Positions 1 through 64,000 of a DNA stretch of 64,000 nt are shown piece by piece. The translations under genes were made by a program, and so were the position numbers. The notes below the pieces were generated by a model. That model did no database searches. It was not told where the DNA came from and saw nothing but the letters and a program-made list of their open reading frames with translations. Position 1 is the stretch's first letter; each line of letters begins with the position of its first letter. Source of the DNA: Tractidigestivibacter montrealensis (GTDB taxonomy: Bacteria; Actinomycetota; Coriobacteriia; Coriobacteriales; Atopobiaceae); contig NZ_JANSKA010000001.1 in NCBI RefSeq assembly GCF_024741235.1, positions 186,001 through 250,000 on the forward strand, in the 5' to 3' direction.

Positions 1-728
1 GACTCGTGGCAGCAGGAGATACCGGAGGCGATGTAGGCGTTGAGCTGGCGGTCCGTGTCCGGCACGGTGAAGTGGCCGGTCAGGGTCTTGTCGGCCTTGA
101 GGGTCTCGTCCATCTCGGAGAGCGGACCCTCGTCGCAGGAAAGGACGCCTGGGTCGTTCATCATCTCGCCAAGACCCACCACGGCGTCCCAGCCCATGGT
201 CTCGCGAATGTCCTTGGCATCAATCTTGGAACCGGTGTCCTCGAAGCCCGGCACCGCGGGCACGCACGAGCCCGGCGTGACCATGCACTTGAGCGGCACG
301 CGCTCGGAGTCGCGGATGAGCTCCTTCAACGCGGGCAGGCCAGCGACGTTCATGGCCTCGTGCGGGTCCCAGTAGATGCCGGTTGTGCCGTGCGGCACCA
401 CGGCGCGGGCGTACTCGGAGGGGCCCACCATGGCAGACTCAACATGGATGTGGCCATCCATGAAGCCCGGCGCCACGTAGCGGCCAGCGGCATCGATAAC
501 GGTGGTCTTCTCGCCAATGCAGTGCTCGGCCGTGTGGCCACCAATGCCCAGGTACGCAACGCGCCCTGCGGCAACGGCGATGTCTGCGTCCTCAAGGACC
601 TCGTGCGTGGTGACGCTTACCAGCCGGGCGTGACGAATGACGAGGTCAGCGGGCTCCTGTCCCTGCGCCACGCGGATGAGCGTACGGTTGCATTCCCACA
701 GTGGACTCTTGCAGAAGCGATTGAGCAT
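1..728 (-). CDS. ade: Adenine deaminase, N-terminal part (gene runs off the window)
   Basis: This should convert adenine to hypoxanthine and ammonia in purine salvage (adenine deaminase family, amidohydrolase superfamily). About 242 residues are present; the C-terminal part lies beyond position 1. The reading frame was translated by hand from the minus strand. It shows an N-terminal beta-sandwich segment followed by the metal-binding GFMDGHIHVES motif near residue 90, where this family has a His-x-His-x-Glu-Ser signature, and later conserved blocks such as WDPHEA and GLGEMMNDP. The ATG at 728 follows a GAGAGGGG ribosome site five bases away. It stands alone; the next gene upstream (941-1621) is on the same strand but 212 bases away. 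Family assignment is firm, and only the missing end prevents judging whether the gene is intact. Confidence 0.88.
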   Translation of the reverse strand, partial: MLNRFCKSPLWECNRTLIRVAQGQEPADLVIRHARLVSVTTHEVLEDADIAVAAGRVAYLGIGGHTAEHCIGEKTTVIDAAGRYVAPGFMDGHIHVESAMVGPSEYARAVVPHGTTGIYWDPHEAMNVAGLPALKELIRDSERVPLKCMVTPGSCVPAVPGFEDTGSKIDAKDIRETMGWDAVVGLGEMMNDPGVLSCDEGPLSEMDETLKADKTLTGHFTVPDTDRQLNAYIASGISCCHE

Positions 729-781
729 GACAGCCCCTCTCGACGCCCGACTTTTAAATTGTCAAAACGTTACCAGCCCTG

Positions 782-799
782 TGTTGCGGTGCAGCAACA
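782..799. promoter_or_regulatory. Inverted repeat upstream of ade
   Basis: A perfect 6-bp inverted repeat, TGTTGC, six bases, GCAACA, lies 54 bases upstream of the adenine deaminase start. It is symmetric enough to be a repressor operator, or it could be a small leader hairpin. No purine riboswitch core was recognised in the 210-base leader. Function is a guess. Confidence 0.3.
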
Positions 800-940
800 A
801 TTCTGCGAGCGGTACGCAAAGGTTTGCTCGGTGTGCAGGCTGTTCGCGCGCAAGGTCGCAGACCGAACGCCGGAATCGCTAACCAATCGAAATCTGCAAA
901 ATCTTGCCGGACCGCAGGCAATCACGGACTCGTCCAGGGC

Positions 941-1621
941 CTAGCGAGAGGAGAGAAGCCCCTTGACCTGGGAGGGGAGCTGGGACGCCACCTCCCGCGC
1001 GACGCCACCCACGTTCTGCACGACCTCCTGCGCGGTGATGGCAGTGTCTCCCAGGGCGTCCGCAATCCCACCGAGGTCGATGCCCGTATCGGTGCCGGAA
1101 CTGGTGCCTTCGGTGCTGCCGGAGCCGTTAGTTCCCGTGGTCGTGGGCGTAGTAGTGCCCGTCGTGGTGCCCATCGTCGTGGTGCTTGACGTAGCGCCGC
1201 TGGAGGCGCCGGCGGCAACGCTCGAAACGGCATCGCTCACGCAGCTTGACACCACCGCAAAGACGAAGAGAGCCACCAGCGCCCCCACCAGCACAAGCGT
1301 GATTCGCTTGAGGTTGGGGCCGCGGTGAGCACCGCGCCCATCGCCGCCGGCGGCGCCACCGTAGCCATAGCCGTAGTAGCTCGTCTGCGAGGGCGAGGGA
1401 ACGGCGTTGCGCACGGGCTCCGGGGCACGCCGGGGAGCCGCAGTCGTGCGGGAGGCCACGGGCGGCGCGTACACCGTGGCGTCGGGGTTCTCGCCGGGAC
1501 GGGCGTACACCGTGGCGTCGGGGTCACCCGCGACCCTTGCGCCACCACCCATCAGTTGCGTCGCATCGTTCTCGACCCCGGAACCACCGCCTATCAGGCG
1601 TGTCTCGTCACTCTCGTCCAT
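941..1621 (-). CDS. Single-pass membrane protein with four repeated acidic-Thr motifs
   Basis: No family was recognised. I chose the ATG at 1621 because a GAGGGGAGGG ribosome site sits just upstream; a longer frame exists but has no such site. The 226-residue product has a cytoplasmic, low-complexity N-terminus (1-105), a membrane helix at about 107-127, a Ser/Thr/Gly-rich linker (about 135-178) and an amphipathic C-terminal helix region. The N-terminus carries four copies of an acidic-x-Thr-x-hydrophobic motif: DETRLI, NDATQLM and PDATVYA twice, with threonines at about 7, 21, 37 and 49. Such motifs resemble threonine sites phosphorylated by actinobacterial PknB-type kinases and read by FHA domains. 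That link is inference. It is downstream of CobW on the same strand, 51 bases away. Confidence 0.75.
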   Translation of the reverse strand: MDESDETRLIGGGSGVENDATQLMGGGARVAGDPDATVYARPGENPDATVYAPPVASRTTAAPRRAPEPVRNAVPSPSQTSYYGYGYGGAAGGDGRGAHRGPNLKRITLVLVGALVALFVFAVVSSCVSDAVSSVAAGASSGATSSTTTMGTTTGTTTPTTTGTNGSGSTEGTSSGTDTGIDLGGIADALGDTAITAQEVVQNVGGVAREVASQLPSQVKGLLSSR

Positions 1622-1672
1622 GCTGCCCTCCCCTCTTAGAATCCAGCTCAGCTCCAAGCCCAAACGGCTGCC

Positions 1673-2833
1673 CTACTCCAGGCCGTCGACGGCAGGCGCC
1701 TCGCCCTCCCACGTGGTGAGACAGGCGTCAAGGCCGCGCTCGACAGCCTCGCGATCCATGTGACGGCCAATAACGCAGAGTCGAACCATGCGGTCGCCCA
1801 CCTTGGAATCCCAGTCGCGGCGCAGCTCGGGGACCTCCTCCATGTTGCGCTTGAGCTCGTCTTCAGGCATGAGCGCCGCCCACTGGCCGTTCTCGGTGAG
1901 CGTGAACTGCTGGCCGGCCTGCTCAAACACGTAGCACATGTCGGGGTCGTTGTTGACCCACATGAGGCCCTTGACGCGGATCACGGACTCGGGCCAGTTG
2001 TTCACGAACTCGGAGAGCGCGTGGTAGTCGAAGGGCTGGCGACGCTGGTAGACAAAGGTGGAGACGTCGTACTCCAGGACCTCGGGGTTCTCGTGCTCTT
2101 CGGGGTGCTCCATGGCATCCACCCACGCAGCCGAGCCGTACGCCTCGTCAAAGCTAAAGCGCCCGGTGTTGAGCAGCTCGTCCATGGGGACGTTGCCGTT
2201 CACGGCCTCCACGATGCGCGCGTGGGGCTGCAGGCCGCGCACGATGGCCTTGAGCTCGGCCACCTGCTCGGGCGTCACGCGGTCGCACTTGTTGAGCACG
2301 AGCGTGGTGCAGAACTCGATCTGCTGGATGAGAAGGCTCTCGACGTCGTCCTCCTCTATGTCGTCGGAGAGAAGGGCGTGGCCACCGTTGAACTCGTCGT
2401 ACATGCGGGCGCAGTCGACCACGGCCACGATGTTGTCCAGGTCGAGCGGAGCAGTGCCACCCTTGGTCTGGTCGCAGATGGACGAGATGGTGTAGGCAAT
2501 TGGAATGGGCTCGCAGATGCCCGAGGCCTCGATGATGATGTAGTCGAAGTCGCCGGTCTCGGCGATGGACGTGAGCTGCTGCGCCAGGTCGGAGGCAAGC
2601 GTGCAGCAGATGCAGCCGTTGCTCATGGGGATGAGGCTGTCCGTGGCAGAGAGGCCGCCGTTCTTGATGAGGCTTGCGTCGACGTTTATCTCGCCGATGT
2701 CGTTCACGATGACGGCGGCGCGGATTCCCTCGTCGTTAGCAAGGATGTGGTTGAGGAGTGTGGTCTTACCCGCTCCCAGGTAACCGGTGAGCATGACAAT
2801 CTTGACCGGAGTCGTGGTGTCCTTCGTGGGCAT
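1673..2833 (-). CDS. CobW/COG0523-family GTP-binding metallochaperone
   Basis: A G3E-family GTPase of 386 residues. The P-loop GYLGAGKTT is at about 18-26, the zinc-binding GCICC motif (CxCC class) at about 73-77, and an NKCD-type guanine-specificity motif near 180. The C-terminal third matches the CobW C-terminal domain, with its VKGLMWV and HMD elements. Proteins of this family deliver zinc, cobalt or iron to target metalloproteins; the substrate cannot be told from sequence. The ATG at 2833 follows a GAGGGGGG ribosome site. It is followed on the same strand by the membrane protein at 941-1621. No zinc-uptake gene or Zur-like regulator is adjacent. Confidence 0.88.
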   Translation of the reverse strand: MPTKDTTTPVKIVMLTGYLGAGKTTLLNHILANDEGIRAAVIVNDIGEINVDASLIKNGGLSATDSLIPMSNGCICCTLASDLAQQLTSIAETGDFDYIIIEASGICEPIPIAYTISSICDQTKGGTAPLDLDNIVAVVDCARMYDEFNGGHALLSDDIEEDDVESLLIQQIEFCTTLVLNKCDRVTPEQVAELKAIVRGLQPHARIVEAVNGNVPMDELLNTGRFSFDEAYGSAAWVDAMEHPEEHENPEVLEYDVSTFVYQRRQPFDYHALSEFVNNWPESVIRVKGLMWVNNDPDMCYVFEQAGQQFTLTENGQWAALMPEDELKRNMEEVPELRRDWDSKVGDRMVRLCVIGRHMDREAVERGLDACLTTWEGEAPAVDGLE

Positions 2834-2977
2834 GCGTGCCCCCCTCTGCCGGCGCGCGAGACGCTGGCTACGAGTCTGGTTAACTGGAAGAGTCTAGGGC
2901 ATACGTGTGGTGAGATTGAGGGGCCGAGAGGCTCGCAGCGTGCGGCGACCGGGCGTCTCTCGGCACGCCGCCTACGC

Positions 2978-3724
2978 TCACAGCGCGTAGCAGTCGTAGC
3001 GTATGGCCTTGCCGGCCACGGTGTAGCTGGGCTTCTCGCCAGCAAGCCATGGCCCCTTGGCCGGACGCTTCACCACAATACGGCGAGGGCCCGCAGTCCT
3101 AGCGGCGTCCATGAGGCCGCGCTCGTCGTCGCACGGCCGCTCCAGGCGCTGGATGAGCTGCAGCTTCTTCTTGACAGCCGCGCTCTTGCGGCGCTCGGGA
3201 AACATTGGGTCGAGAAGGACCACGTCAGGCGAGAAGCCCAGCGCGGGAAGCGCCAGCACGGAGTCCTCTCCGCGAAGCTCCATGCGTGAGACCGCCTCCG
3301 CCAGCGCCGGGTCCGACGCCGCGCGCGCCAGCGCGTCGGCAAGCAGCGCGCAGATCACGGGGTCGCGCTCGAAGAGCGTCACCGAAAAGCCCGCCGCAGC
3401 CAGGAGCAGCGAGTCCTCCCCCATCCCGGCCGTCGCGTCCACGGCCGTGAGCGGACCGGCCGCTCCACGGATGCGCGCCGCGCGCACGACCAGCTCGCGA
3501 TTGAGGTTGCCCGCGCGAAGGCGCGGCACCATGCGTGAGAGGTCCGCGGCAAGCGACATGCCGTCGCCCTCGAGCGAGAGGCCCTTCTCGCCCACAAGAA
3601 GGCACAGCCCACCTGCTGCCTGCGCAGTGCCCACAGGCGCCACGGGCACGCCGAGACGCGCCGCAAGCTTCTGCGCCCGAACGGCGTCCCCGCCCGCACC
3701 AACTTCTACAACCAGGCCCTCCAC
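2978..3724 (-). CDS. rsmJ: 16S rRNA (guanine1516-N2)-methyltransferase RsmJ
   Basis: A class I SAM-dependent methyltransferase of 248 residues. The signature of the RsmJ family is clear: a SAM-binding VDATAGMGEDSLLLA block at about 117-131, then LLDPMFPERRKSA and VKKKLQ in the second half, with a C-terminal VKRPAKGPWL stretch. RsmJ methylates G1516 of 16S rRNA in the small ribosomal subunit. The start codon is GTG at 3724, six bases after the stop of the ABC ATPase upstream, so the two are probably co-transcribed. The ribosome site before it is weak, which suggests translational coupling. Identity is confident, the exact start less so. Confidence 0.88.
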   Translation of the reverse strand: MEGLVVEVGAGGDAVRAQKLAARLGVPVAPVGTAQAAGGLCLLVGEKGLSLEGDGMSLAADLSRMVPRLRAGNLNRELVVRAARIRGAAGPLTAVDATAGMGEDSLLLAAAGFSVTLFERDPVICALLADALARAASDPALAEAVSRMELRGEDSVLALPALGFSPDVVLLDPMFPERRKSAAVKKKLQLIQRLERPCDDERGLMDAARTAGPRRIVVKRPAKGPWLAGEKPSYTVAGKAIRYDCYAL

Positions 3725-3730
3725 CAGCGC

Positions 3731-4549
3731 CTACGCCCCGTACTGCCCGCGCATCGAATACCAGCCGTCGTGCTCGTCCACCACAAGGGGCACGTCGAAG
3801 AGGTTGGAGAGGACCTCATCGCACAGGATCTGCTCCTTGGGGCCGTCAGCGAAGATGGCTGCATTCTTGATGAGCATCACGCGCCCGATGGCCGGGATGA
3901 TGTCCTCGGGGTAGTGCGTGACCAGGATGATCGAGCGGCCCTCTGCGGCAAGCGTGCTCATGGTCTCGCGCACGTGGTACATGCCCTCGGGGTCAAGGCC
4001 GGTGCACGGCTCGTCAAAGACAAGCACCTGCGGGTCGCGGATAAGCTCACGTGCCACCAGGACGCGCCTGGCCTGGCCGGTCGAGAGGGTCATCACGTCG
4101 CGCTCCGCCACCTCGGGGATACCCAGGCGGTCAAGCGCGTCGAGCGCCAGCTGACGATCGCGCTCGGTGACCTCCACCTGCTTGGGCAGCCCCAGCGTGC
4201 CAAAGAGCCCACCTACCACGATGTCGACGGACGGCAGGTGCACGCGAATCTGCTCGTGCATGGTGGAGCTCACCACGCCCAGCGCGCGGCGCACGTCGGT
4301 GAGCTGCGGGCGCGGGTTGCCGCGAAAGCGCACGGGCGGCTCATCTCGGTAGAGCGGGAAGACCTCCCTGGTGAGGAGCTGTATGAAGGTAGACTTGCCC
4401 GCACCGTTGGGGCCGAGAAGCGCCACGTGCTCGCCCTCGTGCAGCGTGAAGTCGTCCACGTGGAGGATGGTCTTGCTCGCCCTCACCACGCTTGCGTCGT
4501 GGATGGCAAAGAGCGGCGTCTTCTCGCCGGCGTTGTTCTCGCCCTGCAT
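3731..4549 (-). CDS. ABC transporter ATP-binding protein, stand-alone
   Basis: A single ATPase domain of 272 residues. Walker A GPNGAGKST is at about 45-53, the signature is LSTGQARRVLVARELI (the usual LSGGQ glycine replaced by Thr), Walker B is VLVFDEPCTGLD, and the switch histidine is in LVTHYPEDI. There is no permease gene beside it, so its transport partner is unknown; ModF/PhnC-like orphan ATPases are an alternative. The ATG at 4549 follows GGGAGAC. It is divergent from threonine deaminase, and the 160 bases between them must hold both promoters. It is followed within six bases by rsmJ. Confidence 0.85.
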   Translation of the reverse strand: MQGENNAGEKTPLFAIHDASVVRASKTILHVDDFTLHEGEHVALLGPNGAGKSTFIQLLTREVFPLYRDEPPVRFRGNPRPQLTDVRRALGVVSSTMHEQIRVHLPSVDIVVGGLFGTLGLPKQVEVTERDRQLALDALDRLGIPEVAERDVMTLSTGQARRVLVARELIRDPQVLVFDEPCTGLDPEGMYHVRETMSTLAAEGRSIILVTHYPEDIIPAIGRVMLIKNAAIFADGPKEQILCDEVLSNLFDVPLVVDEHDGWYSMRGQYGA

Positions 4550-4709
4550 GCGGTCTCCCGGTCCTAGACTTCATTGAGGTAACTTCTCACAAACGCACCA
4601 CCAACTGGCGGGTCGTGAAGACCTACTATAGGCAATGCGCGCGCGTTCGCGGCAGGTTGGCGACGCGCCGTAACACACCCACACGTCATTTGCGCAGATA
4701 GGGGTCCAC

Positions 4710-5930
4710 ATGCCAGAGACGCTCACGCTTGAGGCCTTCGAGGAGGCATCCGAGAAGGTCAAAGAGGTCACGCTCGAGACAAAGCTTGTGGAGAGCCCGT
4801 ACCTCTCGGCGGCGACCGGCAACCGCATGTGGCTCAAGCCCGAGAACATGCAGCGCACCGGCGCCTACAAGCTGCGCGGCGCGTACTACAAGATCTCGAA
4901 GCTCTCCCAGGAGGAGCTTGACCGCGGCGTGATCACCGCAAGCGCCGGCAACCACGCGCAGGGCGTGGCATATGCCGCCACCCACGCAGGTGCGCGCTCC
5001 ATCGTGGTCATGCCCACCACCACGCCGCTCATCAAGGTCGAGCGCACCAAGGGCTACGGCGCCGAGGTCATCCTCTACGGGGACGTCTTTGACGATGCCA
5101 AGCAGCGTGCCGTTGAGCTGGCCGAGGAACAGGGCCTCACCTACATCCCGCCGTTCAACGACACCACGGTAGCAACCGGCCAGGGCACCATCGCCATGGA
5201 GATCATCCAGGAGCTGCCGCTGGTCGACACCATCCTCGTGCCCGTGGGCGGCGGCGGCCTGGCCTGCGGCGTCTCGACTTTCGCCAAGCTCTACAACCCC
5301 AAGATCCGCGTCATAGGCGTGGAGCCCACCGGCGCAGCTAGCCTCACGGCGGCGCTCGAGGCGGGCCACGTGGTGAAGCTCCCCAGCGCCAACACCATCG
5401 CCGACGGCACGGCCGTGCTTGAGGTGGGCGACAAGGTCTTCCCCTACCTGCAGCAGAACCTCGACGACGTCATCTGCGTGGACGACGATGAGCTGGTTGT
5501 CTCGTTCCTCGACATGGTCGAAAACCACAAGATGATCGTCGAGAACTCCGGCCTGCTCACGGTTGCCGCCGCCAAGCACCTGCCCGCCGAAGGCAAGCGC
5601 GTGGCGTGCATTCTCTCCGGCGGCAACATGGACGTGATTACCATGTCGAGCGTGGTGCAGCACGGCCTCATCCAGCGCGGCCGCATCTTCACCGTGAGCG
5701 TGCTGCTCCCCGACCGCCCGGGCATGCTGGTGCGCGTCGCCAGCGTGATCGCCGAGCAGAACGGCAACGTGATCAAGCTCGAGCACAACCAGTTTGTCTC
5801 GACCAACAGGAACGCGGCGGTCGAGCTGCGCGTGACCATCGAGGCGTACGGCGAGGAGCACAAGGCGCAGATCGTGGACGCCATCCACAAGGCAGGCTTC
5901 GACCCCACGCTGGTGCAGACGTCGCTGTAG
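4710..5930 (+). CDS. ilvA: Threonine ammonia-lyase (threonine deaminase)
   Basis: PLP enzyme that turns L-threonine into 2-oxobutanoate and ammonia, the first step toward isoleucine, or a catabolic step. The 406-residue length with one C-terminal ACT domain (from about 328, beginning VLLPDRPGML) is the short form, unlike the two-ACT-domain E. coli IlvA of about 514 residues. The PLP lysine lies in the RTGAYKLRGA motif (near 51), and the phosphate-binding loop is GGGGLACG near 180. It faces the leu operon, whose last gene ends at 6123, so branched-chain amino acid genes are clustered. No ilvBCD genes are in the window. Whether it serves biosynthesis or catabolism cannot be settled here. Confidence 0.9.
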   Translation: MPETLTLEAFEEASEKVKEVTLETKLVESPYLSAATGNRMWLKPENMQRTGAYKLRGAYYKISKLSQEELDRGVITASAGNHAQGVAYAATHAGARSIVVMPTTTPLIKVERTKGYGAEVILYGDVFDDAKQRAVELAEEQGLTYIPPFNDTTVATGQGTIAMEIIQELPLVDTILVPVGGGGLACGVSTFAKLYNPKIRVIGVEPTGAASLTAALEAGHVVKLPSANTIADGTAVLEVGDKVFPYLQQNLDDVICVDDDELVVSFLDMVENHKMIVENSGLLTVAAAKHLPAEGKRVACILSGGNMDVITMSSVVQHGLIQRGRIFTVSVLLPDRPGMLVRVASVIAEQNGNVIKLEHNQFVSTNRNAAVELRVTIEAYGEEHKAQIVDAIHKAGFDPTLVQTSL

Positions 5931-5944
5931 GAGCGCAGGAGCGC

Positions 5945-5984
5945 TACCCCCTCCGGCACCTCGTGTCGCCGGAGGGGGTATTTT
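5945..5984 (+). terminator. Rho-independent terminator of ilvA
   Basis: A 13-bp perfect stem (5945-5957 with 5968-5980, GC-rich CCCCCTCCGGC arm) with a 10-base loop is followed directly by TTTT. It begins 14 bases after the ilvA stop codon. Confidence 0.8.
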
Positions 5985-6081
5985 GTTGCAGATTCACGCA
6001 AAAATGTGCCCCCCGGCGACAGTTTGCCTCCGGAGGGCTTGTTCTGTTGCAATTGTCGCCAAAACGGGCCTTCTGGCGACA
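5965..6081. repeat. Tandem hairpin-forming repeat between convergent ilvA and leuB
   Basis: Two imperfect copies of a unit of about 58 bases (5965-6021 and 6022-6081) share CGGAGGG, TGTTGCA and GGCGACA blocks. GTCGCC at 5965 and about 6055 alternates with GGCGAC at about 6015 and 6075, so several hairpins can form, one of which would compete with the ilvA terminator stem. Purpose unknown. Confidence 0.55.
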
Positions 6082-6122
6082 CGGGCGCCGAGAAGCGCAC
6101 GGCCGACGAAGGCGCACGCCCC

Positions 6123-7235
6123 CTACAGGTACTCCACGACCTTGTCGCCCATCGCGGCGCAGCCCAGCACGTGGTCTGCCGGCGTGGCGTCATCGGCGAT
6201 GTCGCGGGTGCGCCAGCCGTCGTCGAGGACGCGCTCCACGGCAGACTCGACCCAGCCAGCCTCCTCGGTCATGTCGAAGGCGTAGGTGAGCATCATGCCC
6301 GCCGAGAGGATCTGCGCCAGCGGGTTGGCGATACCCTTGCCGGCGATGTCCGGCGCGGAGCCAGCGGAGGGCTCAAAGAGCGAGACGCCGTCGCCCAGAC
6401 TCGCGCTCGCGAGCATGCCAAGCGAGCCCGTGATCTGCGCGGCCTCGTCGGAGAGGATGTCGCCAAACATGTTCTCTGTCACGATGACGTCAAAGTCCGC
6501 TGGCCTGTTTATGAGCTGCATGGCGGTGTTGTCAACGAGCAGGTCCTCAAGCTCGACCTCGGGGAACTCCTCGTCATGGACGCGATGCACAACCTCGCGC
6601 CACATGCGGGAGGTCTCCAGCACGTTGCGCTTGTCGACGCTCGTGACCTTGTTGCGGCGCTTGCGGGCAGCCTCAAACGCCTTGCGCGCAATGCGCTCGA
6701 CCTCGTACTCGCGGTACTCCATGGTGTCATAGGCGCGCTGCCCGCGGCCGCCGTTGGCACCCGCGCCAGGCTCATCGTAGAAGCGCTCGCGGCGCCCAAA
6801 GTACAGACCGCCGATGAGTTCGCGGACAATCACCAGGTCAACGCCCTTGATGACCTCCGGGCGCAGCGTCGAGGCGCCCGCCAGGGCGTCGTAGATCTTC
6901 ACGGGGCGCAGGTTGGTGTAGAGGCCCAGGCCCTTGCGAATGCCGAGAAGCCCCTGCTCCGGACGAGGGGCGTTTGGGTCGGTAGAGTCCCACTTGGGCC
7001 CGCCCACAGAGGCGAGAAGGACGGCGTCCGAGGCCTTGGCAGCGTTGAGCGTCTCGTCGGGCAGGGGACTTCCGCAGGCATCGATGGCAGCGCCGCCAAT
7101 GAGGTGGTCCTCGCAGACAAAGTCGACATTGGCCTTCTCGCCCACTGCTGCCAGGACCTTCTTGCCCTCGGCCATGATCTCGGGGCCAATGCCGTCGCCC
7201 GGCAGTGTGCACACGCGATAGGTTGCCTTAGCCAT
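6123..7235 (-). CDS. leuB: 3-isopropylmalate dehydrogenase
   Basis: NAD-dependent oxidative decarboxylation of 3-isopropylmalate, the third step of leucine synthesis, in the cytosol. The 370-residue protein has the family order: LPGDGIGPEI at about 11-20, the substrate-binding RKGLGLYTNLRP near 100, the RELIGGLYFG block, the metal-binding NMFGDILSDEAAQ motif and the GSAPDIAGKGIANP NAD-binding stretch. Length is normal. It is the last gene of leuA-leuC-leuD-leuB and starts two bases after the leuD stop, so coupling to leuD is likely. The convergent neighbour is ilvA. Confidence 0.95.
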   Translation of the reverse strand: MAKATYRVCTLPGDGIGPEIMAEGKKVLAAVGEKANVDFVCEDHLIGGAAIDACGSPLPDETLNAAKASDAVLLASVGGPKWDSTDPNAPRPEQGLLGIRKGLGLYTNLRPVKIYDALAGASTLRPEVIKGVDLVIVRELIGGLYFGRRERFYDEPGAGANGGRGQRAYDTMEYREYEVERIARKAFEAARKRRNKVTSVDKRNVLETSRMWREVVHRVHDEEFPEVELEDLLVDNTAMQLINRPADFDVIVTENMFGDILSDEAAQITGSLGMLASASLGDGVSLFEPSAGSAPDIAGKGIANPLAQILSAGMMLTYAFDMTEEAGWVESAVERVLDDGWRTRDIADDATPADHVLGCAAMGDKVVEYL

Positions 7236-7237
7236 TG

Positions 7238-7744
7238 CTATTCGCCCTTCTTCTCGGCCAGCACGCGCTTGGTGCGCGCGACAAGCCCGCCCTCGTTGAT
7301 GATGTCCTGGATGAACGGCGGGAACGGCTGCGCGTGGAAGACGGCGCCCGTGGTCTCGTCCGTGATGGTGCCGGTATCGGCGTCAACGCTCACAACGTCG
7401 CCGTCAGAGATGGCGTCCGCGGCCTCGGGGCACTCCAGAATGGGGAGACCCATGTTGATCGAGTTGCGGTAGAAGATGCGCGCAAAGCTCTTGGCAATGA
7501 CGCACGAGACGCCCGCAGCCTTGATTGCCACGGGTGCATGCTCGCGAGACGATCCGCAGCCAAAGTTCTCGTCGGCCACGATGATGTCGCCTGGCTTCAC
7601 GCGAGAGACGAAGGTCTTGTCGAGGTCCTCAAGGCAGTGCTTGGCAAGCTCGGCGGGATCTGACGTGTTGAGGTAGCGAGCAGGAATAATGACGTCGGTG
7701 TCTATGTCTCTGCCGTAGCGAAAGACGGTTCCTCGGAACTGCAT
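7238..7744 (-). CDS. leuD: 3-isopropylmalate dehydratase small subunit
   Basis: Small subunit of isopropylmalate isomerase, which pairs with LeuC. The 168-residue protein begins [25 protein letters not shown] and carries the family block [18 protein letters not shown] (about 60-77) and [12 protein letters not shown] chose the ATG at 7744, preceded by AAAGGAAACCC; an in-frame extension upstream has no family similarity. Its length fits the short archaeal-type LeuD that accompanies the LeuC type found next to it. Unusually for this operon, 347 bases separate it from leuC. Confidence 0.93.
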
Positions 7745-8091
7745 GGGTTTCCTTTCTACTCGGGAGCGGCGGCCACCCTTGCCTCCCGCTTCGGACAGTC
7801 CTCGCCGCAAAAGGCGCGGCTGCGGAACTCGCGGAGCGGCAAGGGTGACCGCTGCCCCGGAGTTGAAACAAAAACGCAGGCGAGAGGAACCGCCTTTCGC
7901 GTCAGAACCCTGACGGAACCTCCACCCCGGTAAAACAAAAGAAGCAAAGAGCGCGGCCTGTGGGACGCCCGTGGCCGGCTGCAAGCTTGCGGCTATCTTG
8001 CGACCCAAGGGTGCGGCCTTTCTCTCCTGTGCGAGTTCTTGGCGCAGCCAAGCTGTCTGAGCACGGGAAGAAAGGCCGCACCCCCCTGTGC
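7745..8091 (-). other. Structured 347-base spacer between leuC and leuD
   Basis: No credible gene is seen. The spacer interrupts an otherwise tight operon and holds two large stem-loops. One has 15-bp perfect arms at 8009-8023 and 8069-8083 around a 45-base loop that can itself fold. The other has 10-bp perfect arms, CACCCTTGCC at 7774-7783 and GGCAAGGGTG at 7838-7847, with imperfect extension. A small CGTCAG/CTGACG hairpin lies near 7900-7915. None has a terminal U-run, so these look more like an RNA processing, stability or regulatory segment than terminators. An inserted repeat is the alternative. Confidence 0.5.
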
Positions 8092-9354
8092 CTACAGGTC
8101 AGACGGCAGCGCGATGTGGCCGGCCACGGCCGACGCGGCACACACGGCCGGGCTCGCCAGGTAGACCTCGGACGTGGGGTCTCCCATGCGACCGACGAAG
8201 TTGCGGTTGGTGGAGCTCACGCACCTCTCGCCTGCCGCCAGGATGCCCATGTAGCCGCCCAGGCACGGACCACAGGTAGGCGTCGAGACCACGCAGTGAG
8301 CGTCGATGAAGACGTCCATGAGGCCCTCGTGCACGCACTGCAGCCACACGGTCTGCGTCGCGGGAATCACGATGCAGCGCACGTTGGGGTTGACAGTCCT
8401 GCCACGCAGCACGTCTGCCGCAGCGCGCATGTCCTCGATGCGCCCGTTGGTGCAGGAGCCAATGACCGCCTGGTCGATGGTGATGTCGCGGCTCTCGGCA
8501 ACGGGATGTGTGTTGGAAGGGAGATGCGGCCAGGAGACCTGCGGCACAATGTCTGCCGCGTCGATCTTGATGACCTGCTTGTAGGTGGCGTCCGGGTCGG
8601 GGTGGTACTCGGTGTACGGGCGCTCGGTGCGGCCTTCCAGCCAGGCGCGTGCGGTATCGTCCACCTCGAAGAGGCCAGCCTTGCCGCCGGCCTCGATGGC
8701 CATGTTGGCAATGGTGAGGCGCCCCTCAACCGAGAGGTCGCGAATGGTCGAGCCTGCAAACTCCATGGCGCAGTAGAGCGCGCCATCCACGCCGATCTTG
8801 CCTATCACATAGAGGATGATGTCCTTGGCGCTGGCTCCAGCGGGCAGCTTGCCGTCGATCTCGAAGCGGATGGTCTCGGGCACCTTGAACCACGCGCGAC
8901 CGGTCGCCATGCCCACGCCGGCGTCCGTGGAGCCAACGCCCGTCGAGAACGCGCCGATGCCGCCGTAGGTGCAGGTGTGGGAGTCCGCGCCAATGACCAG
9001 GTCGCCAGGGCCCACAATGCCGCGCTCGGGGAGAAGGGCATGCTCAATGCCCATGCAGCCCTGCTCGAAGTAGTGCGTGATGCCCATCTCGTGCGCAAAG
9101 TTGCGCGTGACCTTGGTCTGCTCGGCGCTCTTGATGTCCTTGTTGGGGCTGTAGTGGTCGGGCACCAGGCAGATTCGGTCGCGGTCAAAGACGCCAGCGC
9201 CAATCTCGCGCACGGTCTTGATGGCGATGGGCGCCGTGATGTCGTTGGCGAGCACGAGGTCGAGGTCGCATTCGATGAGCTGGCCGGGCACAACCTCGGG
9301 AAGGCCCGCGTGGGCTGCGAGGATCTTCTCGGCCATGGTCATGGGACGTGCCAT
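8092..9354 (-). CDS. leuC: 3-isopropylmalate dehydratase large subunit
   Basis: Aconitase-family large subunit of isopropylmalate isomerase. It binds a [4Fe-4S] cluster through the cysteine of GSCTNG (near 303) and the CGPC pair of [11 protein letters not shown] (near 366). The 420-residue length and sequence fit the shorter LeuC/homoaconitase type common in archaea, Actinobacteria and Clostridia, and not the roughly 470-residue enterobacterial form. ATG at 9354 is directly adjacent to the leuA stop, with an AAGGAGGG ribosome site inside the leuA end. It works with LeuD at 7238-7744. Confidence 0.94.
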
Positions 9355-10890
9355 TTACTTGCCCTCCTTGGAACGTGCGGTTTGAATCATGCGGTTGATG
9401 GCGTTGACGTAGGCCTTTGCGCTGGAGACCACGATGTCGTTGTCGGCGCCGCGGCCGGTGTAGACTCTGCCGTCCTCGGCCGTGATGCGCACCGTGACTT
9501 CGCCGATGGCGTCGATGCCGCGGGTGATGGCCTTGACCGAGAACTCCGCGAGGTCGCCGTGGACGGCAACCACCTGGTCGACGGCCTTGTAGGCGGCATC
9601 GACGGGACCGGTGCCGGTGGCGCAGACCACGTGCCTCACGCCCAACTCGTCCGTGATGGTAGCCGTGGCGGTGGGCACCAGCGGATCGCCGCAGGAGACC
9701 TGCAGGGCATCCAGGGTGTAGACGGCCGCAACCTCGCGCTGACGCTCCTGGACAATGGACTCCAGGTCCTCGTCGTAGACTTCCTTCTTCTGATCCGCGA
9801 CCTCGAGGAAGCGCTTGTAGATGTCGTCGTACTCCTCGGCGGAGAAGGTGTAGCCCAGCTCGGCAAGACGGTGCTTGAGGGCTGCGTGGCCGGAGCGCGC
9901 GGAGAGGATGATCTCGGAGCCTGCGGCACCAACGTCCTCGGGGTTGATGATTTCGTAGGTGTCGCGTGCCTTGAGCACGCCGTCCTGGTGGATGCCGGAG
10001 CTGTGCGCGAACGCGTTGGCGCCCACGATGGCCTTGTTTGCCTGCACGTTCATGCCGGTGATGCGGCTCACCAGGTGGCTCGAGCGCGTGAGCTCGCGGG
10101 TGTTGACGTCGGTGTAGGCGTCAAGCTCGTCACCGTGCATCTTGATGGCCATGACGACTTCCTCGAGCGCGGTGTTGCCGGCGCGCTCGCCCAGGCCGTT
10201 GATGGTGCACTCGATCTGCGTTGCGCCGTTCTTGACGCCGGCCAGCGCAAGCGCGGTTGCCATGCCCAGGTCGTTGTGGGTGTGGACGCTGATGGTGACG
10301 TTCTCGATGCCGCGGACGTTGTCTGCCAGGCCCTTGATGCGGGCGCCAAAGTCATCCGGCATCTGGTAGCCGGTGGTGTCCGGGATGTTCACCACGGTGG
10401 CGCCGGCGTCGACGGCGGCCTGGATCACGCGCTCCAGGAACTTCTGGTCTGCGCGGCCGGCGTCCTCGGCGTAGAACTCCACGTCATCGACGTACTGCTT
10501 GGCGTACTTCACGCAGTGGATGGCGCGCTCGACGCACTCGTCCTCGGAGATGCGGAGCTTCTCGCGCAGGTGCTGCGGCGAGACGCCCAGGCCGGTGTGG
10601 ATGCGCGGGCGCTTGGCGGTCTTCAGCGCCTCGGCCGCGCGGTCGATGTCTTTGTCAACGGCGCGCGTGAGGCCAACCACCACGGCGTCGTCGCCGGCGA
10701 GGCGTCCGATCTCCTGCACCGAGCGGAAGTCGCCCGGGGAGGAGATGGGGAAGCCTGCCTCGATGACGTCCACGTGCAGGCGCAGCAGCTGCTGGGCGAT
10801 GACGAGCTTCTCCTCGGTGTTCATGGACGCGCCGGGCGACTGCTCACCGTCGCGAAGGGTGGTGTCGAAGATGGCGATCTTGCGGGTCAT
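9355..10890 (-). CDS. leuA: 2-isopropylmalate synthase
   Basis: Condenses acetyl-CoA with 2-oxoisovalerate, the committed and leucine-inhibited step. The 511-residue protein starts [20 protein letters not shown], the standard catalytic N-terminus with the metal-binding Asp. HTHNDLGMA follows near residue 205, and a C-terminal LeuA allosteric domain starts at about 380. I chose the ATG at 10890, with GGAGGT six bases upstream; an in-frame extension into the leader is discarded. It is the first structural gene of the operon and lies behind a leucine-rich leader peptide and a hairpin, so attenuation by leucyl-tRNA supply is likely. Confidence 0.95.
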
Positions 10891-10962
10891 TGCTACCTCC
10901 ATTGGATATGGACCCAGTGACTGGTACCAGGTTGCCTTGGGATGGTGGCATGACACACGACA

Positions 10963-11012
10963 AGACCCAGCTGCCGCTGTCCCAAGGCGGGACGCGAACG
11001 CAAGCTGGGTCT
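10963..11012 (-). terminator. Attenuator hairpin of the leu operon
   Basis: Perfect 10-bp arms (AGACCCAGCT at 11003-11012 in mRNA sense, AGCTGGGTCT at 10963-10972) enclose a 30-base loop with its own TCCC/GGGA stem. The run of T after it is weak (TTGTCG), as in other GC-rich actinobacterial attenuators. It sits between the leader peptide stop (11037) and the leuA start (10890). Confidence 0.6.
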
Positions 11013-11036
11013 AATGATACCTGCTGGACCTCGGAC

Positions 11037-11123
11037 CTAGCGTGCGCTCGCGCACGTAAGCTCTAGGCCGAGTAGATCGAGGGCGAGAAGGTCCATGGGC
11101 AGCTCCTGGTGATTCATGCGCAT
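11037..11123 (-). CDS. Leucine-rich leader peptide of the leu operon
   Basis: A 28-codon frame starting at ATG 11123 (ATG 11117 is also possible), right after a GAGGGGAGGG ribosome site. Its middle reads MDLLALDLLGLEL: seven leucines within 13 codons, encoded by CTT, CTC and CTA. It ends 146 bases before leuA with a GC-rich hairpin in between. This is the classic arrangement of ribosome-mediated attenuation: starved ribosomes stall at the Leu codons and let an antiterminator form. Leader position, codon content and hairpin are seen; the mechanism is inferred from the E. coli and Corynebacterium leu leaders. Confidence 0.8.
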   Translation of the reverse strand: MRMNHQELPMDLLALDLLGLELTCASAR

Positions 11124-11368
11124 GTTCCCTCCCCTCTTGGCCGAGGCTGCTGACTGCAGCCGGTGTTGATTACTGTGGCACAGCGACATGGAACGGACGC
11201 CGGAGTTTTGCGAGCGGTAGCCGAACGGAAACATTGCAGGGATACCTCCTGGACAACGTCTCGGCCTGTCTCCACCTCACAGGGGTGTTCGTTCTCAGCA
11301 CCCCCCAGATCCATCTCCAACATTGCCACATTCAGAAGGCTCCAAAGACATGGGGAAGATCAACCTCT
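11124..11368. other. Upstream region of the leu operon
   Basis: About 245 bases without a convincing gene. It must contain the leu promoter, but no clear TATAAT/TTGACA pair was seen on the minus strand. No T-box core was found. Confidence 0.4.
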
Positions 11369-11616
11369 GCATAAAAATGCTCTATCGGACGGCGTTTTCG
11401 AAACTTCAGCATAAAAGTGCTCTATCGGACGGTGCTTTCGTTCGCTCACCATCAATCTTTTTACTAAGATTGCATATGTATGCATATTTTTTTAGTAATT
11501 GTCTAATTTTTGCATATGCATTTTCGGAATTGATATAGCTTCGTCAACAGCACCGTCCGATAGAGCGCTTTTGTGCAGCGGATGCGATTTTTCTGTCCGA
11601 TAGAGCACTTTTGTGT
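11369..11616. repeat. 248-bp nested inverted repeat element, copy A
   Basis: Two direct 40-bp-spaced units containing GCTCTATCGGAC (TCTATCGGAC at 11381-11390 and 11421-11430) face two inverted units (GTCCGATAGAGC from 11555 and from 11595, again 40 apart). The arms enclose an AT-rich core of 124 bases (11431-11554) with CATATGTATG and ATATGCA elements. The whole forms a long imperfect palindrome centred at 11492.5. Copy B at 47945-48192 has the same spacing. No gene is inside. The remaining 181 bases up to the next gene show nothing recognisable. Confidence 0.75.
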
Positions 11617-11797
11617 ATCCAGCCATCTCTACGGCAGACGGACTCAGCACAAGAACGGCACCTAACTTTTGAGTCCCATAGATTTCGATGACAAAATAAT
11701 CAGAGCAGTGACAAATACTGCAACAATCCAAAGGAGCTATCTCTATCATTCCTGAAGTTTACTCAGGAATTTCAGAACGGGAGTGCGAGGAGAGGCA

Positions 11798-12664
11798 ATG
11801 GGCGAGGTTTACGTTGTTACTGGCGGAGGCTCGGGGATTGGCCGCGCGGTGGCAGAGACACTGCCCAAGGAGGCAACCGTTGTCATCACAGGCCGCACGA
11901 TGGCAAAGCTGCAGCGCACGGCCGACGCACTCAATGCCAATGGCCACCACGTGGTACCTTTCACGTGCGACGTTTCAAATCGCACCGAAGTTCGCTCCCT
12001 CGCCCAGCGCACGGCAAAACTAGGCCAAGTCACCAAGGTAATTCACTCAGCAGGCATCTCGGGATCCATGGCAGACGCCGAGAAGATCGTGCGCATCAAC
12101 GCCCTGGGCACGGTCTATGTGAACCAGGAGTTCTACAAGGTGATGGACGGCGGCGTGATCGTCGACGTGGCCTCCAACTCGGGCTACATGCTGCCTGGCG
12201 CGATGGTTCCGCGCCGCGCCTTCCCCCTCGCCCTCACTAACGAGGACGCCTTCGTAAAGCGCCTCGTCCGCCGTGCATCTCTCATGCACAACAAGGACGT
12301 AGACCCACAGATGGCCTACATGATCTCGAAGAACTTCGCACGCTGGTACGCTGCAGGCTGCGCCTTCAAGTACATGCGCCGTCGAGGTATCCGCGTGCTC
12401 TCAGTAAGTCCTGGCTACGTTGAGACCCCCATGACTGAGAAGGAAAAAGGCAAGGCAACAGATATTCTGCTTTCCTACTCCGGCCCAGGACGTGGCGCCA
12501 AGTCCGAAGAACAGACTTTTCTCATCGTGAGCCTCGCCGACGAGCGCTGCGGCTACCTCATGGGCACCGATGTCCTCTGCGATGCCGGCTGTGTAAACGC
12601 TGGCTATGGCCTCACCGTGGCAACAAACGAGAAGAAGCATCCCTCCGCAGACGGCCTCTGGTAG
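11798..12664 (+). CDS. Short-chain dehydrogenase/reductase (SDR)
   Basis: A 288-residue Rossmann-fold oxidoreductase. The cofactor loop TGGGSGIGRA is at about 9-18, with the catalytic pair in YMISK (Y-x3-K) near 174-178, an upstream serine in the VASNSG segment, and a SPGYVETPM motif after it. Arg near 37 (TGRT) suggests NADP(H) preference, which is inference. The substrate is unknown; some hydroxysteroid dehydrogenases of gut Coriobacteriia look similar, but nothing here proves that. I chose ATG 11798, with AGGAG upstream. It is a single gene, with the repeat element (copy A) in its upstream region. Confidence 0.85.
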   Translation: MGEVYVVTGGGSGIGRAVAETLPKEATVVITGRTMAKLQRTADALNANGHHVVPFTCDVSNRTEVRSLAQRTAKLGQVTKVIHSAGISGSMADAEKIVRINALGTVYVNQEFYKVMDGGVIVDVASNSGYMLPGAMVPRRAFPLALTNEDAFVKRLVRRASLMHNKDVDPQMAYMISKNFARWYAAGCAFKYMRRRGIRVLSVSPGYVETPMTEKEKGKATDILLSYSGPGRGAKSEEQTFLIVSLADERCGYLMGTDVLCDAGCVNAGYGLTVATNEKKHPSADGLW

Positions 12665-12678
12665 CAGTTGCGCCGCCC

Positions 12679-13557
12679 CTACAGTCCCAGCCCGGCTGCA
12701 CCCTTCGTGCGGAACAGCTCAATCATCTCGCCCGTAAGGCTGGCGTGGTCGTTCGCGCGCTCCAGCGGAATCTCCTCCGGGGAAAACCAGCGTGCCTCCG
12801 CAAGCTCCTGGTGGTCGGTGCGGATGCGCCGGCTCCCGTCCACATGGCACCAGAACCCCATGAGCAGCGTGTCCGAGAAGGGCCAGGGCTGGCTCTTGTA
12901 GAAATGCAGGTCGCGCACGCGCAGCCCCACCTCCTCCATGACCTCGCGGCGCACGGTGTCCTCCACTGACTCGCCAATCTCTGTGAACCCGGCGACAAGC
13001 GCCCACAGCTTGAGCGCGCGTCCCTGGTAGCGCGTGAGCACGATCCTCTCGCCATCCGTCACGGCGGCAATCACGCCCGGCTGGATTTTGGGGTAGACGA
13101 TCTTTGCGCAGTTGGGGCACACAATCTCGCGGCTGCGCGGCGCAAGCTCCATGGCGTGTCCGCAGCGCGAGCAGAACCTGTTGTCGCGATACCACGAGGC
13201 AAGCTGGGACCCAACAGCCGCGGCAAACGCGAGGTCGGCCGGGCCCACCCCGCGCAGCCACCCCACGCGCTCGTAAGTGAATCCCGCCGGTGTCGCAACC
13301 TCATCGTCCAGCGCAAGGAAGAAGTCATCCTCGCCAATGCGGAACGCAAACACGGTGCGCTCCGGCGGTGTGGGATAGTCCACCAAACGCGGCAGCTCGA
13401 TCATCTCGCCCGAGGAGAACTCGTCCGCGCCGCGCTCGCCTGCAGCCACCACGCGCACAAGCGCCGAGCGGTCGCGGTAGTGCAGCACGTAGCTCTCGGC
13501 CTTGGCCTCCTTGGGCTCGAAGTGGTTGTCGTATGCCTTGCCCGTCTCCTGGATCAC
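12679..13557 (-). CDS. nudC: NADH pyrophosphatase, NudC-like Nudix hydrolase
   Basis: Nudix hydrolase that cleaves NAD(H), and in some bacteria removes NAD caps from RNA. In the 292-residue protein an N-terminal domain is followed by a four-cysteine zinc ribbon (CSRCG ... CPNC, about 134-156). The Nudix box GFTEIGESVEDTVRREVMEEVG follows, then SQPWPFSDTLLMGF, the SQPWPFPxS-type signature of the NudC subfamily. I propose the GTG at 13557, which has GGGGAGGAG just upstream; a TTG 24 bases earlier is possible but overlaps a palindromic repeat. It is convergent with the SDR gene, 14 bases apart. Confidence 0.88.
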   Translation of the reverse strand: MIQETGKAYDNHFEPKEAKAESYVLHYRDRSALVRVVAAGERGADEFSSGEMIELPRLVDYPTPPERTVFAFRIGEDDFFLALDDEVATPAGFTYERVGWLRGVGPADLAFAAAVGSQLASWYRDNRFCSRCGHAMELAPRSREIVCPNCAKIVYPKIQPGVIAAVTDGERIVLTRYQGRALKLWALVAGFTEIGESVEDTVRREVMEEVGLRVRDLHFYKSQPWPFSDTLLMGFWCHVDGSRRIRTDHQELAEARWFSPEEIPLERANDHASLTGEMIELFRTKGAAGLGL

Positions 13558-13572
13558 GCCAGCTCCTCCCCG

Positions 13573-13603
13573 ATGAGACAAAGGGACTGTCCCTTTGTCT
13601 CAT
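13573..13603. repeat. 31-bp perfect palindrome with GGGAC-GTCCC core
   Basis: Arms of 15 bases (ATGAGACAAAGGGAC, then its exact complement) around a single T. It lies between divergent nudC and degV. The sequence type resembles REP-like elements carried by IS200/RAYT-type transposases in other genomes. No transposase gene is in this window. Confidence 0.7.
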
Positions 13604-13712
13604 GTGTGCATTATCCCCACGCGCGCCGACGAATGCCCGTAGCGCGCCAACATATCCGTACAATAGCTATGAGATGCGTTGAAATATCACCACCAAGGCT
13701 GCGGAGGCAACC

Positions 13713-14573
13713 ATGGCAGACTACATCCTTGTCACCGAGACCGGCTCCGACATCCACGAGGAGACCGCACGCCGCCACGGCATTGTGGTTGTTCCCATGC
13801 ACGTGAACTTTGGCGAGGTCTCCCGCGACGACGACTCCTTCCCGCCCGAGGAGCTCTACGAGTACTACAAGACCACGGGCAAGCTGCCACAGACCTCGGG
13901 CTGCACACCTGCGGACTTCTCCGCAGCATTCGACCGCATCCACGAGAAGTACCCCACGGCCAAGATCCTCTACCTGTCCTACTCCGCGGCGACCACGGTC
14001 TCCTACCGCAGCGCGCACCTCGCCGCAGAGGGCCGCGACTACGTGACCATGATGGACACTAAGTCCGTCTCCTGCGCGCTGCGCCTGGTGGTCACCAACG
14101 TCGCCCGCATGATGGAGGTCAACCCCGACGCCACGGAAGACGAGGTCAAGGCATTTGTCGAGAGCCAGGTTCGCCGCATCCGCTTTGCCTTCATCCCCGG
14201 TGACCTCGAGTACCTGCGCGCGGGCGGTCGCCTCTCCAACGCTGCATTTCTCGGCGCGACGCTCCTGCGCATCAAGCCCACGGTCGAGGTGCTCGACGGC
14301 AAGCTCGTGGCTACCAAGAAGCGCCGCGGCGCCATGGTCAAGTGCGTGGGCCAGCTCGTCGAGGAGTTCGTGACCCGCGAGCCCATGGACCTCTCGCGCG
14401 TGAACCTCACGTATACGGTGGGCAACGCGCCCGACCCCATCATCCGCGCGCTGGTCGAGAAGATTCTGCGCGACCACGGCGCACAGGAGATCGAGTGGGT
14501 CAAGTCCGGCTGCGTGATTGCAAGCCACTCCGGCCCAGGTGCCTTTGGCATTGCGGCGGTAGCTGCCGAGTAG
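13713..14573 (+). CDS. DegV family protein (fatty-acid binding)
   Basis: A 286-residue DegV protein. In Firmicutes this family (FakB) presents fatty acids to the kinase FakA; no fakA is in view. Features seen: N-terminal VTETGSDI (usual D-S/T-x-D/S start of the family), TSGCTPADF near 68, the GDLEYLRAGGRLS block near 165-177 typical of DegV, and C-terminal HSGPGAFG, whose His and Gly bind the carboxylate. ATG at 13713 with GGAGGC upstream. Stands alone; the DMT exporter converges on it. Confidence 0.88.
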   Translation: MADYILVTETGSDIHEETARRHGIVVVPMHVNFGEVSRDDDSFPPEELYEYYKTTGKLPQTSGCTPADFSAAFDRIHEKYPTAKILYLSYSAATTVSYRSAHLAAEGRDYVTMMDTKSVSCALRLVVTNVARMMEVNPDATEDEVKAFVESQVRRIRFAFIPGDLEYLRAGGRLSNAAFLGATLLRIKPTVEVLDGKLVATKKRRGAMVKCVGQLVEEFVTREPMDLSRVNLTYTVGNAPDPIIRALVEKILRDHGAQEIEWVKSGCVIASHSGPGAFGIAAVAAE

Positions 14574-14619
14574 AACCAGCGCACGGGGACCGCGAAGCCC
14601 CCGCGTCTCCGCACGCCGC

Positions 14620-15543
14620 TCACGCCCGCTGTGCCGTGGCCCTTCTCAGCAGCATGGGCCCAAGCTCGCTCGCAAGCACACCGAGAAACACCAGCGAGAA
14701 CCCCAGGACCAGCTGGGGCGTGAGCTGCTCGTGGTAGAAGATCACGCTCGCAATAACCGCAAACACGCTCTCTAGCGAGAGGAGCAGCGCAGACTGAGCC
14801 GGCGGCACAACGGTCTGTCCCACGTTCTGGATGAGCGTTGTCACGCAGGACGAGAGAATCACCAGGTAGGCAAGGGAAAACCAGAACGAGGTGCCAAGCC
14901 CGGATAGCGCCGGTGCCTGCTCGCCCAGAACCAGCGAGAACACGGCGCAGGTCAAAGACATGAAGCCCAGCTGCACCACAGAGATGGTGGTCATGTCGTG
15001 CGAGCTGGAGAGCCTGTCGACAAACACAATCTGGATGGCAAAGAGCACCGCCGAGAGGAGCGTGAGCCACTCGCCAGTCCCCAACGACGGGCGCATGTCG
15101 TCCCCCAGTGAGATGAGCGCGATTCCCACAATGCTCAGCAGCGCCGCCACCAAGCTTGACGCACCCGGACGTCTGCGAACGACCACCCAGTTGATAAACG
15201 GCACCAACACGCAATAGGTTGCAGTGAGAAAGGCACTTCTCCCCGGCGTCGTGTAGGCAAGACCGAGGTTCTGGACGGCAAACCCCGCGCCATACAGCAC
15301 GCCCAGGATTCCCCCCGCAAGAACATGGCTCCAATCAAAGTTGTCACGCAGACGCTTCCAGAAGATAACCGCCATGAGCACCGTGGCCATTAAGAAGCGA
15401 ATGGCCATGAGCCAGCATGCGGGGGCAACGTCCAGCGTGTCTTTGATGATGACAAACGATGCGCCCCAGATGACGGCACAGGAAAGCATCCCGATCTTCC
15501 ATGCCCACATGGGAGCGGTTCGTATGTCACGCGTGTTTGGCAT
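14620..15543 (-). CDS. DMT superfamily permease (EamA family)
   Basis: An integral membrane protein of 307 residues with ten predicted helices in two EamA repeats, each around 130 residues. Conserved stretches include WGASFVIIK in helix 1 and LGLAYTTPGRSAFLTATYCVLVPF around helices 3-4. The family exports or imports small metabolites such as amino acids or nucleosides, and the substrate is unknown. I chose ATG 15543 (MPNTRD). A TATAAT box ends seven bases before it with no ribosome site, so the mRNA may be leaderless. A longer start at 15576 would overlap that promoter. Confidence 0.8.
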   Translation of the reverse strand: MPNTRDIRTAPMWAWKIGMLSCAVIWGASFVIIKDTLDVAPACWLMAIRFLMATVLMAVIFWKRLRDNFDWSHVLAGGILGVLYGAGFAVQNLGLAYTTPGRSAFLTATYCVLVPFINWVVVRRRPGASSLVAALLSIVGIALISLGDDMRPSLGTGEWLTLLSAVLFAIQIVFVDRLSSSHDMTTISVVQLGFMSLTCAVFSLVLGEQAPALSGLGTSFWFSLAYLVILSSCVTTLIQNVGQTVVPPAQSALLLSLESVFAVIASVIFYHEQLTPQLVLGFSLVFLGVLASELGPMLLRRATAQRA

Positions 15544-15550
15544 GCGGGCG

Positions 15551-15556
15551 ATTATA
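15551..15556 (-). promoter_or_regulatory. -10 box (TATAAT) of a possibly leaderless transcript
   Basis: A perfect TATAAT on the minus strand is followed by seven bases (CGCCCGC) and then the ATG at 15543 of the DMT permease. Transcription would begin at or within two bases of the start codon. No good -35 was found and no ribosome site is present. Confidence 0.5.
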
Positions 15557-15741
15557 CGACCCGAGAACGGTCTCACATAGCGAGCGCAGGGATTTTTCTC
15601 GCGCTCGTCTCCGCAGCCCCGTGCATGCCGTAAACTTGAAAGCGCTGGAGGATTTCCGGCACCAGAGCTCTAACCGGCATGGCCGGCAACGATCGCGTCG
15701 GTGCAAGGGGCATCGGCGAGGGAGTTCGGAGAGGAGAACAC

Positions 15742-16476
15742 ATGCAGTATTCGGCAGAAGTGGAGCGCATGTGCCCGGTTGCCAAGGGTGCATACCACGG
15801 ACCGGCGCCCATCCCCGAGGAGGGCAAGTGGGTTCAGGCCAAGGAGATCACTGACATCTCCGGCTACACCCACGGTGTTGGTTGGTGCGCCCCGCAGCAG
15901 GGTGCCTGCAAGCTCAGCCTCAACGTCAAGAACGGCGTTATCGAGGAGTGCCTCATCGAGACCATCGGCTGCTCGGGCATGACCCACTCCGCCGCCATGG
16001 CCGCCGAGATTCTCCCCAAGAAGACCATCCTCGAGGCCCTGAACACCGACCTCGTGTGCGACGCCATCAACGTAGCCATGCGCGAGCTGTTCCTGCAGAT
16101 CGTCTACGGCCGCAGCCAGACCGCATTCTCCGAGGACGGCCTGCCCATCGGCACCGGCCTTGACGACCTCGGCAAGGGCCTGCGCTCCATGGTGGGCACC
16201 ATGTACGGCACCGCAGCCAAGGGCGCGCGCTACCTCGAGCTCACCCAGGGCTACGTCACCCGCATGGCCATCAACAAGAACGACGAGATCGTGGGCTTTG
16301 AGTTCCTCAACCTCGGCAAGTTCACCGACGCGGTCAAGGCTGGCGTCGATCCCGCAGAGGCCGTCCAGAAGGCCATGGGCCACTACGGCCAGTGGGATCA
16401 GGCTGTGAAGTTCATCGATCCTCGTACCGACGAGGAGACCCACAGCACCGAGTCCACGTTCCCCGTCCACGAGTAA
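15742..16476 (+). CDS. NifU-like iron-sulfur scaffold-type protein
   Basis: A 244-residue protein of the NifU N-terminal/IscU-like type that travels with GGGtGRT proteins in anaerobes. It has three conserved cysteine-bearing segments: VGWCAPQQGAC, IETIGCSGMTHSAAMAAE and DLVCDAINVAMREL. The GCSG segment corresponds to the scaffold cysteine loop. It is much longer than IscU (about 130). I chose ATG 15742, preceded by GGAGAGGAG. The next gene (GGGtGRT protein) starts 30 bases downstream with its own AAGGAGGT, so they form an operon. A role in cluster assembly is inferred, not known. Confidence 0.8.
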   Translation: MQYSAEVERMCPVAKGAYHGPAPIPEEGKWVQAKEITDISGYTHGVGWCAPQQGACKLSLNVKNGVIEECLIETIGCSGMTHSAAMAAEILPKKTILEALNTDLVCDAINVAMRELFLQIVYGRSQTAFSEDGLPIGTGLDDLGKGLRSMVGTMYGTAAKGARYLELTQGYVTRMAINKNDEIVGFEFLNLGKFTDAVKAGVDPAEAVQKAMGHYGQWDQAVKFIDPRTDEETHSTESTFPVHE

Positions 16477-16505
16477 CTCCGAGTAGAGAGAAGGAGGTAC
16501 AGCAC

Positions 16506-17522
16506 ATGGCCATCACGTTCGAAGGCTACGAGCGCCGCATCGCCCAGATCAACAAGGCGTGCGAGCAGTACGGCATCAAGGACCTCGAGGAGGCCCTCAA
16601 GCTCTGCACCGACCGTGGCTTCAACCCCTATGACATCACCACCGGCATCCAGTCCATCGCGTTCGAGAACGCAAAGTGGGCCTATACCCTGGGCTGCGCC
16701 ATCGCGCTGAAGAAGGCCGAGAAGGGCGAGGTCACCACGGCCTCCGAGGCTGCCGCCGCCATCGGCGAGGGCCTGCAGGCCTTCTGCGTCCCCGGCTCCG
16801 TCGCCGACGACCGCAAGGTCGGCCTTGGCCACGGCAACCTGGGCGCCATGCTCCTTGGTGAGGACACCGAGTGCTTCGCATTCCTGGCTGGCCACGAGTC
16901 CTTCGCTGCTGCCGAGGGCGCCATCGGCATTGCCAACAACGCCAACAAGGCCCGCAAGAAGCCGCTCCGCGTCATCCTGAACGGTCTGGGCAAGGACGCC
17001 GCGCAGATCATCGCCCGCATCAACGGCTTCACCTACGTGAAGACGCAGTTCGACTACTACACGAGCGAGCTCAAGATCGTCGAGACGATCCCCTACTCCG
17101 ACGGCCCGCGCGCCAAGGTCAACTGCTACGGCGCCGACGACGTCCGCGAGGGCGTGGCCATCATGTGGCACGAGAACGTCGACATCTCGATCACCGGCAA
17201 CTCCACCAACCCCACCCGCTTCCAGCACCCCGTCGCGGGCACCTACTTCAAGGAGCGCGTGCTTGCCGGCAAGAAGTACTTCTCCGTGGCGTCGGGCGGC
17301 GGCACCGGTCGTACGCTGCACCCGGACAACATGGCTGCCGGCCCCGCCTCCTACGGCATGACCGACACCATGGGCCGCATGCACTCCAGCGCGCAGTTCG
17401 CCGGCTCCAGCTCCGTGCCTGCGCACGTCGACATGATGGGTCTCATCGGCATGGGCAACAACCCCATGGTCGGCTGCACCGTTGCGTGCGCCGTCGCCGT
17501 TGAGGAGTCCCTCAAGAAGTAG
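16506..17522 (+). CDS. GGGtGRT family protein
   Basis: A 338-residue protein named after its motif, seen here as GGGTGRT at residues 264-270. Its biochemical role is not established; partners are NifU-like proteins, as here. Other notable segments are the His- and Gly-rich VGLGHGNLGAMLLGEDTE near 108 and MMGLIGMGNNPMVGCTVACAVA near the C-terminus. The high use of C-ending codons suggests strong expression. A terminator follows 62 bases after the stop, so the pair is a two-gene unit. Confidence 0.85.
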   Translation: MAITFEGYERRIAQINKACEQYGIKDLEEALKLCTDRGFNPYDITTGIQSIAFENAKWAYTLGCAIALKKAEKGEVTTASEAAAAIGEGLQAFCVPGSVADDRKVGLGHGNLGAMLLGEDTECFAFLAGHESFAAAEGAIGIANNANKARKKPLRVILNGLGKDAAQIIARINGFTYVKTQFDYYTSELKIVETIPYSDGPRAKVNCYGADDVREGVAIMWHENVDISITGNSTNPTRFQHPVAGTYFKERVLAGKKYFSVASGGGTGRTLHPDNMAAGPASYGMTDTMGRMHSSAQFAGSSSVPAHVDMMGLIGMGNNPMVGCTVACAVAVEESLKK

Positions 17523-17583
17523 GCTTGCGCCTCTCGGCAGGCTTGCGCTTCTCGGCATCGCTCTTTGCGCTGCACGGTTTTCG

Positions 17584-17617
17584 GGGCCGTCACCTTTGGG
17601 TGGCGGCCCTGTTGTTG
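17584..17617 (+). terminator. Terminator of the NifU-like/GGGtGRT operon
   Basis: Eleven-base-pair stem (17584-17594 with 17599-17609, one G-T wobble) with a TTTG loop, followed by a T-rich TGTTGTTGT tail. Confidence 0.7.
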
Positions 17618-17801
17618 TATGCGCGGGATTCTCGCCTACGTGATTTGGAGGCGCCTTTCTCCAAATCCTCGTGACTTATGCGTTTCTCTCGCAGAAATAC
17701 GTAAATATCCTCATTCTGTTCCGTAACCGGTATGATTCTTGCTGCGAACGGCAGATTCATCTCCACATCCATCACAGGCAGCACAGCGAGAAGGAGCCTC
17801 C

Positions 17802-18527
17802 ATGCCCTACAACATCCTTGCCGAGTTTGGGAGTACAGCCCTCATGATCATATTTGGTGTTGGCGTCCACTGCGACACCGTGCTCAAGGGGACCAAGTAC
17901 CAGGGCTCCGGTCACATGTTCGCCATCACCACGTGGTCGTTTGGCATCTCGGTGTGCCTCTTCATCTTTGGCGGCTCAATCTGCATGAACCCCGCCATGG
18001 CGCTTGCGCAGTGCATCCTTGGCCTGGTTCCCTGGGAGATGTTCGTCCCGTATGTGATTGCCGAGATGCTCGGCGGCTTTGTGGGTGCCGTTGCCGCGTG
18101 GTTCATGTACAAGGACGAGTTCAAGGACTCCGAGGGCGTGGTTGACCCCATTGCCCAGCGCAATATCTTCTCGACCAACCCCACCAGGAACAACCTGCCC
18201 CACGACTTCTTCTGCGAGGCGTTCTGCACGTTCTTCTTCATCTCGGGCATTCTCGCCATCGCGCACTACGCCGGCGACAACCTGCTGCTGTGCGCCATCT
18301 GCGTTGGACTTCTGGTGTGGGCCGTTGGCATGGGCATGGGCGGCATCACCGGCTTTGCCATGAACCAGGCGCGCGACCTTGGCCCCCGCATGGCCTACCA
18401 GGTGCTGCCCATCAAGAACAAGGCCGACAACAACTGGAAGTACGGCCTCACCGTCCCAGGCCTCGCGCCATTTGTGGGCGCGACGGTGGCCGCGCTCTTC
18501 GTGCACGGGTTCCTCGGCATCTTCTAG
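17802..18527 (+). CDS. MIP family channel (aquaporin/glycerol facilitator type)
   Basis: A 241-residue six-helix channel protein. The first half-helix motif is intact, MNPAMALAQ with NPA at 63-65. The second reads MNQARDLGPR (188-196): the proline of the usual NPA is glutamine, while the pore Arg and the DLGP context are kept. The ARDLGP stretch is typical of glycerol facilitators. ATG 17802 follows GAGAAGGAG. It stands alone, with its own terminator at 18556. Water, glycerol or another small neutral solute is plausible; the altered NPA makes selectivity uncertain. Confidence 0.85.
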   Translation: MPYNILAEFGSTALMIIFGVGVHCDTVLKGTKYQGSGHMFAITTWSFGISVCLFIFGGSICMNPAMALAQCILGLVPWEMFVPYVIAEMLGGFVGAVAAWFMYKDEFKDSEGVVDPIAQRNIFSTNPTRNNLPHDFFCEAFCTFFFISGILAIAHYAGDNLLLCAICVGLLVWAVGMGMGGITGFAMNQARDLGPRMAYQVLPIKNKADNNWKYGLTVPGLAPFVGATVAALFVHGFLGIF

Positions 18528-18555
18528 AAGCCAGAACATAGCGAGAACCGCAACG

Positions 18556-18590
18556 CGGCCGGCCCCCTCTGGGTGCCGGCCGTACTCTTT
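18556..18590 (+). terminator. Terminator of the MIP channel gene
   Basis: Perfect 8-bp stem CGGCCGGC/GCCGGCCG (18556-18563 and 18575-18582) followed by TACTCTTT. Confidence 0.65.
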
Positions 18591-18625
18591 GCCGTTGCGC
18601 CCCTCTCCCCCAATCTCCCATCTCC

Positions 18626-18708
18626 CGTTCTTTATCGGCATCTAAGAATCGTGCTGACTGCGACCTGCGGAAACGTCACGTTCGAATCTCAACAACCGCT
18701 AAAGAACG
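18626..18708. repeat. Hairpin repeat family 2, copy 1
   Basis: Nine-base perfect arms CGTTCTTTA and TAAAGAACG enclose a loop that contains CGACCTGCGGAAACG, the sequence shared with the hairpins at 18932-19000 and 30137-30220. It lies in the gene-free stretch 18528-19075. Confidence 0.55.
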
Positions 18709-18723
18709 ACTGGGCGGATGGAT

Positions 18724-18742
18724 GGGTAGGTGGGTGGGTGGG
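18724..18742 (+). other. G-quadruplex candidate
   Basis: Four GGG runs at 18724-18726, 18732-18734, 18736-18738 and 18740-18742, with loops of five, one and one bases. Short loops favour a stable parallel quadruplex. It is intergenic, between the MIP channel and murI, amid several hairpin repeats. Confidence 0.5.
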
Positions 18743-18801
18743 TGAGGCCCCCTCAGCTTCGTCCGTGGCCTCGCCTCGGGGCATCGGGTCTTCTCGGTAG
18801 A

Positions 18802-18880
18802 AATTATTGCGCGAAATTCCTTGATGTAGTGGTTGCCAACTGGGCGAACGTTCTATTGACGAGGAATATCGCGCAATAAC
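18802..18880. repeat. Imperfect inverted repeat with TTATTGCGCG arms
   Basis: Arms of about 20 bases (18802-18821 and 18861-18880) share the core TTATTGCGCG and ATTCCT blocks and match at about 17 of 20 positions, with a loop of about 40 bases. Intergenic; function unknown. Confidence 0.5.
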
Positions 18881-18931
18881 AACGAGCGGCGGCCAATACT
18901 TGCTCCGGGCATAACTGCCAGCCGCAAAGTT

Positions 18932-19014
18932 TAGCTCCCTTTCTTAAAACCGGTGCTCGTTACCTGCGGAAACGCAACGGCAGTTTAAGAAAAGGAGCTA
19001 TTCTCTGCAGAGAA
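18932..19014. repeat. Hairpin repeat family 2, copy 2
   Basis: Arms at 18932-18950 and 18982-19000 (AGGAGCTA end, about 16 of 19 paired) flank a loop with ACCTGCGGAAACGCAACGG. A perfect 14-bp palindrome, TTCTCTGCAGAGAA, follows at 19001-19014. The rest of 18528-19075 shows no gene. Confidence 0.6.
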
Positions 19015-19075
19015 GGACGTTGGGCAAGTTGCAGAGAGGGGCGTTGGAAGAGGCGCCCTCGCCGTACGCAGGCCC

Positions 19076-19855
19076 CTAGCGTCGCGCCAGCTCGAAGATC
19101 CGCTGGTAGATCGCCAGCTCATCCGGGGTATCGATGCTTGAGCGAAGCTCCACGCTCCCCTCCTGGGAATCCGGGGCGAGAAGGCCTGCCGCCTCAAGGC
19201 GCCGGCGCGTCTCTCGCGCCGTGCCCTCTCCACCGTCAAAGAGCGGCACGTCACCCATGACCTCGCGGATCTGCTCGCGAATCAGCGGGTAGTGCGTGCA
19301 GCCGAGAACCACCGAGTCGACCTTGCCGCGCCACGGACCAAGGTAGCGCTCGAGCAGCTCGTGGATTGCGGGCGACGCGGGGTCGCCCTTCTCGATGAGG
19401 TCGGCCAGCCCCACGCATGGCACCTCGATGACCTCGGAATCCGCGCCCCAGCGGTCCTCGAGACGCTGGAACTTTCCCAGCCGCAGCGTGGCCGCCGTGG
19501 CCATCACCAGAATGCGGCGGTGCTGCGGCGCGAGCGTTGCCGGTTTGAGTGCCGGCTCCACGCCAATCACGGGAATGGTGGGGTACTCCGTGCGCAACGC
19601 CTGCGCGGCTACGGAGGTGGCGGTGTTGCAGGCGATGACCAGCGCCTTTGCGCCCTGGTCCACAAGCGAAGCGGCAATGCGCCGCGAGAGCTCCAGGACC
19701 TCCTCGGGGGGCTTGTCACCATAGGGCGCATGGGCAGAGTCGCCAAAGAAGACAAAGCGCTCGTGCGGCAGCTCGGCGACAAGGCACCCCAGCACCGTGA
19801 GGCCGCCCACTCCCGAGTCGAACACCCCCACAAAACCTTTGTCCTGCTCCGCCAT
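19076..19855 (-). CDS. murI: Glutamate racemase
   Basis: Makes D-glutamate for peptidoglycan. The 259-residue protein has the N-terminal VFDSGVGGLTVL motif, the first catalytic cysteine in ACNTATS (near 76) and the second in LGCTHYPL (near 187), and YGDKP near 46. Length is normal. ATG 19855 follows GGGGAGGAACGC. It is divergent from the FKBP gene, with 122 bases between the two starts for both promoters. Confidence 0.95.
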   Translation of the reverse strand: MAEQDKGFVGVFDSGVGGLTVLGCLVAELPHERFVFFGDSAHAPYGDKPPEEVLELSRRIAASLVDQGAKALVIACNTATSVAAQALRTEYPTIPVIGVEPALKPATLAPQHRRILVMATAATLRLGKFQRLEDRWGADSEVIEVPCVGLADLIEKGDPASPAIHELLERYLGPWRGKVDSVVLGCTHYPLIREQIREVMGDVPLFDGGEGTARETRRRLEAAGLLAPDSQEGSVELRSSIDTPDELAIYQRIFELARR

Positions 19856-19977
19856 GCGTTCCTCCCCACGATACCTGCATGGAACCAGTATGCCACTCGC
19901 AGCCGCAGGTATTGTGGCGTAGAGTTGTTGCCATTGCAGCCACAAGCGGCCGTGCGCGGCCGCCCCAAGGAGGACCC

Positions 19978-20406
19978 ATGAGCAACGCAGGCAAGAAGGT
20001 CAAGGTGCACTATGTTGGTACCCTCGACGACGGCACCAAGTTCGACTCGTCCCGCGACCGCAACGAACCGCTGGCCTTCACGTGCATGGCAGGCCAGATG
20101 ATCAAGGGCTTTGACGCCGCCGTCGACCAGATGACCGTCGGCGAGACGAGAAACGTCCACATCCCCGCCGCCGAGGCCTATGGCGAGAGGCGCGAGGACC
20201 TCGTCCAGACACTTCCCATCGCGATGATGCCCGGAGCCGAGAAGCTCTCGGTGGGCGACCACGTGACGCTGGCCACCCCCTCTGGCCAGCCCTTCCCCGC
20301 CCTGGTCGCGGCCAAGGACGACACCAACATCACGTTCGACCTCAACCACGAGATGGCCGGCAAGGACCTCAACTTCGAGATCGAGCTCCTCGAGGTGGAG
20401 GAGTAG
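19978..20406 (+). CDS. FKBP-type peptidyl-prolyl isomerase (SlyD-like)
   Basis: A 142-residue cytoplasmic prolyl isomerase/chaperone. The FKBP half motifs VHYVGTLDDGTKFDSS and FDAAVDQMTVGE are present, with an inserted flap (about 65-125) as in SlyD, ending in FDLNHEMAGKDLNFEIEL, the SlyD-type closing segment. Unlike E. coli SlyD, there is no His/Cys-rich metal-binding tail. ATG 19978 follows AAGGAGGACCC. A strong hairpin lies after it. Confidence 0.88.
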   Translation: MSNAGKKVKVHYVGTLDDGTKFDSSRDRNEPLAFTCMAGQMIKGFDAAVDQMTVGETRNVHIPAAEAYGERREDLVQTLPIAMMPGAEKLSVGDHVTLATPSGQPFPALVAAKDDTNITFDLNHEMAGKDLNFEIELLEVEE

Positions 20407-20473
20407 TTCTCGCCACGCCCGGCGGCAGCGCACGATGCCCAAAGACACACTCCGTACGAGAACCCCGCAATAG

Positions 20474-20510
20474 CTCGCCCTCTGGCGCCGGATTGACGCC
20501 AGAGGGCGAG
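20474..20510. terminator. Hairpin between convergent FKBP and hydrogenase genes
   Basis: Perfect 14-bp stem CTCGCCCTCTGGCG with CGCCAGAGGGCGAG (20474-20487, 20497-20510) and a nine-base loop. The T-run is weak on both sides (TTGCCGT on the plus strand). Its position suggests a bidirectional transcription stop. Confidence 0.6.
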
Positions 20511-20554
20511 TTGCCGTAAAAGCCGTAAAGTACCCTGCAACCTAGCCGCAGCGC

Positions 20555-22288
20555 CTATGCCTCTCTCGGCATCTTCCACGCGTGCTGGTTGGTGTGGAGC
20601 AGCTCCTCCGCGCGCTCGGAGAGCGGCGCACCCAGGTAGTCGCGGTAGACCGCCTGGATCGCAGGGTTCTCGTGGCTGCGGCGCAGCTTGGCCACGCGGT
20701 CAAGGCCCCACAGGACGTCGCCGCGGACGCCCGCGAGCTCCTCGCCATCGTGGATAGGCAGACCGCCGCCGCCAGAGCAGCCTCCCGGGCACGCCATGAT
20801 CTCGACAAAGTCGTAGGAGACCTCGCCGGCCTCGAGCGCGTTGAGCAGCCGGTTGGCGTTGCCCAGCCCGCTCGCCACAGCCACGCGAAGGGTGGTGCCA
20901 GCAATGTCGAAGCTGGCCTCCTTCCAGCCGTCGAGGCCGCGCACGTCCTTGAACGCGTCGGCGTCGCAGTTCTCGCCCGTGACCAGGTAGTATGCCGAGC
21001 GCAGCGCAGCCTCCATGACGCCGCCAGTAGCGCCAAAGATCACGCCGGCACCCGTTGCCGTGCCAAGTGGCTGGTCAAAGTCCGTCTCGGCAAGCGAGAA
21101 GACGTCGATGTGCTCGGCGCGGATCATGCGGTCCACCTCGCGCACCGTGAGCGACACATCCACGTCGGGGTCACCGCAGGCGTCGTTCAGCACGGGAATG
21201 TCGACCTCGGCCTTCTTGGCCAGGCAGGGCATGATCTCCACACAGAAGATGCGGTGCGGGTCGACGCCCAGAAGCTCGGCGTAGTAGCTCTTGGCTATGG
21301 CGCCAAACATCTGGCCGGGCGACTTTGAGGTGGAGAGTTGGTCGGTGAAGCGGGGGTGGCGCGCCTTGCAGTAGCGCACCCAGCCGGGGCAGCAGCTCGT
21401 GAACATGGGGAACTTGACGCCCTCGGGGTGCTTCAGGTGCTCCACCAGCTCGGAGCCCTCCTCCATGATGGTGAGGTCAGCCGAGAAGTCCGTGTCAAAC
21501 ACGTAGTCGAAGCCCATCCCCTTGAGCGCGGTAACCAGGCGCTGCGCGGTGGCCTTCTCGCGCGGCAGGCCGAAGGGCTCTCCCCAGGCGGTGCGCACGG
21601 CGGGCGCCACCTGCACCACCACAATCTTCTCGGGGTCCGCCAGGGCGTCGAAGACGCGGTCGGTGTCGTCGCGCTCGCGGAGCGCCCCAGTGGGGCAGTG
21701 GGTGATGCACTGGCCGCAGAGGGCGCAGTCGGAGTCCTCGATCAAGCCGCCGCCGCGAACGCCCACGCAGGTGTGGCTCGAGCGGTTGGTGAGGTCCCAG
21801 ATGCCCTCGGCTTGGACCTTCTCGCACACCTGGATACAGCGCAGGCAGTTGATGCACTTGTCGTTGTTGCGGATGAGCGGGAAGTCCTGGTTCCAGGGCT
21901 GGTGCGGGAGGTGCTTGGTGTAGGGAAGGCTCGTGATGCCAAGGTCGTTGGCAACCGTCTGCAGCGTGCAGTTGCCGGAGCGCACGCAGCTCGTGCACTC
22001 GGAGTCGTGCTGCGAGAGGAGAAACTCCACGTTGGCCTTGCGAGCCATGCGCACCTTGGGGCTGTTGGTGCGCACCACCATGCCGTCGAGCACGGTGTTG
22101 TTGCAGGCCGCCACCAGCTGGTCGATGCCCTCGATCTCGACCACACACGCCCTGCACGCACCGATCTCGTTGATGTCGCGCAGGAAGCACAAGGTTGGGA
22201 TGTTGATGTTCACGGACCTGGCCGCATCCAGGATGGATGTGTGCTCCGGGACCGTGACCTGCTTGCCGTCGATAGTAAGGGTTACCAC
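20555..22288 (-). CDS. hydA: [FeFe] hydrogenase, group A type
   Basis: Catalyses 2H+ + 2e- = H2. In the 577-residue protein an N-terminal [2Fe-2S] plant-ferredoxin-like domain (CFLRDINEIGACRAC, near 34-48) comes first. A His/Cys [4Fe-4S] site (HDSECTSCVRSGNC) and two [4Fe-4S] ferredoxin motifs (CINCLRCIQVC, CALCGQCITHC) follow. The H-cluster domain then has all three signatures: TSCCPGW, MPCLAKKAE and ACPGGCSGGGG. I chose the GTG at 22288, preceded by GGGGGGAGG; it overlaps the stop of the upstream flavoprotein by seven bases (GTGGTAA). That overlap and the NuoF-type piece upstream suggest NAD(P)H- and ferredoxin-linked electron flow. Maturases HydEFG are not in the window. Confidence 0.93.
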   Translation of the reverse strand: MVTLTIDGKQVTVPEHTSILDAARSVNINIPTLCFLRDINEIGACRACVVEIEGIDQLVAACNNTVLDGMVVRTNSPKVRMARKANVEFLLSQHDSECTSCVRSGNCTLQTVANDLGITSLPYTKHLPHQPWNQDFPLIRNNDKCINCLRCIQVCEKVQAEGIWDLTNRSSHTCVGVRGGGLIEDSDCALCGQCITHCPTGALRERDDTDRVFDALADPEKIVVVQVAPAVRTAWGEPFGLPREKATAQRLVTALKGMGFDYVFDTDFSADLTIMEEGSELVEHLKHPEGVKFPMFTSCCPGWVRYCKARHPRFTDQLSTSKSPGQMFGAIAKSYYAELLGVDPHRIFCVEIMPCLAKKAEVDIPVLNDACGDPDVDVSLTVREVDRMIRAEHIDVFSLAETDFDQPLGTATGAGVIFGATGGVMEAALRSAYYLVTGENCDADAFKDVRGLDGWKEASFDIAGTTLRVAVASGLGNANRLLNALEAGEVSYDFVEIMACPGGCSGGGGLPIHDGEELAGVRGDVLWGLDRVAKLRRSHENPAIQAVYRDYLGAPLSERAEELLHTNQHAWKMPREA

Positions 22289-24102
22289 TGCTCGATCCTC
22301 CCCCCGCGGAACGCACCAAAGCCAAAGTGATCGCACCTCAGGCACCTCGACGCCTCCTGGTGGGCCTCTTCCTCGGTGAGCCCGTTCTCGATGAGGTCAA
22401 AGTCGCGCTTGCGATCCTCGGCCTCGCGCAGCGTCATCTCGCACCTGGCGCAGCTCGTCTTGCCCTTGAACTGCACGGGCGGCAGGTCCACGTCGAGCAT
22501 GACCTGGTGGTTGAAGCCCAGGTAGTTGTCGATGTTGCCCGCGGCGACCTTGCCTGCGTTGACGGCGCGGATAACCGTGGCGGGACCACTCTGGCAGTCG
22601 CCGCCCGAGAAGACGCCCTCCATGCCGGGCACGGCGGAGTCCTCCCCCACGTCAATGCGCCCGCGCTTGCAGGGCACGCCCTGCTCCTCGAAGGGCCCGG
22701 ACTCGATGGCCTGGCCAATGGCAACCACCACGCGCTCGCAGGGGATGACCTCCTCGGGGGCGTCCGCCTCCCGCGGGGCAAAGCGACCGCGAGAAAGGCC
22801 GCCAATAATCTGGCGCTGCACGCGCAGGCCAGTGACGTAGCCGTCCTGAGACTCGATGGCGATGGGCGCGTGGAGCTCGAGGAGCTCGCAGCCCTCGGCC
22901 TTGGCGCCTGCGATCTCCTCGTCCTGGGCCGTCATGTCGGCGACGCGGCGGCGGTAAACGATGGTGACCTTCTTGGCGCCCAGGCGAATGGCGGAGCGTG
23001 CCACGTCCATGGCCACGTTGCCGCCGCCAATCACGCAGACGCGCTCGTGCGAGAAGTCCGGGCGGACCTCGTCACCCAGGGCACGCAGCATCTCGACGGC
23101 GGAGAGCACGCCCACCGAGTCCTCCCCCGGAAGTCCCAGCTTGCGGTCGAGGTGGGCACCGATGGCCAGGTAAACGGAATCATAGTCTTTGCGCAGCGCA
23201 GCGAGGTCCTCGACCTTGGTGTCGCACTTCACCTGGATGCCGCAGTCGAGAATCCACTGGATCTCGGCGTCGAGGCGCTCGTGGGGCAGACGGTAGTTTG
23301 GGATGCCATAACGCAGCATGCCGCCCAGCTTGTGGCGCGCCTCATAGATGGTGACGTCGTGGCCCATGACCGAGAGATAGTACGCGCACGAAAGGCCCGC
23401 GGGGCCACCGCCCACCACGGCAACGCGCTTGCCGGTCTTCTCGGCCATGTTGGGACGGTAGTCCGTCTCCATGTGGTCGACGGCATAACGCTTGAGGCCG
23501 CGGATGTTCATGGGGTCGTCGACCATGCCGCGGCGACAGTTCATCTCGCAGGGGTGCTCGCAGACATAGCCGCAGACCAGGGGCAACGGGTTGTCCTTGC
23601 GAATGAGACGGACAGCGTCCGTGTAGCGGCGCGCCTCCACCAGGCTGATGTAGCCAGGGATGTCCACGCCCGCCGGGCAGCCGGAGACGCAGGGCACGAG
23701 CTGGCTCTGCGTGAAGCCGCAGGCGTGCTTTTGGACGTGGTGCTCGAAGTCGTCGCGGAAGCCGCGAATAGCGGTAAGCGCCATGTCGCCGGCCTCGTAG
23801 CCAATGGCGCAGTCAGCCGAGAGGTAGATTGTGCGCGCCGTGCGCTCGATGAGGTCGAGCGTGTGCTCGTCCGCGCGGTTCTCCAGGACGTCGTTCAAAA
23901 GGTCCGAGAGAGCGCGCAGGCCAACGCGGCAGGGCGTGCACTTGCCGCAGCTCTGCGTGGCGCACATGTTGACGTAAGCCGCGGTGAACTCCACCGGGCA
24001 GGGAGCGAGCGAGCTAACCGCAAGGCGCCTGCCAAGCGCCTCGTGCAGGCTGTCCATGACGGCCTGGGCCTCGCTACGCTGCATCACATGAAGCCTAGCC
24101 AT
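22282..24102 (-). CDS. NuoF-type Fe-S domain fused to GltD/NfnB-like flavoprotein, hydrogenase partner
   Basis: A 606-residue electron-transfer subunit. Residues about 1-110 resemble only the C-terminal Fe-S part of NuoF/HydB: SCGKCTPCRVG plus a fourth cysteine in SADCAIG. The FMN/NADH domain of NuoF is absent. From about 125 it is a glutamate-synthase-small-subunit-like module: cysteine motifs CVSGCPAG and CGYVCEHPCEMNC, FAD loop VVGGGPAGLS near 229, and NAD(P) loop VIGGGNVAMD near 363. A C-terminal CARC...CLRCD cysteine cluster follows. ATG 24102 has GGAGAGG upstream. With hydA it forms a two-gene operon. Coupling of NAD(P)H, ferredoxin and H2, possibly by bifurcation, is inference. Confidence 0.85.
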   Translation of the reverse strand: MARLHVMQRSEAQAVMDSLHEALGRRLAVSSLAPCPVEFTAAYVNMCATQSCGKCTPCRVGLRALSDLLNDVLENRADEHTLDLIERTARTIYLSADCAIGYEAGDMALTAIRGFRDDFEHHVQKHACGFTQSQLVPCVSGCPAGVDIPGYISLVEARRYTDAVRLIRKDNPLPLVCGYVCEHPCEMNCRRGMVDDPMNIRGLKRYAVDHMETDYRPNMAEKTGKRVAVVGGGPAGLSCAYYLSVMGHDVTIYEARHKLGGMLRYGIPNYRLPHERLDAEIQWILDCGIQVKCDTKVEDLAALRKDYDSVYLAIGAHLDRKLGLPGEDSVGVLSAVEMLRALGDEVRPDFSHERVCVIGGGNVAMDVARSAIRLGAKKVTIVYRRRVADMTAQDEEIAGAKAEGCELLELHAPIAIESQDGYVTGLRVQRQIIGGLSRGRFAPREADAPEEVIPCERVVVAIGQAIESGPFEEQGVPCKRGRIDVGEDSAVPGMEGVFSGGDCQSGPATVIRAVNAGKVAAGNIDNYLGFNHQVMLDVDLPPVQFKGKTSCARCEMTLREAEDRKRDFDLIENGLTEEEAHQEASRCLRCDHFGFGAFRGGRIEQW

Positions 24103-24130
24103 AAGGTCCTCTCCTTGTCTTGGTCGTCCG

Positions 24131-24150
24131 GCCTGGGTCCCCACCCAGGC
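24131..24150 (-). other. Short hairpin upstream of the hydrogenase operon
   Basis: Perfect 8-bp arms GCCTGGGT and ACCCAGGC around CCCC, 28 bases before the flavoprotein start at 24102. It could shape the mRNA leader. The rest of the spacer 24103-24318 shows no recognisable feature. Confidence 0.35.
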
Positions 24151-24318
24151 GGGCGCATAACGTTTCAAGTTTCCCGGCTGACGGAGCCACGCCAACCGTC
24201 AATCCGCGAACGGTAGGAAGAGAGTGGCGGACGCTCGCGCCCACCCCTCTGAATGGTGTTTTCTTGTCGCCATGCGGATGTTTTGCACATACCAGTGACA
24301 AGAGAAACGCAGGCTCCC

Positions 24319-25602
24319 TTACACCCGCGCCAGGGCCTGCTCCACATCGGCCACAAGGTCGTCGGTTCCCTCGATGCCGCAGTTCATACGCACCATCGCG
24401 GGAGAGATACCGGCTGCCACCAGCTCCTCGTTGGTCATCTGGCGATGCGTCGAGGACGCCGGGTGCAAACAGCAGCTTCGCGCGTCGGCCACGTGCGTCT
24501 CGATCGCAAAGACGCGCAGCCCCGCCATGAAGCGCTCCGCTGCCTCGCGACCGCCGGCAACCTCGAAGCTCACCACGCCGCAGCTTCCGTTGGGCAGGTA
24601 CTTCTCGGCAAGCTTGTGGTACGGGTCTCCCGGAAGGTCCGGATAGCGCACCGACGCCACCTTGTCACTTGTGGAGAGAAACTCGGCTACGGCGCGGGCG
24701 TTCTTGCAGTGCTGCGGCACGCGCACGTGCAGGCTCTCGAGGCCAAGGTTCAGATAGAAGGCGTTCTGCGGGCTCTGGATGCTGCCAAAGTCGCGCATGA
24801 GCTGCGACGTTGCCTTGGTGATGTAGGCGCCGGCCTGGCCGAACTTCTCGGCGTAGACAATGCCGTGGTAGGACTCGTCGGGCGTCGTGAGGCCGGGGAA
24901 GCGCTCCGCGTTGGCCATCCAGTCGAACTTGCCAGAGTCCACGATGGCGCCGCCCACGCACGCGCCGTGGCCGTCCATGTACTTGGTGGTGGAGTGGGTC
25001 ACGATGTCGGCGCCCCACTCGATGGGACGGCAGTTGATGGGCGTGGGGAAGGTGTTGTCCACGATGAGGGGCACGCCGTGGGCATGGGCCGCCGCGGCGA
25101 ACTTCTCGATGTCGAGAACCGCCAGCGCCGGGTTGGCGATGGTCTCGCCAAAGACGCACTTGGTGTTGGGGCGGAACGCGGCGTCTAGCTCCTCCGGCGT
25201 GCAGTTGGGGTCAACGAAGGTGCACTCGATGCCCATCTTGCCCAGCGTGTGGGCAAGGAGGTTGAAGGTGCCTCCGTAGATGGCGGAGCTTGCCACCACG
25301 TGGCCGCCGGCCTCGCAGATGTTGAAGACGGCAAAGAAATTGGCCGCCTGGCCGGAGCTGGTGAGCATGGCTGCCGTTCCGCCCTCGAGCGAGGCGATCT
25401 TGGCGGCCACGTGGTCGTTCGTGGGGTTCTGGAGACGCGTGTAGAAGTAGCCCGTGTCCTCCAGGTCGAAGAGGCGCCCCATGGCATCGGAGGTGTCGTA
25501 CTTGAAGGTGGTGGACTGGACGATGGGCACCTGGCGCGGCTCGCCGTTACCCGGCGTGTAGCCCGCCTGCACACAGCGGGTCTCGATGCTCTGTTCGCTC
25601 AT
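24319..25602 (-). CDS. metY: O-acetylhomoserine sulfhydrylase (MetY type)
   Basis: A PLP-dependent Cys/Met metabolism enzyme of 427 residues. It makes homocysteine from O-acetylhomoserine and sulfide, and may also use O-acetylserine. The length, the TTFKYD and YTRLQNPT segments, and HSTTKYMDGHG with the PLP lysine (near 208) are typical of MetY rather than the shorter cystathionine gamma-synthase/lyase enzymes. SSGQAANFFAVFNI near 80 is the PLP phosphate loop. ATG 25602 follows AAAGGAG. Its stop is 216 bases before the hydrogenase operon start on the same strand. Confidence 0.9.
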   Translation of the reverse strand: MSEQSIETRCVQAGYTPGNGEPRQVPIVQSTTFKYDTSDAMGRLFDLEDTGYFYTRLQNPTNDHVAAKIASLEGGTAAMLTSSGQAANFFAVFNICEAGGHVVASSAIYGGTFNLLAHTLGKMGIECTFVDPNCTPEELDAAFRPNTKCVFGETIANPALAVLDIEKFAAAAHAHGVPLIVDNTFPTPINCRPIEWGADIVTHSTTKYMDGHGACVGGAIVDSGKFDWMANAERFPGLTTPDESYHGIVYAEKFGQAGAYITKATSQLMRDFGSIQSPQNAFYLNLGLESLHVRVPQHCKNARAVAEFLSTSDKVASVRYPDLPGDPYHKLAEKYLPNGSCGVVSFEVAGGREAAERFMAGLRVFAIETHVADARSCCLHPASSTHRQMTNEELVAAGISPAMVRMNCGIEGTDDLVADVEQALARV

Positions 25603-25642
25603 GAGAACTCCTTTCTGCCGTGCGCGCGAGGGTCGCCCGCGC

Positions 25643-27007
<1,365 letters not shown>

Positions 27008-27019
27008 GCGCTGCGTCTC

Positions 27020-28459
27020 CTATTCCACAGGGGTTTCGGTCGTGGCGTCCTCGGTGGGGGCGGTGCTCTCGACCTCAGCGGCGTCCGCGGCAGGCGCCTC
27101 CTCGGACAGCGCACCCTCCTCCGCGGCCTCGTCGCTTGCCTCGCGACGCTTCATGCCCGAGACAATCGCCGAGACGACCTCGCTCTGGTCGCGCCCGGCA
27201 ACACCAAGGTCTGCGCGCACGCCGCGGAAGCGCGGGCTGTGGCGAAACTCGTCTGCCAGCGTCGCGTTGGTGCGCGCGTTGCAGAGCGCACCCAGGTCGC
27301 GCTGAATCTCGTCCATGTACTGGCTCATCTGCGCGCGCTCGTCGCCCAGCACCACGCCCAGGCGGTTAGCCACGTAGTGCAGCTCCTTCGCGTCGCGACG
27401 GGCGTCGTAGACCGCATTGGCACTAGAGAGGTCAAGGCCAAAGAGCGCCTGGTCAAGGGCATCGAGCTCCTCGTCAAAGCGAGACCTGAGGTCCTCCTCG
27501 CTAAGGCCGCGCGCAAGCACGGACTTCTTCCAGCGAAAGCTCGAGAGCTCCTCCACCAGCGCGTCGAGCTTCTTGACGAGGCTCTTCTTGCGCACCAGCT
27601 CCATGAACGAGCTCCGCTCGAGCTTGCGCTCGTGGGCGCACGCAACGGGAAGCAGGCTGTTCTCGCCCAGCTCGCCTGCCTCGACAAGGTCGTCGACCGT
27701 CTGGGAGAAGATGTCTATCCCACGCAGGCGCGCGGTGGCGTCAAGCAGGTTTCGCAGGATCTTGTCGGCACGCTCGGCCTGCTTCTTGGACTCCCAGGGG
27801 GAGAGGAACGAGACAAGCGAGCGGAGCCTACGGACGGCCATGCGAAAGTCACAGAGGGCGTCAGTGTCATCGGGGTTGCTGAAGAAGCGCTCGGCGCTGG
27901 CCGCAAGCTCACCGGCAGATGCGGTGACCTCGCCCTCGATGGAGACGAGCGACCCCCAAACGCTGGGCTTGGGGCCATCCACAAACCAGAGAAGCGACGC
28001 GGGTGCCGGGGTGGCCACCTCGCCCTCCGCCGCAGCTTCGGGCTGCGGCAGCTCGAGCGCCAGCGCGGCACCCTTGTTCAGTCTGATGGTCATGCCCAAC
28101 AGGCGCGACGCGATGGCATCAAGCGAGGGCACATGGCCAACAATGACCACGGTGTCCTCGGACGTGGTGGAAATCTGCGCGAAAATGGCGTCCACGTTCT
28201 GGTCGTAGAGGGTCTGGTCAACCTCAATGCCATCCACGCCCAGCACGTTTGCGACCACCTGCGCCGTCTGCATGGCCCGAATTGCCGGGCTTGACCACAC
28301 GTTCACGTCGTCATAGTCCTCGAGCAGAGAGAACGTGCGCGGATACGCAATCTCTAGGGCGTGCCTGCCATCTGGAGTGAGCTCGCGGTATAGATCCGAC
28401 GAGTCATCCGGTGCCTTCTCGGCCTTACCATGCCGCACGAGAACAAGGGTCCTGACCAT
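27020..28459 (-). CDS. Histidine phosphatase (SixA-like) fused to a CHAD domain
   Basis: A 479-residue two-domain protein. Residues 1 to about 165 are a SixA-type phosphohistidine phosphatase: LVLVRHGKAEK with the catalytic RHG at 9-11, SSPAIRAMQTA near 56, and VGHVPSLDAI with the second histidine near 105. Residues about 190-450 are an alpha-helical CHAD domain, rich in Arg and Lys (FRMAVRRLRS, DARRDAKELHYVANRLG), the kind that binds inorganic polyphosphate. The last 40 residues are acidic and low in complexity. ATG 28459 follows GGAGGTTG. The fusion suggests a polyphosphate-linked phosphatase, which is inference. The 290-base spacer upstream (28460-28749) shows only promoter-like AT tracts. 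Confidence 0.85.
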   Translation of the reverse strand: MVRTLVLVRHGKAEKAPDDSSDLYRELTPDGRHALEIAYPRTFSLLEDYDDVNVWSSPAIRAMQTAQVVANVLGVDGIEVDQTLYDQNVDAIFAQISTTSEDTVVIVGHVPSLDAIASRLLGMTIRLNKGAALALELPQPEAAAEGEVATPAPASLLWFVDGPKPSVWGSLVSIEGEVTASAGELAASAERFFSNPDDTDALCDFRMAVRRLRSLVSFLSPWESKKQAERADKILRNLLDATARLRGIDIFSQTVDDLVEAGELGENSLLPVACAHERKLERSSFMELVRKKSLVKKLDALVEELSSFRWKKSVLARGLSEEDLRSRFDEELDALDQALFGLDLSSANAVYDARRDAKELHYVANRLGVVLGDERAQMSQYMDEIQRDLGALCNARTNATLADEFRHSPRFRGVRADLGVAGRDQSEVVSAIVSGMKRREASDEAAEEGALSEEAPAADAAEVESTAPTEDATTETPVE

Positions 28460-28749
28460 GAGACAACCTCCGCAAACGCAACGCTTACCCCTACCTGAGC
28501 CCCAACGCACAGAAGCGAGCTCTGCCCGCATGAGGTTTTAGCATAGCAGGACGCCGTGACAACGGCGTTAACTGCGAGGTTCGGTGGTCGACCAGCTTTG
28601 GTGGACGAGGTTACGTCCTCCTGGCGCGCAGCGCACAAATGGATAGCATAACGATGGTTCTGCATTCATCAGATTGGAAAACCGCACGAAACGCAGTTTT
28701 GCTACCATAAAGCTGCAACCTTGAGCAATAAATTGAGGGGAGCGGTCAG

Positions 28750-30021
28750 ATGAATCGGGAAACGGTAACCGCGCACAGCAAGAATCTTGGCAAGGACATG
28801 AGCGTCCGCGTCTATGGTGAGTCCGGATGGCCCATCGTCGCTTTTCCCATCCAGGATGCGATGAGCGACTCCTACGAGCAGTTCGGCATGGTCGACGCCA
28901 TGAAGGACTACATCGAGGGCGGCAAGGTCCAGCTCTTTGTCCTCGACTCCGTCGACGCCGAGGGTTGGTCCGACCGCGGCGGTGACAACGTGCTGCGCGT
29001 CAAGGTGATTGAGGCGTTCTACAACTACGTATGCGAGGAGGTCGTCCCCTTCGTTCACGAGCGCAACGGCTCTGACCTGCGCCCGCTCACGATGGGCTGC
29101 TCGCTTGGCGCAACGCACGCCCTTGTCGCCTTCCTGCGCCGCCCGGACCTCTTCCAGGGCGTCATCGCGCTCTCCGGCGGATACGACGCGCAGTTCTTCT
29201 TTGGCGACTGGATGAACACCACCCTGTACTTCAACTCCCCCGTTCACTTCCTGCCCAACACCCCGCACGACCACCCCTACATCGACCTCTACAACAGGCG
29301 CGAGATCGCCCTGTGCTGCGGCCAGGGCGCTTGGGAGGAAGAGGGCCTGCGCACCGAGCACATCGTGGACGACGCCTTCCGTGCGCTGGGCGTGAACGCC
29401 TGGTGCGACTACTGGGGAACCGACGTGGACCACGACTGGCCCTGGTGGCAGAAGCAGGTCCAGTACTTCCTCCCCTACGTGTTGGACGAGGCCGAGAAGT
29501 ACCACGCCGAGGAGGTTGCCGAGACCGCAAAGAACGCGCCGGCCAAGCCCGTGACCGCCAAGAAGCCCGCGGGAACCAAGGCCACGCGCACGTCTCGCGC
29601 GAAGGCACCTGCTGCGAAGAAGGCCACGCCTGCAGCAAAGGCCGCACCTGCGGCAAAGGCGGCTCCCGCGGCAAAGGCCGCACCTGCGGCAAAGTCCGCG
29701 CCTGCGGCAAAGGCAGCTCCCGCGGCAAAGGCCAAGGCCGCAGCCAAGGCCGCAGCCAAGGCCGAGCCCGCACCCAAGGCCGCAGCCAAGGCCGAGCCCG
29801 CACCCAAGGCCGCACCCAAGGCCGAGCCCGCAGCCAAGCCCGCACCCAAGGCCGCACCGGTAGCCAAGCCTGCGTCCAAGGCTGAACCCGCCAAGAAGCC
29901 GGCGGCCGCCGAGAAGCCCGCTGCAAAGCCCGCCACGGCCCCCAAGGCACCTGCAAAGAAGGTCGCGCCCGCAAAGCCCGCTGCAAAGAAGACGAAGCGC
30001 ACCCGCAAGTCGACCCGCTAG
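28750..30021 (+). CDS. Esterase-like alpha/beta hydrolase with lysine/alanine-rich H1-like tail
   Basis: A 423-residue protein in two parts. Residues 1 to about 255 resemble the esterase family of alpha/beta hydrolases, with a nucleophile elbow GCSLGA at about 117-122 and a late acid/His region (CDYWGTDVDHDW). Residues about 262-423 are an almost pure Ala-Lys-Pro-Glu tail made of PAAKA and AEPAPKA repeats, ending in KKTKRTRKSTR. Such tails bind DNA in bacterial histone-H1-like proteins and in some HU/topoisomerase tails. The tail DNA is itself repetitive (29570-30010). ATG 28750 follows GAGGGGAGCGG. No signal peptide is seen. Role unknown; DNA, RNA or polyanion tethering is inference. Confidence 0.8.
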   Translation: MNRETVTAHSKNLGKDMSVRVYGESGWPIVAFPIQDAMSDSYEQFGMVDAMKDYIEGGKVQLFVLDSVDAEGWSDRGGDNVLRVKVIEAFYNYVCEEVVPFVHERNGSDLRPLTMGCSLGATHALVAFLRRPDLFQGVIALSGGYDAQFFFGDWMNTTLYFNSPVHFLPNTPHDHPYIDLYNRREIALCCGQGAWEEEGLRTEHIVDDAFRALGVNAWCDYWGTDVDHDWPWWQKQVQYFLPYVLDEAEKYHAEEVAETAKNAPAKPVTAKKPAGTKATRTSRAKAPAAKKATPAAKAAPAAKAAPAAKAAPAAKSAPAAKAAPAAKAKAAAKAAAKAEPAPKAAAKAEPAPKAAPKAEPAAKPAPKAAPVAKPASKAEPAKKPAAAEKPAAKPATAPKAPAKKVAPAKPAAKKTKRTRKSTR

Positions 30022-30043
30022 TCCCACAACCATCGCACGCAAT

Positions 30044-30078
30044 AAAGGCGAGGCAGGAATTTCTCCTGCCTCGCCTTT
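30044..30078 (+). terminator. Terminator of the hydrolase/H1-tail gene
   Basis: Perfect 15-bp stem AAAGGCGAGGCAGGA with its complement (30044-30058, 30064-30078), a five-base loop, and the stem ending in TTT followed by CTCGT. The A-rich left arm also allows use from the opposite strand. Confidence 0.8.
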
Positions 30079-30136
30079 CTCGTATGCCTCGTTGTTCTCG
30101 CCCCTGGCCCCAACGACCGTACATGGAGCTCTCCCC

Positions 30137-30220
30137 GCAGAGAATAGCTCCATTTCTTAAACCGATTACGGCGACCTGCGGAAACGCGGCGGGCGTTTAA
30201 GAAAAGGAGCTATTCTCTGC
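30137..30220. repeat. Hairpin repeat family 2, copy 3 (best copy)
   Basis: Arms of 26 bases (30137-30162 and 30195-30220; GCAGAGAATAGCTCC outer part) pair at 25 of 26 positions around a 32-base loop with GACCTGCGGAAACGC. Located between the convergent H1-tail gene and the last gene of the acyl-transfer operon. Confidence 0.7.
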
Positions 30221-30303
30221 AAAATGGCCTGTGGCACGCGGTCATCTCGTACGGGATTGCCGCGGCAACGGCCCCTCCGGCTTTGCAGGGTGCCCACGGC
30301 GTC

Positions 30304-31704
30304 CTAGTGCGCCGAGCTCCACATGCAGTAGCGCTCGAAGTCCGCGCTGGACCCCACCTGCCGCGTGTTCACTCGCACCGTAAGGCTCCCGTCCGCCGGA
30401 ACCGCGCACGTCACCGTTGCGTCGCTGCTCCAGTCGCGCAGCACGCCCGTCACGTTACCGCCCGCGTCGCACAGGCAGAACTGATACTCCACCTGCACGT
30501 TCGTTCCCGTGTACGGCGTAGCGCAAAGCGTCGCCATCCCATCCTCGACGCTTCCGTCAAGCGTCACCGCCGAGATGTAGTCGATTGACGCCAGGTACTC
30601 GGACCAGTCGTCATACGAGTAGGACAGCCCCGAGACGTCCTCGCCAGCATCAGGGCGCCCCAGGTAATCCGCAAGCTTTGCCGAGAAGCCCTCCGCGCCG
30701 GTGGCATTAAGGTGCTCGCCATCGGCAAAGTCCTCTGCCGTCGGCGCGTAATAGCTGGCCTTGAGGAGGTTCGCGTCGAGATACACGCCACCCCCGGACT
30801 CGACCGCGTCGCGCATCCGCGCCATCTGCTCCGGGTACTTCTCGCCGTAGCACAGCACGTTGAAGGCAGGCCGCGGCGTGGCCACCACCACAAGCTGCAC
30901 GTCGTTCTCGCGGCAGAGGTCGACGATCTTCTGGAGCGTCGCCATGTTCGCATCGGTGAAGTCGGCAATCCCATGCTGGGTGGGAGACATTGCCTCCCTG
31001 GCCTTGCTCGTATCCAGCTGGTAGCTGTAGTTGCCGTACCCCTTGCCTACGTAGGTCCAGGCAGAGTCGCGGACCTCCGCCGCCTCGATGGTGGTTGTTC
31101 CGTCAAGGCGCATGCGCACGTTGTCCGCAATCGACCCAACCCCGCCCTTCACGTGCGCAAGGGTCCAAGGGAAGAGAACCTCCAGGAACTTCGTTGTGGA
31201 GGGGAATCCAGGCATCGTGAGCAGCCAGGCGTAGTCCCCAATCGCCTTGGGCAGCGACTCGTGGGCAGCCTTTGCCTGAACAAAGGTGACGGTGCCCTTG
31301 TCCCAGGGGTCAAGCGACATGGTCTCGTAGTCCACTCCCATGATCACCCGGCGAACATGGTGGCTGGAGATCGCCTCGCTCACAGACAGGTAGGTGTTCT
31401 CGATCGGCTGGGCCGGCGTCGCGAGCGAGAAGGTGCTCGTGCCCAGCGCACCGTCAAGCACGTTGGGATCGATGCAGCGCTGGCCAGTCGATGATCCAAC
31501 GATCACGGTGTCGATGTCCTGATTGGCTGCCGCAGCGTACTCGGACCACACGACTTCGCTCGTGGAGCCAAAGGGAAAGAGCGCGTAGACGAGAAGCACG
31601 TCCAGGCCAACCACAATGCCAAAGATGACCAGGGTCTCAACGACGCGGCGCAGCACGCTCCGCGGCCGCTTGGGGGTGCCATTATCCGCCCTTCTCGATG
31701 TCAC
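30304..31704 (-). CDS. DltD/AlgX-like SGNH-fold membrane-anchored protein 1
   Basis: A 466-residue protein with one N-terminal membrane anchor (about 21-43) and an extracytoplasmic SGNH-type domain. The nucleophile motif is VGSSTGQR (Ser at 71-72) and the Asp/His motif is DGEHLNATGA near 314. A beta-rich C-terminal domain of about 110 residues follows. It starts with GTG at 31704 behind GGAGGAGG. It is the last gene of the eight-gene operon and is paralogous to the SGNH genes at 31758 and 37801. In Dlt and polysaccharide acetylation systems such proteins act with MBOAT proteins in the final acyl transfer outside the membrane. Confidence 0.82.
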   Translation of the reverse strand: MTSRRADNGTPKRPRSVLRRVVETLVIFGIVVGLDVLLVYALFPFGSTSEVVWSEYAAAANQDIDTVIVGSSTGQRCIDPNVLDGALGTSTFSLATPAQPIENTYLSVSEAISSHHVRRVIMGVDYETMSLDPWDKGTVTFVQAKAAHESLPKAIGDYAWLLTMPGFPSTTKFLEVLFPWTLAHVKGGVGSIADNVRMRLDGTTTIEAAEVRDSAWTYVGKGYGNYSYQLDTSKAREAMSPTQHGIADFTDANMATLQKIVDLCRENDVQLVVVATPRPAFNVLCYGEKYPEQMARMRDAVESGGGVYLDANLLKASYYAPTAEDFADGEHLNATGAEGFSAKLADYLGRPDAGEDVSGLSYSYDDWSEYLASIDYISAVTLDGSVEDGMATLCATPYTGTNVQVEYQFCLCDAGGNVTGVLRDWSSDATVTCAVPADGSLTVRVNTRQVGSSADFERYCMWSSAH

Positions 31705-31757
31705 TAGATGCCTCCTCCGGCACGTACAGACAGCACAGGCAACAGTCGTCAGCGCAG

Positions 31758-33164
31758 CTAGTGTGGCAGCTCCTGCACGCAGTAGCGCTCGTAGTCCGAA
31801 GCCGAGCCCACCTGCCGCGCGCAGACCATAACCGTACCGTGCGACCCACGGGGCACGTCGCAGCTGTCCGAGCTGCTCCAGTCCTGGAGGACCGTCGTGC
31901 CGCCATCCTTGTCAACCAACAGGAACCGGTACTCCACCTGGACGTCTGTGCCGGTGTAGGTCTGCGCTGTGACCGTCGCGGAGCCTCCCCCGTCCACGTC
32001 GAGGCGCGACACCACGGCAGAGATCTGGTGAATCGAGGCCAGGTACTGGTCCCAGTTGTCATAGGAGTACGAGAGGGTCCCCACGTCCTGCCCCGCGTCA
32101 AGAGCCTGGAGCACCCCTGCGAACGCCTGCGAGAAGCGCGTGGCGCCGTCGCGGTTGAGGTGCTCGCCATCGCCAAAGTCGGCGTCCTGAGGGCTGTACG
32201 TCTCGGCATGCAGCAGGTTGGCGTCCACAAAGGTGGCGCCTTCCTGCTCCGTCACCTGCTGCAGGAGCGCCATCTGCTCCGGATACTTCTCGCCGTAGAC
32301 AAGCACGTTGAACGCCGGGCGCGGCGTCACCACCACAACGAGCTGCACGCCGTGCTCGCGGCAGAGCCGGGCGATGGAGGCCACCTGGTCAAGGCAGGTC
32401 TCCTTGAAGTCGTCCAGACCATGGATGGCAACAGAGGTGTCCTTTCTCGCCAGGGAGTAGTCGATGACGTTATCGTAGTTGCCGTAGCCGTTGCCATAGT
32501 AGGTCCAGCCGCCGTTCACGACCGCCGCCGCCTCTAGCGTGCTGTCACCGCTCAGGCGCTCGCGCACGTTTGCCACAACGCTTCCGGGGTCGAGCTTCAC
32601 GTGGTTGTAGCCCCACGGGAAGAGCGCGCACAGCGAGTCCGCCCGCCCAAAGAAGGCGGGGCTCACAAGCAGCTTCCAGTAGTCTGCCACGGCCTGGGAA
32701 AGCGACTCGCCGTCCATCTTGGCGCGGGCGAAGGCAACATGCGAGCCTGCCCAGTTTTCGTTCGAGAGGGACTCGTAGTCCACGCCCAGAATCACGCGAC
32801 GCACGTGGTGGTCCTCGATGGCCTGCTTTGCCGCCGTGTAGGAGTCGTCGAGCGGCTGAGCGGGCGTGGCCATTGAGAAGGTGGTTGTGCCCAGCGTCGC
32901 GTCCAAGACGGCAGGGTCAAAGGCGCGCTGCGCCGTGGAGGAGCCCACCACAACGGTGTCGATGCTCTCCCCTGCCGCCGCGCGGTACTCGCTCCACATG
33001 ACGCTCGAGAGCGACCCGTACTGCTCGAGGGCAAACGAGCAGAGCGCGTCTACCGCAACGATAACGGCAAGCACGACGAGCGTCTCCACGACCTTCCTGC
33101 GCCAGCTGCGAGGAGCGGCGTCACGCGTTTCCCCGCCGGAGCGCCTCCCCCTAGAAGTTGGCAT
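31758..33164 (-). CDS. DltD/AlgX-like SGNH-fold membrane-anchored protein 2
   Basis: A 468-residue paralogue of the neighbouring SGNH proteins. N-terminal cytoplasmic basic stretch, membrane anchor at about 25-47, VGSSTAQR nucleophile motif, DGEHLNRDGA near 315, and a beta-rich C-terminus. I chose the ATG at 33164, preceded by GGGGGG, which overlaps the end of the MBOAT gene by 14 bases; longer in-frame starts lie inside the MBOAT gene without ribosome sites. The identical overlap recurs between MBOAT2 and SGNH3, which shows that the pair was duplicated as a unit. Confidence 0.82.
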   Translation of the reverse strand: MPTSRGRRSGGETRDAAPRSWRRKVVETLVVLAVIVAVDALCSFALEQYGSLSSVMWSEYRAAAGESIDTVVVGSSTAQRAFDPAVLDATLGTTTFSMATPAQPLDDSYTAAKQAIEDHHVRRVILGVDYESLSNENWAGSHVAFARAKMDGESLSQAVADYWKLLVSPAFFGRADSLCALFPWGYNHVKLDPGSVVANVRERLSGDSTLEAAAVVNGGWTYYGNGYGNYDNVIDYSLARKDTSVAIHGLDDFKETCLDQVASIARLCREHGVQLVVVVTPRPAFNVLVYGEKYPEQMALLQQVTEQEGATFVDANLLHAETYSPQDADFGDGEHLNRDGATRFSQAFAGVLQALDAGQDVGTLSYSYDNWDQYLASIHQISAVVSRLDVDGGGSATVTAQTYTGTDVQVEYRFLLVDKDGGTTVLQDWSSSDSCDVPRGSHGTVMVCARQVGSASDYERYCVQELPH

Positions 33165-34734
33165 ACATGAACCCCCCGGCAGCGTTCTGGGTGAGGAAGC
33201 TCGTGATGACGATGAGGCCAAGGACTGCAGAGTAGAACAGGCCGCGCACCACGCAGTTCCATCTCAGGATGTGCCCATCGACGTCCACGTCATTCTCCTG
33301 CAGGAGGCTCACGACAAAGACGAAGGCGCAGGCCACTGCCGTGAAGACCATGAACTTAAGGTCAGAGTCCCGCACGCCCACCTGCGCAAGCCACAGGAAG
33401 AACTGCTGGGGCGCAAAGTTGGTGAGGGTGTTGCGCAGGCAGAGCAGGCTGTCGCCGAAGTCGTAGATGCGGTCGAAGTACCAGCCCACGTTGACCACCA
33501 GGAAGGTGCGCGCGACGCAGAGGACGCGGTGGGCGCGCGAGCCCGTGTCCACGCGCAGGGCGGCGTTCGCGCGGCGGAAGGCCGGGGCCAGCAGGTCCGC
33601 CAGCGCGATCACGACGCCGTTGTAGAGGCCCCAGGCGACGTAGTGGGGCTCCGCCCCGTGCCAGAGGCCGACGATCAGGAACACGAGGAGGTTGGCCACG
33701 CAGGCGGGCAGGGTCCGGCCCAGGTGCTCGCCCAGGCGGGAGGCCCTGGCGCCGAGCGCACGCATGGGGCGCGAGACCGCGAACGGGAAGAACACGTAGT
33801 CGCGCATCCAGGTGCCCAGGGTGATGTGCCAGCGGCGCCAGAAGTCGGCGAGGGAGACCGAGAAGTACGGGCGGCGGAAGTTCTCGGCCATGTCCACGCC
33901 GAAGAGCGAGGAGGCGGCCTCCACCATGTCTATGCCGCCGGAGAAGTCGCCGTACTGCTGGGCCGAGTAGAGCAGGATGCCGAAGACCACCACGCTGCCG
34001 GGGATATCGGGCGTCACGTTGGAGAAGATCTTGTCGATGGTGCCAACGAGCATGTTGGCAATCGCGTACTTCTTGAGCGCGCCGTAACCAAAGCGCAAGA
34101 GCGACCGCCGGACGGGCACGCCCTTGGCGGAGTGTCCCTCAAGCAGCTGGGGACCAAGGTCGGCGTACCTGTTGATGGGCCCCTGGATGACCTGCGGGAA
34201 CCAGGACACGAAGAGCAGGTGCTTGAGGAAGTTCCCCTGCGGCTCGAAGCGGCCGTTGTAGGCGTCCACCACGTAGGAGACGGACTGGAAGGTGTAGAAG
34301 GAGATGCCCAGGGGGAGCAGCAGCCCCAGGCTGGTCGGGGACGCCGCCAGCCCCACCTCGTAGAGCAGCACGTTCCAGTACTTGAGGTAGGCCAGTATCC
34401 CGAAGCATGCGAGGAGCGCGGCCACCAGCACCGCCCTGCGGCGCCTGGCCCAGGCGGCCTTCACGGCCCTCCTCGCGGCGCGGTCGGGCGCGGCGGCGCG
34501 CTCCTCCTTGCAGCGGGCGTCCATGCGCGCGAGCGCGAGGGGGGCCGCCCAGGTGACGGCGGCGCAGGCAAGCATGTAGGCAAGCGTCTGCCACCTTCCC
34601 ACCAGGCAGTAGAAGGCCAGGCTCGCGGCGAGCAGGACCAGCCACTGCACGCGAGAACAAATGCGGCCTACCAGGTAGTAGGCCGCAAGCGACACCGCAA
34701 GGAACAGAACGAACGAAAGTGAGAGTAGATCCAA
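33151..34734 (-). CDS. MBOAT family membrane O-acyltransferase 1 (DltB/AlgI-like)
   Basis: An integral membrane protein of 527 residues with about ten or more hydrophobic helices. The MBOAT signatures are DFWRRWHITLGTWMRDYVFFPF (His 303) and VGLWHGAEPHYVAWGLYNG (catalytic His 359). In Dlt systems DltB takes the aminoacyl group from the carrier protein and passes it across the membrane; AlgI does the same with acetyl groups. The start is TTG at 34734, behind AGGAG, ten bases after the carrier protein stop. Long blocks (about 33-195 and 240-430) are nearly identical to MBOAT2 at protein and DNA level, while the ends and 196-235 differ, as expected from gene conversion. Confidence 0.88.
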   Translation of the reverse strand: MDLLSLSFVLFLAVSLAAYYLVGRICSRVQWLVLLAASLAFYCLVGRWQTLAYMLACAAVTWAAPLALARMDARCKEERAAAPDRAARRAVKAAWARRRRAVLVAALLACFGILAYLKYWNVLLYEVGLAASPTSLGLLLPLGISFYTFQSVSYVVDAYNGRFEPQGNFLKHLLFVSWFPQVIQGPINRYADLGPQLLEGHSAKGVPVRRSLLRFGYGALKKYAIANMLVGTIDKIFSNVTPDIPGSVVVFGILLYSAQQYGDFSGGIDMVEAASSLFGVDMAENFRRPYFSVSLADFWRRWHITLGTWMRDYVFFPFAVSRPMRALGARASRLGEHLGRTLPACVANLLVFLIVGLWHGAEPHYVAWGLYNGVVIALADLLAPAFRRANAALRVDTGSRAHRVLCVARTFLVVNVGWYFDRIYDFGDSLLCLRNTLTNFAPQQFFLWLAQVGVRDSDLKFMVFTAVACAFVFVVSLLQENDVDVDGHILRWNCVVRGLFYSAVLGLIVITSFLTQNAAGGFMYANF

Positions 34735-34744
34735 GAGTCGGCTC

Positions 34745-34996
34745 CTAGCCCTCCTCGTCCACCAGGCGCTTCACCATGTCGAGCATTGCCTGGGCGCTGT
34801 TGAAGTTGTCAGGGACAATGTCCTTGGCAGGCACCGAGACGTCAAACTCGTCGTTGATGGAGCTAATAATGGAGAGGATGTCGAAGGAATCCAGCACGCG
34901 GTCGTCCACAAGCGTGGTGCAGTTCTCGTAGTCGACGTTACCCTTGACATCCTCAAGCAGCTCAATCATGTGGTCGAGCGTCAAATCGTCATCCAT
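34745..34996 (-). CDS. Acyl/aminoacyl carrier protein (DltC/BtrI-like)
   Basis: An 83-residue acidic helical protein with the phosphopantetheine site LDSFDI, Ser 37. The length and the LDSF form resemble DltC (D-alanyl carrier protein) as well as stand-alone carriers such as BtrI. I chose ATG 34996 after GGAGGT; an in-frame extension has no carrier similarity. It lies between the decarboxylase and MBOAT1, 74 bases after the decarboxylase. It is the likely carrier for the amino acid activated by the ligase in this operon. Confidence 0.9.
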   Translation of the reverse strand: MDDDLTLDHMIELLEDVKGNVDYENCTTLVDDRVLDSFDILSIISSINDEFDVSVPAKDIVPDNFNSAQAMLDMVKRLVDEEG

Positions 34997-35070
34997 GGCT
35001 ACCTCCAAAATGTCCAGCACATTTCGTCGATTTCGATAAGAGACTATCGCAGTATGCACGCGCGTAATGC

Positions 35071-36258
35071 CTAGCAGCAGTTGTTCTGCCAAGTCTCCAT
35101 GGGCTCGCGCACAACGCGCACCCCGCGGCCATCGCGCAGGGCAACAGCGGGCATGGTCCTGCTCAGGAACAGGTAGATGCCCTCGGTCACCGAGTACGCG
35201 CCAATGTTCTCGAAGGCGAGAAGGTCGCCCACCCGCAGGTCTGCGAAGGGCGCCTTGCGCACAAGCACGTCAGCCGTGGTGCAGAGGCTCCCGCAGAGCG
35301 CCCAGTCACGGGCCTCGCCCGCCGCCTCCCCAGACCGCACGCGCTCGTCGTGCGAGAGGTTGCGGATCCGCGGCTCCTTCATGCCCATCATCTGGCCAAA
35401 GTAGGTCACGTGGTTCATGCCGCCATCGATGAAGGCGTAGCTCGTGTCCTCGTTGTCCTTCTCGTCCACCACGCGCGCCAGGTAGTAGCCGCACTCGGTT
35501 GCCAGGAAGCGGCCCATCTCAACCTGCAGCTCCACGCGGTCGGCCATGGCTGCAAGCCCGGGCGCAATGTCGCGTGCGGGGGCAAGCGTGTCCGAGAAGT
35601 CCTGGCCCTCGAAGAGCGGCACCGCGAGGCCGGGGCCGTACTCCAGGCGCTGCGCGCGCCATCCGTGGTCGCGGCGCAGCTCGTCGATGAGCTCGGCGAG
35701 CATGGCCAGCTCCCGCTGCTGCCACTTGAGCTTGGCGCGCTGGGTGCCCACAAAGTAGTGGATGCCCACCAGCTCGCAGCCGGCAAGCTCGTCTCGGTGG
35801 TCAACGGCGTGGACGAGGTCCTCTCGGCTCATGCCAAACTGGCTGCCACCGTTCAGGCGCAGGAGCGTGGGCACGCGCACGCCGGCAGCGGCGGCCTCGG
35901 CGTCCACCAGGGCCAGCTGCCCCAGCGACTCGGCCGTGAAGGTGCCCGCGCCAAAGCGCAGGGCCTCGCGCACGTCCTTGGCCTGCTTGCACACGCCGGA
36001 GTAGACGATGCGCGCGGGGTCCACGCCGTCGCGCTCGCAGATGGCCAGCTCGCCGGGGCTACAGACCTCAAGCGCGTAGCCATGCGCCAAGGCCGTGGGA
36101 ACCAGGAAGGGGTTTGCCTTAATCGAGTAGCAGAGGTCGACCTTGGGCCCCCAGATCTCTCGCACGGCGTCCAGGCGAGCGCCAAAGGTCTGCGTATCGA
36201 AGACGTAGGTTGGCGTGCCCAGCTCGGTTGCGCAGGCGAGAAGCTCCTCGTTGGTCAT
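35071..36258 (-). CDS. Type III PLP-dependent decarboxylase (BtrK/DAP-decarboxylase-like)
   Basis: A 395-residue fold-type III PLP enzyme (alanine racemase/ornithine-DAP decarboxylase superfamily). PLP lysine 47 lies in YSIKANP, GIHYFVGTQ (near 166) replaces the DAP decarboxylase GLHxHxGS, and EMGRFL near 247 replaces EPGR. CGSLCTTADVL carries Cys 326 and Asp 330, matching the CESxD catalytic motif of decarboxylases. ATG 36258 follows GGGAGGT, two bases after the ligase stop. Since it sits between a ligase and a carrier protein, I infer that it decarboxylates a carrier-bound amino acid, as BtrK does for glutamyl-BtrI in butirosin synthesis. It could instead act on a free amino acid. Confidence 0.85.
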   Translation of the reverse strand: MTNEELLACATELGTPTYVFDTQTFGARLDAVREIWGPKVDLCYSIKANPFLVPTALAHGYALEVCSPGELAICERDGVDPARIVYSGVCKQAKDVREALRFGAGTFTAESLGQLALVDAEAAAAGVRVPTLLRLNGGSQFGMSREDLVHAVDHRDELAGCELVGIHYFVGTQRAKLKWQQRELAMLAELIDELRRDHGWRAQRLEYGPGLAVPLFEGQDFSDTLAPARDIAPGLAAMADRVELQVEMGRFLATECGYYLARVVDEKDNEDTSYAFIDGGMNHVTYFGQMMGMKEPRIRNLSHDERVRSGEAAGEARDWALCGSLCTTADVLVRKAPFADLRVGDLLAFENIGAYSVTEGIYLFLSRTMPAVALRDGRGVRVVREPMETWQNNCC

Positions 36259-36260
36259 GA

Positions 36261-37772
36261 CTACCTCCCCATTCCGTCGAGCGCCTTGCGGTCGATCTTG
36301 CCGTTCTTGGTGAGCGGCATCTGGTCCACGCGGCGCACATGGTTGGGCTCCATGTAGGGCGGAAGCACCGCCGCAAGGGCGTCTGCCAGGCCCTTCTCGT
36401 CGATGGTGCCCACGTAGTAGAGGCGGATGCGCTTACGGCGCTGGTCGTAGGTGCAGCAGGCGCGATCCACGCCGTCCGTGGCCTGCGCGGCCGCCTCGAT
36501 GTCTCCCAGCTCGATGCGCTGGCCCATGTGCTTGATCTGGAAGTCCTTGCGCGACGAGTACACCAGGTTGCCATCCTGGTCGTACGTCGCCAGGTCTCCG
36601 GTGCGGTAGATGGGCTCGAGCCAGCGGCCATTGAGCGGGTTCTGCGTGAACGCCGCGGCGGTGCGCTCGGGGTCTCCCAGGTAGCCCAGCCCCAGCGCCG
36701 TGCCCGAGACGCAGACCTCGCCCTCCACGCCCGGGGCCGTGACCTCCTGGTTGTTCTCGTCCAGAAGAAAGACGCGCTCGTTGGGGAAGGCCTTACCCAT
36801 GGGGATGACCTCGTGCTTGCCAAACTCGCGATCAACCACGTAATACGTGCAGTTGCAGGTAATCTCGGTGGGGCCATAGAGGTTCACGTAGGTGGCGTCT
36901 GGCAGGTAGCGGCGCCACACGGCCAGCTGCTTGGGCGGCATGACCTCGCCCGAGAAGAGCACGCGGCGCACCGTTGTGGGCACGCGGTAGTCGAAGCCGT
37001 TCATGATCGAGACGAAGCACATGGCCGAGACCGCCCAGATGAGGGTTGTGACCTGGGAGTCCGCCAGGTAGTCCATGAGCTTGGTGGGCTGCGTGAAGTA
37101 CTCGCGCGGCACTAGCTGCAGCCGGGCGCCGCAGCGCAGTGCCGAATAGATGTCCTTCACCGAGACGTCAAAGTCGAAGGGCGCCTGGTTGGCAATCACG
37201 TCGCTCTCACCAATGCCAAAGAGCTGGTCAAAGGTGGGAATGAAGTCGATGACCGAGCGGTGCGAGACAACCACGCCCTTGGGCGTGCCCGTGCTGCCGC
37301 TCGTGAAGTTCACGTAGAGCGGGTCCACGTCCAGCGCCTGGGCGCGCCTGCGTGCTAGAAGCTCCTCGTCCACGGGACCGTCCACGATGTCCTCGATGCG
37401 CGCGATCTTGATACCCGTGGCGCCGAGAAGCTCCTGGGCGCGCGCGGCGTTCGCGGCGTCGGTGAGCACGCAGGAGGGAGCAAGCGCGTCGACGATGGCG
37501 TGGACGCGGCCCTCCGGCTGACGGATGTCGATCACCGAGTAGAACCCGCCCGCATAGACGGCGCCCAGCATGCAGGCAAGCGCACCGCAGCTCTTCTCGA
37601 GGAAGAGCGCCACCGCCTGGCGGGGCTGGGTGCGCGCCGCAAGCCACGTGCCGGCTGCCTGGGCCTCTCGGCGCAGCTCGCCGTAGGTGAGGCTCGAGTA
37701 TGGGTCCGCCACGGCAACGCGCTCCGGCGTCGCCACGGCCGTGGCCTCGAGCCACTCGATTACGTTTCTCAT
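36261..37772 (-). CDS. Amino acid adenylation ligase (DltA-like)
   Basis: A 503-residue AMP-forming ligase that should activate an amino acid and load it on the carrier. Adenylation core motifs: TSGSTGTPKG at 157-166, FDFDVSVKDIY at 200-209 with Asp 202 in the position that contacts the substrate amino group, NLYGPTEIT at 297-305, YRTGDL at 389-394, GQRIELGDIE at 417-426, and the catalytic Lys 492 in NGKIDRKAL. Length and the IELGDIE form are close to DltA. I chose ATG 37772 behind GGGAAGGAAG; upstream frame belongs to the SGNH3 antisense. The substrate cannot be read with certainty: D-Ala is not assured, and glutamate is a candidate from the decarboxylase context. Confidence 0.88.
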   Translation of the reverse strand: MRNVIEWLEATAVATPERVAVADPYSSLTYGELRREAQAAGTWLAARTQPRQAVALFLEKSCGALACMLGAVYAGGFYSVIDIRQPEGRVHAIVDALAPSCVLTDAANAARAQELLGATGIKIARIEDIVDGPVDEELLARRRAQALDVDPLYVNFTSGSTGTPKGVVVSHRSVIDFIPTFDQLFGIGESDVIANQAPFDFDVSVKDIYSALRCGARLQLVPREYFTQPTKLMDYLADSQVTTLIWAVSAMCFVSIMNGFDYRVPTTVRRVLFSGEVMPPKQLAVWRRYLPDATYVNLYGPTEITCNCTYYVVDREFGKHEVIPMGKAFPNERVFLLDENNQEVTAPGVEGEVCVSGTALGLGYLGDPERTAAAFTQNPLNGRWLEPIYRTGDLATYDQDGNLVYSSRKDFQIKHMGQRIELGDIEAAAQATDGVDRACCTYDQRRKRIRLYYVGTIDEKGLADALAAVLPPYMEPNHVRRVDQMPLTKNGKIDRKALDGMGR

Positions 37773-37800
37773 GTCCGCTTCCTTCCCTGAGCCAGGAAAC

Positions 37801-39255
37801 CTAGCCCGAAATGTCCTGCATGCAGTAGCGCTCGTAGCCCACGGTCGTGCCCGCCCGGCGCACGCAGACCTCCACCTGTGACGAGCCCTCGGAGATCTTG
37901 TCTTGCGGGATGGTACAGCTGTCGGAGCTGCTCCAGTCCTGGATGACCGTCGTGCTGCCATCCTCTGCCACAAGCGAGAAGCGATACTCCACCGGCACGT
38001 TGGACCCGGTGTAGGCAATGGCCTCGACAACGGTGTCGTTGTCCTCCTGATACGTTGTCGAGATGACCGCCGAGATATCGTCTATTGAGGCCAGATACTG
38101 GTCCCACTGGTCGTAGGAGTACGTGAGGTCCGAGGTAGAGCCGCCCGCGTCCAGCACCTGGAGCGCGCCCGCGAACGCCTGCGAGAAGCGCGTGGCACCG
38201 TCGTGGTTGAGGTGCTCGCCGTCGTAGAAGTCTTCGTCGCGCGGCTCGTACCAGCCGCCCTTGGCAAGGTTGGCGTCGAGGAAGGTGCCGCCGGCCTGCT
38301 CGACCACCTGCTGGAGGCGCGACATCTGCTCGGGGTACTTCTCGCCGTAGACAAGCACGTTGAACGCCGGACGTGGCGTCACCACAACCACGAGCTGCAC
38401 GCCGTGCTCGCGGCAGAGGTCGCAGATGTTCTGGATCCAGTCGAGGCCCTGCTGGTCAAAGTCAGCCGGTCCATCCTCCGTCACCGAAAGGTGGTCGCGC
38501 GCCGTTGAGTAGTCGAGCACGCCGTCGTAGTTGCCGTAGCCGTTGCCATAGTAGGTCCAGCCGTCCATGACGCGCTCTGCCGCCTGGACGGGCGCAGTGC
38601 CGCTCACGCGGTCGTTGAAGTTGGTCGCGATGTGCTCGGCGTCAAGCTCCACGTGATTGTAGCCCCACGGGAAGAGCGCACAGATGGAGTCTGCCCCATC
38701 GAAGAACGAGGAGCTGGTGAGGAGCTGCCAGTAGTCGGCCACGGCCTGCGGGAATGACTCCCCCGCCATCTTGGCGCGGGCAAAGGCCACGTGCGAGCCC
38801 GGCCACTTGACCGTGGAGATGGACTCGTAGTCAAGGGCGAGAACCACGCGCTTTACGTGGTGGTCCTCGATGGCCTGCTTTGCCGCCGTGTAGGAGTCGT
38901 CGAGCTCCTGCGCGGGGGTGGCCATGTTGAACGTGGTGGTGCCCAGGGTTGCGTCGAGGATCGAAGGGTCGAAGGAGCGCTGGCCGGTCGACGAGCCTAC
39001 AATCACGGTGTCGATGCTCTCGCCTGCCGCCGCGCGGTACTCGTCCCACATCACGTTTGCCAGCGAGCTGTAGAGCTCGAAGCCCAGGGTGATAAGGACG
39101 TTTGCGCCGATGATGAGCGCAATTATGACAACGACCTCGAGCGCGCGTTGCCAGCCGTGGCGCGGTGCGCGGGGTCTGTGGGCAGCGGGGGAGCCAGTGG
39201 GCGCGGTGACTTTGGGCTTCTCGGCCGTGCTGACCTTCTCGCTAGAAGTTGGCAT
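37801..39255 (-). CDS. DltD/AlgX-like SGNH-fold membrane-anchored protein 3
   Basis: A 484-residue paralogue of SGNH2, with a longer basic/Pro-rich cytoplasmic N-terminus, a membrane anchor at about 35-57, VGSSTGQRSFD nucleophile motif and DGEHLNHDGA. The ATG at 39255 lies inside the end of MBOAT2, a 14-base overlap with the same sequence as the MBOAT1/SGNH2 junction (MPTS start). A 28-base gap precedes the ligase. The paralogues are most alike around both catalytic motifs and least alike in the C-terminal beta-rich part, which may set acceptor preference. Confidence 0.82.
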   Translation of the reverse strand: MPTSSEKVSTAEKPKVTAPTGSPAAHRPRAPRHGWQRALEVVVIIALIIGANVLITLGFELYSSLANVMWDEYRAAAGESIDTVIVGSSTGQRSFDPSILDATLGTTTFNMATPAQELDDSYTAAKQAIEDHHVKRVVLALDYESISTVKWPGSHVAFARAKMAGESFPQAVADYWQLLTSSSFFDGADSICALFPWGYNHVELDAEHIATNFNDRVSGTAPVQAAERVMDGWTYYGNGYGNYDGVLDYSTARDHLSVTEDGPADFDQQGLDWIQNICDLCREHGVQLVVVVTPRPAFNVLVYGEKYPEQMSRLQQVVEQAGGTFLDANLAKGGWYEPRDEDFYDGEHLNHDGATRFSQAFAGALQVLDAGGSTSDLTYSYDQWDQYLASIDDISAVISTTYQEDNDTVVEAIAYTGSNVPVEYRFSLVAEDGSTTVIQDWSSSDSCTIPQDKISEGSSQVEVCVRRAGTTVGYERYCMQDISG

Positions 39256-40825
39256 ACATGAACCCCCCGGCGACGTTCTGGGTGAGGAAGCTCGTGATGA
39301 CAATGAGGCCAAGGACGAGGAAGTAGAGGGCGGCTCGCGCCACGCAGTTCCAGCCAAGGATGCGCTCGGACACGTCCACGCCGCGCTCCTGCGCGAGGCT
39401 CACCACAAAGACGATGAGGCAGGCAAACGCGGCAAATACCAGGAACTGCAGGTCGAGCATCGTGAGGCCGTCCTCGTTCAGCGTGACGAGAAACGCACCG
39501 GCGTCGAAGTTGGTGAACGTGTTGCGCAGGCAGAGCAGGCTGTCGCCGAAGTCGTAGATGCGGTCGAAGTACCAGCCCACGTTGACCACCAGGAAGGTGC
39601 GCGCGACGCAGAAGACGCGGTGCGCGCGGCCCTCCGTGTCCACGCGCAGGGCCTCGTTCGCGCGGCGGAAGGCCGGGGCGAGGAGGTCCGCCAGCGCGAT
39701 CACGACGCCGTTGTAGAGGCCCCAGGCCACGTAGTGGGGCTCCGCCCCGTGCCAGAGGCCGACGATCAGGAACACGAGGAGGTTGGCCACGCAGGCGGGC
39801 AGGGTCCGGCCCAGGTGCTCGCCCAGGCGGGAGGCCCTGGCGCCGAGCGCGCGCATGGGGCGCGAGACCGCGAACGGGAAGAACACGTAGTCGCGCATCC
39901 AGGTGCCCAGGGTGATGTGCCAGCGGCGCCAGAAGTCGGCGAGGGAGACCGAGAAGTACGGGCGGCGGAAGTTCTCGGCCATGTCCACGCCGAAGAGCGA
40001 GGAGGCCGCCTCCACCATGTCTATGCCTCCGGAGAAGTCGCCGTACTGCTGCGCCGAGTAGAGCAGGATGCCGAAGACCACCACGCTGCCGGGGATGCCC
40101 GTGGTGACGTTTGAGAAGATGGCCTCGATGACCCCCACCAGCATGTTCGCGATGGCAATCTTCTTCAGGGCGCCATAGCAAAAGCGCAGGATGGCGCGGT
40201 CATAACGAACCGAGCGCGCCTCGTGGTACTCCAGGAGCTGCGGGGAGAGCTGCGCGTACCTGTTGATGGGCCCCTGGATGACCTGCGGGAACCAGGAGAC
40301 GAAGAGCAGGTGCTTGAGGAAGTTCCCCTGCGGCTCGAAGCGGCCGTTGTAGGCGTCCACCACGTAGGAGACCGACTGGAAGGTGTAGAAGGAGATGCCC
40401 AGGGGCAGCAGCAGCCCCAGGCTGGTCGGGGACGCCGCCAGCCCCACCTCGTAGAGCAGCACGTTCCAGTACTTGAGGTAGGCCAGTATCCCGAAGCAGG
40501 CGAGGAGCGCGGCCACCAGCACCGCCCTGCGGCGCCCCGCCCAGGCGGCCTTCACGGCCCTGCGCGCCGCGCGGTCGGGGGCTGCGGCGCGCTCCTCCTT
40601 GCAGCGGGCGTCCATGCGCGCGAGCGCGAGGGGCGCCGCCCAGGTCACGGCGGCGCAGGCCAGCATGTAGGCGAGCGTCTGCCACCTGCCCACCAGGCAG
40701 TAGAAGGCCAGGCTCGCGGCGAGCAGGACGAGCCAGGCATACTTGCGCGCAAAGTGCCCCACCACATGGTAGGCAGCAAGAGATGCTGCAAGGAACAGCA
40801 GGAAATGCAGCGAGAACAGTTCCAA
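39242..40825 (-). CDS. MBOAT family membrane O-acyltransferase 2 (DltB/AlgI-like)
   Basis: First gene of the eight-gene operon; 527 residues, the same length as MBOAT1, with the same FWRRWHITLGTW and GLWHGAEPHYVAWGLYNG motifs. It also starts with TTG (40825), behind GGGAGA. The N-terminal 30 residues, about 196-235 and the last 100 residues differ from MBOAT1, while the rest is almost identical even at silent positions. Two MBOAT proteins with separate SGNH partners suggest either two acceptors or two acyl donors handled by one operon. Confidence 0.88.
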   Translation of the reverse strand: MELFSLHFLLFLAASLAAYHVVGHFARKYAWLVLLAASLAFYCLVGRWQTLAYMLACAAVTWAAPLALARMDARCKEERAAAPDRAARRAVKAAWAGRRRAVLVAALLACFGILAYLKYWNVLLYEVGLAASPTSLGLLLPLGISFYTFQSVSYVVDAYNGRFEPQGNFLKHLLFVSWFPQVIQGPINRYAQLSPQLLEYHEARSVRYDRAILRFCYGALKKIAIANMLVGVIEAIFSNVTTGIPGSVVVFGILLYSAQQYGDFSGGIDMVEAASSLFGVDMAENFRRPYFSVSLADFWRRWHITLGTWMRDYVFFPFAVSRPMRALGARASRLGEHLGRTLPACVANLLVFLIVGLWHGAEPHYVAWGLYNGVVIALADLLAPAFRRANEALRVDTEGRAHRVFCVARTFLVVNVGWYFDRIYDFGDSLLCLRNTFTNFDAGAFLVTLNEDGLTMLDLQFLVFAAFACLIVFVVSLAQERGVDVSERILGWNCVARAALYFLVLGLIVITSFLTQNVAGGFMYANF

Positions 40826-41316
40826 AATGCAGTCTCCCGGCTTTAGGTACTATTCGCACATGTACAGATGCGCTCACTGTATCTAACTCTCACAGCCTTG
40901 CAGGATATCCGACACAAGAAACACGAAACGCAGCCAGAATCCGTGCGATCGGGCTTCTCGCACATAGCCTAGGCCTTCCCCAATGACGCGTTGTGGCAGG
41001 GATTACGTGAAAAGGGGCTTCTCGGGCGCCATCTTTTTCCGGAGGAGCGTTTTACAGCATCCTCGTACGCACTCCCCGCAACTCTCAGATTATTGAGCGT
41101 TTTTCCGACAATCCTTTGTGTTTGGCCAGTTGTCACTTCGTAATGCCAGTATTTTCGTTCAATAATTGCCTGTCGAGAAGCCCGGAGGGAGCTCCGGGAA
41201 GCTCGAAAGAAGCTCTGGGAAACTCCAGGTGCGCCGCGAATATCCAGATGGCCTTATCATGAAGCCTTGGAAACACGAGCTCCAACCGCAATTCCACCAG
41301 CAGCAGGGAGGGCAAC
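40826..41316. other. Divergent promoter region, acyl-transfer operon and ATP-grasp gene
   Basis: A 491-base gene-free stretch that must drive both sides. It has AT-rich patches around 40846-40890 and 41085-41170, a CCCGGA/TCCGGG hairpin near 41190, and ATTATTGAGCG/CGTTCAATAAT-type inverted blocks near 41090 and 41157. No certain promoter or operator was identified. Confidence 0.4.
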
Positions 41317-42576
41317 ATGAACTTCGTCTTCATCTCGCCTCAGTTCCCCGAGACCTACTGGCTGTGGTGCGACCGCCTGCGTTCGTGTGGCGCCTCGGTC
41401 TACGGCATTGGCGACACCCCCGCGGAGGCAATCTCGTCGGAGCTGCATCGCGCGCTCGACGAGTACGTTCACGTTGACTCCCTTGAGAACTACGACCAGG
41501 TGTTTCGTGCCGTCGCGTATCTCTCCTGGAAGCACGGCCACATGGACTGGATCGAGTCGATGAACGAGCACTGGCTGCCACTCGACGCCCGGCTTCGCGA
41601 CGACTTCCACGTCACCACCGGTGTCAGCCTGGCAACCATAGACGAGTGGCAGTCAAAGGCCCAGATGAAGCCGCTCTACGCAGCGGGAGGCGTGCCCACT
41701 GCCAGGCAGATTCGCGTGGGCTCGCTTGACGACGCCCGCCGCGCCGTGTGGGAGTGGGGCGGGTTTCCGGCCTTCGCCAAGCCTGAGTACGGCGTAGGTG
41801 CCGGCGGCGCCATGCGCATCGACAACGATGACCAGCTCGGAGACCTTGTCGGCCGCTGCTCGTGGCAGGGGGCAGCACCCTACGTGCTCGAGGAGTTTGT
41901 CCCCGCCAGCGGCATCGCCGCCTATGACGCGATCATCGACCCCTGGGGCAAGCCGGTCTTCGAGAACCAGGAGGAGTTCCCGCCGTCGATGTCCGACGTC
42001 GCGCGGCAGGGCCTTGACCTCTCGTACTACTGCTGCCCTGGCATCGATCCCCGTCTGCGCGACCTGGGCCATGCGGCGGTGCACGCCTTTGGGATTCGGG
42101 CACGCTTCGTCCACCTTGAGTTCTTCCGTCTCGCCGAGGACCGCGAGGGCCTGGGGCACGCGGGCGACTACGTTGGCCTTGAGGTCAACTGCCGCCCAGC
42201 CGGCGGCTACACGCCAGACATGATGAACTTTGCGCACTCCACCGACGTCTATCGCATCTGGGCCGAGATGGTGTGCTTTGGCGAGCGCCGCCTGCACGAC
42301 GCGCACGACAACTGGTTCGCCGTGTACGCCAGCCGGCGAGACAACCATACCTACGCGCACAGCCATCGCGAGATTCTTGCGCGCTGGGGCGGAAGCATCA
42401 TGATGGAGAGGCGCGTGCCTGGGGTTCTCTCGGATGACATGGGTAACCACATGTACGTTGCGCGCGTTCGCACCGAGGCGGAGCGCGAGGAGTTCATCGC
42501 TTATGTACAGAAGCGCGCGCCCGAGGGCTTCTCGGAGGCAAACGCTGGCGAGTACAACGATCACACAGAAGGGTAA
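41317..42576 (+). CDS. ATP-grasp domain protein (carboxylate-amine ligase type)
   Basis: A 419-residue protein. The N-terminal VFISPQFPETYWLWCDRLRSCGASVYGIGD resembles the pre-ATP-grasp domain, followed by a FAKPEYGVGAGGA nucleotide-binding loop near 150 and the metal-binding DYVGLEVNCRPAGGYTPDM block near 285-303, where E and N would hold Mg-ATP. Family members join a carboxylate to an amine or thiol through an acyl-phosphate. Substrates are unknown. ATG at 41317 has AGGGAGGG upstream. The GNAT gene follows 10 bases later, so they form an operon divergent from the acyl-transfer operon; a shared pathway is possible but unproven. Confidence 0.82.
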   Translation: MNFVFISPQFPETYWLWCDRLRSCGASVYGIGDTPAEAISSELHRALDEYVHVDSLENYDQVFRAVAYLSWKHGHMDWIESMNEHWLPLDARLRDDFHVTTGVSLATIDEWQSKAQMKPLYAAGGVPTARQIRVGSLDDARRAVWEWGGFPAFAKPEYGVGAGGAMRIDNDDQLGDLVGRCSWQGAAPYVLEEFVPASGIAAYDAIIDPWGKPVFENQEEFPPSMSDVARQGLDLSYYCCPGIDPRLRDLGHAAVHAFGIRARFVHLEFFRLAEDREGLGHAGDYVGLEVNCRPAGGYTPDMMNFAHSTDVYRIWAEMVCFGERRLHDAHDNWFAVYASRRDNHTYAHSHREILARWGGSIMMERRVPGVLSDDMGNHMYVARVRTEAEREEFIAYVQKRAPEGFSEANAGEYNDHTEG

Positions 42577-42586
42577 GGCCACATAC

Positions 42587-43066
42587 GTGCAGGTGAGAAG
42601 GGCCATCGACGCAGACATTCCCGGAATCGACAACTGCCTCTCGCAGGTGCTCGAGGTGCACGCCAAGGGGCGTCCGGACCTCTTCCGTTCTGGCACGCGC
42701 AAGTACACCGACGACGAGCTGCGCCAAATCATCGCTGACGACAACCGGCCCGTCTTTGTCGCCGTGAACGAGGACGCCGCACCCGGCGAGATCTTGGGCT
42801 ACGGCTTCTGCGTAGTGGAGGACCACACGCACTCAAACAACTTCCAGCCCATCCGCACGCTCTACATCGACGACATCTGCGTGGACGAGGCCGCGCGCGG
42901 TCACGGCGTGGCCACGGCAATCTACCAGCACATCATTGCCTTTGCGCGCGAGGGCGGCTTCCACAACGTGACCCTCAACGTGTGGGAGTGCAACCCCGGC
43001 GCGCGCAAGTTCTACGAGACGATGGGCATGAGCATCCAGAAGACCTGCATGGAGCAGGTGCTGTAG
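42587..43066 (+). CDS. GNAT family N-acetyltransferase
   Basis: A 159-residue acetyltransferase. The acetyl-CoA motif A is IDDICVDEAARGHGVATAIYQH (about 93-114, with the R-G-x-G-x-A loop), followed by GFHNVTLNVWECNPGARKFYETMGM, the usual GNAT beta-4/alpha-4 segment. I chose the GTG at 42587 with AAGG upstream; the preceding frame overlaps the ATP-grasp gene. It is probably co-transcribed with that gene. The substrate amine is unknown. Confidence 0.85.
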   Translation: MQVRRAIDADIPGIDNCLSQVLEVHAKGRPDLFRSGTRKYTDDELRQIIADDNRPVFVAVNEDAAPGEILGYGFCVVEDHTHSNNFQPIRTLYIDDICVDEAARGHGVATAIYQHIIAFAREGGFHNVTLNVWECNPGARKFYETMGMSIQKTCMEQVL

Positions 43067-43115
43067 CGGCGTCTCGCGGCGAGCAGCACGCAGGCGTGCG
43101 GAGCGCCGCGCGGCG

Positions 43116-43829
43116 TTAGTGCACCACCGGGTCTGCCCAGGCAAAGTTCTCCATGCCGGCGCCCAGCTCAAAGTGCAGCTTCACAATGCCCAGGTCAACG
43201 CGGGCGCAGGGGCCTCCGTTGGTGCTCAGGCCCACCAGCGGCAGCCCGTCGGCGCTGGTCTTTCTCAGCATCTGCACCCAGAAGGTCTGCTGGTTCAAGG
43301 CCGTCGGGGCGAGCAGCGCATAGCGAACGCCCCGCGCAAACCACTCCGGCACGTTGCTGACTGGCCGCGATACCTGCGCAATCGTGCGCGAGCGGTGCGG
43401 CTCTCCCTGCGTGGCGCCGTGGCCCAGCGCCACAATGGCCACGAGCTTGTCCTTCTGGGCGAGCGTCTGGCGAACGGCCCGGCGCTTGGCGGTACCGGCA
43501 ACCCAGCAACTGTTGAGGCCCAGCCGCTGTGCCTCAAGCACGACCTTCTCGGCAAAGTAGCCTGCACGCATGTCGAGGTTGTTGCTCTCATGGCCAGCCA
43601 CGACCAGATAGTTGTTGGCATTGGTGAAGCCAGCGCGACGGGCGAGCGCGCTCGAGAACACCTCCGGGTCGTCGTAGGCCAGGCGCAGGTGAAGCGCGCC
43701 GTCGGCGTTCGCTGCGGCAACGGCCTCCTCCAGCGCCGCGCGCTCCTCCGCCGAGATGGGCTCCTCGGTGTAGCGCCTCACGGCATGCCGCGACTCAACG
43801 GCCTCGTCGATGCTCATGCGGTAGTCCAT
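43116..43829 (-). CDS. Nitroreductase family protein
   Basis: A 237-residue FMN-binding nitroreductase. The N-terminus SIDEAVESRHAVRRYTEEPI carries the usual S-R-x-x-R-x-Y/F phosphate-binding motif. The middle AGYFAEKVVLEAQRLGLNSCWVAG and the ALGH segment near 165 complete the fold, and the C-terminal part is longer than in typical oxygen-insensitive nitroreductases. I chose ATG 43829, preceded by AAGGGTGA. The substrate is unknown. It converges on the GNAT gene. Confidence 0.85.
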   Translation of the reverse strand: MDYRMSIDEAVESRHAVRRYTEEPISAEERAALEEAVAAANADGALHLRLAYDDPEVFSSALARRAGFTNANNYLVVAGHESNNLDMRAGYFAEKVVLEAQRLGLNSCWVAGTAKRRAVRQTLAQKDKLVAIVALGHGATQGEPHRSRTIAQVSRPVSNVPEWFARGVRYALLAPTALNQQTFWVQMLRKTSADGLPLVGLSTNGGPCARVDLGIVKLHFELGAGMENFAWADPVVH

Positions 43830-43948
43830 CTCGTCACCCTTTCCGTCGTAATATGTACGCCCCATGGTAGCGTTCCCGCGGGGTTCCGCTCTCGTCGACG
43901 TTCTTTTCACCGCCAGCGCCAACCCCTGTCGTAGCAACCGACGCGCCG

Positions 43949-44024
43949 GAATTACGCACGGTCGTGATTCAGGTTCGTGTGTTGCTGGGCTTTTCTCGAC
44001 GATAGACTCAGCCGTGCGTAGTTC
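43949..44024. repeat. Inverted repeat with ACGCACGG arms
   Basis: Arms GAATTACGCACGG (43949-43961) and CCGTGCGTAGTTC (44012-44024) pair at 12 of 13 positions around a 50-base loop. It is in the 371-base spacer between the divergent nitroreductase and DUF1304 genes. Confidence 0.5.
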
Positions 44025-44094
44025 GGAGCTCTGGGGACGGCGAGAAGCTCGCGGCCTCCGAAACACGATTCGCCCCCATCCAAACCCAAATTTC

Positions 44095-44108
44095 AATTGT
44101 GTACAATT
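44095..44108. promoter_or_regulatory. Operator-like palindrome AATTGT-GT-ACAATT
   Basis: Perfect 6-bp arms two bases apart in an AT-rich patch, 93 bases before the DUF1304 start. The size and symmetry suit a MarR- or TetR-type dimer. No regulator gene is adjacent. Confidence 0.4.
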
Positions 44109-44200
44109 TATTTTTCTCGCCAGAGCGGCCAGCAAGAGAAAACGAACGCCCCTAGACTAGACACCGACAGAAAATTGCTACATCAGCGATAGGAGTTACC

Positions 44201-44557
44201 ATGTCCGTCATCACTACTGTCCTTGCCGTGCTGGTTGCGGCGGAGTTCCTCTTCATCTTCTATCTGGAAACTCTCGCGACCACCTCGGAGCGCACGGCGC
44301 AGACGTTCAACATGACCGTCGACGAGCTTTCGCGCCCCTCGGTGAGCACGCTCTTCAAGAACCAGGGAGTCTACAACGGCGTCCTTGCGATTCTGTTGCT
44401 TGTGGCTGCGCTGTGCATCCCCAGCAAGGCGGCGGTGATTGCCCTTAGCACGTCGATGGTTGCCGTCGCCGCGTACGGAGCCGCCACCAGCGACCCCAAG
44501 ATCATTCTCAAGCAAGGCCTTCTGCCTGCGATTCTCCTGGTGAGCTGCCTTATCTAG
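44201..44557 (+). CDS. DUF1304 family small membrane protein
   Basis: A 118-residue protein with four hydrophobic helices, matching the DUF1304 pattern: N-terminal helix, HFY/IFYLE motif (here FIFYLETLATTS), NQGVYNGVLA near 65, and two C-terminal helices. Function is unknown. ATG 44201 follows AGGAG. Its stop overlaps the stop of the convergent CPBP gene by eight bases. Confidence 0.85.
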   Translation: MSVITTVLAVLVAAEFLFIFYLETLATTSERTAQTFNMTVDELSRPSVSTLFKNQGVYNGVLAILLLVAALCIPSKAAVIALSTSMVAVAAYGAATSDPKIILKQGLLPAILLVSCLI

Positions 44558-45509
44558 CGACGTCCGCGCTCGGGGCGCCAAGGCGCCCCAACAGCCAGAG
44601 TGCCAGTAGCACCACCGGGATGCAGCCGAGAAGCCCCAACGGCATTGGCCCAAGAATGCCGCCTGCACTGCGGCTAAACCACATGCCCAAGCCAGCCACG
44701 GCATTGAGAGATCCATGCGCGAGTGCGCAAGGCCAAACGCTTCCCGAGCGCTCGCGGAGAAAGCAGAGAAACATTCCAAACGCCATGCAAAAGATGGTCA
44801 TGGCAACAATGCCAAGCACGGGAAACCCCAGGTAATCGGTGCCGTAGTTATACCCCATAGCAATGAGGGGCGCGTGCCAGAGGCCCCATGCAGCTCCAGT
44901 GAGAATCGCCGCGTGGCGGCGCGACATCTGCTCCCTCAGCGCGGGATAGAGAAACCCGCGCCAGCCTGCTTCCTCGCCAATGGCAAGCAGCATGTTGATG
45001 AATGGGGCGAAAATCACAGCATTGGCAACCTGGACGGCAAAGATTGCCGGAACCTGGTCGGCGCCTATGCCAAGCTGGGCGATGGCGGCAGCGGAGAAGC
45101 GCGATGCCTCCGGATCGAAGTCCCCGGAGAGGAAGACAAAGTACACCACGGAGCCGGCAAGCGTAAGGGCTGGTGGGATAGCCAACGCAAGCAGATACCA
45201 GCGCACCCCACCCTTGATACGAGGCCGCCAACCGGCGTCGACGGTGGTTTTTCTCGCCACACGGACGATAATTGTGGCAGCAAGTGGCCCGAACATAGAG
45301 ACGGCAAGCAGCGGGCCCCATACAACGCTCGACTCGTCGATGGCCCATCCCGATTGGGCACCAGCGAGAATCCAGCTCACCCAGTCCAGCGCAAACGTAA
45401 CCACAAGGAAGAGGATGACGGTCCCTCTCGCAGACTGAACGGGCTCATCGGAATCCACAGCAAACACCATCCCCCGCATCGAGCTGCCAGTAGCGCTTGA
45501 CTCCACCAC
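44550..45509 (-). CDS. CPBP family intramembrane metalloprotease (CAAX-like)
   Basis: An integral membrane protein of up to 319 residues with about eight helices. The CPBP/Abi signature is EEAGWRGFLYPAL (glutamate pair plus Arg, near 164), followed by GLWHAPL with the first conserved His and ALAHGSLNA with the second. Such proteins cleave or process membrane peptides; bacterial members are linked to bacteriocin immunity or peptide maturation. The start is uncertain: GTG 45509 has no ribosome site, and ATGs at 45479 and 45470 are alternatives. The spacer 45510-45663 holds nothing recognisable. Confidence 0.82.
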   Translation of the reverse strand: MVESSATGSSMRGMVFAVDSDEPVQSARGTVILFLVVTFALDWVSWILAGAQSGWAIDESSVVWGPLLAVSMFGPLAATIIVRVARKTTVDAGWRPRIKGGVRWYLLALAIPPALTLAGSVVYFVFLSGDFDPEASRFSAAAIAQLGIGADQVPAIFAVQVANAVIFAPFINMLLAIGEEAGWRGFLYPALREQMSRRHAAILTGAAWGLWHAPLIAMGYNYGTDYLGFPVLGIVAMTIFCMAFGMFLCFLRERSGSVWPCALAHGSLNAVAGLGMWFSRSAGGILGPMPLGLLGCIPVVLLALWLLGRLGAPSADVAR

Positions 45510-45663
45510 GCGAGCGTGGCGGGGCCCATACTCGACACATTACACCGTCCGTGGGGAGAGAAACGTCCCAAAACAGCCCCGGAGCACCAGTTACGACACG
45601 CCGGCAGGGGGCACCGCCGGGAACGCCAGCCGCAGCGCCCCACCGCCGGCACCGCCCCGCCCC

Positions 45664-46075
45664 CTACTCCCCCACGGTATAGAGCGCCCGGAAGTAGCCG
45701 TCTGGCACGGCCATGAGCTCGTCGAAGGTGCCCCGCTCGCACACGCGGCCGTCGCGCAGCACCAAGATGCCGTCGAAGAGCCGCAGCTGCCCGGCGTCCA
45801 GACGGTGCGTCACCATGATGCGCGTAGTCCCCTCAAGCGCCACCACCGAGCGGGTGACCTGGTCGGGCGCCTCCTGGTCCAGGGCCGACGTGGCCTCGTC
45901 GAGGAGCAGCACCCCCGACCCATGCAGCAGGCTCCGCGCGATGCACACACGCTGCCGCTCGCCGCCAGAGAGGTTGGACCCTCCCTCGCCGCACGGGTAG
46001 TCCATACCGTGCGCCGCCACCCCAGGCCAGACGACATCATGGTCTATGCCTTTCTCGGCAAGCAGCGGCTGGACC
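45664..46075 (-). pseudogene. ABC transporter ATPase remnant (C-terminal end only)
   Basis: Only the last part of an exporter-type ABC ATPase remains: GMDYPCGEGG, the signature NLSGGERQRVCIARSLL, Walker B VLLLDEATSALD, and the switch His in MVTHRLD, ending normally at 45664. Walker A and the whole membrane domain are missing. Upstream of about 46075 the sequence changes abruptly into the AraC-like fragment of the opposite strand. A deletion that removed the 5' halves of two divergent genes explains this. The right edge is approximate. Confidence 0.75.
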
Positions 46076-46079
46076 AGGT

Positions 46080-46725
46080 GCTCATGCCCCTCGCGCCCGC
46101 CTCGTCCAACTTCTTTCAAGTGCTGATTGACAACCTTGGCCAGGAGCAGCAAGACACCACGGAGATAACGAAGGCGGGCGAGGTTGACCCTGCCATGCTA
46201 CAGGACATCTTCTCGCTCATGGTGGTTGCCTACGCCGAGCGCCGGGAGGAGCGGGAGCTGGTAATAGATGGCCTGGCCTCAGCGGCCATCGCGCTGGCAA
46301 GTCCCGCGATTCGCCGACCTCCCGGACGCCGACGCCCCGACGACCTTGTCGCCCTGCTGCTCACCGAAATAGCCGCGCATCCCGAGAGCGTCACGCTCCA
46401 GGGGTTGGCCGAGCGCTTCTCGTACAACCCCACCTACCTCTCTGGGCTGCTTCACGCGCAGTGCGTACGGACCTTCTCGCAGCTCGTTCGCGAACAGCGC
46501 ATGCTTCGCGCCCACCAGCTGCTTACGGACACGGGGCTTCCCGTGGCAAAGGCCGCGGCAATGGTTGGGTATGAAGGAACCAGCAACTTCCATCGGCTGT
46601 TTCGCGAGCACTTTGGCGAGACTCCCGCACAGGTGCGCGCCGGACGTAGCGCACGCGCCGCGGCTATGATGGAGACCCGCGCCCACAATGACCACTCACA
46701 GGAGGTACACGATGACCGAGCATGA
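46080..46725 (+). pseudogene. AraC family regulator remnant (C-terminal half)
   Basis: From about 46086 the frame reads as the linker and DNA-binding half of an AraC-type regulator: NFFQVLIDNL, then two helix-turn-helix units (TLQGLAERFSYNPTYLSGLLH near 46391-46455 and LPVAKAAAMVGYEGTSNFHRLFREHFGETPAQVR near 46540-46640). No start codon with a ribosome site precedes it, and the N-terminal sensor domain is missing. It ends at 46725, overlapping the cupin gene by 14 bases. Residual expression of the DNA-binding half from an unrelated promoter cannot be ruled out. Confidence 0.72.
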
Positions 46726-47191
46726 TAGCAGCGCGGCAGCAGATGGCACACCACGGCTCAGCGACTACGCGCAGCGCGTGATTGGTGAGCTGGACCTAGC
46801 ACCGCACCCCGAGGGCGGGTGGTATCGCCGCACGTGGCAGTCGGCGTTGGCGACAGACGCTAGTGGGAATCGCCCACTAGCATCGTGCATCTATTTTCTG
46901 CTGCCGGCGGGTGACGCCAGCGCGTGGCATGTTGTCGACGCAGACGAGCTGTGGCTCTGGCACGGGCCCGGTGCGGTGACGCTCGAGCTGGGCGGCAACG
47001 GCGAGCAGCCTGACGAGCGCGGCGCGCGGCGCGTGACGCTGCGCGTAGACAATCACGGCGCCTGTGGCGAGCTGATTGTCCCCGCGGGGGTCTGGCAGCG
47101 CACGCTTCCCGCCAGCGAAGATGCGCTGGTCTCCTGCGTGGTAAGCCCGGGCTTTACCTTCGACGGCTTCAAGCTGGCGTCTCAGGACTAG
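46712..47191 (+). CDS. Cupin family protein (DUF985)
   Basis: A 159-residue cupin. The DUF985 pattern is clear: APHPEGGWYRRTW near 31-43, SCIYFLLPAGDASAWHVVDADELWLWHGPG near 58-87 with the cupin His and Glu, and VPAGVWQRTLP near 130. The enzymatic role is unknown. I chose ATG 46712 with GGAGGT seven bases upstream. It overlaps the AraC remnant and precedes the FNR-like gene by two bases, so it may be co-transcribed with it. Confidence 0.85.
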   Translation: MTEHDSSAAADGTPRLSDYAQRVIGELDLAPHPEGGWYRRTWQSALATDASGNRPLASCIYFLLPAGDASAWHVVDADELWLWHGPGAVTLELGGNGEQPDERGARRVTLRVDNHGACGELIVPAGVWQRTLPASEDALVSCVVSPGFTFDGFKLASQD

Positions 47192-47193
47192 GC

Positions 47194-47910
47194 ATGCACG
47201 TGGCCCACGACGACAACATACCCTGCCAGCAGTGCGAGGGCTGCGGCTTCAAAGCGGCAAACGGCACCTGCGTGAACAGGATTCGCCTGTTCGCGGGCCT
47301 GCCCGACAACGCGAAGCACGATCTTCTCGCCCGCTCGGTTCGTTCCACCCACCGGCGCGGGGACATCCTGGTGCACGAGGGCGACCCCATCGACTCAGTC
47401 CTTATCGTACGGTCTGGGCGAATCAAAACCTTCCGCATCGACCCCGACGGCGTGGAGTACGTACTCGACGTGCTGCACGATGGACAGGCAATCTGGCACG
47501 GAATGTTCCTCGAGGACAACGTCTACCACTACTCCGTAGGCTGCCTTACCCGCGTTGAGCTGTGCTCCATTCACCGTACGGACTTCGAGGCCATGCTCTC
47601 GGAGCACCCCGACGCCGCCATGGGACTCATCCGCATGGTGTGCACCGAGCTGGATGACGCGGAAGAAAAGGCCATGATGCTGGGCATTCGCGACCCGCGG
47701 CGACGCGTGGCGCAGTACCTGCTGCTTCGTGACGAGCGCTGCATGGGCACCGAAATCCACCTTGGGCTGGAAGACATTGCGGCCTCGGTGGGCTTGCGGC
47801 CCGAGACCGTCTCTCGTGCGATATCCTCGCTGAGCAAGGAGGGGCTGGTCGAGCGCGTGGGCCGCGGGCGGCTGCGCATCATCGACCGCGACGGCATGCG
47901 CGGGGTGTAG
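47194..47910 (+). CDS. fnr: FNR-type oxygen-sensing transcription regulator
   Basis: A Crp/Fnr family activator of 238 residues. An N-terminal cysteine cluster (C11, C14, C17, C26) and a central C124, in the position of E. coli FNR C122, suit a [4Fe-4S] sensor. Then come a cyclic-nucleotide-like beta roll (about 30-125), a dimer helix, and a C-terminal helix-turn-helix, DIAASVGLRPETVSRAISSL. The recognition helix has the E-x-x-S-R pattern that reads TTGAT half-sites. A perfect TTGATTTCAATCAA box stands 405 bases downstream, before pflA, so it probably activates pflAB without oxygen. ATG 47194 is two bases after the cupin stop. Confidence 0.85.
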   Translation: MHVAHDDNIPCQQCEGCGFKAANGTCVNRIRLFAGLPDNAKHDLLARSVRSTHRRGDILVHEGDPIDSVLIVRSGRIKTFRIDPDGVEYVLDVLHDGQAIWHGMFLEDNVYHYSVGCLTRVELCSIHRTDFEAMLSEHPDAAMGLIRMVCTELDDAEEKAMMLGIRDPRRRVAQYLLLRDERCMGTEIHLGLEDIAASVGLRPETVSRAISSLSKEGLVERVGRGRLRIIDRDGMRGV

Positions 47911-47944
47911 CGCACGGATAGCACTGTCATCTGACAGCCGTGAC

Positions 47945-48192
47945 GCATAAAAACCGCCTATCGAACAGAATTTGGGATCAGCGTGCACAAAAATGCTCTA
48001 GCGAACCGGACCCTACGGCACCAGTAATCAATAATTGAACTACATATGTATGAAATCGCATAATTGCATAATATTTTGCATAGATATGCAAATATAGTTC
48101 AATGATTGATTTCATAGCCGAATTGCCAACGTTCGATAGAGCCATTTTGTGCAGCGGTCGCCCAAATTCTGTTCGATAAAACGTTTTTATGC
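47945..48192. repeat. 248-bp nested inverted repeat element, copy B
   Basis: Same layout as copy A at 11369-11616. Two units 40 bases apart on the left (CTATCGAAC at 47958 and CTAGCGAAC at 47998) face two inverted units 40 apart on the right (GTTCGATAG at 48131 and GTTCGATAA at 48171). The core is 124 bases (48007-48130) and AT-rich, with further nested inverted blocks (AATCAATAATTGAACT against AGTTCAATGATTGATT). The outer arms GCATAAAAAC and GTTTTTATGC are exact complements. The copy has CGAAC/GTTCG where copy A has CGGAC/GTCCG, so pairing is preserved. Confidence 0.75.
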
Positions 48193-48314
48193 GGCGCCGA
48201 TAGCATTACCAGATCAATGTCCCTCGCATAAGGCTTCCAATCTAGGGTGTCGCATATGGTGTGCACCATTTATCACCGCCGCTCCCGCAGTATTGCTCTG
48301 AAATTTCCCATTAC

Positions 48315-48328
48315 TTGATTTCAATCAA
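48315..48328 (+). promoter_or_regulatory. FNR box upstream of pflA
   Basis: TTGATTTCAATCAA, a perfect match to the FNR consensus TTGAT-N4-ATCAA. Its centre (48321.5) lies 29.5 bases before the first base of a TACATT -10 box, exactly the class II (-41.5) geometry. Confidence 0.85.
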
Positions 48329-48350
48329 GGAAACATCTAGGTCCTCACCC

Positions 48351-48356
48351 TACATT
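48351..48356 (+). promoter_or_regulatory. -10 box of the pflAB promoter
   Basis: TACATT, four of six matches to TATAAT. Expected transcription start is near 48363, giving a leader of about 40 bases before the pflA ATG at 48404. Confidence 0.6.
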
Positions 48357-48403
48357 TGAGCGCGCAGTGTGGGTTTGGACTAGCTCGGGGGCGGAGGCAA
48401 ACC

Positions 48404-49150
48404 ATGCAGGGACGTATTCACTCGACCGAGTCATTTGGCTCGGCGGACGGCCCGGGAGTGCGCTTTATTGTCTTCCTCCAGGGATGCCCCATGCGCTGCC
48501 GCTACTGCCACAATCCCGATACCTGGGCCCTCGACCGCGGCACCCTCATGGAGCCGGCCGAGCTGCTCGACCAGGCAGAACGTTATCGAAGCTACTGGGG
48601 GCGTGAAGGCGGCATCACCGTCTCGGGTGGTGAGGCACTGCTCCAGCCGGAGTTTGTGGCGGAGCTCTTCGAAGCCGCCCACGCCCGCGGCATCAACACG
48701 TGCCTGGACACCTCGCTCGCGCCCTTCACCCGCCAGCAGCCGTTCTACCAGGCATGGGAACGCATCATGGCCGCCTGTGACCTGGTTCTCGCAGACATCA
48801 AGCACATCGACCCCGTCGAGCACCGTGCCCTCACCGGCCACTCTAACGAGAACATCCTCGACGCCCTGCGCTGGCTCTCCAACGCAGGAGTACCCGTGTG
48901 GATCCGCCACGTGCTGGTCCCCGGCATCACCGACAACGACGAGTACCTCCGTCGCACCGCGGACTTCATCAAGACGCTCTCGAACGTCCGCCGCGTCGAC
49001 GTGCTCCCCTACCACAGCCTGGGCGTCTACAAGTGGGACGAGCTCGGCATACCTTACACGCTGCGCGACACCCAGCCGCCCAGCAAGGAACGTGTGGAAA
49101 ACGCGGAACGAATCCTCGGCGCGGCCGTGTCGGGGCTTCCGCAGGCATAG
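48404..49150 (+). CDS. pflA: Pyruvate formate-lyase activating enzyme
   Basis: A 248-residue radical SAM enzyme that puts the glycyl radical on PflB. The cluster motif is GCPMRCRYCHNPD (C-x3-C-x2-C, near 27-36), preceded by the FGSADGPGVR stretch typical of PFL activases, with ISGGEA-like TVSGGEALLQ near 70 for SAM binding. I chose ATG 48404, with GGAGGC upstream. The order pflA before pflB is reversed from E. coli. Eighteen bases separate it from pflB, and both lie behind the FNR box. Confidence 0.93.
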   Translation: MQGRIHSTESFGSADGPGVRFIVFLQGCPMRCRYCHNPDTWALDRGTLMEPAELLDQAERYRSYWGREGGITVSGGEALLQPEFVAELFEAAHARGINTCLDTSLAPFTRQQPFYQAWERIMAACDLVLADIKHIDPVEHRALTGHSNENILDALRWLSNAGVPVWIRHVLVPGITDNDEYLRRTADFIKTLSNVRRVDVLPYHSLGVYKWDELGIPYTLRDTQPPSKERVENAERILGAAVSGLPQA

Positions 49151-49168
49151 CAACTACAGGAGGAACGC

Positions 49169-51439
49169 ATGGCACTACGTGAAGAATGGCAGGGCTTCTC
49201 GACAGGTCACTGGACGGACGACGTGAACGTTCGCGACTTCATCCAGCGCAACTACACCCAGTACGACGGCGACGAGTCGTTCCTCGCCGGCCCCACCGAG
49301 GCCACCGACAAGCTCTGGGGCAAGGTCCAGGAGCTCCAGAAGCAGGAGCGCGCCAACGGCGGCGTGCTTGACTGCGAGACCGAGGTTGTCTCGGGCCTCA
49401 CCGCGTATGGCCCCGGCTACATTGACCCCGAGCTCAAGGATCTCGAGAAGGTCGTTGGCCTCCAGACCGACAAGCCCCTGAAGCGTGCCTTCATGCCCTA
49501 CGGCGGCATCAAGATGGCGCAGCAGGCGGCCGAGAGCTACGGCTACAAGATCAACCCCAAGTATGACCAGATCTTCAACGAGTACCGCAAGACCCACAAC
49601 CAGGCCGTCTTTGACGCCTACACACCCGAGATGCGCGCTGCCCGCCACAGCCACGTGATCACCGGCCTGCCCGACACCTACGGCCGCGGCCGCATCGTGG
49701 GCGACTACCGCCGCGTGGCGCTCTACGGCATCGACTTCCTCATCGCCAAGAAGCAGGAGGACCTCCTCAACTGCGGCGACGGTACCATGACCGACGACGT
49801 CATCCGCCTGCGCGAGGAGATCGCCGAGCAGATCCGCGCACTCAGGGGCATGAAGGAGATGGCCAAGCTCTACGGCTACGACATCTCGCAGCCCGCGCGC
49901 GACGCACACGAGGCCGTGCAGTGGCTCTACTTTGGCTACCTGGCCGCCATCAAGACCCAGAACGGCGCCGCCATGTCCGTGGGTCGCATCTCCACGTTCC
50001 TGGACATCTACATCCAGCGCGACCTCGAGGCAGGCAAGCTCGACGAGACGCAGGCGCAGGAGCTCATCGACCACCTGGTCCTCAAGTTCCGCATGGTCAA
50101 GTTCGCGCGCATTCCCAGCTACAACGAGCTGTTCTCCGGCGACCCCGTGTGGGCCACGCTCGAGATGGCCGGCCTTGGCCAGGACGGCCGCCACATGGTG
50201 ACCAAGAACGACTTCCGCTTCCTGCACACGCTCGAGAACATGGGTCCCGCGCCCGAGCCCAACCTCACGGTGCTCTACTCCAAGCGCCTGCCCGAGGCGT
50301 TCCGCCGCTACGCGGCCAAGGTCTCCATCACCACCAGCTCGATCCAGTACGAGAACGACGACGTCATGCGCCCGGTGTGGGGCGACGACTACAGCATCTG
50401 CTGCTGCGTCTCGGCCACCCAGACCGGCAAGGAGATGCAGTTCTTTGGGGCCCGCGCGAACCTGGCCAAGTGCCTGAACTACGCCATCAACGGCGGCAAG
50501 GACCTCAAGTACACCGACAAGCAGGGCAACCACATGCAGGTTGGCCCCGAGCTTGCCCCCATCACGAGCGAGTACCTCGATTACGACGAGGTCATGCACA
50601 AGTTCGACATCATGATGGACTGGCTGGCCGGCCTGTACGTGAACATCCTCGACCTCATCCAGTACATGCACGACAAGTACTACTACGAGGCCGCCGAGAT
50701 GGCCCTCATCGACACCGACGTGCGCCGCACCTTTGCCACCGGTATCGCGGGCTTTAGCCACGTGGTGGACTCGCTCTCGGCCATCAAGTATGCCCGCGTG
50801 CGCACCGTGCGCGACGAGGACGGTCTGGTTGTGGACTACGTGCCCGAGGGCGACTTCCCCCGCTACGGCAACGACGACGACCGCGCGGACGACATCGCCG
50901 TGTGGCTGCTCAAGACCTTCATGACCAAGATCAAGAAGCACCACACCTACCGCAACTCCGAGGCCACGACGTCCATCCTTACCATCACGTCCAACGTGGT
51001 GTACGGCAAGGCCACCGGCGCCCTGCCCGACGGCCGTGCGGCGTTCACGCCCTTCTCGCCCGGCGCCAACCCCAGCTACGGCGCTGAGAAGAACGGCCTT
51101 CTCGCCAGCCTCAACTCCGTGGCGAAGCTGCCCTACGAGTATGCGCTCGACGGCATCTCCAACACGCAGACCATCAACCCCGGCGCGCTTGGCACCGACG
51201 AGCAGCAGCGCGTTGGCAACCTGGTGAACGTGCTTGACGGCTACTTCTCCAACGGCGCGCACCACCTGAACGTCAACGTCTTTGGCGTCGAGAAGCTCAA
51301 GGACGCGATGGAGCACCCCGAGAAGCCCGAGTATGCCAACTTCACGATCCGCGTCTCCGGCTATGCGGTGAAGTTCATCGACCTCACGCGCGAGCAGCAG
51401 CTCGACGTGATTGCGCGCACCTGCCACGAGCACATGTAG
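49169..51439 (+). CDS. pflB: Formate acetyltransferase (pyruvate formate-lyase)
   Basis: Converts pyruvate and CoA to acetyl-CoA and formate. The 756-residue length is that of true PFL. The active-site cysteines are in [29 protein letters not shown] (a CCC run near 410 where E. coli has CC), and the glycyl radical site is RVSGYAV, Gly 731, 25 residues from the end, as usual. Codon use is strongly C-ending, suggesting high expression. ATG 49169 follows AGGAGG. The enzyme is oxygen-sensitive, in line with FNR control. Confidence 0.96.
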
Positions 51440-51461
51440 GCACGTGCGAGAGATGCGCACC

Positions 51462-51499
51462 CACGGGGGATGGCCGCCATGCGGTCGCCCCCGTTTTTT
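51462..51499 (+). terminator. Terminator of pflAB
   Basis: ACGGGGG (from 51463) pairs with CCCCCGT (to 51494) around a GC-rich loop with internal GGCCGC pairing, then TTTTTT. Confidence 0.75.
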
Positions 51500-51523
51500 G
51501 TCGCCCCGATGCTGCTCGTCGCC

Positions 51524-51603
51524 CCGGTGCTGCTGAGAACTATTTCGACATTTTGGGCCGCGCGGGAGGTAAATTCCGTCGAATTTGTTCTCGGCTGCAC
51601 CGG
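51524..51603 (+). repeat. 80-bp inverted-repeat element, left copy (flanks the PTS island)
   Basis: Arms of 26 bases, beginning CCGGTGCTGCTGAGAAC and ending GTTCTCGGCTGCACCGG, pair at about 22 of 26 positions. The middle contains ATTTTGGG and GGTAAATTCC. A near-identical copy in the same orientation is at 59373-59451. The rest of the spacer to 51721 shows no gene. Confidence 0.7.
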
Positions 51604-51721
51604 GTTGACATAGCGGCATGGATAGCGGATCAGCCCTGGTTGGTTCAGCAGCGAAGCCCGTCTAAGGGATGCCAGCCAGCGCTAGTAGCTCCTAGCTTGA
51701 CTGATTTAGCTCTAAGGGACG

Positions 51722-53131
51722 CTATGGTTCCGCAAACCTCAAAGCAATCGTCGAGAAGACAGCAACACCTACCACAACTAACGTCAACAACACGAATGCC
51801 ATCTGTCCGCCCATTATCATCCCAGCTGTATTATCCCCCGCAGAGATTTGGGCAGCCCCCACAGCCGCCGCAACCGAGCTCACGCCTATTGAGCCACCCA
51901 ACTGCTGAAGTGCGTTGCATACCGAAGTTCCATCAGCCCGCAGGCCATCGTTGAGAGAAGATAGACCATAAGTCATCGAAGGACTAGCCAAGAAACCTTG
52001 ACCCATTCCTGAAAGCAGATACCACACTGCCAATCCCCAGGCGCCATTCAGTGGGCGGGTGCATAGCAGAATTGCACCTATTAGCATCAATGTAGCACCC
52101 GCTGCAATTGGAAAACGCGGTCCGATTCTATCGAGAAGTCGACCAGCAACCGGAGAGAGCAGCATGGTCGCCACGCAGCCTGGAATCATCACAAGACCAG
52201 AAACTTTTGCGCCCGCACCAATGGCCATTTGCGCGTAATTGGGAATGAGCCACGCATATCCGAGACATACCATGGATGTACTTGCGATAGCAGCCACCGA
52301 GGCCATGAATCTCGTTGAGGAAAATACTTCAGGCGATACCAAAGGATTCTAAGCACATCTCACATGCTTCACAAATTGAACGAGAAGAGCTGTACCTACC
52401 AAGAGGAGAACAACGACGAGAGCTGTAATACCACCGTTTGAGAGACGGTTCACGCCCACAACAATCAAGAGAAATCCAAGTGCGACAAATAAGAATCCAG
52501 CCACGTCGAACGGACGCCTATCCAGTTCTGTTGTCTGTCTTATGCAGGCTAATCCTGCTAAGAAAGCTGCAGCGAGGAGGGGAATCGAAAATGCAAACAT
52601 TGCGCGCCAACCAAATTCTTCTAGTACGACCCCACCGTATGCAGGCCCAATAGCCGGCGCCAATGAAATGATGAGCGAGGCAACACCCATCATCATGCCC
52701 AGATGATCAAGGGGCACCTGATCAACAACCATGTTGAACATGAGGGGCATTGCAACGCCGGTCCCCAGCCCCTGAATTATTCTGCCGGTCAGGAGCTGGG
52801 GAAATGAGACAGAAGTGCAGCACAGAATCGTTCCCGCTACGAAGGCAAGAGTTGAAGCAGTAAAAAGGCACCGCAGGGGATAGCGTGACTTAAGAACTGG
52901 GAATACGGGTATCGTCACAGATAACACCAGCAAATACGCGGATGTAATCCACTGAATAGTTGCAGTATCCACTCCCAATTCTGACATCATGACTGGGATG
53001 GCAACGTTTGTTGAAGTCTCGAAAACGATTGCGCAGAAGGCTAGGCTGCCCGAAGCGATAATTGAGATGGCCAATTTCGCGTCAAGTACTCGAGGCGAGG
53101 AACTTCCTTTCTGCGTAATACCATCTTTCAC
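51722..53131 (-). pseudogene. MFS drug-exporter-type permease interrupted by one amber codon
   Basis: A DHA2-type (EmrB/QacA) transporter of about 469 codons, with ETSTNVAIPVMMSELG in helix 1, GRIIQGLGTG near 116 (motif C region), and a second half beginning PLVSPEVFSSTRFM. Both halves are in the same frame. The only break is a TAG codon at 52349-52351 between helices 8 and 9, in a loop where CAG (Gln) would fit; one C-to-T change explains it. No frameshift is seen. It starts GTG at 53131. It ends the PTS operon, and lower GC matches its upstream neighbours. Two separate polypeptides, readthrough or a sequencing error are alternatives. Confidence 0.78.
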
Positions 53132-53148
53132 GTCAATCGGTAGCCTTC

Positions 53149-53757
53149 CTAGAAACGCCCGGCAACGAACTTGAAAGCGCCCGGTTCCGCTTTGTCAGGG
53201 GAATACTCCTCGAGAACCTTGCCGTATCGTGCTCGGTAGTCATTGTCAACGTTAGCTTGGGGGAAGACCAGACATCCCTCTTCATAGAACTCGCGCGATC
53301 CTCGGCCGAGTTTACGACCGCGACGTGTATGCTTGTCGAGCGCAATGTCAGGGACCTCAGGCACCTGCCCCATCGCAGCCGTTTTAATAATGATGTTCTT
53401 CAGGAAATCGCTCGAGCGATCCTTTTCACTCCGACAGAGAATCCGAATCGCATGAACGAAGAACATCGGTTGATCTGGATCATCGTAGGGATAATTCTTG
53501 CGCATCTCGTTGAGGGTATGCACATATACTGCTGCATCGAGGTTTCCGAATCCAATATCTTCCACGGAAATCGACTCAAGACGACTCCAGACCTTTTCAA
53601 GCAGAGCTGGGCTTGTCGTATACAATTCGTACGCAAACCTTGCGGCATCTTCCTCGCGAGCCCGTCGGATACACTTTTGCAGAGCGGAAACCGCTTCGTC
53701 CACCTCTATGCCGTGGTTTGTGTGCGCATGTTCCCATATCGAATAGTTTTCTTCCAT
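53149..53757 (-). CDS. RarA/MgsA C-terminal-domain-like protein without ATPase domain
   Basis: A 202-residue, mostly helical protein. The segment DEAVSALQKCIRRAREEDAARFAYEL...VWSRLESISVEDIGFGNLDAAV resembles the C-terminal tetramerisation domain of the replication-stress ATPase RarA/MgsA, where SALxKSIRGSD and ASEDIG motifs stand. There is no Walker A or B. The C-terminal DKHTRRGRKLGRGSREFYEEGC part is distinct. ATG 53757 follows GGAGGT. It sits in a sugar PTS operon between the phospho-glucosidase and the MFS gene, behind a possible intra-operon terminator. The link to sugar metabolism is unexplained. The domain call is moderate. Confidence 0.65.
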   Translation of the reverse strand: MEENYSIWEHAHTNHGIEVDEAVSALQKCIRRAREEDAARFAYELYTTSPALLEKVWSRLESISVEDIGFGNLDAAVYVHTLNEMRKNYPYDDPDQPMFFVHAIRILCRSEKDRSSDFLKNIIIKTAAMGQVPEVPDIALDKHTRRGRKLGRGSREFYEEGCLVFPQANVDNDYRARYGKVLEEYSPDKAEPGAFKFVAGRF

Positions 53758-53773
53758 CGTAACCTCCAACTAA

Positions 53774-53809
53774 AAGGGGTACCTTGCAGGGCTATGCCTG
53801 CAAGGTACC
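53774..53809 (-). terminator. Hairpin terminator or attenuator inside the PTS operon
   Basis: Perfect 13-bp stem (53778-53790 with 53797-53809; GGTACCTTGCAGG arm), six-base loop, followed on the minus strand by CCTTTTAG. It lies between the GH4 gene and the RarA-C-like gene, so the last two genes would be expressed less. Confidence 0.65.
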
Positions 53810-53823
53810 AGCGGTCAGAAATG

Positions 53824-55170
<1,347 letters not shown>

Positions 55171-55198
55171 CTACCTCCTTGGTAGTCGAACCGTTGAC

Positions 55199-56485
55199 CT
55201 AGGCCTCGTGAGCCTCGGTCTCCTGCTGCTTCTCGCGAGCAAGCGTCTCACGTTCCATTGCCTTAAAGAACGGGTAGTAAAAGACGGCCATGACACCGAG
55301 AAGCACGAACACCAACACAACTGCCTTCCAGTCATATGTCATAAGAAAAGCTCCGACTCCGGGAGGCATAAATCCTGGCGGTACTGCGACGGGCATTCCA
55401 ACGAGACCGCTCTTAAAGGCGAACCAAGCAATGATGGTCGGAACGAGAGGCCCAAGAACAAAGGGAACGAACATAAATGGGTTGAGCATGATAGGAAGGC
55501 CAAAGATTACGGGCTCGTTGATTCCAAAGAGGGAGGGGACAATTGCAGCTCTACCGACTGCCTTATAGGTCTCACACTTCGAAAGCATCATGAATACCAC
55601 GAGGGCCAAAGTAAGACCCGAGCCCGTCACCTGAAGGATGTTGTAATAGAAGCCATAGGTGAACACATGCGTGGCGGCTTCTCCCGCAGCATATGCCGCC
55701 ACGTTCTCCGTTGCGTAGGCAATGGCAAATGGCGCCCACACCGCTTGGGTAATAGAAGGACCATGAAGCCCAAAGAACCATAGGAGCTGCGTGAGGAAAA
55801 TCACAATAAGGAGTGCTGGAAGCGTATCCATCGAAGTGATGGCAGGAGCAAGAAGTGTCTGGAGCAAGGCAGGGAAGACCTGTCCTGCAGCAGATTGGGA
55901 CACGACAGTGATGAGCGAGGCAATTCCGCATGTCGCCGCTACAGGAATCAGCGCACTAAAGCTGTTAGCGACCATCTCGGGTACGCTATCTGGAAGCTTG
56001 ATAACCCATCCCCTAGTGATGAATAGCTGCGTGATATCGACCGTAATGAGCCCCGAAATGATGCTCACGAACAGCCCCTGAGATCCAAAGTATGCAGTGG
56101 CAACGGCACCGTCCACCCCATCAACGGAGAATCCCGTGAGAATCAGTTGGACAACTACTGCATTGATTCCAATGATTGGCCCATCGATTTCGTCTCGCTT
56201 TGCGAGTGATCGAGCAATCAGATATGCAGCGTAGAGGCCGATATAGTCATTAGTGAACCCGGCAATCTTCAAAAAGAAGGGGTTGATTCTTCCAAGGAAG
56301 TCATAGACTGGCCCAGAGCCAATAAGGTTCATCAGAGCCATTGGAATAAGGCACATCGATCCCACGATGATAAATGCGGTGGCACCAATCATGCCATCCT
56401 TGACAGCTTGAAGATGCTTCCGTTTCTCCACCCAAGTTGCAACGGGCATAAGTGCCTTCATGAGTTTGTCTTGTGCATTGGCCAT
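55199..56485 (-). CDS. licC: PTS lactose/cellobiose-family EIIC permease
   Basis: The membrane channel component of the sugar PTS, 428 residues with about ten helices. The N-terminal AQDKLMKALMPVATWVEKRKHLQAVKDG is typical of cellobiose-type EIIC, and the central LWFFGLHGPSI and the GINEPVIFGLPIMLNP motif near 320 carry the substrate-binding Glu. I chose ATG 56485, with AGGAAA upstream; an in-frame extension over 40 codons has no family match. It works with EIIB (56535) and EIIA (56893). Confidence 0.92.
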   Translation of the reverse strand: MANAQDKLMKALMPVATWVEKRKHLQAVKDGMIGATAFIIVGSMCLIPMALMNLIGSGPVYDFLGRINPFFLKIAGFTNDYIGLYAAYLIARSLAKRDEIDGPIIGINAVVVQLILTGFSVDGVDGAVATAYFGSQGLFVSIISGLITVDITQLFITRGWVIKLPDSVPEMVANSFSALIPVAATCGIASLITVVSQSAAGQVFPALLQTLLAPAITSMDTLPALLIVIFLTQLLWFFGLHGPSITQAVWAPFAIAYATENVAAYAAGEAATHVFTYGFYYNILQVTGSGLTLALVVFMMLSKCETYKAVGRAAIVPSLFGINEPVIFGLPIMLNPFMFVPFVLGPLVPTIIAWFAFKSGLVGMPVAVPPGFMPPGVGAFLMTYDWKAVVLVFVLLGVMAVFYYPFFKAMERETLAREKQQETEAHEA

Positions 56486-56534
56486 AATGTTTCCTAACAT
56501 GATTAATGCGATGGAATAAATGGCAGTTGCTTGG

Positions 56535-56843
56535 TTACTCGCCTTTGAGCAAGCTCTCAACTTGCTTGAAGATCGCTTGGCAATTGCCGAGAGCATAGTC
56601 GGTGGGCGCAATCACACCGACCGGTTTCTTGGAACCTGCTACACCAGCTATTTCATCAAACCGATAAGAAATCTGTGGGCCAAGCAGAACAACATCAAAC
56701 GCGTCGATGACATCGCGGAAACTCCCAACACCAGTTGCCTGAACCTCAAAGTCATCTATGTCGTTTGTCCTTGCGTAATCTCGCATCTTTTTCATGATGA
56801 TGCTCGTGGACATCCCACCCGCGCAAACTAGCAGTACTTTCAT
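56535..56843 (-). CDS. licB: PTS lactose/cellobiose-family EIIB
   Basis: A 102-residue cytosolic phosphocarrier starting MKVLLVCAGGMSTSIIMKKM; Cys 7 takes the phosphate from EIIA and passes it to the sugar during transport. ATG 56843 follows GGAGGG; an upstream in-frame ATG lacks spacing. Ends 50 bases before EIIC. Confidence 0.93.
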   Translation of the reverse strand: MKVLLVCAGGMSTSIIMKKMRDYARTNDIDDFEVQATGVGSFRDVIDAFDVVLLGPQISYRFDEIAGVAGSKKPVGVIAPTDYALGNCQAIFKQVESLLKGE

Positions 56844-56892
56844 GTATCCCTCCATTCGCAACTATCTAGAACCCTTAACTGCAGGACTAAAT

Positions 56893-57249
56893 TCAGACAC
56901 ACACCTCCCCTCGATCAGCTTTCTTTTCGTAGAGGAGAATGAGTTCCTCGATTAACTCCTGGGCAAGCATTGACGTCATGAGATGGTCTTGAGCATGCAC
57001 GAGGAGCACATCTATGCCGACGTGTTCTCCAGATGCCTCACGGGTAAGCAGATGTGTCTGACACTCATGCGCAGATAAAGCAGCCTGCTTTGAATCTTCC
57101 AGGAGCTCATGAGCTTCGCCGTAGTTTCCATTCCGGGCCTTCGCAAGCGCTTGAAAGGCAAGGCTGCGCGCTTGGCCTGACGATGCGATAATCCCCAGTG
57201 ATATTTCCTGCATCTCATCATCTGCTTGCATATCATTCTCAGTACTCAT
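56893..57249 (-). CDS. licA: PTS lactose/cellobiose-family EIIA
   Basis: A 118-residue helical phosphocarrier. The active histidine lies in LLVHAQDHLMTSML (the first His, near 83). The N-terminus has a short acidic extension before EISLGIIASSGQARSLA. The ATG at 57249 overlaps the regulator stop by four bases (ATGA), so translation is coupled to it. It feeds EIIB, and may also phosphorylate the regulator's PTS domains. Confidence 0.92.
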   Translation of the reverse strand: MSTENDMQADDEMQEISLGIIASSGQARSLAFQALAKARNGNYGEAHELLEDSKQAALSAHECQTHLLTREASGEHVGIDVLLVHAQDHLMTSMLAQELIEELILLYEKKADRGEVCV

Positions 57250-59150
57250 TGTTCAGTCACCTTCCCGAGTTCTTCGAGCAGGCATTCAAAGCTCTGCTCT
57301 TCAATAAGCCTTTCAATTGCTTGGTTATTAGTAAACAGGTCTGCGAGCAGCGAAAAGGCTTCGTCAGAGACTTGACCTCCGCTTTGATAAGAGACAAGAA
57401 ATATCGCACGTACGTCATGCCCCCACTCATCCCAGCAAATGGGGTCATCTAAAAGGGCAACCGCCACGAAGGTCCTACTCCCCACAGGCTCCATTGGATG
57501 GGGCATGGCCACGTAGTTTCCAAAACAAGTTGGTGCCGCGTCCTCACGAAGTCTTACTGACGATAGAAGTTGAGGTCCAGCGACACCGGCATCAACCATT
57601 GCTGAGCCCATCATGTCAAGAAGCGAGTTCTTATCCTTTACTTTCACGTGGGGAAAGAACAGCTCACGGGAAAACAGGGCTTCCGCATTGAATCCTGGAG
57701 TTCCTTCTAGAATGCGCCGTATGCCATCTCCGGCATCCTTATCGAAAAAGTAGTTAATCTGGCAAACCGGAACCGGAAGATTGGGCAATGGAACCGTAGA
57801 GAAAACGTAATCAACGTCGGCAAGATCTTTTGCCGCCACACTTGCCGCGTCGCATGTATCGCACTGCTCAAGCAACTCGCCGAACTCCGTATTAAAACGC
57901 TGGCGAAGCAACCGTGCGCTCCCCATGCCAGAAGCGCAGACGACCAGCACACGCATCTTGCGCGCTGGGGTCCTCCGACGCTCCAATGCAAGTGCAAAGG
58001 ACAAAGCAAGAAAGCCAGTCTCGTCCCCATTGGGTATGGCACCGTAACGATGCTCAAGCACTTTCCCCGCTTCAAGCGCCATTGACCACGCAAGTGGATA
58101 GCGCAGCTTGGTCTCCTCGAGCAACGGGTTCCTCGCAGGCATGCAATATCGAAGCCTTACCGAAAGCGGCACAATATGGCGAGCGAGATTCATTCGCAAC
58201 TCAAGATCGCTGCGAAGGTCTATCCGCATAGAAAGCCGAACGGCCTCGAGTATTTCACCAACCACATCCCAGACACTACCGCTTATTACCGTACCATCCG
58301 CATCAACCTCTTGAGCAAGAGCATCAATAGAATGCTTCCCCGCAAGGTGAATGGTAATAAACGCAACCTCCGAGTTTGGAAGGGCCATTCCGAAGTCGTT
58401 CCCGATAGCCTTTGCGAGCTGTTGTGCAGTGATGCTTTCAGGCAAAGCCATCAAGCGCTCTAACTGCTCGGAATCCATAGGAACATAGCAACCCTGCTCT
58501 ATTCGCTCGATAGCAACCACGAGGTGCACTACGAGATTCTGGAATGCCATAGAACTAATCGAGAAGTTGTTCTCCCCAAGTACCCGCTCAACAGTCTTGC
58601 CAATTAGTTTGGCTTGCTTAGATAGCTCCTCAGCATTCTCAGCACAACCCACAAGAGAAGAAGAAATAACCGAAGCAAGGCATGTCCGCCTATTGATTTC
58701 CGGGCCCTCAACTCGAATTCCATACCGTGGGCGCTTTACAAGCAAGAGACCAAAGTTGGATAGTTCAGCTTCAACTTCACGCAAATCTACCGAAACGCTT
58801 TGAGAAGAGACGAAGAGACGCTCTGCAAGATCTGGAATTCGTACCCAGGCATTGGTTAGCAGAAGGTAATTGAGGATGCGGGGAACGCGATTAAACGAGC
58901 CAGACTGCTCTTTTTCAATTCTTGTTCCTCGGTCAAGCCAAGCTTGAAATCCATCTTCATCAAGGACCTCGAGCTCGTATGCATTAACTTTCCTTGCGAA
59001 TCTAATTTGGGCAACCCCCTCAAGTACTTGATTCGCCGCATGGACGTGCGAGCGCACGGTGCGAGCACTCACTCCGAAACGCTGGGCAAGCGCTTCGAGG
59101 GAGTCACCCCCGTCATCAAGCAACGCATGTATGAGCTCGATTGTTCGCAT
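57246..59150 (-). CDS. licR: LicR/ManR-type PTS-regulated transcription activator
   Basis: A 634-residue multidomain regulator. Domains in order: two N-terminal helix-turn-helix regions (LEALAQRFGVSARTVRSHV near 17-35, and IPDLAERLFVSSQSVSVDLREVE near 105-127), PRD1 (near 190-280), PRD2 (near 295-400), an EIIB-like domain starting MRVLVVCASGMGSARLL (Cys near 412), and a C-terminal EIIA-Fru-like domain with MPHPMEPV, its His near 560. In LicR-type proteins PTS phosphorylation of these sites signals sugar supply. I chose ATG 59150, with AAGGAGGAGAG upstream. It heads the operon and probably activates it. Confidence 0.9.
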   Translation of the reverse strand: MRTIELIHALLDDGGDSLEALAQRFGVSARTVRSHVHAANQVLEGVAQIRFARKVNAYELEVLDEDGFQAWLDRGTRIEKEQSGSFNRVPRILNYLLLTNAWVRIPDLAERLFVSSQSVSVDLREVEAELSNFGLLLVKRPRYGIRVEGPEINRRTCLASVISSSLVGCAENAEELSKQAKLIGKTVERVLGENNFSISSMAFQNLVVHLVVAIERIEQGCYVPMDSEQLERLMALPESITAQQLAKAIGNDFGMALPNSEVAFITIHLAGKHSIDALAQEVDADGTVISGSVWDVVGEILEAVRLSMRIDLRSDLELRMNLARHIVPLSVRLRYCMPARNPLLEETKLRYPLAWSMALEAGKVLEHRYGAIPNGDETGFLALSFALALERRRTPARKMRVLVVCASGMGSARLLRQRFNTEFGELLEQCDTCDAASVAAKDLADVDYVFSTVPLPNLPVPVCQINYFFDKDAGDGIRRILEGTPGFNAEALFSRELFFPHVKVKDKNSLLDMMGSAMVDAGVAGPQLLSSVRLREDAAPTCFGNYVAMPHPMEPVGSRTFVAVALLDDPICWDEWGHDVRAIFLVSYQSGGQVSDEAFSLLADLFTNNQAIERLIEEQSFECLLEELGKVTEQ

Positions 59151-59194
59151 CTCTCCTCCTTGGTAATGCATAGTAAAAAGGCAGCATGAGCCAT

Positions 59195-59238
59195 TCCATC
59201 ACTTCGCCTGCCACTTTCGTGGCAGGCGAAGTGATGGA
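59195..59238 (-). promoter_or_regulatory. 20-bp perfect hairpin in the leader of the lic-like operon
   Basis: Arms TCCATCACTTCGCCTGCCAC (59195-59214) and the exact complement (59219-59238) with a TTTC loop, 45 bases before the regulator start. No T-run follows on the coding strand, so it is not a plain terminator. It could be a protein-binding RNA or DNA site. Confidence 0.7.
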
Positions 59239-59288
59239 GCTGGATGCATATATCTATGTGCAACAAGGCCGCAGCTTATTTGAAACGA

Positions 59289-59323
59289 GTTATAACTTTC
59301 GAAACAAATGCTGGTCCAGCATT
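59289..59323 (-). promoter_or_regulatory. Promoter and overlapping palindromic operator of the lic-like operon
   Basis: On the minus strand TGGACC (59313-59318) and TATAAC (59289-59294) form a plausible -35/-10 pair with 18-base spacing. A 17-bp palindrome, AATGCTGG-T-CCAGCATT (59307-59323), covers the -35. That placement suits a repressor, or the PTS-controlled activator encoded by the first gene. Confidence 0.55.
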
Positions 59324-59372
59324 GTCGGGAGTTACAGGCTTTCCTCGTATTAATTCAACCGGTGCTTTAACC

Positions 59373-59451
59373 GGGTGCTGCTGAGAACTATTTCGACATT
59401 TTGGGTCCCCGTGGGAGGTAAATTCCGTCGAATTTGTTCTCGGTAGCACCC
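59373..59451 (+). repeat. 80-bp inverted-repeat element, right copy (flanks the PTS island)
   Basis: GGGTGCTGCTGAGAAC at the left and GTTCTCGGTAGCACCC at the right form the arms. The interior matches the copy at 51524-51603 over nearly its whole length and has the same orientation. It ends 26 bases before the GH2 stop codon. Confidence 0.7.
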
Positions 59452-59476
59452 TTTGGTCGTCAGTCGACTGCAGCGC

Positions 59477-61345
59477 CTAGAACAGCAGCTTGTTAACCCG
59501 GCGATCGTAGCTGAGAAGGCCGTTGGTCTCCTCCTCCACGTCCGAGAGCTGCGTGTACACGTACCCGGAAAGACCCCTGGCCTCGAGCGCGCATGCCTCG
59601 TCGAGAAGCGCCCGCACCGCACGGCGCCATTCCTCCAGGCTCTTGAAGCCCGCATAGCCATACGGCTCCGAGAATGAGCTGTGGTCATCGACGTGCCAGG
59701 TGAGCCCGCCAAACTCCGAGATCACGAACGCCCGAGAAGAGCCCCGCGGCAGGTGCACGCGCAGCTTGCGGAAGTAGTTATGCTCGCTCACAAAGTCGCC
59801 GCAGCCCTGGTCGAACCACCCGCTGATAGCGTCGATGGGCCGCGTGGGGTCGATCGCGCGCACGCGGCGCACAGCGTCGCGCGCACAGAACTGCCCCCAA
59901 CCCTCGTTGAAGAGGACCCACGCCACGATGCAGGGATGGTTTCGCAGGTAGCGAACCGTACCCTCGCAGTCGCGCGTCCACTCCTCCTGATAGGCAGGGT
60001 CTGCCGAGGAGAGCCGTGCCTGGTGGGACGGGGTGTCGTCTCGGAAGCGTCCACAGGCAAGGCGGGACAGGTTGGGCTTCTGGTTGACCTGCCACATGTC
60101 GTAGGGAGCCGTGCCGCCGCTCACCATGTCCTGCCAGACAAGCATGCCCATGCGGTCGCAGAGCCAGTACCAGCGGTCCTGCTCAACCTTGATGTGCTTG
60201 CGCAGCATGTTGAAGCCGAGGTCCCTTGCAGTCTTGATGTCTGCCTCAAGCGCGTCTGCCGAGGGCGCCGTGAGAAGGCCGTCTGACCAGTAGCCCTGGT
60301 CGAGAAGACCGCGCAGGAAGAGCGGCTGGTGGTTGAGGCAGAAGCGCGGCACACCCGCGGCGTCCGGCTCTACGGAAACAGTGCGAAAGGCGCAGTAGCT
60401 CGTCACCACGTCTGTGCCGTACTCGATGCGCAGACCGTAGAGATAGGGGTCATCCGGGCACCACAGGTGCGGCGTGTCAACGGGGACACGAACGGCCAGG
60501 CTGTTCTCGCCAGCCACCGCCGAGCCGCTGGCGACGAGCGTCCCGTCTGCCGAGAGGAGCGACACGCGCAGCTCCTCGCCCGGCCGCACCACCCGGGCAC
60601 ACACCGTGACATCGCCAGCATGCGGGCTGGCGTCGACGAGCAGCTCCTCGACGCGGTTCTCGGGCACACGCTCCCACCACACGTCCTGCCAGATGCCGCT
60701 CTGCGCGGTGTACCAGATGGTCCCGCACTGGAGGAGCTGCTTTCCACGCGGGTGCGGCTCGGTGTCGCTGGGATCGCGGACGCACAGGAGAAGCTCGTTT
60801 TTCTCGCCCGGTGCCAGATGGTCTGTCACGTCGAACGAGAAGGGCAGGTAGCCGCCGCTGTGCGTGCCCGCGAGACGCCCATTCACGTAGCAGGCGCATG
60901 CGTAGTCCACGGCGTCGAAGTGGAGGAGCAGTCGTTCGCCGGCAACGAGCGCGGGCGCTTCGAACGAGCGCCGATACCACAGCAGCTCGTCCGGCTTGAG
61001 CTGGCGTCCCACACCCGAGAGCAAAGCCTCTGGCGAGAAGGGCACGCGAATGCGCTGGGAGAACGTCGCTGGTACGGCGGCTGTGCGCTCCGGCGCGTCG
61101 CCTCCGGGGCTGGCGACAAACGCACACTCCCACCAGCCGTTGAGACTCCCCCAAGCGCTGCGGGCAAACTGGGGATGAGGATGCGTGGCTGGAGAGCTTG
61201 CGCGGTTGACGTCGCTGGGACCGCCGAGGCCGGCGCCCTTCTCGTCCCGCGCGAGAAGCTCCTCTCCCCACGGCGTCCAAAGGGGCAAAGGGTCTTCTCG
61301 CTCGTGAGTACGAAGCCTGCCCGCCAGCATGCGTCGGATGTCCAT
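59477..61345 (-). CDS. Glycoside hydrolase family 2 protein
   Basis: A 622-residue enzyme of the beta-galactosidase/beta-glucuronidase/beta-mannosidase family. It has a sugar-binding jelly-roll domain (about 60-230, with WYRRSFEAP and YVNGRLAGTHSGGYLPFSFDVT), an immunoglobulin-like domain (about 235-335), then a TIM barrel with the acid/base Glu in LFNEGWGQF and the nucleophile Glu in ISEFGG. No signal peptide, so it acts in the cytosol. The ATG at 61345 follows GGAGGGG. The specificity cannot be told from sequence. It borders the PTS island but has normal high GC, so it is probably not part of it. Confidence 0.88.
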   Translation of the reverse strand: MDIRRMLAGRLRTHEREDPLPLWTPWGEELLARDEKGAGLGGPSDVNRASSPATHPHPQFARSAWGSLNGWWECAFVASPGGDAPERTAAVPATFSQRIRVPFSPEALLSGVGRQLKPDELLWYRRSFEAPALVAGERLLLHFDAVDYACACYVNGRLAGTHSGGYLPFSFDVTDHLAPGEKNELLLCVRDPSDTEPHPRGKQLLQCGTIWYTAQSGIWQDVWWERVPENRVEELLVDASPHAGDVTVCARVVRPGEELRVSLLSADGTLVASGSAVAGENSLAVRVPVDTPHLWCPDDPYLYGLRIEYGTDVVTSYCAFRTVSVEPDAAGVPRFCLNHQPLFLRGLLDQGYWSDGLLTAPSADALEADIKTARDLGFNMLRKHIKVEQDRWYWLCDRMGMLVWQDMVSGGTAPYDMWQVNQKPNLSRLACGRFRDDTPSHQARLSSADPAYQEEWTRDCEGTVRYLRNHPCIVAWVLFNEGWGQFCARDAVRRVRAIDPTRPIDAISGWFDQGCGDFVSEHNYFRKLRVHLPRGSSRAFVISEFGGLTWHVDDHSSFSEPYGYAGFKSLEEWRRAVRALLDEACALEARGLSGYVYTQLSDVEEETNGLLSYDRRVNKLLF

Positions 61346-61438
61346 GACCCCTCCGTCCCAGGTTGGGCGCGCGCCCGTGTGCCTGCGCAGAGTTTACCAG
61401 CACCGCCGTTCGCGTCGCGGGCGTCACGGCAATCGGCC

Positions 61439-61590
61439 GATACACATTCGTCGCCCGAATGTGTAGCATCCTGCGCGCGATACAGGTTCGTACCCGAATG
61501 TGTATCGGCCGGAACCCCCGCGCGATACAGGTTCGTACCCGAATGTGTAGCGCGCGCAGGTCGATACAGCTTCGCATCACGAATGTGTAC
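61439..61590. repeat. Four-unit tandem hairpin array, period about 40 bases
   Basis: Units at 61439-61465, 61479-61505, 61524-61550 and 61563-61590 share CGATACA-NN-TTCG ... CGAATGTGTA. Unit 1 has perfect TACACATTCG/CGAATGTGTA arms; units 2 and 3 are identical over 27 bases. Linkers are 12-18 bases. It fills the spacer between the UvrA-paralogue stop and the GH2 start, both on the minus strand, so it would be in the 3' region of one and near the promoter of the other. No cas gene is present. Confidence 0.7.
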
Positions 61591-61606
61591 CCGTGCAGAG
61601 ACGCAA

Positions 61607-64000
61607 TCAGCTCCGGGCAGGCGCCCCCAGCTCCTCGGCCAAGTACCGCCCGGTCACCGAGGCCGCGCACCCAGCAACCTCCTCCGGCGCCCCGGCGCAC
61701 ACGATGCGGCCGCCCTCCTCGCCGCCGCCCAGACCCACGTCAATCACGTAGTCGGCGTTGGCAATCATGTCCAGGTCGTGCTCAATCACCACCACGGTTG
61801 CGCCGTGCTCCACCAGCCCCTGCAGCACGCCGAGAAGCACCTCAACGTCGAGCGGGTGCAGGCCAATCGTAGGCTCGTCGAAGACGAAGAGCGTGCCCTC
61901 CTGGCTGCGGCCGATCTCGCTCGAGAGCTTGAGGCGCTGAGCCTCTCCGCCAGAGAGCGCCGGCGTGGCCTCGCCCAGCGTGAGGTAGCCCAGGCCAATG
62001 TCCGAGAGCGTCTGCAGCTTGGCCGCCACACGGCGCAGCCGGCCAAGCCGCCCCAGCGCCTCGTCCACGGTCATCTCCATGAGCTGCGGCAGGCTCAAGT
62101 AGTCGCCCTTCTCGCCACCTGCGCCACGCGTGGTGTGCCGGCGGACCTCCCATGCCGTCTGCGCATAACGCGAGCCGTGGCAGTCTGGGCAGTCAATCTC
62201 GACATCGGGAAGAAACTGCACGTCAAGCGATATAGTTCCCGTTCCGTCGCAGGTGGGGCACCGGAGCGACCCCGTGTTGTACGAGAAGTCCCCCGCATGC
62301 AGGCCGCGGGCCTTGGCGTCGGTGGTCTGGGCGAAGGCGCGACGCAGGTCGTCCATCACGCCCGAGTACGTGGCCACCGTCGAGCGCACGTTCGCGCCGA
62401 TGGGCGTGGAGTCGATGAGGCACACGCGCCGAATGCCGGGCGCGTCGCAGGTGCGCACATGCGCGGGCAGCGCCTCCCCCGCAATGCCCGCCTGGAGCGC
62501 GGGCACCAGGCTCTCGAGCACCAGCGTCGTCTTGCCCGATCCCGAGACGCCTGTCACGGCCACCATGCGACCCTGCGGCATGTCAACGGAGAGCGGTCGC
62601 ACGGTGTGGATCTGGCCCGTCTCCAGATGAATGCGCCCCAGGTCAAACATGGCGCTGCTCTCGGCGCGCCGCCGAGTGCGAATCACGCGCTCGCCCGAGA
62701 GGAAGGGCGCTATGCGAGAAGCCCCGTCCCTCTCGACCTCCTCAACGCTCCCCTGGCAGATGATGGTGCCGCCCTTCTCGCCAGAGCCCGGACCCACCTC
62801 AATGAGGTGGTCCGCGTGGCGCAGCACCCGCACGTCGTGGTCGACCACCACGACGGAGTTGCCGTCGGCGAGAAGGTCGTCCACCACGCCGAGAAGCCCC
62901 TCCACGTTCGACGGGTGAAGGCCAATCGACGGCTCGTCGAGCACGTAGAGCACGCCCGTCGTGCGATTGCGCACGGCACGGGCAAGCTGCACGCGCTGTC
63001 GCTCGCCGTTGGAGAGCGTTGAGCTGGCGCGGTCCAGCGCCAGGTAGCCCAGGCCCAGCTGCCTCAGGCGGGCGATGGGCTCGGCCATGGTCGCCACGAT
63101 CTGCTCGGCCATGGGTGCGACCTCGGCCGGCAGCGTCGCCGCCACACCAGGCAGCCACGCGGCAAGCTCATCCAGCGTCAGCGCCGTGGCCTCAGCCAGG
63201 TTGATACCGCGTACCTGCGGGTCTCTCGCCGCGGCCGAGAGTCGCGTGCCGTGGCAGTCCGGGCACGGTCCCTCACGCAGGAACTTGGCGACGCGCTTCA
63301 TGCCCTTCTCGTCCTTCACGCGGGCAAGCGCGTTCTCGACGGAGTAGACGGCGCTGTAGTAGGTGAAGTCCATCTCGCCGGCGGTATTGGTCTTCTCGTT
63401 GTGATAGAGAAGGTGGTGCTTCTCGGCGGGACCGTGCAGGACGAACTCGCGCTCCTGCGGCGTGAGGTCGCGAAAGGGGATGTTTGTGCGAACGCCTGAG
63501 TCACGTGCGATGTCTGCCATGAGGCTCCACATGAGACTTCCCCAGGGCTTGACCGCACCCTCGTCGATGCTGAGGCTCTCGTCCGGCACGAGCGTGGACT
63601 CATCGACCACGCGAGAAACGCCGGTCCCGCCGCAGGTGGGACAGGCACCAGTCGAGTTGAAGGCCAGCTCCTCTGCACCGCGGCCATAGAACTTCTCGCC
63701 GCACACGGGGCAGACGATGGGCTGCTCAAGGGCAACGTTCATGGTTGGCGGGCAACGGTGGCCGTTTGGGCAGGTGTACGAGCCCACGCGCGAGAAGAGC
63801 AGGCGTAGGCCGTTCAACAGCTCGGTCGAGGTGCCAAAGGTCGAGCGGACGCCCGGCACCCCCGGGCGCTGGCGCAGCGCAAGGGCGGCAGGCACGTGCT
63901 CGACAAGGTCCACGTCGGCGCGGTTAGACTGCGTGAGGCGCCGGCGGGTGTAGGTCGAGAGCGCCTCGAGATAGCGGCGGCTGCCCTCGGCGTAGAGCAC
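61607..64000 (-). CDS. UvrA paralogue (ABC excinuclease subunit A type), 5' end outside the window
   Basis: 797 residues are visible; the N-terminus, including the first Walker A, lies beyond 64000. Seen: YAEGSRRYLEALSTY (just after Walker A in UvrA), zinc fingers CPVCG...CPTCGGTG and CPTCDGTG...CPDCHGSR, the first ABC signature TLSNGERQRVQLA with VLDEPSIGLHP, the second Walker A GVSGSGKTTL, and the second signature ALSGGEAQRLKL with FDEPTIGLHP. The total would be near 840-850, shorter than housekeeping UvrA (about 940), as in UvrA2-type paralogues linked to drug tolerance or DNA damage. Housekeeping or accessory role is undecided. It converges on nothing and is followed by the tandem hairpin array. 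Confidence 0.88.
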   Translation of the reverse strand: MLYAEGSRRYLEALSTYTRRRLTQSNRADVDLVEHVPAALALRQRPGVPGVRSTFGTSTELLNGLRLLFSRVGSYTCPNGHRCPPTMNVALEQPIVCPVCGEKFYGRGAEELAFNSTGACPTCGGTGVSRVVDESTLVPDESLSIDEGAVKPWGSLMWSLMADIARDSGVRTNIPFRDLTPQEREFVLHGPAEKHHLLYHNEKTNTAGEMDFTYYSAVYSVENALARVKDEKGMKRVAKFLREGPCPDCHGTRLSAAARDPQVRGINLAEATALTLDELAAWLPGVAATLPAEVAPMAEQIVATMAEPIARLRQLGLGYLALDRASSTLSNGERQRVQLARAVRNRTTGVLYVLDEPSIGLHPSNVEGLLGVVDDLLADGNSVVVVDHDVRVLRHADHLIEVGPGSGEKGGTIICQGSVEEVERDGASRIAPFLSGERVIRTRRRAESSAMFDLGRIHLETGQIHTVRPLSVDMPQGRMVAVTGVSGSGKTTLVLESLVPALQAGIAGEALPAHVRTCDAPGIRRVCLIDSTPIGANVRSTVATYSGVMDDLRRAFAQTTDAKARGLHAGDFSYNTGSLRCPTCDGTGTISLDVQFLPDVEIDCPDCHGSRYAQTAWEVRRHTTRGAGGEKGDYLSLPQLMEMTVDEALGRLGRLRRVAAKLQTLSDIGLGYLTLGEATPALSGGEAQRLKLSSEIGRSQEGTLFVFDEPTIGLHPLDVEVLLGVLQGLVEHGATVVVIEHDLDMIANADYVIDVGLGGGEEGGRIVCAGAPEEVAGCAASVTGRYLAEELGAPARS

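Follow-up and report, generated by a model that had tools for sequence, protein, structure and literature searches.

Palindromic arrays of four units at fixed spacing in Tractidigestivibacter: candidate protein-bound intergenic elements of two types

At two places between genes, a stretch of 64,000 nucleotides from Tractidigestivibacter montrealensis (the whole of which is called the window here) carries two tandem units facing two inverted units across an AT-rich core. This arrangement raises the question of what such an array is: a folded nucleic acid, a former mobile element, a transcription signal or a set of sites for a protein. A first-pass annotation had described, for the first array (copy A), tandem units with an exact 40-base period and inverted arms, and we found both in the sequence. 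It had also given a spacing of 40, 124 and 40 for copy A and for a second array (copy B), which is correct if the 124 bases are counted between the edges of 22-base units. The motif CGGAC is indeed present in all four units of copy A, and CGAAC in all four of copy B. As had been stated, no credible gene lies inside: two ORFs, of 83 and 85 codons, only overlap the element. Overall, eight unit matches were found in the 64-kb window, four per copy, where shuffled sequences predict 0.08. Since the conserved unit is 25 bp long and has the T of TGCA as its first base, the edges were re-set to the better values of 11368-11617 for copy A and 47944-48193 for copy B (250 bp each). Measured between the inner edges of the 25-bp units, both copies have an AT-rich core of 120 bp.

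Copy A lies between leuA (9355-10902, minus strand) and a gene of the SDR family (11783-12664, plus strand). Its outer unit 1, TGCATAAAAATGCTCTATCGGACGG, occupies 11368-11392 and its inner unit 2 occupies 11408-11432, both on the plus strand; beyond the core (11433-11552) follow the inverted units on the minus strand, namely inner unit 3 at 11553-11577 and outer unit 4 at 11593-11617. Within the core, ATCAA is found at 11451-11455, together with symmetrically arranged inner motifs that resemble AACTA and TGCATAT. Copy B, which belongs to a CGAAC sub-class of the same type, hereafter type I, has a Crp/FNR-like gene (47194-47910) on one side and a pfl-activase-like gene (48404-49150) on the other, both on the plus strand. 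Units 1 (outer, 47944-47968) and 2 (inner, 47984-48008) are on the plus strand, and units 3 (inner, 48129-48153) and 4 (outer, 48169-48193) are inverted on the minus strand. Its core (48009-48128) includes an inner palindrome, AATCAATAATTGAACTA / TAGTTCAATGATTGATT.

Other repeats were encountered in the window. Two palindromic intergenic repeats of 79 bp, 88 to 97% identical, are found at 51523-51601 and 59371-59450 (GGTGCTGCTGAGAACTATTTCGAC ... GTCGAATTTGTTCTCGGCNGCACC); they may belong to a REP-like family, since the genus carries Y1_Tnp genes. An intergenic segment at 61454-61574 consists of three tandem units of about 39 to 45 bp (CGCGCGATACAGGTTCGTACCCGAATGTGTAGCG) unrelated to the type I units. 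The intergenic repeat GTTTAAGAAAAGGAGCTATTCTCTGCA is present at 18938-19013 and 30132-30221 in direct and inverted copies, one of which forms a hairpin of 26 bp around a 32-bp loop. A large tandem gene duplication spans 30304-40825, with stretches of 95% identity at an offset of 6091 bp (33416/39507 and 34138/40229), which suggests a recently duplicated or gene-converted cluster. Finally, an ORF at 28750-30021 ends in a long Lys/Ala/Pro-rich repeat tail made of 12- and 18-bp units (29545-29988).

Pattern searches detected type I elements in all eight genomes of the genus Tractidigestivibacter / 'Olsenella' (Atopobiaceae), and in none of 132 genomes from the rest of the family. Copy numbers of the elements range from about 5 to 23 in each genome. 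Of type I, 14 copies are in the host genome (G000, 2.46 Mb), A and B among them, every one a complete quad; apart from relics, no unpaired unit pair was found in the genus genomes. A scan of public genomes returned Tractidigestivibacter scatoligenes SK9K4, bacterium OL-1, Olsenella sp. kh2p3, KH3B4 and two MAGs as hosts; outside the genus it gave only three single-pair matches, in unrelated bacteria, which look like chance. In the literature searched, we found no description of these elements.

If the spacing matters, it should be the same throughout the genomes. This test had been set beforehand, and the fixed spacing proposed from the window held: all 63 type I quads scored in the eight genus genomes keep the 40/40 periods, and their cores measure 120 or 121 bp. 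The profile of these 63 copies is two-fold symmetric and has sharp edges, no conserved columns being present outside position 0. The 25-bp unit is TGCAYAAAANNGCTCTATCGRACGG, whose first column is T (C in some copies), and the inner motifs are ATCAA, AACTA and TGNATATTT. On the half-element map, TGCAYAAAANNGCTCTATCGRACGG stands at 0 and again at 40, ATCAA at 83, AACTA at 94, T-CA at 103 and TG-ATATTT at 113; the symmetry axis is at 125. Across the 63 copies, motif columns carry 1 to 2 bits of information and spacer columns are near-random (about 0 to 0.3 bits). Orthologous loci are common to up to six species. One type I copy (L124, G002:C2:460783-461044) has three tandem units on its right side, two of its 40-bp repeats being identical; its third unit is a fresh duplication in register.

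A second type of element has the same architecture. The type II unit, TGCRYCGAASTGCCCTTCGTTACAC, is also 25 bp long and recurs with a 40-bp period (39 to 41 in a few copies), two units facing two across a core of about 113 bp, for a total of 243 to 245 bp in the part of the copies that was fetched. It can be aligned in register with the type I unit (TGCAY..AA..GC.CT.....AC) and is likewise limited to the genus. Locus A is occupied by type II in three genomes (G002, G007 and G003) and locus B in four (G001, G002, G004 and G007), the intergenic regions being about as long as those of the window and without sequence similarity to them. At four loci where both flanks match (A, B, phoU/nadA and a fourth), the type differs between species, some having I and others II; at least one further locus shows the exchange with a match on one flank only. 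At locus A of G006 (L240, about 290-570), direct repeats GGCGAGAAACCCGGGTCGTGCGTACGCATAACCCCCA are found where other species have type I or II. When the fetched sequence was scanned generically, with any motif and any period from 30 to 60 allowed for the paired tandem units, only the period of 40 and only types I and II came out. Applied to 600 kb drawn from four further genera of Atopobiaceae, the scan gave runs of N and otherwise no such geometry with any motif; as a control, in 546 kb of G002 it recovered all four elements already known there.

The motif and spacing of resident copies are under purifying selection in place. Among 35 ortholog pairs, where motif columns were taken from other loci, divergence was 5.7% in motifs and 25.3% in spacers, with unchanged geometry. 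Within loci, spacers change 4.4 times faster than motifs; these statistics treat orthologs conservatively and are not computed on a tree. Individual copies have nonetheless been deleted in some species, so that no single copy is essential. At the metK locus, G004 retains unit 1 and the last dozen bases, while G002 and G007 have neither the element nor the flanking sequence; at the L300 locus, the host genome retains only the first part of one type II unit. These losses are ragged deletions, and no precise excision was found. In 20 close pairs, divergence of the core was about 1.6 times that of the flanks, an excess that is strong at a few loci only and is a lead towards the core as a mutation hotspot. 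Differences in the core and in the immediate flanks amounted to 43/116 against 20/200 for the window copy at 47944-48193 compared with L144, and to 16/121 against 6/200 for L037 compared with L121.

The main rival explanation is that these are immobilised mobile elements, that is, MITE-like or domesticated non-autonomous transposons whose unit pairs were double transposase sites, moved in trans and with two specificities, the loci being insertion-permissive gaps. It would account for short intergenic elements without an ORF, with sharp edges and terminal inverted repeats, restricted to one genus and divided into two families with diverged ends. The elements must, moreover, once have been copied to about 40 loci, and at locus B the two types stand at different offsets from the flanking genes, which suggests separate arrivals. 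We nevertheless consider this explanation unlikely, because the traces of mobility do not follow. In the eight genomes, no paralogous pair has a common spacer sequence: the identity of spacers between non-orthologous copies is at chance level (mean 0.34, best 0.64), there are no near-identical copies within a genome, and therefore no recent copying has occurred within any of them. Neither type has a target-site duplication, as judged from the lack of excess of 2- to 9-bp flanking direct repeats (37 type I and 22 type II copies), although old duplications may have decayed. The elements had no match in the viral contigs, phages and plasmids searched, and no autonomous form with these ends was seen there or in the eight genus genomes, a search whose patterns a diverged form could escape. 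The scarcity of unpaired unit pairs, the ragged losses and the divergence of spacers around a motif and spacing conserved in place also argue against it. Correia elements, which have an internal IHF site (PMC10969869), and other bacterial MITEs are similar in being short, intergenic and genus-restricted, with inverted ends and no gene; the elements described here differ by the absence of target duplication, of a mobile relative and of young paralogous copies, and by purifying selection in place.

Do the elements act on the transcription of their neighbours instead? With genes called by a simple codon-usage model, 60 type I contexts comprised 34 tandem, 18 convergent and 8 divergent gaps. According to Pfam, the elements sit between housekeeping genes of unrelated function, and neither a shared function nor an obvious DNA-binding gene was found among the flanking genes. 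Unrelated functions and the presence of all orientations, including convergent gaps, argue against a promoter-bound regulon. Terminators, roadblocks or repressor-bound insulators, by analogy with stoperators, could still be proposed: the sites are dispersed, mostly outside promoters and endowed with coherent specificity variants; many directly follow a stop codon or a terminator, for example after metK; and convergent contexts are frequent where divergent ones are few. In Cluster A mycobacteriophages, stoperators are dispersed sites for a repressor and have divergent, repressor-specific motifs; they are single, asymmetric and mostly in one orientation (PMC6550527). They resemble the present elements in that many dispersed sites serve one protein and that relatives have related motifs of different specificity. 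However, stoperators are phage-borne, whereas here the sites are chromosomal four-site palindromes, symmetric and of fixed geometry, absent from the viral collections searched. Given, in addition, neighbours without a shared function and no isolated unit near a putative regulator gene in the host genome, we hold such a transcriptional effect to be quite improbable.

The first-pass annotation had put forward two readings of the four units, a base-paired structure under selection or matched binding by protein variants; the first fared badly, and the second fits both the coherence of the units and the existence of a second unit type. The case for structure had been drawn from paired changes between copies A and B, and it breaks down with copies that have mixed GG, GA and GT units. 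Single copies do fold far better than shuffled sequences (copy A as RNA, -107 kcal/mol, z = -11.7; copy B as DNA, z = -11.7), and this strong fold is due to the four inverted units. Yet in 37 non-redundant copies, with shuffling within genomes, left/right complementarity was at the shuffled level in the outer spacer (z = -1.2), the inner spacer (z = -0.4) and the core (z = +1.6). This lack of spacer covariation between the two sides of the palindrome makes it unlikely that a stem, of RNA or in a cruciform, has been selected.

The variable dinucleotide of the unit (GG, GA, TA, GT and others) behaved differently from the spacers. It was identical in all four units of 18 of the 37 copies, where 6.5 were expected (5000 shuffles, maximum 14), and the coherence was equal for palindromic partners and for tandem neighbours, between which a hairpin allows no pairing. 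Tandem spacers, unlike the dinucleotide, have no similarity, so that gene conversion does not explain the coherence. It fits the outcome expected from a protein reading four like sites. A weak signal of a small structural contribution comes from columns 9-13, where agreement was higher for palindromic partners (z = 3.6 and 2.2) than for non-partners (1.4 and -1.7); either symmetry of the complex or a weak effect of structure could produce this preference. With complementarity at the null level, no compensatory covariation of paired columns, coherence between units that do not pair, no match in Rfam and common convergent positions, it is very improbable that a long RNA hairpin or a DNA cruciform is the selected feature, in spite of the single-copy folds and the partner preference in columns 9-13.

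Conserved motif and spacing with free spacers, as found here, is the pattern of multiple operator sites. Copies A and B belong to a family with one architecture and exact spacing, confined to the genus, coherent in unit specificity and interchangeable between two types at the same loci. From these sequence features, we think that they are probably protein-bound four-operator chromosomal sites of at least two specificities, which would loop or bend DNA. All four units would be occupied by a single oligomeric DNA-binding protein or by its variants; the coherent dinucleotide implies one specificity for the four. Each unit pair would hold an oligomer, and the exact spacing points to a defined complex. 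The AT-rich core, through its conserved contacts ATCAA, AACTA and TGNATATTT, might bend or wrap, and the two unit pairs would then join into a nucleoprotein loop between genes, presumably a non-directional one given the two-fold symmetry of the site.

A comparable layout is known from the plasmid centromeres parS of P1 and P7, in which arms of recognition boxes flank a bendable centre and specificity depends on one or two base pairs. Those centromeres occur once per plasmid and adjoin parAB; here there are many sites per chromosome, again with two arms of recognition boxes around a centre, and no extra gene of the ParB family. A search for the binding protein among the ParB family, the Y1 transposases and the flanking genes yielded none. 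An extra ParB/Noc-like paralogue was rejected as partner: the genus, like most of the relatives that were searched, has one conserved copy of ParB (a weak second match in G006 is the sole exception in the genus). A REP-type Y1 transposase was rejected as well: such genes occur in other genera without elements, and Y1_Tnp is absent from G006, which carries elements.

The closest dispersed chromosomal repeats to be compared are the REP/BIME sequences of enterobacteria, in which the inter-REP sequence of BIME-1 binds IHF, REPs coevolve with RAYT transposases, and a part in organising the chromosome has been proposed (PMC2817692). The likeness lies in dispersed, extragenic, inverted modules, bound in the case of REP/BIME by IHF and gyrase. 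REPs, however, are imperfect palindromes present in more than 100 copies per genome with variable inter-REP lengths, whereas the elements described here have four 25-bp units in exact period, about 5 to 23 copies and loci common across species. No Y1/RAYT transposase with a cognate REP was found for them, and Y1 transposases, unlike the elements, are not specific to the genus.

As to their role, the organisation or insulation of chromosome domains, rather than the control of adjacent genes, is a possibility that we favour only tentatively; dispersed, promoter-independent and exchangeable positions agree with it better than with a regulon. On a 692-kb contig of G002, only one of 23 listed elements was found where 6.5 were expected; this contig is placed near the terminus, and the contig order deduced, from the coding strand only, which flips there as it would at a terminus, and the result is a suggestive, post hoc lead that elements are sparse near the replication terminus. 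A more speculative and rather doubtful extension would be a genus-wide 'address' system, in which DNA-binding proteins of one family, their specificities diverging into two or more, would read four-site landing pads kept by selection, pads of alternative specificity substituting for each other across species.

Dispersed protein-binding chromosomal elements are a known kind, and we rate the fixed architecture together with two interchangeable specificities as unusual. Dispersed repeats in bacteria are for the most part mobile debris; in this family, exact geometry is kept in 63 type I copies from eight species while the intervening sequence is free. The 25-bp unit, the 40-bp period and the symmetric core provide a computational signature for searches elsewhere. 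If the protein is found, the genus would be a compact natural setting in which to study looping or insulation at the scale of the chromosome, as well as the coevolution of a DNA-binding protein with its many sites.
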